This document shows, piece by piece, positions 1-24,537 of a stretch of 24,537 bases of DNA (positions within the stretch are counted from its first letter, which is position 1; each line of letters starts with the position of its first letter). The stretch is from the IMG/VR virus record IMGVR_UViG_3300020203_000327, positions 1 to 24,537 of that record. One strand, written 5' to 3'. The notes below the pieces were generated by a model that was not told the origin of the DNA, made no database searches, and saw nothing but the letters and a program-made list of their open reading frames with translations. Position numbers and translations under genes: made by a program. This DNA comes from a virus.

Positions 1-3000
1 CTGTTATGGCGTGCATGCGTCCCGCAGAGTTAGGGCCGGGAGAGATTGCATCCTCTGACAGATTCTTAAGGATACGTGTAATCTCTGCAGTATAAGAGAT
101 AAATAGATTGATAAAGGGCAACTGCCGCCCGACCTTAATGATGCGTGGCACTGTGCCGTAGTTCATCGTATAGCGTTCGGTAAAAGCTGCCGCCTTGTCG
201 ATGGTATCGGTGGCACTCATGGCATCTTGCAGGCTTGCAAATTTCCCTTCTTCAAGGGCGCGTGCAGCAAAGCGCTTACGCGCAGAGATAAAAGCACCCG
301 CCCGAATTAGCGTATCGGGTTGCTGATAAAAACGTAGGATTTTATCAATCGCAATCTTACCTGCTTTGATCGCAATGTCAGAGTCCATGAAACCAGAGAA
401 AATAGTTCCCGGCCCATTGGTCAATTCTGCTGTAACAAAATCTGCTCCGATGATACCTCGCTCAAGCATCAAATGATAGTCAGCCCCCTTAATTCGGTGA
501 ATCTCACGCCATGCCTGCGTTACATCCCCTGCATTTGTTCTGGCCATAAGGCCAAAGACGGGCATCTGCAAATAGTTGCGAATCACTGTCAGCGGGTTGA
601 ATGCCGTGCGCCCAATTTTAATCAAGTTGTTAAATTCCGCAATGCTGCGGATAACAGGCTGCTCCATCCATTTGAAGGGAGTAGCATACGTGTTGATTTC
701 GTCACGCGTGAACCTATCCACCCATTTGTTTTGCAACTTACCGTAAGCTGAGCCTTCAGGCACAGCACCGTAAGCATCCAGTTCTTTGAGTTGGTTTTGC
801 AGCCTTGCAAGTTCGGCTGGATCGGTCACATTCTTCTGGCCGTGCTCTAAGACTCCGCGCAAAGAGTTTAGTTCCGTGGCAGTATAGGCAAACTTTAGAC
901 CATTGCTATTAACGCGGTTGTCAAGCATGTCAAATACCTTGGCACTGATGGCCGAAGGATAAACTTTTTGGAAAGTATACATCATCCGCTCAACAGGATT
1001 CTTATACTCGCCCAGCCAGTCGCGCCAGTTGTCAGTAATTTTGTGCTCCAACATCCAGTCTAGTTTGAGTTTCTCCTTGATATACTCAGAGGAATAAGGG
1101 TTGTGTTCCAGTCCGCCTACCAACACTGACTGCCCCTCGATTTCTTCTTCAGTAGCAAGCCGTCGATACGTAGTAGAAGTATCAATTTTTTGACCGGAAT
1201 TTCCACGACGCCCACCAAACAGACTTTGGTTAGCCTGCACTTCGCGCATGTGCTCGCGCATAATGCTATCCGCAGTATGATCTGAGTAGTCAGGATACTT
1301 TGCCATGAAGTCTGCTTTAGCCCTGTCAAAAGCATCCATGTTGAACTTACCTTCCAAGTAAGCAGAATAGAAACGACCAAGGTATTTGTCGGAAGTGTCG
1401 ATTAGATGATCGCGAAACTTGCTCTTGCTCATGCCCGATGCAAACATCTCAGTTAGAGTAGTCATGCCCTCGCGCGCAGTAGTGATAAACTGGCCGTAGG
1501 TTTGTAACTCCGGCGTAGTCAGCATCGCTTTGAACTGATCTTTATCAATCTTTCCTTGGAAGTAATTATCCACCGCTTCGAGTAGGGTGGGACTTGGCTT
1601 ATACCAGCGCACTTTGTCGAGCGCGTCTTGCACGGTTGCAAGAACCAATGTGCCTGCGCCACGAGCTTCTTGCGTCAAACCTTTCATCAAGGCATCAAGA
1701 TTAAGATTGAACTCTCGTTCGAGAAGACGCACAACCTTGGCCGCAGCACTGGCTTCTGCTGTTAGCCCAAAACGTGCTTCAGCCCCAAGCTCGCGAAGAG
1801 TCTTGCCTCCGCCCAAGATATGCGCCAGAGTTTTAATGGGATTACCTTTGCTTGCGACTGCCGCAGCTTTGACTTCTGCAGCTAGACTACCGCTAAGTAG
1901 TCGCTTGGCAACAGCCGGCCCAAACATGCCGAGCACCCCACCTAGCAGAATGCCCTCGGCCGTGCTAATCTGGTTAGGCTCAACTGCCGGCCCGATGATG
2001 CCACCTGCAACTCCTCCCACTACAGCGCGCACACCAAGACGCGCAAGTTCCCCACGCAATAAGCCGCTAACTACATCTACGGGAGGAGCATTAGTTGGAG
2101 AAGTCGGCAGGGTTCCTGAAGAGAAGGGATTGCGAACTGGCGGAGGCGACCACGAATTGCTGGCAGGAAATGCCTTGCTCAGCATGGCCGTATCTCCCGT
2201 TGCCAGATGGTCATACATTTTGCCTGCGATGGACTGCAAATCTTGCAAGGCTGCAACTGCCTTCACCTGCTTGTTGCTGCGGAAGAAGTCAATGACGCGC
2301 ACCATCACCTGCTTAAACGTGTCGACAGCTTCGCGAAACTTGTCAGGCAGGCCATCTACCTTGGTGCGCTTAATCAATTCCATCGCACCAATTTCTGCCA
2401 TGACTTCACCGGCAGCCAATTCTTTTGCACCTTCGCGAGTCAGGCCCGGACGCCGATTCTTATACCAGCCATAGACTTGGTCTATGTCACCAGACAAATA
2501 TGCAATGACTCCTTTAGACGGAGCTAAATCCCCCTTTCCTTTCAGAATCTGCTCTGCCACGTAGGTGCGTTGCACTTGCGGCATTGCGTCGACGCGCTCC
2601 ACAATAGCGCGAGTAATCGGCACTCCGTCGATCAGGAGATTGCTGCGTTCTGCAAACTTGTGTGCAACATGGGAAACTTCGTGTCCGAATAAAGCAGCCA
2701 CACGCATAAGCGCACGGCTCTGCGTGTCAGCCGACATTTTACCCCAATTTTTGACAATGCCATTCACCCACTGAAGGTTAAGCGCAATCCGTCCAGACTG
2801 CTCATACATCGCACCTTTAGCTCCCGGCATCCGAAGCGACATACTCACGTCGATGCTTTGGCCTGCGGCAGTTTGCATGCGATGAATAATTTCTCCGATT
2901 ATCGCGCCTGCCTCTGTGGGCAATCGCTTCAAGCCGTCAAGCAGCGTCAGCACTTCACGATTCTTGCCGGGCAGAGTCTTGCGACTGGCTCCGGGGCCGC

Positions 3001-6000
3001 TACCTTCCTCCATGCTGCCGAGCAGGTCTGCTTCTGACTCACCCACCTGTGCAGCACCCCGACCACCCTCGCTACCACGGAGTCTGCCTGATTCAATGCC
3101 TTGGAACGGCACAGTGCCACCCGTTGGAGTCACAGGTTGCAGCCTTGCAACTGGTTGAGTGTCGCCAGCAAGCACACTGGCGGTTCGTTTGCCGAAGATC
3201 GGGTCTTCAATCTCGACATGCAAAGTGTCACCTTCCCGTCCGACAATACGTGCGTCCTCCATGCCGAAGCGCCCCCGCACCCGCACCATATCCGCAGGCG
3301 TTGCAGGTTTTTGCAAGGGTGCAAGTTGCGGCTCAACATCAGCCACCTTGACGGGCACGTTCTCGTGCATCTTGTAAAATGCTTTGTAGTCTGTGTAAAA
3401 CTTAGAACCTACATCGCGTGCCCAGCGATCAATCGCCATATCTTCCGCCTCCGTCAAGCGGTAATTAACTACTTCTCCTTTATTGTTATGTCCTACTCCC
3501 AGCACGGTGTCTAATTCCCCTTGGGCTTTCATCTTTTTGAGCACCCTCTCAAGGCGACTTACACGATCAGATTTACTCGGATCAATCGTGTATGTTTTCC
3601 CTTCCCCTAATGCACTTTTGCGATTAACCTTCCCTTCTAGCAAAGGAAAATTACCATCCACCATATTATCCAACTTCTCCAAAATCGAGGCTGGAGAAAA
3701 ACTATGGAAAATACGTGACTGTCCCGCACGAATTCGTGCTGCATCACCGGACGTAATATCCCGAATAAGTTGTTTGATGACTTTAGGGAGCAACCTATCT
3801 AAGGCAGAAGTTGCAAGCTGAATTTTAACCGGATTTTCAGTTTTATTAGCTTCATGCAAACGTCGACTTGCGTTGTTCACTTCATCTGCCACATCAATAG
3901 AAGCAGAAGATCGTGTAGCATCCCATCTCGATCCTCCGGTGTGCGTAGAAAACTCGGGCGAGATATAACTAGGATGTGCGCTTGCCGCTGGAGCGGCTGC
4001 CTTTAGCTGGCCTTTTTTTTTCGGCGACACTGCGACAGGCGGAGCCTTAGCCTGTGCCTCACGCAGTCGTTGACTGTCTCGGAATCCGTAGGCTTTCTCT
4101 AGCTGATCTCGAGAAATTGCATTTCCTTTTGCATCAACAAAGTGGTTAGCATCCTTAGGGCCGCCGAAAGTATCGAGCGCCTCAACATAAGATTCAATGT
4201 CTTCAACCATCAAACGGTCAAGAATGTCTTGATGCGTCTCACCGGGATTACCTTTGATGGTCTTGTCTCCAGATCTGATAGCCGGAGTGATTTCTTGCAA
4301 GGGTGCAATTTTAGCTGGAGGCGCCATGCGCTTTTCGGCCAACTCTGCAGCCTTTAAGAAATAGCTTTGCCGTGCAGAGTATTCAACCGCAGCGTCGAGA
4401 TCTCCCTCTTCACCTGCGGCAGTAATTGATTTTTTCGCAGCGCTCTCGTATTCTTCAGCTGCCTTTCGTGCACGCTCAATGTCTTTGGGAGTCTTGAGCT
4501 TTAACGCGAGAGCTTCTTCTCCGCCTGATTTCAGATCCTCACCGGGTGCCGTCCAGCCAACGTCATCGCCAAGCAGTTTAGACAAGCCGCTGGGAATCTT
4601 TTCATGAGGAAGTTTGAGGGGCTTATCTGAAGAAGAAGGTGGAGGGATGGATTCCGCAGCAGTTCGACTAGCGGCTTGCTTCGCCGCAAACTCAGCGCGA
4701 CTAGCTGCTTCTCCGGGCGAGAAGATTGTCTGTGGGCCAAATGCTGGCGCGCGTTCCATCCCTTGTGTGACATCGAAAAGTCCGGGAGCACCACCATAGA
4801 TATCAGCCGATCCAGCCGTGCTCTCGGACATGCGCATTTGCGGATTGAACAAATTGCCGGCGGAGTCGTTGTTACGGGTGGGGAATAGTTCATTGCTGCC
4901 GATGATTGGAGGTTGTTGCAGGCTTGCAAAAGCGTCATATGGTTCTACTCCTCGGCCGTAAGCGAATTCGGCTCCAGTTCCCATTGTGCTAAAATCTAGC
5001 CCTTCCATAGCTTGGGTGGGCTGCGGATAATAGTCAGGAGCTAGTGGAGATAAATTGCTTTGCGGAAACTCGCTAAGGTTGGCTTGCTGATCCGGCAGTA
5101 TCATTAAGCCTTTGTCGCCTCCTGCAGTATCTATCCGACGTGCGCGAGTGGGACTGGTCATTGGTGTGCCCGGCAAAAATTTGCGGGGCGCAACTCCCGC
5201 TGGAGATAATCCAGTTGCTTGCAAGGTTTCACGACCGAAGGTTCCAGACCGCGCTTGATCCATGAAAGGTTGCTCTGCGGGGCCGCTACGCCCCATCAAA
5301 GCATCCAGATACGCTCGTTGTTGTTGCGGGTTCATCTGCTGGAATGCAACATCTTGAATACCTTCGGCACCCGGCAACGTGGACGTAAATGTAGGCGCAG
5401 GCTGGCCTTCAATGGGCCGACCGCCACCAATATCGCGCATCCTCATGCTCTTTGCAATTTGCGGAGAAGCAAATGTCGCCAAAGCATTTACTGCACCGAA
5501 CGTAAGTGCATCTCCCATGCGGGAGCCAGTAGTGGATTGCTCTGCGGCTAATGCTTGCATGGCTCCTACGCCGCCTGCACCTAATGCATACAACGCACGC
5601 GCAGGACGCGGCAGCCTCTCTGCCAATCCCTGAAAAGCACCGACTGTGCCTTCGGCTATTGCACCCGTAGGGCTTTCCGCCAAACCACCGAGCAGGCCGC
5701 CACTTGTCTGCCCAATGATATTGGCCATACGGGCAGATGCCCCAAGCAGTTGTGCGCCTCTTCCAATAAGACCAGTGGGCAAAACAAATTGGGGAGCAAC
5801 GCCGAGCAAATTCGGAATCAAGTCCGTAGCATGCTCTCCAAGTGTCTGTGCAGCGGCTACGTCATAAGGCCGAGGCACACGAACGCGCTCAAGCTGTTCA
5901 GGAGAGACAAGGTTAGCTAATCCTGTGCCAATGCCCATCATGCCTTCCAATGCAGCGGAGGGCACATTAGCCATCTGTTGATTGAAACGCGCCCCTAGCC

Positions 6001-6088
6001 CAAGAGGGACAGGAGTGTCATCAACAGGCAGCCGAAACGGCGTGCGATATTTTGCCGTCAAATACTGAAACTCTTCTTCGGTCAACAT
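1..6088 (-). CDS. Giant polyvalent/internal virion protein with zincin motif (3' end beyond window)
   Basis: The frame is open from an ATG at 6088 to base 1 without a stop: 2,029 codons, C-terminus missing. Residues about 35-200 are Gly/Ala-rich and hydrophobic, followed by long low-complexity, charged stretches (PKKKGQLKAAAPAAS near 690). An HEVSH motif lies at residues 1136-1140 (context GHEVSHVAHKFAE), and a candidate third zinc ligand lies in GEVMAEIGAMEL (E1228/E1232), which fits a gluzincin-type metallopeptidase. A second Gly-rich hydrophobic patch covers about 1345-1400. The last 200 residues (FNPLTVIRNYLQ, later GRQLPFINLFISYTAEI) resemble C-terminal regions of phage large polyvalent proteins. 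It is the third of three consecutive internal-virion-like genes, in the position of T7 gp16, so I infer it is packaged and ejected with the DNA. The start follows the upstream stop by 3 nt and has no Shine-Dalgarno. It carries eight perfect 14-bp palindromes, all in one frame. Protease activity and domain names are unverified. Confidence 0.85.
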   Translation of the reverse strand, partial: MLTEEEFQYLTAKYRTPFRLPVDDTPVPLGLGARFNQQMANVPSAALEGMMGIGTGLANLVSPEQLERVRVPRPYDVAAAQTLGEHATDLIPNLLGVAPQFVLPTGLIGRGAQLLGASARMANIIGQTSGGLLGGLAESPTGAIAEGTVGAFQGLAERLPRPARALYALGAGGVGAMQALAAEQSTTGSRMGDALTFGAVNALATFASPQIAKSMRMRDIGGGRPIEGQPAPTFTSTLPGAEGIQDVAFQQMNPQQQRAYLDALMGRSGPAEQPFMDQARSGTFGRETLQATGLSPAGVAPRKFLPGTPMTSPTRARRIDTAGGDKGLMILPDQQANLSEFPQSNLSPLAPDYYPQPTQAMEGLDFSTMGTGAEFAYGRGVEPYDAFASLQQPPIIGSNELFPTRNNDSAGNLFNPQMRMSESTAGSADIYGGAPGLFDVTQGMERAPAFGPQTIFSPGEAASRAEFAAKQAASRTAAESIPPPSSSDKPLKLPHEKIPSGLSKLLGDDVGWTAPGEDLKSGGEEALALKLKTPKDIERARKAAEEYESAAKKSITAAGEEGDLDAAVEYSARQSYFLKAAELAEKRMAPPAKIAPLQEITPAIRSGDKTIKGNPGETHQDILDRLMVEDIESYVEALDTFGGPKDANHFVDAKGNAISRDQLEKAYGFRDSQRLREAQAKAPPVAVSPKKKGQLKAAAPAASAHPSYISPEFSTHTGGSRWDATRSSASIDVADEVNNASRRLHEANKTENPVKIQLATSALDRLLPKVIKQLIRDITSGDAARIRAGQSRIFHSFSPASILEKLDNMVDGNFPLLEGKVNRKSALGEGKTYTIDPSKSDRVSRLERVLKKMKAQGELDTVLGVGHNNKGEVVNYRLTEAEDMAIDRWARDVGSKFYTDYKAFYKMHENVPVKVADVEPQLAPLQKPATPADMVRVRGRFGMEDARIVGREGDTLHVEIEDPIFGKRTASVLAGDTQPVARLQPVTPTGGTVPFQGIESGRLRGSEGGRGAAQVGESEADLLGSMEEGSGPGASRKTLPGKNREVLTLLDGLKRLPTEAGAIIGEIIHRMQTAAGQSIDVSMSLRMPGAKGAMYEQSGRIALNLQWVNGIVKNWGKMSADTQSRALMRVAALFGHEVSHVAHKFAERSNLLIDGVPITRAIVERVDAMPQVQRTYVAEQILKGKGDLAPSKGVIAYLSGDIDQVYGWYKNRRPGLTREGAKELAAGEVMAEIGAMELIKRTKVDGLPDKFREAVDTFKQVMVRVIDFFRSNKQVKAVAALQDLQSIAGKMYDHLATGDTAMLSKAFPASNSWSPPPVRNPFSSGTLPTSPTNAPPVDVVSGLLRGELARLGVRAVVGGVAGGIIGPAVEPNQISTAEGILLGGVLGMFGPAVAKRLLSGSLAAEVKAAAVASKGNPIKTLAHILGGGKTLRELGAEARFGLTAEASAAAKVVRLLEREFNLNLDALMKGLTQEARGAGTLVLATVQDALDKVRWYKPSPTLLEAVDNYFQGKIDKDQFKAMLTTPELQTYGQFITTAREGMTTLTEMFASGMSKSKFRDHLIDTSDKYLGRFYSAYLEGKFNMDAFDRAKADFMAKYPDYSDHTADSIMREHMREVQANQSLFGGRRGNSGQKIDTSTTYRRLATEEEIEGQSVLVGGLEHNPYSSEYIKEKLKLDWMLEHKITDNWRDWLGEYKNPVERMMYTFQKVYPSAISAKVFDMLDNRVNSNGLKFAYTATELNSLRGVLEHGQKNVTDPAELARLQNQLKELDAYGAVPEGSAYGKLQNKWVDRFTRDEINTYATPFKWMEQPVIRSIAEFNNLIKIGRTAFNPLTVIRNYLQMPVFGLMARTNAGDVTQAWREIHRIKGADYHLMLERGIIGADFVTAELTNGPGTIFSGFMDSDIAIKAGKIAIDKILRFYQQPDTLIRAGAFISARKRFAARALEEGKFASLQDAMSATDTIDKAAAFTERYTMNYGTVPRIIKVGRQLPFINLFISYTAEITRILKNLSEDAISPGPNSAGRMHAIT
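227..240. repeat. 14-bp palindrome, centre GGCT
   Basis: TTGCA-GGCT-TGCAA in the polyvalent gene; the minus strand encodes F-A-S-L-Q. Confidence 0.95.
797..810. repeat. 14-bp palindrome, centre GCCT
   Basis: TTGCA-GCCT-TGCAA in the polyvalent gene; encodes L-A-R-L-Q. Confidence 0.95.
1628..1641. repeat. 14-bp palindrome, centre CGGT
   Basis: TTGCA-CGGT-TGCAA; arms are perfect but the centre starts with C. Encodes L-A-T-V-Q in the polyvalent gene. Confidence 0.9.
2243..2256. repeat. 14-bp palindrome, centre AGGC
   Basis: TTGCA-AGGC-TGCAA; encodes V-A-A-L-Q, about 105 residues downstream of the HEVSH motif's second half in the polyvalent gene. Confidence 0.95.
3137..3150. repeat. 14-bp palindrome, centre GCCT
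   Basis: TTGCA-GCCT-TGCAA; encodes V-A-R-L-Q in the polyvalent gene. Confidence 0.95.
3311..3324. repeat. 14-bp palindrome, centre AGGG
   Basis: TTGCA-AGGG-TGCAA, only 174 bp from the previous site (the closest pair). An extra half-site TTGCA lies at 3301-3305. Encodes L-A-P-L-Q. Confidence 0.95.
4295..4308. repeat. 14-bp palindrome, centre AGGG
   Basis: TTGCA-AGGG-TGCAA; encodes I-A-P-L-Q in the polyvalent gene. Confidence 0.95.
4916..4929. repeat. 14-bp palindrome, centre GGCT
   Basis: TTGCA-GGCT-TGCAA; encodes F-A-S-L-Q in the polyvalent gene. Confidence 0.95.
5219..5232. repeat. Degenerate copy of the 14-bp palindrome
   Basis: TTGCAAGGTTTCAC matches 12 of 14 bases of TTGCAAGGTTGCAA. 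It lies inside the 1.3-kb interval between perfect sites at 4916 and 6215 and is in the same reading frame as the gene's other sites (E-T-L-Q). Confidence 0.5.
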
Positions 6089-6091
6089 AGG

Positions 6092-7285
6092 TCAGAAAGG
6101 GAAATTAGTATTATCTGTTTGCTGGGCCCAAATAGAACGCTCCCTAACAGGTGGAATACGGCGGTCTTGCATCAGGTTACGCCAGAGAGTATTGGCTACT
6201 TCGGGATTAGTTTTTTGCAAGGCTGCAAACTTAGCAGTAGAGAGAACCTCGGGAACGAGAGGCTGGATTCTTGGCGTCGCTCGTCTAGTAATTCCATTGC
6301 TACGAGTCCCGGCGGCAGCCCCATCCCTTGCTTTTCGGGCTGCCTCGTCGGCCATCAACCTTTGCATGTCCTCGCTTATGACAGAGTCCATACCAAACTC
6401 GCCGACAAGACCTTGACCATAATCATCGAGTTGGCCGTAGTTGGCACCGAGTCCTAGTTTGCCCGTATTTGGATCGACAACACGTTCGCGCTGTAGAATC
6501 TTACCCTTGTCCCATTTGAACAGCCCTTCTTGCATGCCCTTGTTAAAATAGGAAGTCATTTCCTTGCCACGTGCCCCGCTCGTAGCCGCTTGCCCTGCGG
6601 TATACTTGAGATAATCCTGTCCGGTGACTGCTTGGAAAGCCTCATTCGCTTGCGTGGGATGCTGTTGCAGCATTCCTTGAAAGTTCTTATTTCGTGCAAG
6701 ATCCGATGGAGTTACGCCTCGATTAAATGCGATGTTCTTTTTGAATTGTTGGCCTGTATCTTGCCGGCCCCCAAGACTCAGCATCCGTGATAGTTGTGGG
6801 CCAAGCCGCTGCTGAATCGCCCACTGGTCACGACTATAACCTTTATCGAATCGCTCCTGATCGGCCATCGGAGAACCGGGAATCATTGGCGTGGTTCCAG
6901 ATGGTAATGGCATAGACATTCTTTGCGAAGTTTGCAAGCTTGCAAGCTGTGTTGCCTGTTTTTGCTCCGCTTCCATCACACCATTCCACATGCTGTCACG
7001 CGCCGCAAGTTGCCCCGGCAAAGAGTCTGGAGAATGATTGCCAGATATACGCCGAGCTTCCATCAGTCCACCGCTAGGGGTGCTGGCCATCTGTTGCGCC
7101 AGTTGCTGATGACCAAAGTAAGTCGCAGGATCACTGATGCCCATATTGCGAGCTTGTTCCTGCACGTAGCCATACCCTTGAGGAGCGTTAAACCTCATGT
7201 CGCGGTCTGCTTCTTCGGCGTTGCCCGAGTATAGCCGGGCTAATCTCTCGCGAGAAAGAGGCTGTCTGACATCAATGTTCATCAT
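6092..7285 (-). CDS. Putative internal virion/ejection protein (397 aa)
   Basis: This 397-aa soluble protein is rich in Gln, Ala, Arg and Met, with no signal peptide or transmembrane segment. Stretches such as MEAEQKQATQLASLQTSQRM look helical. I recognise no catalytic motif. It is the middle of three consecutive genes between the tail genes and the end of the block, the position of T7 gp15-like core proteins, so an ejected internal protein is the best inference from order and composition. ATG 7285 is followed directly by a second ATG at 7282, so either could be used. The upstream stop is 12 nt away and no Shine-Dalgarno precedes the start. Two palindromic repeats lie within it. Confidence 0.65.
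   Translation of the reverse strand: MMNIDVRQPLSRERLARLYSGNAEEADRDMRFNAPQGYGYVQEQARNMGISDPATYFGHQQLAQQMASTPSGGLMEARRISGNHSPDSLPGQLAARDSMWNGVMEAEQKQATQLASLQTSQRMSMPLPSGTTPMIPGSPMADQERFDKGYSRDQWAIQQRLGPQLSRMLSLGGRQDTGQQFKKNIAFNRGVTPSDLARNKNFQGMLQQHPTQANEAFQAVTGQDYLKYTAGQAATSGARGKEMTSYFNKGMQEGLFKWDKGKILQRERVVDPNTGKLGLGANYGQLDDYGQGLVGEFGMDSVISEDMQRLMADEAARKARDGAAAGTRSNGITRRATPRIQPLVPEVLSTAKFAALQKTNPEVANTLWRNLMQDRRIPPVRERSIWAQQTDNTNFPF
6215..6228. repeat. 14-bp palindrome, centre AGGC
   Basis: TTGCA-AGGC-TGCAA with a T/A flank on each side extending the arms (TTTGCA/TGCAAA); encodes F-A-A-L-Q near the end of the 397-aa gene. Confidence 0.95.
6932..6945. repeat. 14-bp perfect palindrome, centre AGCT
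   Basis: TTGCAAGCTTGCAA is the only copy whose full 14 bases are self-complementary, and probably shows the ideal site. Encodes L-A-S-L-Q. Confidence 0.97.
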
Positions 7286-7297
7286 GGTCGTAGTTGG

Positions 7298-8221
7298 TTA
7301 CAGCATTCCGCGAAGTGCATATTGGGCCTCTTGGCGGGAGTCACCCCAATTTTTCAGCTTATCGTAGGAGTCCTGCCCGCTTGTGACTTGGCCTGAGCTA
7401 TTTGTGGTGTAATTGCCAGACGGCCCGGCAGCACCGAGCAGCCCCATCGCAGCGAGCCGCCTCTGGTCGTTTTGCTGCTGGCTGGTAGTCATTGAATCTT
7501 GGTATTTTTTCGCATTTATCTGCGCGTAGCCGAGTGCCTCCTGCCCTTGGCCAAGCTGGTAAGACTGATCTGCTTTATATTTGTCAAGAGCGAAACCTTG
7601 CTGCCCTTGAGCAAAACCCGTCAGTGTGCTGAGATAACTGTTGCGAAGATTGCCGATGGTGCTTGCGATCTGCGATGCCAACGTAGCTCCTTCCTGATGC
7701 GCTTTGGCTGCAACATCTGCGGCATTTGTTTTGAGCGAAGCGTTCTGTGCATAGACAGGCATCATCGCTTGCGCTTTGACCGCTCCGGCACCTAGCGAAC
7801 TCGCACCGGACTGCGAAGCACGATTGGCATACTCCGTTGCAGCATTGTTCGCGGCCTGCCCGCCTGCACTGGTATTGTAACCGATGGCATCGTTGCGAGC
7901 TTGCACCTGCCCCGATGGGTCGAATGCCCCTTCGACTCCGGCATAGCTTTGCAGAAGTTCGCCCATGCTAGAGTCAGGGTTGGACTGCATCCAGCTTGGC
8001 AGTTCCACCGAGTTAATTCCGGGCACGCCTCCACCACTAAATGAATTAGCAGATGAAGATTTTTGCAAGCCTGCAATTGCTTTTTGGTTTTTCCTATAAT
8101 CGTTGCCCTGATACGCAACACTGCCGTCCTGATTACGGACGTTGTAAATCGAACCACCACCCGAAGCGGCGTTTGCGCTGAAATTCTGGAATGCCTGCTG
8201 CATAGTATTTCCGATGCTCAT
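7298..8221 (-). CDS. Putative internal virion protein (307 aa)
   Basis: A 307-aa protein dominated by Ala, Gln, Ser, Gly and Asn, with a long probably helical region (residues about 110-260, e.g. AAKAHQEGATLASQIAST) and no transmembrane segment. Composition and place at the head of the three-gene internal-protein group suggest a T7 gp14-like ejection protein; this is inference. A sigma70-type promoter ends 5 nt before the ATG, so its transcript would start at or within the start codon. An alternative start is the Met at codon 7 (8203), which has GGA about 6-7 nt upstream. One palindrome lies at codons 49-53. Confidence 0.65.
   Translation of the reverse strand: MSIGNTMQQAFQNFSANAASGGGSIYNVRNQDGSVAYQGNDYRKNQKAIAGLQKSSSANSFSGGGVPGINSVELPSWMQSNPDSSMGELLQSYAGVEGAFDPSGQVQARNDAIGYNTSAGGQAANNAATEYANRASQSGASSLGAGAVKAQAMMPVYAQNASLKTNAADVAAKAHQEGATLASQIASTIGNLRNSYLSTLTGFAQGQQGFALDKYKADQSYQLGQGQEALGYAQINAKKYQDSMTTSQQQNDQRRLAAMGLLGAAGPSGNYTTNSSGQVTSGQDSYDKLKNWGDSRQEAQYALRGML
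8063..8076. repeat. 14-bp palindrome, centre AGCC
   Basis: TTGCA-AGCC-TGCAA; encodes I-A-G-L-Q in the 307-aa gene. Confidence 0.95.
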
Positions 8222-8226
8222 AATCT

Positions 8227-8255
8227 ATTATATGTCAATACGTGGGTTAGGTCAA
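8227..8255 (-). promoter_or_regulatory. Sigma70-type promoter before the internal virion genes
   Basis: On the minus strand a -35 box TTGACC (8255-8250) is followed by exactly 17 nt and a consensus -10 box TATAAT (8232-8227). That is 5/6 plus 6/6 matches with ideal spacing. The -35 overlaps the stop codon region of the upstream gene. Expected transcription start is about 8220, that is at the ATG of the 307-aa gene, implying a leaderless mRNA. It would drive the three internal protein genes separately from the rest of the late block. Confidence 0.65.
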
Positions 8256-8768
8256 TAGGGTCGTGAAGATGGTGCCGCCTTTGTTTTTTGCAACCTTGTA
8301 AGTTAATCCGACGGTGTCAGTGTGAAAGCCCCAATCACCATTTGCAGGATACTCGGCAGTAGAGGCAGGTGCCGCAGAAGTGGTATCGCCCTTGTATCTG
8401 TCAGCCTTGATCTTATCTGCGGCAGACATGAAGCCATCTGCCACGTTGGTTGCGGCTAAGTGCAGGCTGCCTCCTGCTCTAGCTCCGTGCTGGCTATCTG
8501 TGATAGCGCCAGTAAATGAGCCGAAAGAAGCATAGACGACAGATTGCCCATTATAGATCCCTGCTTTCAGTTCCCCGCGCTCAAGGTTAAATACAATGTC
8601 ACCACGACGAATGCCTTCAGGTAGAGCCTGTGCCGTATCGACCAAAACAATCAGATCGGAACCTGCATTTAACTGATCTTCTAGTTGCTGAAAAATAGTT
8701 TCGATACCAGCCTGCAATCGGCTAGTATCAAAATTCTTTAAGCTAGAATCTAAAAATATGCGGGGCAT
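8247..8768 (-). CDS. Tail fibre/virion module protein (173 aa)
   Basis: I chose the ATG at 8768 (MPRIFLDSS...) because an earlier in-frame ATG at 8861 would overlap the upstream gene by 80 nt. The 173-aa product contains a module common in phage fibres and other virion proteins: QHGARAGGSLHLAATNVADG followed by FMSAADKIKAD (residues about 92-122). A short amphipathic N-terminal region precedes it. The C-terminus (GFHTDTVGLTYKVAKNKGG) looks beta-rich. Its place between the 730-aa tail protein and the internal proteins supports a minor tail or appendage component. The segment before the ATG is CCTTCTTTCAG, with no Shine-Dalgarno. Confidence 0.6.
   Translation of the reverse strand: MPRIFLDSSLKNFDTSRLQAGIETIFQQLEDQLNAGSDLIVLVDTAQALPEGIRRGDIVFNLERGELKAGIYNGQSVVYASFGSFTGAITDSQHGARAGGSLHLAATNVADGFMSAADKIKADRYKGDTTSAAPASTAEYPANGDWGFHTDTVGLTYKVAKNKGGTIFTTLLT
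8288..8301. repeat. Near-copy of the 14-bp palindrome (13/14)
   Basis: TTGCAACCTTGTAA has one arm mismatch (T for C). It lies in the other allowed frame (Y-K-V-A) near the end of the 173-aa gene, about 40 bp upstream of the promoter. Confidence 0.65.
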
Positions 8769-8781
8769 CTGAAAGAAGGGA

Positions 8782-10974
8782 TTACGGATTAACGCGCGGC
8801 TTGAGCACCATGCTTGCAATGCGCCATTGCTGGTATCCTCGGTTAATGACTTCCAACCCAAACATTTTTACAAGCTCGGCTGGAATCGTCTCTTGTGCAA
8901 ACCATGCATCACTCGGCTCGTTGGCGTCAATGCCGTAGCCCATTTGCAAGGGTGCAAATTGCTGATAAGTGTTGTCGCGCTCACGATACCAGCGCACAAG
9001 AGTGTTGCTGGTATTGGCGTCCACTCCCTGTTGAGTCAGCCAGATTTCCAGAAGCTGCTTGCTAGTTGCAGGCTGGTTGAAGTCAAAGTATTTCAGCAGG
9101 CGGCACTCGATCAATCCTACATAGAACTTTGCGCCGGCAACGGGCACAGGATTAAATGCTGTCAAGACATTGCCGATGACAGGACGAATCCAGTCAAAAG
9201 TTAAGGTGTGTGCAGTAACTGCGGAGATGCGCGCCATCTGTTCTGCTTGCCCATTAGCATCAGTAACCATGACCCAATTTCCGATCATGCCGTCATCGAC
9301 GATGTTGAATGCAGGATCGGCTCCAGCCGTGGTGATAGAATTGGAAGTTGCAAGGTTGCAAGTTCCAGTAAAAGCACCCACATCAGGCAACCAGTTGCCC
9401 CATACGTTTTCCACTAACGCTTGTCCAAGGAATCCAGTTTGTGTGCCTACGAAAGTCTTGGTGCCGCCAGTAAGAGTGTCTTGAATCGAGGCGGAGCATA
9501 GCACGTCCTGATCGTTGCTGAATCCCCAAAAGCCGGTAGGGGCATGCTGGTAAATTAGGTAGTTGACCAGACTGATGGATGCTACAGTGCTAATCCAGAT
9601 GCAGTTCAATTCAGTGCGAGGATCATATGCTCCATGCGCCAGCAACTGCCGAGTGCGGTCTTGCGTAAGCGCGCGCAGTGCTTTTGGAATAGGGCCAGAG
9701 ATTGGAACCTGTGTGATTCCGTCGCTTTGCACGATTGCAAAATTCTTGTAGTCCAATCCCCATAAGACTGTTTGCCCGTCTCCCGTCACTGCGGCGAACT
9801 GCGAGAAATGCGCGCTGACTGAATATACATCAGAGATAATACGCAGCGTATTCTCGAAGGCGGAAGTTCCCGCAGACCGCAGATTGAGAGTATAGCACTT
9901 CGCCGGATACTCGGTGTCGAGTTTGAGTGTTGCGTTGTTTGGAACAGCGGCGAGAGCGGTGCCCATTCCGCCACCGACTTTGAAGGCGTATTGTTGAGGG
10001 ACATTTATATCTCCGATGATTTCGGTAAATCCCCACGAGAAAGGATTCCGAGGTTTGCTGCGATATAGTGTAGTGGCCGGCCCTTGAATAATGAGTTTGC
10101 CACTACCTGCGGAGGGCAATGCGACAGGAGTAATACCGTCGATTGTGACCGTAGCAGTAGTAGCACTCAACCACAGAAAACGAAATGTGCCGGCGTTGTC
10201 CATGCCACCGCTCAGGATAGCCGCCAATGTGATGTTCTGCCCATTGCGACCATCAAACCATCTGTCCGTGCCAGAGAGAGTAAGCAGAGCGGTAGAACCG
10301 GTATGCGTATTGCTCCACGTAGCCTCTGCTGCGAACGGTAAATTGCCAAACCCCCACCAATAAGGATCGACAAAGACGGTAAACTGAAATTGCGGAGCTT
10401 CAAAATTGTCAATCTGGACTTGATCGACACCGGCTACAGGGTTGTTATCCGTGAATGTAGTTGTGCCTGCAATACCATTGTTCACCACTTGGGTTAAAAA
10501 GAAAGCCTGCCCCGCTTCACCTGCGGTTTGTGCTTCGATCTCTGTGGCAAAGAATGCCGTGCGAAAGATCCAGATTACATCCACACCTGCCTGCGTAGTC
10601 TTTGTAACCGTGCCGAGAATCTTTCGACTACCTGCGCCAGTGTAGCGGTAAGTCCTAGGAGGGGAAGGATTGCCGCGAGGATATAGTTTGCCGTTAATGG
10701 CAGAGTCGGTTTCGACAAAGCCAAATCGGGAAGAGGCATAGACATAGACGTAGGCTGCCCACTGGTTATTGGGGAGCAAACCTACTCCATCGTCTGCAAT
10801 GCTTGGGACGACAGACGGAACTTGCAAGCCTGCAAGATATACATTACCTCGCGAGTCGATGACTTTGACTTTCTCTTCGCCATTCGCTCGCACTGCCAGT
10901 CCGACGACAGGACTGGAAGCAAACGAATCTTTCGATCGCTTTTGGGTGCCAGTAATAATTGAAGTGAGTGGCAT
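8782..10974 (-). CDS. Large tail protein, probably tail nozzle/tubular type (730 aa)
   Basis: A 730-aa beta-rich protein without signal peptide or membrane segments. The N-terminus (TQKRSKDSF then VRANGEEKVKVIDSRGNVYL) and repeated Trp-, Thr- and Gly-rich blocks such as GFWGFSNDQDVLCSASIQDT read like a beta-propeller or sandwich protein of the T7 gp12 or P22 gp10 kind. It ends MFGLEVINRGYQQWRIASMV, like other phage proteins of this class. It follows the receptor-binding-like gene by 2 nt. Four perfect palindromes lie inside, three in the Ala-x-Leu/Val-Gln frame and one in the Cys-Asn-Leu-Ala frame. The nozzle assignment rests on size, composition and order. Confidence 0.65.
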   Translation of the reverse strand: MPLTSIITGTQKRSKDSFASSPVVGLAVRANGEEKVKVIDSRGNVYLAGLQVPSVVPSIADDGVGLLPNNQWAAYVYVYASSRFGFVETDSAINGKLYPRGNPSPPRTYRYTGAGSRKILGTVTKTTQAGVDVIWIFRTAFFATEIEAQTAGEAGQAFFLTQVVNNGIAGTTTFTDNNPVAGVDQVQIDNFEAPQFQFTVFVDPYWWGFGNLPFAAEATWSNTHTGSTALLTLSGTDRWFDGRNGQNITLAAILSGGMDNAGTFRFLWLSATTATVTIDGITPVALPSAGSGKLIIQGPATTLYRSKPRNPFSWGFTEIIGDINVPQQYAFKVGGGMGTALAAVPNNATLKLDTEYPAKCYTLNLRSAGTSAFENTLRIISDVYSVSAHFSQFAAVTGDGQTVLWGLDYKNFAIVQSDGITQVPISGPIPKALRALTQDRTRQLLAHGAYDPRTELNCIWISTVASISLVNYLIYQHAPTGFWGFSNDQDVLCSASIQDTLTGGTKTFVGTQTGFLGQALVENVWGNWLPDVGAFTGTCNLATSNSITTAGADPAFNIVDDGMIGNWVMVTDANGQAEQMARISAVTAHTLTFDWIRPVIGNVLTAFNPVPVAGAKFYVGLIECRLLKYFDFNQPATSKQLLEIWLTQQGVDANTSNTLVRWYRERDNTYQQFAPLQMGYGIDANEPSDAWFAQETIPAELVKMFGLEVINRGYQQWRIASMVLKPRVNP
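8944..8957. repeat. 14-bp palindrome, centre AGGG, arms extended
   Basis: TTGCA-AGGG-TGCAA; flanks extend the arms to ATTTGCA/TGCAAAT (7 bp). Encodes F-A-P-L-Q in the 730-aa gene. Confidence 0.95.
9348..9361. repeat. 14-bp palindrome, centre AGGT
   Basis: TTGCA-AGGT-TGCAA; read in the second frame, C-N-L-A, in the 730-aa gene. Confidence 0.95.
9727..9740. repeat. 14-bp palindrome, centre CGAT
   Basis: TTGCA-CGAT-TGCAA; perfect arms, unusual centre. Encodes F-A-I-V-Q. Confidence 0.9.
10822..10835. repeat. 14-bp palindrome, centre AGCC
   Basis: TTGCA-AGCC-TGCAA; encodes L-A-G-L-Q near the start of the 730-aa protein. Confidence 0.95.
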
Positions 10975-10976
10975 AT

Positions 10977-11840
10977 TTAGAAAGTTAGTGTGCCGTAGAA
11001 TTCAAATTCAGCCATACAGAAAAAGTTATCGCCGTTAGAATTAGCTCCAGTTTGAAGCACACGTAAATAGCGATAAGCCCCTGCGCCTACAACAGCTTGT
11101 GATGCCCAATCGTTAGACGCTGCAATGGTGGCGTTTGCCGTTTGAGTATTGAGATCAGTCCACGTTGCACCGTCAAATCCGGCTACCGTAATGGCGCTAA
11201 CAAAATTAGTTCCTTGCAGTTTCCAGTTACGTGGGAGATTTGTTCCAGTGCGCCCACGAATAGAGTAATGATTAGGAGTTATTGTAACTCCTGCGCCTAA
11301 ATCAATTCCCATCCACGAATTGACAGCATCGGAAGTAAAGGTATCATTAGTTGCGCGATCCACCAAATCCCCTGCGGCGCCGAATCCTATAGAACTCATT
11401 AACGCAACTATACGACCGGAAGTATGAGGATTCGTCCACGCCACTGCTCCAAAGTTGGTGCCAATGAAATAGCAAGCACCATTTACATCTCCGTTTGAAA
11501 CAAATGTGAGTGTGGAGGAGCCGAATGCCAGTAGATTAGTTTTCTTCCACAAGTCGGTGGCGTAACAGATGTAAAATGCATTTGCATCCGCAGAGTATTG
11601 GCCCGCAGTTCCAGTGCTTGTAGCATTGACCGGAGGAGGCGTAACGTAGCTGCCAGCGCCACCGCCGCCTCCACTACCAAAAGTCACCCATGCGCTATTG
11701 CCTGCATTGCGCTGTTTGACCAGATTAGCAGTTGTATCCGCCCACCACTTACCGGCACCTACTGCACCGGGATCGGCAGGTTGAATGTAATGAAATGGAA
11801 CGTGGAGTTCGACTCCAGCTAGAGCATCATGTTCAGGCAT
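10977..11840 (-). CDS. Receptor-binding-like protein with discoidin (F5/8 type C) domain
   Basis: This 287-aa protein has three recognisable parts. Residues about 12-55 hold the fibre/adhesin motif HYIQPADPGAVGAGKWWADT with VKQRNAGNSAWV. After a Gly linker, residues 64-105 carry a second common phage virion module, STGTAGQYSADANAFYICYA then LWKKTNL. Residues about 110-287 look like a discoidin/F5-8 type C beta-sandwich: substrate-binding-style WMGIDLGAG near 175, RNWKLQGTN near 203, and the ending YRYLRVLQTGANSNGDNF with AEFEFYGTL. Such domains bind surface glycans or lipids, so a host-attachment role is likely. It sits between the tail nozzle-like genes. The start is preceded by AAAAATCTTT, not a Shine-Dalgarno. 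Confidence 0.7.
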   Translation of the reverse strand: MPEHDALAGVELHVPFHYIQPADPGAVGAGKWWADTTANLVKQRNAGNSAWVTFGSGGGGGAGSYVTPPPVNATSTGTAGQYSADANAFYICYATDLWKKTNLLAFGSSTLTFVSNGDVNGACYFIGTNFGAVAWTNPHTSGRIVALMSSIGFGAAGDLVDRATNDTFTSDAVNSWMGIDLGAGVTITPNHYSIRGRTGTNLPRNWKLQGTNFVSAITVAGFDGATWTDLNTQTANATIAASNDWASQAVVGAGAYRYLRVLQTGANSNGDNFFCMAEFEFYGTLTF

Positions 11841-11848
11841 AAAGATTT

Positions 11849-11862
11849 TTGCAAGGCTGCAA
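11849..11862. repeat. 14-bp palindrome in intergenic gap, centre AGGC
   Basis: TTGCA-AGGC-TGCAA fills most of the 23-bp gap 11841-11863: 8 nt before the ATG of the discoidin gene and 1 nt after the upstream stop. Confidence 0.96.
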
Positions 11863-11863
11863 G

Positions 11864-12211
11864 TTAAACGGTTACAGGAGCACCACTTACAGTTACGGTA
11901 ATTCCACCGACCGTGACAAAACTTACTGGCACGTAGCTAGGATCAAAGATTTCAGCAAGCGGAATAGAATAAAGATTATCCAAAGTTTGCACAAAGGCAA
12001 GTTCTCCAAATACTGTAATGCTAAAAATTGGGGAAGCTGATTTTAATGTAAGTGTTTTACCGGGAAGACGTTCGGCGTTATTACCTAAGCCAAAAAATAC
12101 GCCACGCGCCATAACAAAAAAGCCTGACTTAACAAGCGTAGGCTGAGTGCGCTGATCTACCCCTCTCCACTGCTGAAGGTCTGACCTAAGATTTGTTTCA
12201 CGTCTAGCCAT
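11864..12211 (-). CDS. Small tail protein with RRET N-terminus (115 aa)
   Basis: I chose ATG 12211 (MARRETNLRSDL...) over the in-frame ATG 12286, because the start then overlaps the upstream gene by only 8 nt and its N-terminus aligns with that gene's own: MARRETNL...GVDQR against MSRRETQL...GVNQR. The rest (residues 30-115) is beta-rich: SPIFSITVFGELAFVQTLDN, and a Val/Thr-rich C-terminus. It has no signal peptide. GGAGGG lies about 10 nt upstream, one of the few purine-rich leaders here. Likely a minor tail component made together with its neighbours; function unknown. Confidence 0.6.
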   Translation of the reverse strand: MARRETNLRSDLQQWRGVDQRTQPTLVKSGFFVMARGVFFGLGNNAERLPGKTLTLKSASPIFSITVFGELAFVQTLDNLYSIPLAEIFDPSYVPVSFVTVGGITVTVSGAPVTV

Positions 12212-13259
12212 TTCCGCAAACCCTCCGGCGAAAGATGACATCGAAACTAGAAATTTCCAAAACAGTCTGCTGGTCAAATCCCCCACCTTGCGGAATTGCA
12301 GGGTTGTAATTTATAAAATCGAGAATAGAAACTTCCAGAGGCTGTGCAATTCCCGTTTCATCTTTCATTACTTCCATCGAAAAATAGTAAGGAGGAAGAG
12401 GAGACACACCCATATCGGTAACTTGAAAAGTTACACCTACGATGTCATCTTCAAAAGCACTTAGGTCTAGCGTTCCTTTACGGTTAAAGGTTGTGCCATT
12501 TTGATTTACAACCCATGTGCTAAATGGCCCTGCAACTTGAAATGAGTTGCGCACAGTTTGCACAAACAAGTTGTTTGTAATCGTAGCGACGTAGGTGCCC
12601 GTCACCGCACTGATCCCTAGAGGAATAGGTTCAGGTTGCTTTACTGGCCCACGATAAATCTCGTTATTGTAAGACCCGTTGGCTTGCACTTTTGCGCTAA
12701 GGAACGTGTTAATGTTCAACGGCCCTTCAGTTACTATCTCCCATGCGCATTTGCGACCTTGTCCCGCAGGCCCACCGTTTTTGTCATTAGGAGTGCCCGC
12801 CGGTGTAGGTTCAAGGTTGCAAGCTGAATGATTAGTGCTGCCATTGAGGAAAGAAATAACACAAGCATCTTCCGTCCCGTATCCAAAATTGGAGCCGAGA
12901 GGATAGCCCCATTCATCGAAAGTCATCCCTCCTCCGTTAAACCCGATGCTAGGAAGACTGAGATCAAACTTGCTAATAGGAGTCAGCCACTGACCAAAAT
13001 CCACTGTGCCCTCAAATTGGTATAGTCCTCCACCATATCCTTGCGGAGTCCAGAATTGGTGAATACCATAGATCGCATCAGGATATTTCTTTAGCAATCG
13101 CTTGCCGAAGATACGACTTTGCAAGCCTGCAAATTCAGGAAACACTCCTTCAAGAGTAGAGAACTCATGCTGTGGAAGTTCCGTATCACGAACACGCTGA
13201 TTCACCCCACCCAATATAGATAGGTTGACAGGCTTTAGCTGTGTTTCGCGACGAGACAT
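12204..13259 (-). CDS. Tail nozzle/stabilisation-like protein (351 aa)
   Basis: A 351-aa protein. Its start, MSRRETQLKPVNLSILGGVN then ELPQHEFSTLEGVFPEFAGL with RIFGKRLL, follows the usual opening of podoviral tail tubular B / head-closure proteins (GGvN...L...E...L.nv.P...g...R.G). The remainder is Gly-, Asn- and aromatic-rich and probably beta (residues 60-340). It begins inside the stop of the adaptor gene (TAATG) and ends 8 nt inside the next gene. The nearest fit is part of the nozzle built with the 115-aa and 730-aa proteins. It holds one perfect palindrome and one degraded one. Confidence 0.6.
   Translation of the reverse strand: MSRRETQLKPVNLSILGGVNQRVRDTELPQHEFSTLEGVFPEFAGLQSRIFGKRLLKKYPDAIYGIHQFWTPQGYGGGLYQFEGTVDFGQWLTPISKFDLSLPSIGFNGGGMTFDEWGYPLGSNFGYGTEDACVISFLNGSTNHSACNLEPTPAGTPNDKNGGPAGQGRKCAWEIVTEGPLNINTFLSAKVQANGSYNNEIYRGPVKQPEPIPLGISAVTGTYVATITNNLFVQTVRNSFQVAGPFSTWVVNQNGTTFNRKGTLDLSAFEDDIVGVTFQVTDMGVSPLPPYYFSMEVMKDETGIAQPLEVSILDFINYNPAIPQGGGFDQQTVLEISSFDVIFRRRVCGNG
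12809..12822. repeat. Degenerate copy of the 14-bp palindrome (12/14)
   Basis: GTTCAAGGTTGCAA keeps the right arm and centre but has two changes in the left arm. Encodes C-N-L-E. It falls in the 1.27-kb interval between perfect sites 11849 and 13119. Confidence 0.5.
13119..13132. repeat. 14-bp palindrome, centre AGCC
   Basis: TTGCA-AGCC-TGCAA; encodes F-A-G-L-Q in the 351-aa gene. Confidence 0.95.
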
Positions 13260-13840
13260 TACTCTGCGGCATTAGATGAGTTAAAGGAAGCAGCAGCATC
13301 CGCGTCAGTCATTGCGGACTCCTGATTAGCAGAATGAAAACGTTGCACGCGGGCAATAGCATCTTTCTTGACCGCACTTTCCAGACGGGGAATAGGAAAA
13401 GGAGAAGCGTCCGTAGTGTAAAGGCTGGATGGAGTGACGTAGTAGTCGATATAAAGTTTGTCCGCAATTACGATGTTGTCGTGAGGCCAGAAAGAAATCT
13501 TGGGGCCAGCAGTAAGCCGATAGAATCGCGGCCAGCCAGTGGCCCAAGTTTGCTTTACCGTAGGAGGCTGCAAGACAACAGTGCGAAAGGCTGTAGGATT
13601 AGGCCCACGACCGTAGCGCACACTCTCCAGATGGTGGTAGTCAACAGGTAATGCGTATGCTGCCTGCCCGTCGATAAGCGTGACAGGAACGTCTTCCTGC
13701 AACAATTCGTAGAACCTTGCAAGGTTGCAATAATCCGTAAGAATATCGCTAACAATGTCGTCGATCAAGGGATCGAGCGTGGCACCCGTCAAGACACGAG
13801 CTTCACGCTTAATCGCAGTGCGGAGTTGGGCCTTTGTCAT
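13259..13840 (-). CDS. Head-tail adaptor protein (193 aa)
   Basis: A 193-aa protein with an N-terminal helical part (MTKAQLRTAIKREARVLTGA, then DIVSDILTDYCNLARFYELL) and a beta-rich middle containing AYALPVDYHHLESVRYG, GWPRFYRLTAGPKISFWPHD and KLYIDYYVTP. The YALP-D-h pattern followed by G-x-P-x-x-Y and L-P-type strands is typical of portal-proximal adaptors such as T7 gp11. Its start overlaps the endolysin stop (ATGA). It would form the ring between portal and nozzle. Size (T7 gp11 is 196 aa) and position fit well. Confidence 0.7.
   Translation of the reverse strand: MTKAQLRTAIKREARVLTGATLDPLIDDIVSDILTDYCNLARFYELLQEDVPVTLIDGQAAYALPVDYHHLESVRYGRGPNPTAFRTVVLQPPTVKQTWATGWPRFYRLTAGPKISFWPHDNIVIADKLYIDYYVTPSSLYTTDASPFPIPRLESAVKKDAIARVQRFHSANQESAMTDADAAASFNSSNAAE
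13717..13730. repeat. 14-bp palindrome, centre AGGT
   Basis: TTGCA-AGGT-TGCAA; read in the second frame, C-N-L-A, in the adaptor gene. Confidence 0.95.
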
Positions 13841-14430
13841 GACAGCAATTTGATGAATTCATTTACTGAAGGTTTGCTCAACCAAGGATAAATGGAATGC
13901 TCGGCATCACGAAGACTTCGGCGAATTGCAAATCGCTCATTACCCTTGTAAAGAGGGCCATTATGCTTGGTATTGTGGCGCAGCAGACGTGCAACGAACT
14001 CCATTGCAAGCAAATGATTTGCTTTCATGATGCGCTGAAACTGTGCACCTGTTTTGATCTGATTAGCCAGCAGCAAGTCCTGCAATTCCGGCGCAAGACG
14101 CCGCGCATCGTAAGAGACTTGCCAAGCTCCTGCCTCAGAATTTTCCGCAGTATCCGACCCTGCGCGGGAAGTATCCACCCCTTCCTTCCAGTTCCACGAC
14201 GATTCAAAGCCGGCAAGAACACGCATGACTTCGAGCATAACGGCTTTGCGATACCGCAAATTTAGATACGGCCCCAACTCGAACCTCACCTTGTTGTAAA
14301 TATCCGGCTTTTGATTGGCAGAGAAAATTTCGTCGGGAGCAGTGCGTGCCCATGCCACCATTTCTTGCAAGAATGCAATAGGTGGAATTCCCCTGTTATA
14401 GACCCTTCGACGTAAAGCGGTATAAGCCAT
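13837..14430 (-). CDS. Endolysin, lytic transglycosylase-like (197 aa)
   Basis: A 197-aa protein with the lysozyme/transglycosylase pattern: catalytic-type Glu in GFESSW (E76), then SEAGAWQVSYDARRL (residues 98-112), which matches the A-G-x-x-Q-x-S/D segment of SLT-like folds, and a C-terminal HNGPL (156-160). It would cleave peptidoglycan glycan strands. There is no signal peptide or membrane anchor, so release needs a holin. It is the last gene of a four-gene lysis group, 1 nt after the 48-aa membrane protein, and its stop overlaps the adaptor start. A virion-associated muramidase is the main alternative, because it lies among structural genes. Confidence 0.72.
   Translation of the reverse strand: MAYTALRRRVYNRGIPPIAFLQEMVAWARTAPDEIFSANQKPDIYNKVRFELGPYLNLRYRKAVMLEVMRVLAGFESSWNWKEGVDTSRAGSDTAENSEAGAWQVSYDARRLAPELQDLLLANQIKTGAQFQRIMKANHLLAMEFVARLLRHNTKHNGPLYKGNERFAIRRSLRDAEHSIYPWLSKPSVNEFIKLLS
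14365..14378. repeat. 14-bp palindrome, centre AGAA
   Basis: TTGCA-AGAA-TGCAA; perfect arms with an atypical A-rich centre. Encodes I-A-F-L-Q at codons 18-22 of the endolysin. Confidence 0.88.
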
Positions 14431-14431
14431 A

Positions 14432-14578
14432 TCAGATTTTTCCTAAGAGAATCAAGATGACTAACACGACCAGCACCAATCCCAAACCACCGTAAGCCCG
14501 CCCTCCATAGCCATAGCCGCCAGTGGGAAGACCGCCGAGAAGCAGCAAGATAAGTATGATAATGAGGAAGGTGCTCAT
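14432..14578 (-). CDS. Small two-helix membrane protein (DUF3309-like), holin candidate
   Basis: A 48-aa ORF with two hydrophobic helices (residues 4-18 and 32-46) around a Gly/Tyr-rich turn PTGGYGYGGRAYGG, ending LLGKI. The pattern, hydrophobic-LP-x-x-Y-G-x-G-hydrophobic-LLGxI, is that of small DUF3309 membrane proteins. It starts inside the stop of the lipoprotein gene (TAATG) and ends 1 nt before the endolysin, so it is very likely translated. Lying between spanin-like genes and an endolysin, it is the best holin candidate in the window, but DUF3309 has no established holin role that I know of. Confidence 0.7.
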   Translation of the reverse strand: MSTFLIIILILLLLGGLPTGGYGYGGRAYGGLGLVLVVLVILILLGKI

Positions 14579-14793
14579 TACCGTGGTTGTTGTTCTGCCA
14601 TTTCGCGAATTGCTTGTTGCGCAGCAGCCGCACCAATCGTTTCAACAGCACCACGAAGCTGCCGCAAGGTTTTAGGATCAGGACGACGAGTGCTAGTAAT
14701 AGTTCCGTCAGGAGACGTAACCGTTGTCGTCGTGCAACTCTGAAAGAAAAGGGATGCAACCGCGATAATTGCAAGCCTGCAAAAAGTTTTCAT
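14578..14793 (-). CDS. Small lipoprotein, o-spanin-like (71 aa)
   Basis: A 71-aa protein with a basic start (MKTFCR), a hydrophobic core (LAIIAVASLFF) and Cys20 in FFQSC, followed by Thr-rich sequence. This reads as a lipoprotein signal, although Gln at -2 makes the lipobox imperfect. The mature part is about 50 residues. The ATG overlaps the stop of the upstream inner-membrane protein by 4 nt (ATGA). That small i-spanin/o-spanin arrangement beside an endolysin supports an outer-membrane spanin. The palindrome at codons 4-8 lies inside the signal peptide and accounts for Cys5. Confidence 0.6.
   Translation of the reverse strand: MKTFCRLAIIAVASLFFQSCTTTTVTSPDGTITSTRRPDPKTLRQLRGAVETIGAAAAQQAIREMAEQQPR
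14769..14782. repeat. 14-bp palindrome, centre AGCC
   Basis: TTGCA-AGCC-TGCAA inside the lipoprotein signal-peptide codons; second frame, C-R-L-A. Confidence 0.95.
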
Positions 14794-15182
14794 GGAGTAG
14801 TGGTGGTGGTGGTTGGAACTGGACTTGAGATAGGATTGGTAACAATGACTTCAGTGGGCTTTTCAGAGATGACCGTTTTATTGTCTTTTAGCCCGGTTAA
14901 GGCTTCTCCCATTTTCTTGATAACGTCCAATGACTTCTTCAGATCATTCCTAGTTTCCGTCAGTTCAGAGCGGACTGCCTGAAGATTGGAGTTAGTCAAG
15001 TCATGAATGACTGCCAATTTTTCCTCCGAAGACTTTACCGCAGTGTCGCGGGCAGTTTGGGCCAAGAGGAGTTGAATTTTTACCTCGCCCAAGGCGTTGA
15101 TAACTTTGACAACGGCCGCAGCGAGTGCGGTAATCAGCAGAGATACGATGGGAACGAGAATTGTGAGAGTAGCTTGATCCAT
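14790..15182 (-). CDS. Membrane-anchored coiled-coil protein, i-spanin-like (130 aa)
   Basis: I chose ATG 15182 (MDQATLTIL...) over an in-frame ATG at 15197, because the latter would place the start inside the intergenic palindrome. Residues 6-27 form one transmembrane helix (TILVPIVSLLITALAAAVVK). Residues 35-100 are a charged coiled coil (KSSEEKLAVIHDLTNSNLQA onward), and the tail is Pro/Thr-rich with a run of threonines. N-terminal membrane anchor, periplasmic coil and the overlapping downstream lipoprotein gene fit an i-spanin. A holin or generic membrane protein is the alternative. Confidence 0.6.
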   Translation of the reverse strand: MDQATLTILVPIVSLLITALAAAVVKVINALGEVKIQLLLAQTARDTAVKSSEEKLAVIHDLTNSNLQAVRSELTETRNDLKKSLDVIKKMGEALTGLKDNKTVISEKPTEVIVTNPISSPVPTTTTTTP

Positions 15183-15191
15183 AGCAGTTAT

Positions 15192-15205
15192 TTGCAAGGC
15201 TGCAA
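15192..15205. repeat. 14-bp palindrome in intergenic gap, centre AGGC
   Basis: TTGCA-AGGC-TGCAA in the 25-bp gap 15183-15207, 9 nt before the i-spanin-like ATG; arms extend to TTTGCA/TGCAAA. Confidence 0.96.
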
Positions 15206-15207
15206 AA

Positions 15208-15525
15208 TTAGATGGGGAGTTCTGTTACAGTAAAGCCATTAGACCAAGTAGTTTGCCAAGGATACATTACATTTTCCGTAGCACTATCAGAGCTTCCGGC
15301 ATCAGAATAATACTGCCAAGAACCTGCGACATCATTCCAGACAACGGTATGATAACCATCGAACAGTGCTTCGTAAAATGATCTGCCGTTTTGTGTTCCA
15401 ATGCGGGGAAGTATTACATCAACATTAGGGCCGACGACGTGGATATCCGACAAGATCGGTGGCGGCGGGGGTGGCGCCGCTTCTCCCCCGGCGTAGTAAA
15501 GACTTAAGGCAATGAAGGCACCCAT
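15208..15525 (-). CDS. Hypothetical protein, 105 aa, Pro-rich linker
   Basis: I do not recognise a family. The first 14 residues are mildly hydrophobic (MGAFIALSLYYAGG), then comes a run of six prolines (residues 18-23), then a Trp/Tyr-rich, probably beta domain (GRSFYEALFDGYHTVVWNDV). It follows the 80-aa gene by 9 nt and precedes the lysis genes. The layout (short anchor, proline linker, small beta domain) would suit a small virion decoration or fibre-like part, but this is only a guess. Confidence 0.6.
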   Translation of the reverse strand: MGAFIALSLYYAGGEAAPPPPPPILSDIHVVGPNVDVILPRIGTQNGRSFYEALFDGYHTVVWNDVAGSWQYYSDAGSSDSATENVMYPWQTTWSNGFTVTELPI

Positions 15526-15534
15526 TGCCGTAGG

Positions 15535-15777
15535 CTACTTGACGTAGATGAAAGTGGCGGTGCCAGTAAAAACCATGCGGTCAACTCGGCAAAGCACACG
15601 CCCGACAGGCAAAGTGAATGCAGTAACCGCACCCGCATTAGCAGGCGAGGCAGGAAATTCGTAGGTGATTTCGCTGATGACGAGAGCTGTTTCAGCAAAA
15701 ACCATGAGGGCATTGCGATCAACGGTTCCGTTGGTGACAGTTTCGGTTGGGCCTTGTGGGACGATGTCGGAGTTCAT
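15535..15777 (-). CDS. Hypothetical virion-associated protein, 80 aa
   Basis: An 80-aa protein, Thr/Val/Ala-rich and probably all-beta (VDRMVFTGTATFIYVK at the end), without membrane segments. No family recognised. It lies directly downstream of a strong hairpin and a palindromic repeat in the leader, and upstream of the 105-aa gene. The ATG is preceded by ACTACTCCT, with no Shine-Dalgarno. Position in the head-gene block suggests a small structural protein. Confidence 0.6.
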   Translation of the reverse strand: MNSDIVPQGPTETVTNGTVDRNALMVFAETALVISEITYEFPASPANAGAVTAFTLPVGRVLCRVDRMVFTGTATFIYVK

Positions 15778-15785
15778 AGGAGTAG

Positions 15786-15799
15786 TTGCAGGGTTGCAA
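15786..15799. repeat. 14-bp palindrome in intergenic gap, centre GGGT
   Basis: TTGCA-GGGT-TGCAA, 8 nt upstream of the 80-aa gene's ATG and just downstream (minus strand) of the UUCG hairpin. Confidence 0.96.
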
Positions 15800-15812
15800 A
15801 AAAGATAGTGCA

Positions 15813-15842
15813 GGGTGCCCCAGCCCGAAGGCTAAAGCACCC
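15813..15842 (-). terminator. UUCG-loop hairpin downstream of the 142-aa gene
   Basis: On the minus strand GGGTGC-TTT-AGCC is followed by a TTCG loop and GGCT-GGG-GCACCC, giving a 13-bp stem if the three U-G wobbles pair, capped by C(UUCG)G. It lies 9 nt after the stop. A run of T begins about 9 nt after the stem, too far for a textbook intrinsic terminator, so it may be an attenuator or an mRNA 3'-end stabiliser. Confidence 0.6.
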
Positions 15843-15851
15843 CACAGAGGA

Positions 15852-16280
15852 TCAGGCGTATTGCCCGGATGGCGATGGGAAGAGCGGAGTCACTTCCATA
15901 TAGATCAAGGCCGCACCTGCGGTAGCACCCGCAGCAGTGTTCTTGATAAAGATGTCAGTATCCGCAACGATACGAAACTTCGTGTTGGCATTTGCCGCAG
16001 GATAAAACCCCACGGTGCCCTCAGTGATGTCTGCTGCGGCCAAGAACTGATCGGCAGCAGCAGCGTTGGAGCCTACGGTAAGCACGTGCGTGCCCGTAAC
16101 GAAGGCGGTAGTGACTTCCGCAAAGAATTGCAGCAGGACTGGATTCTTGGCGTCAGCACGAATGGTCGCAACTTTGACTCCGGCAGCAATACCGGCAGTA
16201 TTGAAGAGTGCAGCGAACGTGAGCATCGCAGCGACATTGCCGTTGAGTATCGGAGTTGAAGGAATGGAAATATGTTGCAT
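15852..16280 (-). CDS. Probable abundant virion protein, 142 aa
   Basis: A 142-aa Ala/Thr/Val-rich protein predicted to be all-beta, with no signal peptide (MQHISIPSTPILNGNVAAML start; FRIVADTDIFIKNTAAGATA near 103-122; EVTPLFPSPSG end). No named family recognised. It follows the major capsid gene and is bracketed by strong hairpins on both sides (16307-16338 and 15813-15842), so its message may be separately bounded and abundant. A capsid-decoration or head-fibre protein is plausible. Its start lies 5 nt after a palindromic repeat; no Shine-Dalgarno (GCAAAACTT). Confidence 0.65.
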   Translation of the reverse strand: MQHISIPSTPILNGNVAAMLTFAALFNTAGIAAGVKVATIRADAKNPVLLQFFAEVTTAFVTGTHVLTVGSNAAAADQFLAAADITEGTVGFYPAANANTKFRIVADTDIFIKNTAAGATAGAALIYMEVTPLFPSPSGQYA

Positions 16281-16285
16281 AAGTT

Positions 16286-16299
16286 TTGCAGGGTTGCAA
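16286..16299. repeat. 14-bp palindrome in intergenic gap, centre GGGT
   Basis: TTGCA-GGGT-TGCAA between the capsid hairpin and the 142-aa gene, 5 nt from its ATG, where a ribosome-binding site would normally be. Confidence 0.96.
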
Positions 16300-16306
16300 G
16301 AGGAGT

Positions 16307-16338
16307 GGGGTCACCGCGATGGCTAGCACGGTGACCCC
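16307..16338 (-). terminator. Perfect 10-bp hairpin after the major capsid gene
   Basis: GGGGTCACCG (16307-16316) and CGGTGACCCC (16329-16338) pair perfectly around a 12-nt loop, 14 nt after the capsid stop. On the minus strand it is followed by ACTCCTCTT, only weakly U-rich. It looks like a partial terminator or attenuator that sets capsid expression above the downstream genes. Confidence 0.65.
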
Positions 16339-16352
16339 TGCGCCCCTAGGAA

Positions 16353-17303
16353 TCAAGCACCAATCGCGGCCACGCCACGCTTGTTGTCGTAACCAACAGT
16401 GAACCGCATGCGCAGGCGGCTGAACCACGCATCCGGGTTGCCGCCGAACGGCGTCAACGGAGTGATGTCAGGATAGACGTTCACGATCATCTTCAGCCCG
16501 TAGTTGGGGCTGGACGGCTCCCAAGTGATGAACCAGTGGTCGGGGTTCGTGAGATGCCGGAGGGGCATCACTTCGAGCCGGAACTGTTTCGTGAGGGCGT
16601 TGATCTTGTTGTCCGTCGTATTCGGATTCATCACACTGTTCACGACTTCCACCGCCTGCTGCCAGAGCACAGGAGAGATAGTCGGGACGTAGAGACGGAA
16701 CGACCCGGTGTAGCTGATCGGCAATCCTCGGCTGTCGAGCAGATTGTAGAGCAGGGTGGTGATGACGTAGAACACCGTCTCGACCGTGATCGGAAGGTTC
16801 TGCGCAACGATGTTCGACCACGTGCCGGACAAGTTTTCGAGCGTATTCAGCGCAGAGAACAGCGGCAGCGCAGTTCCGGCCAAGTCGTAACCTTGGTCGT
16901 ATTGCTGCACCGTGAACCCGTTGTTGAACAGATTCGCTGCGGCAATGTCCATCAGCGTGTTCGCGCCGTAGAGCATGGTTCGCGGCCGATTCGCCAGCAA
17001 GCCCCACTCTTCCTGCTCGATCATCTGGCGTTCAATTTGGTAGCCCGTCCGGTATCCAACCGGAGTGAAGGTTGCGACCGGCCCCTTCGGCGGAGTTTTG
17101 AAGGGGATCGGTTCGAGATCGCGGTTACGCTCGGGCAATCCGAGGCCACCCATATAGGTGGACTTGATAAACGCCTTGGTAGTTTCGTCGACCGTGAGGA
17201 ACGACGGATACTCTTTCGGGAGTTCGTTATACATTTCGTCTTTGATCGCGGAAAAATTCCGGTCAAAGTGTTCGACGAAGGCTTCAACAACGACAGCGGC
17301 CAT
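16353..17303 (-). CDS. Major capsid protein
   Basis: A 316-aa protein, the usual size for a HK97-fold capsid subunit without a delta domain. The N-terminal helix (VVEAFVEHFDRNFSAIKDEM), the middle TFTPVGYRTGYQIERQMIEQ and ANRPRTMLYGANTLMDIAAA, and the C-terminus FSRLRMRFTVGYDNKRGVAA are characteristic of podoviral/siphoviral capsid proteins (spine helix, P-domain, and R-x-R-x-GYD end). Order scaffold-decoration-capsid supports it. The base composition is more GC-rich than neighbouring genes (about 55% in sampled lines against about 47%). The leader carries CTAA repeats giving stops in all three frames, and a strong hairpin follows. It contains no palindromic repeat; sites lie in the gaps on both sides. 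Confidence 0.92.
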   Translation of the reverse strand: MAAVVVEAFVEHFDRNFSAIKDEMYNELPKEYPSFLTVDETTKAFIKSTYMGGLGLPERNRDLEPIPFKTPPKGPVATFTPVGYRTGYQIERQMIEQEEWGLLANRPRTMLYGANTLMDIAAANLFNNGFTVQQYDQGYDLAGTALPLFSALNTLENLSGTWSNIVAQNLPITVETVFYVITTLLYNLLDSRGLPISYTGSFRLYVPTISPVLWQQAVEVVNSVMNPNTTDNKINALTKQFRLEVMPLRHLTNPDHWFITWEPSSPNYGLKMIVNVYPDITPLTPFGGNPDAWFSRLRMRFTVGYDNKRGVAAIGA

Positions 17304-17323
17304 AGTAGTTAGTTAGTTAGTGA
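17304..17323 (-). promoter_or_regulatory. CTAA-repeat leader before the capsid ATG
   Basis: The 20 nt before the capsid ATG contain CTAACTAACTAACTA on the minus strand, with TAA codons at 17319-17317, 17315-17313 and 17311-17309, one in each frame. There is no Shine-Dalgarno. It would stop any ribosome reading through from upstream just before the capsid start. Confidence 0.5.
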
Positions 17324-17329
17324 GTTGAG

Positions 17330-17343
17330 TTGCAGGCTTGCAA
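17330..17343. repeat. 14-bp palindrome in intergenic gap, centre GGCT
   Basis: TTGCA-GGCT-TGCAA, directly abutting the stop codon of the 180-aa gene and 26 nt before the capsid ATG. Confidence 0.96.
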
Positions 17344-17886
17344 TTAGCCTTGGATTTTGCTTGGGATAATTTTGACGCGGACACGTCCGTTGTAGTCGTC
17401 CGACAGCACTTGATCGACGAACGAAACCACGGAGAACAAAGTCGCCGTCGTTTCAGTAGGATCGAGGAACTGGAAGCCGGAATACTGACCGGAGGTTGCA
17501 GTGGCGATACCATACACACCACCGATGACAACGTCTGCCGGTTTGGCTGCACTTGCGCCAATAACCGGAACGCCTGCGGTGACAACTCCCACGTTGATCT
17601 CGAACTGAGCATCGAGAGGCGAGAAGCAGTAGTGGTTTTCTCCTTCACCGGCAGGCCGTGGAAGGATTTCCGGCGGGCCTTCAGTGGAAGTGTGGCTCTT
17701 GTCCGGGGTCTGACCGTAACAGAGGACGCCATCACTAGGAATGAGCGTGAGAACGCCCGCGACGAGGGAGAGCAAGGCATACGCCCTGAACGTGTTGGAG
17801 CCGTCCGTGACGGCCGGACGCATGACATTCATGTTTCCGAACTGACGAGTCAGATCAGGCATGAGCAGTGGAGCTTGACGAGGCAT
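17344..17886 (-). CDS. Probable head decoration/stabilisation protein (180 aa)
   Basis: A 180-aa protein immediately upstream of the capsid gene. It starts MPRQAPLLMPDLTRQFGNMN, has a non-polar Gly/Val-rich middle, and ends in short beta blocks: VIGGVYGIATATSGQYSGFQ, then a hydrophobic strand and DDYNGRVRVKIIPSKIQG. The arrangement scaffold - small protein - this - capsid is that of capsid-decoration or head-stabilising proteins in many phages, but I cannot assign a named family. No Shine-Dalgarno precedes the ATG (AACTATCATC). It is free of palindromes; the gaps on both sides each have one. Confidence 0.6.
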   Translation of the reverse strand: MPRQAPLLMPDLTRQFGNMNVMRPAVTDGSNTFRAYALLSLVAGVLTLIPSDGVLCYGQTPDKSHTSTEGPPEILPRPAGEGENHYCFSPLDAQFEINVGVVTAGVPVIGASAAKPADVVIGGVYGIATATSGQYSGFQFLDPTETTATLFSVVSFVDQVLSDDYNGRVRVKIIPSKIQG

Positions 17887-17913
17887 GATGATAGTTACTT
17901 TCTATTTGGTTTC

Positions 17914-17927
17914 TTGCAAGGTTGCAA
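17914..17927. repeat. 14-bp palindrome in intergenic gap, centre AGGT
   Basis: TTGCA-AGGT-TGCAA in the 52-bp gap 17887-17938, 27 nt before the 180-aa gene's ATG. Confidence 0.96.
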
Positions 17928-17938
17928 GGATTGGTTAC

Positions 17939-18478
17939 TTACGCCCGACGAACGATACGGGTTCCCGAGGGCTTGGCAGCCATCGTGGCCAACGGGGGCA
18001 ATTCGATCCGTTGACCATTTGTGTCCGGGACAGGATTCATAGCTATATCCCCCTCTTCCTGCTCCTCTTTGCCAGCGACTTTTGCGATGCGTGCATCGCT
18101 AAGTTGGCCGGGATCGGAAGGAGCGGCTCCTGCAATGGTTTCTCCCGTTCTTTCCTGACGCAGACGGGACTTACCTACGTTGCCGTAAATTGCATTCACG
18201 GCATCTTGCACTACACGCGAACGGCAGAGCAGGATGTGTTCGCCACTCAGAAGTGCCACCTTTTGAGGTTTGCCTTCAGAGTTACGCCACACTTCCCAAC
18301 CATCTGCGGTTGCACTTGCGCCGGGCATCCATTCACGCTCACTAGCAGCTTGAACTGAAGGCCCAACTTTGACCCACTTAGGTGCCCACTTTTTCCGGTC
18401 AAAGCCAATCGGAAGGCTAAGAGGACCGGGAGCTTCAGCGGCACCACCTAGCGGTCCGCGAACAATTTGGATACCCAT
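17939..18478 (-). CDS. Hypothetical head-region protein (179 aa)
   Basis: A 179-aa protein of unknown family. The first 90 residues (GFDRKKWAPKWVKVGPSVQA, then ATADGWEVWRNSEGKPQKVA, LLSGEHILLCRSR) look like a small folded domain. The rest is charged and low-complexity (KVAGKEEQEEGDIAMNPVPD) with a basic C-terminus (GTRIVRRA). It starts inside the scaffold stop codon (TAATG), so it is translated together with the scaffold. It may be a head assembly or minor capsid component. Confidence 0.65.
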   Translation of the reverse strand: MGIQIVRGPLGGAAEAPGPLSLPIGFDRKKWAPKWVKVGPSVQAASEREWMPGASATADGWEVWRNSEGKPQKVALLSGEHILLCRSRVVQDAVNAIYGNVGKSRLRQERTGETIAGAAPSDPGQLSDARIAKVAGKEEQEEGDIAMNPVPDTNGQRIELPPLATMAAKPSGTRIVRRA

Positions 18479-19440
18479 TACCGTGATCCTCTCTTAGCCG
18501 GTGCTCTATAGCCCGGAGCTTTGACACCACCTTCACCTGTAGCCCACTTACCCAACACGACCTGAAGTGCCGCATCGGTGTCCGAATTAAGGGCATGGCG
18601 GGCACCATTGGGATCGAATTGTTGAGGCTGAGAAGGCATAGAACCTGCACCCGGATAGGTGAGACGGCCGATATTAGGAAGTGACACAGTTGGAGTTGTA
18701 ACAGGTTTGGTTGAAGTAGGGGGAATCTCCCCTCTTTGCAAGGCTGCAAAATGCGCCATGCCGGTGAGGTTCAGCACAATTTCAGGAGTGACCTGCTGAC
18801 CGTGCTTTGCCATCTCCTCGACTTGCTGCCAGACGGTTTGGGCAAGTGTAGGATTTTGCAGTGCTCCGGTAGTATCCGTTGCGACTGCTTGGTTCCATGC
18901 GAACTGAGCTTCACGCTCAATGACAGATGTGGCGAACGGACGAAGGTCGTTGCCAATTTCTCCTTTCAGGGTGTTACCGTAATCCGTCATCATCTCAAGC
19001 ATGAGTTCAGCTTGAGGGCCAGCGTGTTCCGGCTTGACGCCGCGCTGAATCAGGATTTGGGTGAACTTTTCCAGTTGCGGTTTTTTGGGAGTTTCCTTTG
19101 GGCCACCAGTCAGCCGGTCGACATCACCTTTCAGCTTGTCGTAGTTGGACTGGAAGTCTTTGCGGCGCTGCTCCTCGTGCTTAGCAAGCTGTGCTGCCAT
19201 ATCTTTCTCTTTTTGCAAGGTTGCAAAACCGATACGGCTCTTTTCGATAATCTCACGAACTTCCGGCGGAAGATCGTCAAGGTCAATACCAACTGTGGGA
19301 TCGACAAACTTAGTAGAGGAATCATCTAGCTCGCTGCCACCCGCTTGAGCCGCAGCAGGATTCCCTTGGGAACCACTGCCACCGCCGCCGGTATCAGGAG
19401 CTAGGAAGATTCTCTTCCAACTGTGACTATAGTATCGCAT
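18478..19440 (-). CDS. Capsid scaffolding protein
   Basis: A 320-aa protein with the layout usual for scaffolds: a Gly/Ser/Asp-rich acidic N-terminus (residues 15-55), a charged coiled coil (residues 60-113, e.g. KEKDMAAQLAKHEEQRRKDF), a helical middle, a Pro/Thr-rich linker, and a basic C-terminus (GYRAPAKRGSR) suited to capsid contact. It lies between portal and capsid genes. It would direct capsid assembly and then leave or be degraded. The start MRYYSHSWKR is the only Met before residue 82; CCTCAGTAT precedes it, not a Shine-Dalgarno. An acidic Gly-rich opening after residue 12 leaves some doubt about the exact N-terminus. Two palindromes lie inside. Confidence 0.8.
   Translation of the reverse strand: MRYYSHSWKRIFLAPDTGGGGSGSQGNPAAAQAGGSELDDSSTKFVDPTVGIDLDDLPPEVREIIEKSRIGFATLQKEKDMAAQLAKHEEQRRKDFQSNYDKLKGDVDRLTGGPKETPKKPQLEKFTQILIQRGVKPEHAGPQAELMLEMMTDYGNTLKGEIGNDLRPFATSVIEREAQFAWNQAVATDTTGALQNPTLAQTVWQQVEEMAKHGQQVTPEIVLNLTGMAHFAALQRGEIPPTSTKPVTTPTVSLPNIGRLTYPGAGSMPSQPQQFDPNGARHALNSDTDAALQVVLGKWATGEGGVKAPGYRAPAKRGSR
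18736..18749. repeat. 14-bp palindrome, centre AGGC
   Basis: TTGCA-AGGC-TGCAA; encodes F-A-A-L-Q in the scaffold gene. Confidence 0.95.
19213..19226. repeat. 14-bp palindrome, centre AGGT, arms extended
   Basis: TTGCA-AGGT-TGCAA with arms extended to TTTTGCA/TGCAAAA; encodes F-A-T-L-Q at codons 72-76 of the scaffold, inside its coiled coil. Confidence 0.93.
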
Positions 19441-19508
19441 ATACTGAGGCTTGTGTCAAGAGGCAGATTAGATGACTTCTCGTGGCTACCCCCACCGACA
19501 AGAAGTTT

Positions 19509-19522
19509 TTGCAAGGTTGCAA
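19509..19522. repeat. 14-bp palindrome in intergenic gap, longest arms
   Basis: TTTTTGCA-AGGT-TGCAAAAA: 8-bp arms, the longest uninterrupted T/A extension seen. It is in the 85-bp gap 19441-19525, the widest gap in the window, 3 nt after the stop of the 68-aa gene. The rest of this gap holds no ORF. Confidence 0.96.
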
Positions 19523-19525
19523 AAA

Positions 19526-19732
19526 TTATCTTCGCATTTCAGCTAGAAAGAATTGTTCAAGAGTCTGTAACTCTTTAGCTCCGGCTTGAACTTGGAGTAA
19601 CTGATCAGTGCTGGTGCAGCCTGTAATTTGTTTCAATTTCTCTGCGACCAGTCCATCGAAAAGCCGATTCCATTCAGATGTCGGACGAGTCTTAAATGCT
19701 TCCAGCATTTCGCCGGGAATTTGATAGGCCAT
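19526..19732 (-). CDS. Small hypothetical protein between portal and scaffold (68 aa)
   Basis: A 68-aa, mostly helical protein (EMLEAFKTRPTSEWNRLFDG, then AGAKELQTLEQFFLAEMRR) without signal or membrane segments. It starts 1 nt after the portal stop, so it is probably co-translated. I do not recognise the family. Small helical proteins at this place are common in podoviral genomes, often without known function. One Cys pair (C39 region, GCTSTDQ) is present but no metal motif. Confidence 0.7.
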   Translation of the reverse strand: MAYQIPGEMLEAFKTRPTSEWNRLFDGLVAEKLKQITGCTSTDQLLQVQAGAKELQTLEQFFLAEMRR

Positions 19733-19733
19733 G

Positions 19734-22034
19734 TTAAGCTGCGCCTCCCCCTTGTTGAGCTACTTGTCCGGCCTGCTGCGTAGGCGCGCTGCCTCCACCT
19801 TTCATTCCCGGAGCACCACCTTGCTGGTCAGGCGGATTATCTTGATGCACTTTGAGTTGCGCTTGAGCAACAGCCATCTGCTGCTGCACCAGCATCATCT
19901 GCATCTGCAATTCGTGAATCAACTGATGCTGTTTGATCTGCTCAATCAAATATGGGGCATTCGCGGCATAAGCCTCCGTGGTATTCCAGACGCTATCCCT
20001 GTCTTTCAGGAACGCAGTCTTGATGCGAATTGCCAACTGATGATCTTGGTCAGGATCGACCATAACAGGATAGCCGAGATACGTTTGGCAGGCTTGCATG
20101 GTTGCAAATTGAATCTGCTGCTCCCGACCACCATCCTGCACGATCTCTCCACCATCGAAGCCCATGTCATCAAGCAGAGTTTTCCAGAGTTTGGCACGAT
20201 CAAGTCCCGGTTCCATACGACTGGATTCGAGGATATAACGAACATTCTGCTGCTTAACGATCTTTTCAATGAAGGTGCTGCCGACGTTGGTAATTACGCC
20301 GACGTTAATCCACATGTCTTCAGGTGTAATGGCAAATCCAAACTGGCCGGTGATGTTCTTGAGCAAGTCGGGATCAATCCATGAACCAGAATAGTCCCAT
20401 ACGCGATGCGCGTAATTGCCATGCAGGTCGCTCGACACCGCATCAATGTCCGAAGTAATAGAAGACATACTTGCCTGAAACGCATTACTTGCTTCGGTTG
20501 CGGACGTGCGACTGCCCATCGCTTTGCCAAGGATAGCATCCACGGCTTTTGATGTGGTTTGCGCTCCGTCTCGCAAAAGTTGCAGCATTGCAACCGTAGA
20601 GGAAGTGCTGTCTTGCTGCGTCTTATAGCCGAAGTCATTCGGCCCATTGACGACCAGCTTCGCTCCCTTTGCATTCAAGTCCTGATTGCGAGCAGGAGAA
20701 CTCGCTTGCACCCATGCCGGTGTATCGTTGATCAAATCCTTGTTATCCAAGAATTGTTCCATGCAGAGCGTGATTTCCTTCCAGTGATTATAGAGAAGCT
20801 GTCCAATGGAAGGAGCATAAGCGCCTGAATCCAAATCAGGCATGTGGCAAGAAGCATAAATGGGCAGACGACGTTTCGGATAGTAATTTTCCTGCAAACG
20901 AAGAATCACTTGCGAGCCAGAATGCATGTTCGGCCCGAAGGTTTCCATGACGAACCTTCTGAAAGGAACGGGATTGCCGGATGCATCTTTTTCAAATTCG
21001 CCGGTCATTGGGTCAAACGGCATAATTGGAAACAGCGTCCATTTTGCCTCGACGGAATACTCTGGACGGAGAATCTGCGCCAACGTCGAACTGTTCACTT
21101 CCTTGAGTCCCATCGCATTGAACGTAGTTTTGAGCGCATTTTGCACGGAAGTTGTTTCCGGGTCGCTATAGACGTATTGCCCCGCCTGCAGTTTGTCCAG
21201 ATTCTCATATCCGAACGGATTGATCGTAGGGTCATACTGGTTTTGCAAGATTGCAAAACGCGAAATTTCATCGAACATGAAAGGGCAAGGCTGGCTCTCC
21301 ATCTCGTAAACTGGAAGACGCCAGTTGAACCAGAGCTTACGAATCGAAATCGGCTCGAAAGTAGTGCCGATCTCTGTAATCTCCGGCTTACTCACCATGT
21401 TTCCCATATTATCCTGCCGCGAGATCATTTCGACACGGAACTTGAAATCCGACATCACAAACGCACAGCCGTAAGTGTAGTGATGCCGATACGCTACCAG
21501 CGAATTTCTTTTCAGATGGTTGTTGCCGCTGTTCCACTGTAGCAATGCGTTACCCGCTGCAATGCGGTCTGCGAGTGGACGGTATTCCGGTGTAGCATTC
21601 GGCTGTTTGATGTAATCAGGAATGCCAAACTGGCAGGGCAATCCTTCCTTGAATGCAATAAAATAGGTGATGTCAGTCAGACGCTGAATAGCATCATGGA
21701 CTACGGAGTCGGAAACGCGAGCACGTTCCCGATTGGCCTGATCTGCCTCGTTTTTCACTCGGCTGTCGTCGTGCCGAGTATTGTCGAACAAGTCGTCGTA
21801 AGGAATCGTAATGCGCGCCATTTCGAGCATCTTGTCCCACATCGGCTCAAATGCCCTACGCTCTTGAACCTGAGGCCAAACGTAGTTTTGCATCAGCCAC
21901 ATCATCATTCGTTTCTGCACTTCAGGGTCGATACTCCCGGCCAAGTTAGGGGGAAATTGGTGTGCAGGTCTGGACGGAGTTCCATTGGCGAACTTCGACA
22001 TGAGGTTATCAGGGATTTGAGGAATATAGGACAT
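19734..22034 (-). CDS. Portal (head-tail connector) protein
   Basis: A 766-aa protein directly downstream of terminase. It has no membrane segment. The N-terminus, Met/Trp-rich EVQKRMMMWLMQNYVWPQVQ then FEPMWDKMLEMARITIPYDD, is the usual helical opening of podoviral portals. The middle includes ASCHMPDLDSGAYAPSIGQL, the long helix region FLDNKDLINDTPAWVQASSP, and AVDAILGKAMGSRTSATEAS, typical of the crown/stem. The last 70 residues are a Gln/Met-rich coiled coil followed by a Gly/Gln tail ending GGGAA. It would form the dodecameric ring through which DNA is packaged. The ATG is 2 nt from a palindromic repeat and has no Shine-Dalgarno. Three palindromes lie inside. Confidence 0.9.
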   Translation of the reverse strand: MSYIPQIPDNLMSKFANGTPSRPAHQFPPNLAGSIDPEVQKRMMMWLMQNYVWPQVQERRAFEPMWDKMLEMARITIPYDDLFDNTRHDDSRVKNEADQANRERARVSDSVVHDAIQRLTDITYFIAFKEGLPCQFGIPDYIKQPNATPEYRPLADRIAAGNALLQWNSGNNHLKRNSLVAYRHHYTYGCAFVMSDFKFRVEMISRQDNMGNMVSKPEITEIGTTFEPISIRKLWFNWRLPVYEMESQPCPFMFDEISRFAILQNQYDPTINPFGYENLDKLQAGQYVYSDPETTSVQNALKTTFNAMGLKEVNSSTLAQILRPEYSVEAKWTLFPIMPFDPMTGEFEKDASGNPVPFRRFVMETFGPNMHSGSQVILRLQENYYPKRRLPIYASCHMPDLDSGAYAPSIGQLLYNHWKEITLCMEQFLDNKDLINDTPAWVQASSPARNQDLNAKGAKLVVNGPNDFGYKTQQDSTSSTVAMLQLLRDGAQTTSKAVDAILGKAMGSRTSATEASNAFQASMSSITSDIDAVSSDLHGNYAHRVWDYSGSWIDPDLLKNITGQFGFAITPEDMWINVGVITNVGSTFIEKIVKQQNVRYILESSRMEPGLDRAKLWKTLLDDMGFDGGEIVQDGGREQQIQFATMQACQTYLGYPVMVDPDQDHQLAIRIKTAFLKDRDSVWNTTEAYAANAPYLIEQIKQHQLIHELQMQMMLVQQQMAVAQAQLKVHQDNPPDQQGGAPGMKGGGSAPTQQAGQVAQQGGGAA
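20094..20107. repeat. 14-bp palindrome, centre TGGT
   Basis: TTGCA-TGGT-TGCAA; the only copy with T opening the centre. Encodes F-A-T-M-Q in the portal gene. Confidence 0.92.
20580..20593. repeat. 14-bp palindrome, centre GCAT
   Basis: TTGCA-GCAT-TGCAA; encodes V-A-M-L-Q in the portal gene. Confidence 0.92.
21243..21256. repeat. 14-bp palindrome, centre AGAT, arms extended
   Basis: Arms extend to GTTTTGCA/TGCAAAAC (8 bp) around centre AGAT; encodes F-A-I-L-Q in the portal gene. Confidence 0.94.
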
Positions 22035-22036
22035 AT

Positions 22037-22050
22037 TTGCAAGGCTGCAA
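22037..22050. repeat. 14-bp palindrome in intergenic gap, centre AGGC
   Basis: TTGCA-AGGC-TGCAA fills 14 of the 18 bp between the terminase stop and the portal ATG, occupying the position of a ribosome-binding site. Confidence 0.97.
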
Positions 22051-22052
22051 GT

Positions 22053-24077
22053 TTAAGCTACGCTACGGAGATTTTCTAAGTCTTCTTCATCTACCCAATC
22101 GGCATAACGAGGAGCAGAGAACGAAGTCCAAACATATGGCCCACATGCGAGATAGCATGTAGCGTCCAGTTCATCATCGCCATGTGTGGGAACTTTGTCT
22201 TTCGCTTCTCCCTTGTTCGGCCCACTGGCGAGACGATCCCAAAACAGCCCTTCCATTTTGCCTAATGCGGCATCTACTCCCGGCCCATTGTGTAGGAAAT
22301 AGATATGACAACCCGGTGAGCGCCCCGTTATAGGGTGCGTATGGTATTCACTTTTGTCCAGCTTGTTATCCAGGTCTAACGCGCGATCTTCTGGAGCCAT
22401 GTGCGTGCTTTCCGTAACAATCAGCCCCGCTTTGATATAATTCAACGAATTAGGCAAACCTGTGTTCTCGTCAATCTTGAACAAATGGTAGTCGGCAGCA
22501 GTAAGCACAGCCGGCTCGCTGTTCGCTTTTGAATGGACTTCCCTAAGGTTGTAGTCTTCTTTGCCTTTTCCGTAGCGTTCCTTCTTCAGAGCATTGTTGC
22601 TCAGTCGCACGATGTCTTTGCAGCGTTCGCGAATAGTTTTCTGCCGCTCAACGTAGTAACGATAGATATACCAGACGTTACCGGGAGTGAGCAGTCCCCA
22701 ACAACACACGCTAGGATGATCGTAACCCGGATCAAATCCTCGGTAAATCCTCCCATCTGGATGCCGTTCAAATAATTCTGCAATCGTCCACGGCACAGTA
22801 TGGAATACTCGATCAAGCCGCGAGAGAACCAAAGGAGAACTGCTGTAAAAGATGCCGTCCAAACGCGCATCGCCTTCCTTTTTCCCTTCCCACATGCGAA
22901 TTAAATCATCCCGTTTTGCGAGCGATATGATATGCGCCGGTGCCTTTCGCGCAGAAAAGCGAGTAAAGATGTGGCTGTGTAAGGGCAGTTGTTCCTCACC
23001 TTTATATACTTTAAAAGCAAGCGCTGTTTTCGCCCCGACATTGCGAGCTTCGTAAGGAGTATAGTCCCATGATCCAAAACCATTAGCTTTGAAACGCTGC
23101 TTAACTTCATTCAGAATTTGCGGTGGAAGCCCTTCGGTGAGAATGATCGCACGAACGGCCGACCCCGACCATTTAGTATCCTCTGACTCGTAGGATTTGC
23201 AAATGATGCGATGCGTCGTTGGAGTAGGATTGGTTGTGCTCGTGGAGTCAACCGTAAATGACAGTTCAGAATCTGACCAATTTCGGATGTAGCAAGCAGG
23301 GAGCCAACACTTCCACTCGGGCATAAGGACGTTCTTATGGAAATCATTATCCGGGGCACCAAGCCAGATGGTTCCGCTGTCCGATACGGGAGAAGAAGGC
23401 CAACAACCAGCAAACGCTTGAGGAACCAGTTTTTGCAAGGCTGCAAATTTTTCAATATTGGAAGTTTCAAGGTGCGATTTGGTAGGATCACCCTTCAATT
23501 CAGGGTGCATTTTCAAAGTGAACCGAATTAGGTCGAGATCCTCTATCTTAGGCCGGGGGAGAATCTGAACGGGACGATCGTAAATGTCGTAATAGAGTCG
23601 ATCGTCCACATCGGGGTTGTCAACGAAAGTGGTGCCCTTATCTTCGGGATTTGGCGCGAGACGGGCGGCAAACATTTCCCAATTTGGGTCATTTCCGAGG
23701 ATATAGAGACAAGTATTGATGACGAAGCAGGCAGTTTTGCCGATACGATTTGCGGCGAAGCAAACAACAAAATCAATGCCCCAAATCCACGAATTGAGTA
23801 ACAGAGATTGCTCATAAGACGGCTTGAAATAAGCGATAGGATACTGCGCTTTGATTCCTTCCTGAGTTTGTTTGAAAGTTTGCTCGACAAACTCCAACAT
23901 CTCACGCAATGCGTCACCTTCAGGTGATTTATCTTTCAGTTTGTATGCACGTGTAGCTAATAAGTGCAGCATTCCTTCGACATCTTTCGGGGGATGCTCC
24001 CACCAGTAAGATTCCTGCTTGAGTTCAGGCTCGTCCTCCAGCATTGCTGCCGGCTTGGCTCGTCTTTTGATAGCCAT
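22053..24077 (-). CDS. terL: Terminase large subunit
   Basis: A 674-aa DNA-packaging motor with both expected domains. The ATPase half has a Walker A at residues 108-115 (AANRIGKT) and a Walker B ending in Glu at 310-315 (AIILTE). The RNase H-like nuclease half has the first acidic residue in YRGFDPGYDHP (D449), a second candidate in TAADYHLF (D529) and the last cluster HGDDELDA (632-639). It powers DNA translocation into the prohead through the portal and cuts the concatemer. Length is in the upper range for the family. The start overlaps the preceding stop by 1 nt (TAATG). One palindrome lies at residues 211-215. No small subunit is visible in the window. Confidence 0.97.
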   Translation of the reverse strand: MAIKRRAKPAAMLEDEPELKQESYWWEHPPKDVEGMLHLLATRAYKLKDKSPEGDALREMLEFVEQTFKQTQEGIKAQYPIAYFKPSYEQSLLLNSWIWGIDFVVCFAANRIGKTACFVINTCLYILGNDPNWEMFAARLAPNPEDKGTTFVDNPDVDDRLYYDIYDRPVQILPRPKIEDLDLIRFTLKMHPELKGDPTKSHLETSNIEKFAALQKLVPQAFAGCWPSSPVSDSGTIWLGAPDNDFHKNVLMPEWKCWLPACYIRNWSDSELSFTVDSTSTTNPTPTTHRIICKSYESEDTKWSGSAVRAIILTEGLPPQILNEVKQRFKANGFGSWDYTPYEARNVGAKTALAFKVYKGEEQLPLHSHIFTRFSARKAPAHIISLAKRDDLIRMWEGKKEGDARLDGIFYSSSPLVLSRLDRVFHTVPWTIAELFERHPDGRIYRGFDPGYDHPSVCCWGLLTPGNVWYIYRYYVERQKTIRERCKDIVRLSNNALKKERYGKGKEDYNLREVHSKANSEPAVLTAADYHLFKIDENTGLPNSLNYIKAGLIVTESTHMAPEDRALDLDNKLDKSEYHTHPITGRSPGCHIYFLHNGPGVDAALGKMEGLFWDRLASGPNKGEAKDKVPTHGDDELDATCYLACGPYVWTSFSAPRYADWVDEEDLENLRSVA
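23433..23446. repeat. 14-bp palindrome, centre AGGC
   Basis: TTGCA-AGGC-TGCAA; encodes F-A-A-L-Q in the terminase, between the Walker A and Walker B motifs. Confidence 0.95.
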
Positions 24078-24406
24078 TACGGGACAATAGTTTCACCTAA
24101 GCCAAATTTAACTGTGCGCATCTTCGGTAGAGGCAAATGCTGGTATTGCTCAACGGGAACTTCCTCTGGCCATGCCCATTTGTTGATCAACCGCCAGTTA
24201 TTTCCATCGTCATAAGCAGGTTCCACTTCTACTCGTGGCGCAATCCGCCCATCCCGCTTAAAAATTGCAAGGTTGCATACTGGCCGTCCCGTAATCTTGT
24301 CCGTTTTTTCCGAATGAACGTGCGCAACAATCGCTGCATTCGGTATTTTATTCTCGTCGAAGTAATAAACAATATCACCTAGACGTGGAATGTCTGTTTC
24401 GGACAT
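24077..24406 (-). CDS. Conserved small phage protein upstream of terminase (109 aa)
   Basis: A 109-aa soluble protein with the pattern DIVYYFD...PNAAIVAHVHS, then VCNLAIFKRDGRI and a Trp-Pro turn NKWAWPEE. Small beta-barrel proteins with this D-I-V-h-Y / A-A-I-V / N-L-x-V-F / W-x-W-P layout recur in phage structural regions, where their role is unknown to me. Its stop overlaps the terminase start (TAATG). The ATG is preceded by CGTTCCGCGC, with no Shine-Dalgarno. Confidence 0.75.
   Translation of the reverse strand: MSETDIPRLGDIVYYFDENKIPNAAIVAHVHSEKTDKITGRPVCNLAIFKRDGRIAPRVEVEPAYDDGNNWRLINKWAWPEEVPVEQYQHLPLPKMRTVKFGLGETIVP
24265..24278. repeat. Near-copy of the 14-bp palindrome (13/14)
   Basis: TTGCAAGGTTGCAT differs only at the last base; second frame, C-N-L-A, in the 109-aa gene. 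Confidence 0.75.
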
Positions 24407-24445
24407 GCGCGGAACGTGGATTTCTGAAAGAAGGGATTCAACCGC

Positions 24446-24465
24446 CAGCCGCTTGGTAGCGACTG
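24446..24465 (-). other. Imperfect hairpin in the gap upstream of the 109-aa gene
   Basis: CAGCCGCT and AGCGACTG pair with one mismatch around a TGGT loop. An alternative 6-bp stem joins CAGCCG (24446-24451) and CGGCTG (24467-24472). No U-run follows on the minus strand, so it is not a clear terminator. The 74-bp gap 24407-24480 otherwise holds nothing I can name. Confidence 0.35.
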
Positions 24466-24480
24466 ACGGCTGTAAGCGGG

Positions 24481-24537
24481 TCAGTCTTGTTCGAGTTGCT
24501 TCCGCATGGCCCGATCTTTGATCGGACTCTCGTAGAC
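24481..24537 (-). CDS. 3' end of an upstream gene (18 codons, cut by window)
   Basis: An open frame enters from the right edge and ends VYESPIKDRAMRKQLEQD followed by TGA at 24483-24481. The charged, helical ending looks like a normal protein C-terminus in line with the operon, but too little is present to identify it. Confidence 0.45.
   Translation of the reverse strand, partial: VYESPIKDRAMRKQLEQD

Follow-up and report, generated by a model that had tools for sequence, protein, structure and literature searches.

The window analysed here, the whole 24,537-nt stretch of the viral record IMGVR_UViG_3300020203_000327, carries 33 perfect copies of the palindrome TTGCA-N4-TGCAA, dispersed among genes that include those for the terminase large subunit, the capsid and a likely portal (Table 1). 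By chance, about 0.023 copies would be expected per window (24,537/4^10); a control scan of the window with the reversed pattern gave none, and pairs of half-sites are enriched at a spacing of 4 only (33 against 0-1 at other spacings, self-overlap at -4 excepted). Copies with one mismatch number 30, against a background of 13.6. A 52-kb relative, G002, holds 73 copies, and the density across contigs of this phage group is 0.85-1.4 per kb, or roughly one per 700-1,100 bases. The sites are evenly spaced, with a coefficient of variation (CV) of 0.42 in the window and 0.52 in G002 against about 0.97 for random placement, and this holds even within giant genes without gaps (0.40 and 0.55); gene lengths may produce part of this regularity.

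Table 1. Palindromic sites and other features of the window.
Feature	Position	Strand	Remarks
Site TTGCAGGCTTGCAA	227..240	.	in gene (2-6088 -), frame FASLQ; orthologous G002 site
Site TTGCAGCCTTGCAA	797..810	.	in gene; orthologous G002 site
Site TTGCACGGTTGCAA	1628..1641	.	in gene
Site TTGCAAGGCTGCAA	2243..2256	.	in gene; orthologous G002 site
Site TTGCAGCCTTGCAA	3137..3150	.	in gene; orthologous G002 site
Site TTGCAAGGGTGCAA	3311..3324	.	in gene
Site TTGCAAGGGTGCAA	4295..4308	.	in gene
Site TTGCAGGCTTGCAA	4916..4929	.	in gene
Site TTGCAAGGCTGCAA	6215..6228	.	in gene
Site TTGCAAGCTTGCAA	6932..6945	.	in gene
Site TTGCAAGCCTGCAA	8063..8076	.	in gene; orthologous G002 site
Promoter gap without site	8222..8246	-	TTGACC-17-TATAAT, ends 5 nt before ATG
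Site TTGCAAGGGTGCAA	8944..8957	.	in gene; orthologous G002 site
Site TTGCAAGGTTGCAA	9348..9361	.	in gene, other frame (C-N-L-A); orthologous G002 site
Site TTGCACGATTGCAA	9727..9740	.	in gene
Site TTGCAAGCCTGCAA	10822..10835	.	in gene
Gap site TTGCAAGGCTGCAA	11849..11862	.	stop 1 nt before, ATG 8 nt after
Site TTGCAAGCCTGCAA	13119..13132	.	in gene; orthologous G002 site
Site TTGCAAGGTTGCAA	13717..13730	.	in gene
Site TTGCAAGAATGCAA	14365..14378	.	in gene
Site TTGCAAGCCTGCAA	14769..14782	.	in gene
Gap site TTGCAAGGCTGCAA	15192..15205	.	
Gap site TTGCAGGGTTGCAA	15786..15799	.	same gap occupied in G002
Gap site TTGCAGGGTTGCAA	16286..16299	.	
Gap site TTGCAGGCTTGCAA	17330..17343	.	upstream of capsid gene; same gap occupied in G002
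Gap site TTGCAAGGTTGCAA	17914..17927	.	
Site TTGCAAGGCTGCAA	18736..18749	.	in gene
Site TTGCAAGGTTGCAA	19213..19226	.	in gene; orthologous G002 site
Gap site TTGCAAGGTTGCAA	19509..19522	.	
Site TTGCATGGTTGCAA	20094..20107	.	in gene
Site TTGCAGCATTGCAA	20580..20593	.	in gene
Site TTGCAAGATTGCAA	21243..21256	.	in likely portal gene
Gap site TTGCAAGGCTGCAA	22037..22050	.	18-nt gap, 2 nt from stop, 2 nt from ATG; same gap occupied in G002
Terminase large subunit gene	22053..24077	-	query for finding relatives
Site TTGCAAGGCTGCAA	23433..23446	.	in terminase gene (EKFAALQKL); orthologous G002 site

Preference for intergenic gaps

The first-pass annotation had proposed that one palindrome sits in almost every intergenic gap. 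All eight of the gap sites that it listed are indeed perfect copies at the coordinates given, its count of ten gaps is reasonable since the apparent gap at 14431-14577 encodes a small ORF (MSTFLIIILILLLLGGLPTGGYGYGG...), and the five sites between 15.2 and 18.5 kb do all lie in gaps; the headline claim needs qualifying, with 25 of the 33 sites inside genes. As for the two gaps named as exceptions, a promoter is found at 8222-8246 as described, and whether there is a gap upstream of the 109-aa gene is uncertain, as the reading frame continues open up to the window's end. Under our gene calls, gaps contain 8 of the 33 sites where 1.1 would be expected (P about 1e-5). One small gene was left uncalled in this test (ORF 11864..), so gaps take up less of the window than assumed and the enrichment is underestimated.

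Related phages, the comparison on which the claim had been set to stand or fall, share the preference: gaps hold 26 of 73 sites in G002 (6.5 expected), 11 of 15 in G004 (2.8 expected), 11 of 18 in G006 (0.9 expected) and 9 of 14 in G009 (0.8 expected), with P = 1e-4 to 6e-11 in seven of the larger contigs. Across ten contigs of the group, 71 of 100 co-directional (same-strand) gaps are occupied by a site. Within the gaps, sites are shifted towards the upstream stop codon, at a mean relative position of 0.33 that none of 5,000 simulations reached.

Orientation, reading frame and core variants

Asymmetric cores in gaps are oriented without exception, the ratio of CC to GG relative to transcription being 7:0 in the window and 21:0 in G002 (28:0 in total); even at the single opposite-strand gene of the early block, the site is reversed too, in both G002 and L140. 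In genes the orientation is a bias only (12:2 and 25:11, respectively; 37:13 in total), part of which the choice of Ala versus Gly codons may explain. In-gene sites fall largely in one frame, 122 of the 135 encoding [F/V/I]-A-x-L-Q.

For 11 of the 23 in-gene window sites compared, G002 has a site at the aligned codon, and the core has changed in place: at the positions flanking the central dinucleotide, these counterparts have C in 11 of 11 and G in 10 of 11, a combination absent from the window. In the portal gene, for example, TTGCAATCTTGCAA in the window becomes TTGCAGTCCTGCAA in G002, and the matching peptide xFAxxQN holds a site in those relatives whose fragments cover it. Each lineage has its own core dialect, TTTGCAGGGCTGCAAA in G002, TTGCAAGCTTGCAA in L012, TTGTAACGTTACAA in L007 and TTGCAACGTTGCAA, a perfect palindrome, in L008 and L013-L017. 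Judged from the sequences, such rewriting at orthologous codons points to co-evolution with a trans-acting factor.

Promoters, translation and RNA signals

None of the ten promoters found is overlapped by a site; the closest comes within 9 bp of a -35, on its upstream side, in one gap. The 8222-8246 promoter has its -35 in the final part of the gene before it, and as its TATAAT lies so close to the ATG, the transcript is probably leaderless. Gap sites have no downstream T-run (U-tract), as an intrinsic terminator would, and Rfam gave no match. The suggestion that sites close to an ATG might affect translation or mRNA processing finds no support: distances to the start range from -1 to 182 nt, and the sites lean to the upstream stop. 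Shine-Dalgarno (SD)-like motifs precede 22 of 192 genes (11%) against 12% at random positions; with no excess over background, the palindrome is not a substitute for an SD element present at other genes.

Relatives, host and candidate binding proteins

A terminase search of bacterial genomes found no relatives, and searches with the portal and the capsid brought up no closely related phage record. BSP7, Krampus and two Manatee Spring phages, distant relatives through a shared replication helicase or capsid, lack the dispersed palindrome. With one 16-mer dialect as the probe, 84,980 bacterial and archaeal genomes yielded 58 stretches, roughly as many as chance would give; those fetched held at most 3 sites each.

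Among about 30 proteins scanned from the nearly complete G002, neither a repressor nor an integrase was recognised, and Pfam gave no match to a ParB/KorB-like protein. Two candidate binders, each found in two contigs only, were folded. The model of G002 11056-11670 (+) was unusable (pLDDT 51). That of G002 8304-8915 (-) is of low confidence overall (pLDDT 63), with a helical domain at about pLDDT 80, and weakly matches ParB/KorB DNA-binding domains (6s6h, Z 4.9; 7bnr, 4.2; 8qa9, 4.0; 6t1f, 3.7); no CTP-binding domain is seen in it, the first 52 residues being of low confidence.

Discussion

We posit that the palindromes, arrayed along the whole genome, are sites for a putative dimeric DNA-binding protein, likely phage-encoded, that would act on RNA polymerase, a reading to which we give an even chance. 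A sequence-specific protein would bind the palindromes as a dimer, would most likely be encoded by the phage itself and, once bound, may act on the passing polymerase as a polar roadblock, or by pausing or termination, in a stoperator-like manner, so that every transcription unit would be covered. The target would be elongation or genome organisation rather than promoters; gaps would be the cheapest location for a site, and within genes sites may be tolerated in the sole frame that adds neither a cysteine nor a forced proline. Counting against this explanation, it is hard to see what strictly lytic phages, if that is what these are, would gain from a silencing array.

Alternatively, transcription may not be the target at all, and a ParB/KorB-like or nucleoid-type protein may condense, protect or segregate the replicating genome. 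The even spacing genome-wide, giant genes included, the near absence of degenerate copies and a dyad about the size of parS or of the 16-bp OB site all fit, and a ParB-like protein is encoded by Cluster O phages, whose dispersed dyads are similar (PMC4351075). However, such a partition-type array gives no role to the orientation of the cores with transcription, and the resemblance of G002 8304-8915 to ParB/KorB, with Z below 5 for a helical model of low confidence, is within noise (Foldseek best E-value 1.7), in a protein found in two contigs only; we think this rival unlikely. An RNA element, i.e. a small transcript hairpin for processing, stability or translation, would suit the bias to the sense orientation and the location of every gap site within or between transcribed genes, and since SD motifs show no excess in these phages, other 5' signals are conceivable. 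On the other hand, the dialects change symmetrically at the positions flanking the central dinucleotide, which cannot pair in RNA because the enclosed loop is 2 nt, and the flank positions -1/+14 of gap sites do not covary as paired bases would (28 pairing against 24.9 expected; Fisher P 0.75). With neither a U-tract nor an Rfam match, nor a fixed distance to the start codon, we find a hairpin improbable. Near-sites offered too few cases for G-U tolerance to be of use.

More improbable still is the operator array of a temperate phage, in which an immunity repressor silences the prophage via the sites. Its lineage dialects and orientation would recall Cluster A stoperators (PMC6550527), but the scanned proteins of G002 include no recognised integrase or repressor, relatives were not found in bacterial genomes and none of the promoters found is overlapped. 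Nor do we give much credit to a host-derived motif passively carried by the phages, be it an uptake sequence, a HIP1-like repeat or a host nucleoid site. Uptake sequences do have a similar density and local dialects; nevertheless, the one 16-mer dialect scanned occurs at about chance level in bacterial and archaeal genomes, and the dialect differs in place between related phages of one group, which makes such an origin very improbable.

Inverted repeats are known from phiC31. Among the closest parallels to the present array are the 17-bp dyad repeats TGTTCGG-N3-CCGAACA of the Cluster O mycobacteriophages Corndog and Catdawg, described without a functional explanation in phages that lack an integrase; the repeats are not promoter-linked, have no meaningful orientation and show no dialects among the described phages (PMC4351075). 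Both arrays comprise tens of nearly invariant dyad-symmetric sites, enriched in gaps and away from promoters: by the same analysis, Catdawg has 34 sites, 19 of them in gaps that make up 4.4% of the genome, often 1-5 nt past a stop codon. Unlike the present array, Cluster O repeats occur at half the density or less and irregularly (CV 1.13 in Catdawg); the half-sites, TTGCA and TGTTCGG, are unrelated in sequence, and the Cluster O repeat as a query matched Mycobacterium phage records only.

Cluster A stoperators, asymmetric 13-bp sites of a monomeric repressor in temperate phages (PMC6550527, PMC9283540), likewise are many and dispersed, lie mostly in a single orientation relative to transcription, have lineage-specific variants (tracking the repressor in Cluster A) and have a proposed effect on elongation. 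The present sites differ in being dyad-symmetric, about twice as dense and evenly spaced, with no repressor or integrase recognised among the scanned G002 proteins. KorB of plasmid RK2 silences promoters via a CTP-dependent clamp together with KorA, from operators (OB) proximal or distal to promoters (PMC11790492); its operators, like parS of ParB, are similar in size to our sites, which unlike them are not promoter-linked, and the G002 candidate has no visible CTP-binding domain. The SPbeta repeated element (SPBRE) is also a repeated intergenic phage site, bound by one phage-encoded protein, MrpR, but numbers about ten copies in prophage promoter regions (PMC10516654). Cluster K start-associated sequences (PMC3203893), as described in PMC4351075, are short repeats near start codons; they are tied to translation starts, and our sites lean to the upstream stop and lie mostly inside genes.

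To Corndog-type dispersed dyad repeats, this phage group adds several lineages with their own versions of the site, the core having changed in place at shared codons, and the putative binder should thus be findable by co-variation or pull-down. Perhaps a strictly lytic phage lineage carries a dense, regular ladder of transcription-oriented dyad sites, in genes as well as gaps, read by a co-evolving phage protein, serving elongation control or genome folding in a 'chromatin'-like arrangement previously undescribed, a possibility that we hold only tentatively. If the orientation does reflect action on RNA polymerase, stoperator-like control would have been reached a second time and independently, through dimeric sites and possibly without lysogeny.

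An evenly spaced array, with the motif shared by related phages

The window, 24.5 kb taken from a virus record, holds 33 perfect copies of TTGCA-N4-TGCAA against about 0.02 expected; four bases is the only half-site spacing enriched there, and the reversed-pattern control gave no copies in the window. Twenty-five of these sites lie inside genes, and the other eight occupy intergenic gaps, every one at the position named in the first-pass annotation when checked again on the window sequence. Ten IMG/VR loci (47-100% identity) were found through the terminase gene and further contigs by pattern search, and in all relatives recovered by either route the motif occurs about 0.85-1.4 times per kb; no dispersed palindrome of any kind is present in more distant relatives sharing only the helicase-primase or capsid. 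A 52-kb relative with 73 sites, G002, looks close to complete, as its two ends carry the two halves of one helicase-primase gene, assigned by matches to a single protein of G012. The coefficient of variation of site spacing is 0.42 (window) and 0.52 (G002), versus about 0.97 under random placement, and is also low in two giant gap-free tail genes (0.40 and 0.55); the array therefore covers the genome, and not particular genes.

Two further contigs deserve mention. L063 (IMGVR_UViG_3300037357_000051; 9.2 kb), which lacks any gene match to G002, has three TTGCA-N4-TGCAA sites, each with another core, and is possibly a further lineage. The palindromes of L029, a phage contig of 66% GC whose terminase (Terminase_6) looks unrelated, apparently lie between small genes, and the same site was possibly adopted independently.

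Coordinates of features in the window and compared contigs
Contig	Positions	Feature
Window	8222-8246	Consensus sigma-70-type promoter, ending 3-9 nt before ATG
G002	18903-18937	Consensus sigma-70-type promoter, ending 3-9 nt before ATG
Window	14431-14578	Small ORF (MSTFLIIILILLLLGGLPTGGYGYGG...), glycine- and leucine-rich, membrane-protein-like; missed by length-limited ORF lists
Window	22053-24077	Terminase gene
G002	8304-8915 (minus strand)	Conserved early protein with helical domain
L009 (G002)	7871-8218	Phage-encoded GroES (Cpn10) homologue, between an AAA ATPase gene and a 203-aa candidate DNA-binding protein; same order in L140
L029 (IMGVR_UViG_3300035148_000460)	124-1394	Four palindromes, (G)GTTGCAACGTTGCAAC(C), confined to a 1.3-kb stretch

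Gap preference and orientation

The first-pass annotation placed one palindrome in almost every real intergenic gap, and named as its refutation a result in which related phages have gap sites only as frequently as gap length predicts. That comparison came out in favour of the observation: 71 of 100 co-directional gaps (14-300 nt, ten contigs) contain a site, whatever the gap length. Contig L026 showed no enrichment (1 against 0.6 expected), and several short fragments were uninformative.

Core sequence and gap sites by contig; gap counts depend on the gene caller, since genes were called with our own codon-usage dynamic program
Contig	Core	Gap sites	Expected
Window	mostly TTGCARSSYTGCAA	8	1.1
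L140	similar to the window's TTGCARSSYTGCAA
G002	TTTGCAGGGCTGCAAA	26	6.5
L012	TTGCAAGCTTGCAA
L008, L013-L017	TTGCAACGTTGCAA
L007	mostly TTGTAACGTTACAA
G004		11	2.8
G006		11	0.9
G007		8	1.7
G008		7	0.8
G009		9	0.8

Within gaps, sites sit closer to the stop codon of the preceding gene (mean relative position 0.33; none of 5,000 simulations was as low), with 29 of 61 at most 5 nt from the stop and 8 of 61 at most 5 nt from the start. Most promoters found (TTGAC.-16/18-TA...T) finish 3-9 nt ahead of an ATG, suggesting leaderless transcripts, and none overlaps a site. Shine-Dalgarno-like motifs show no excess at genes (11% versus 12% background), and translation in these phages seems to be leaderless or SD-free.

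Across the window and G002, CC/GG-centred sites carry CC on the sense strand in 28/28 gap cases and 37/50 in-gene cases; the single reversed gene of the early block has a reversed site in both G002 and L140. The in-gene skew could come partly from codon preference (Ala versus Gly), which leaves the gap sites as the better evidence. Because of this orientation, an effect on transcription elongation is preferred, by a modest margin, over pure genome organisation.

Sites apparently imposed on genes and rewritten in place

The frame [F/V/I]-A-x-L-Q is used by 122 of 135 in-gene sites, and either alternative frame forces a cysteine. Since gap sites require no frame, the site reads as imposed on genes and not as a protein motif. 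All lineages share the TTGCA/TGCAA half-sites; the core is lineage-specific. For 23 of the window's in-gene sites the surrounding gene has a homologue in G002, and in 11 of these 23 cases G002 carries a site at the same codon of the alignment; around the central dinucleotide the G002 copies have C at the second flanking position in 11/11 and G at the first in 10/11, a combination absent from the window. Whatever the core variant, both the portal site (xFAxxQN) and that of the terminase (FAxLQ, FVTLQ) are met again in the matching peptide. Such symmetric change in both halves at many sites would be expected of a dimeric binder changing specificity. As RNA, the two positions next to the central dinucleotide cannot pair, because they would enclose a two-base loop. 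The bases that flank the gap sites on the outside vary independently on either side.

As to the binder itself, G002 encodes replication and recombination genes, and no integrase or repressor was recognised among the roughly 30 G002 proteins scanned, structural proteins being only partly included. The helical domain of its conserved early protein is weakly similar to ParB/KorB DNA-binding domains (Z ≤4.9), which makes this candidate a lead and no more.

Relation to known systems

Our re-analysis of the Cluster O phage Catdawg gave 34 repeats, 19 of them in gaps, often close behind stop codons and irregularly spaced; the Cluster O authors make a case for a dimeric DNA-binding protein and for a function distinct from the start of transcription (PMC4351075). 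Cluster A stoperators resemble the present array in orientation and lineage-specific motifs (PMC6550527) but are asymmetric, unlike these sites. The array unites features of Cluster O repeats and stoperators, and adds even spacing and rewriting in place.
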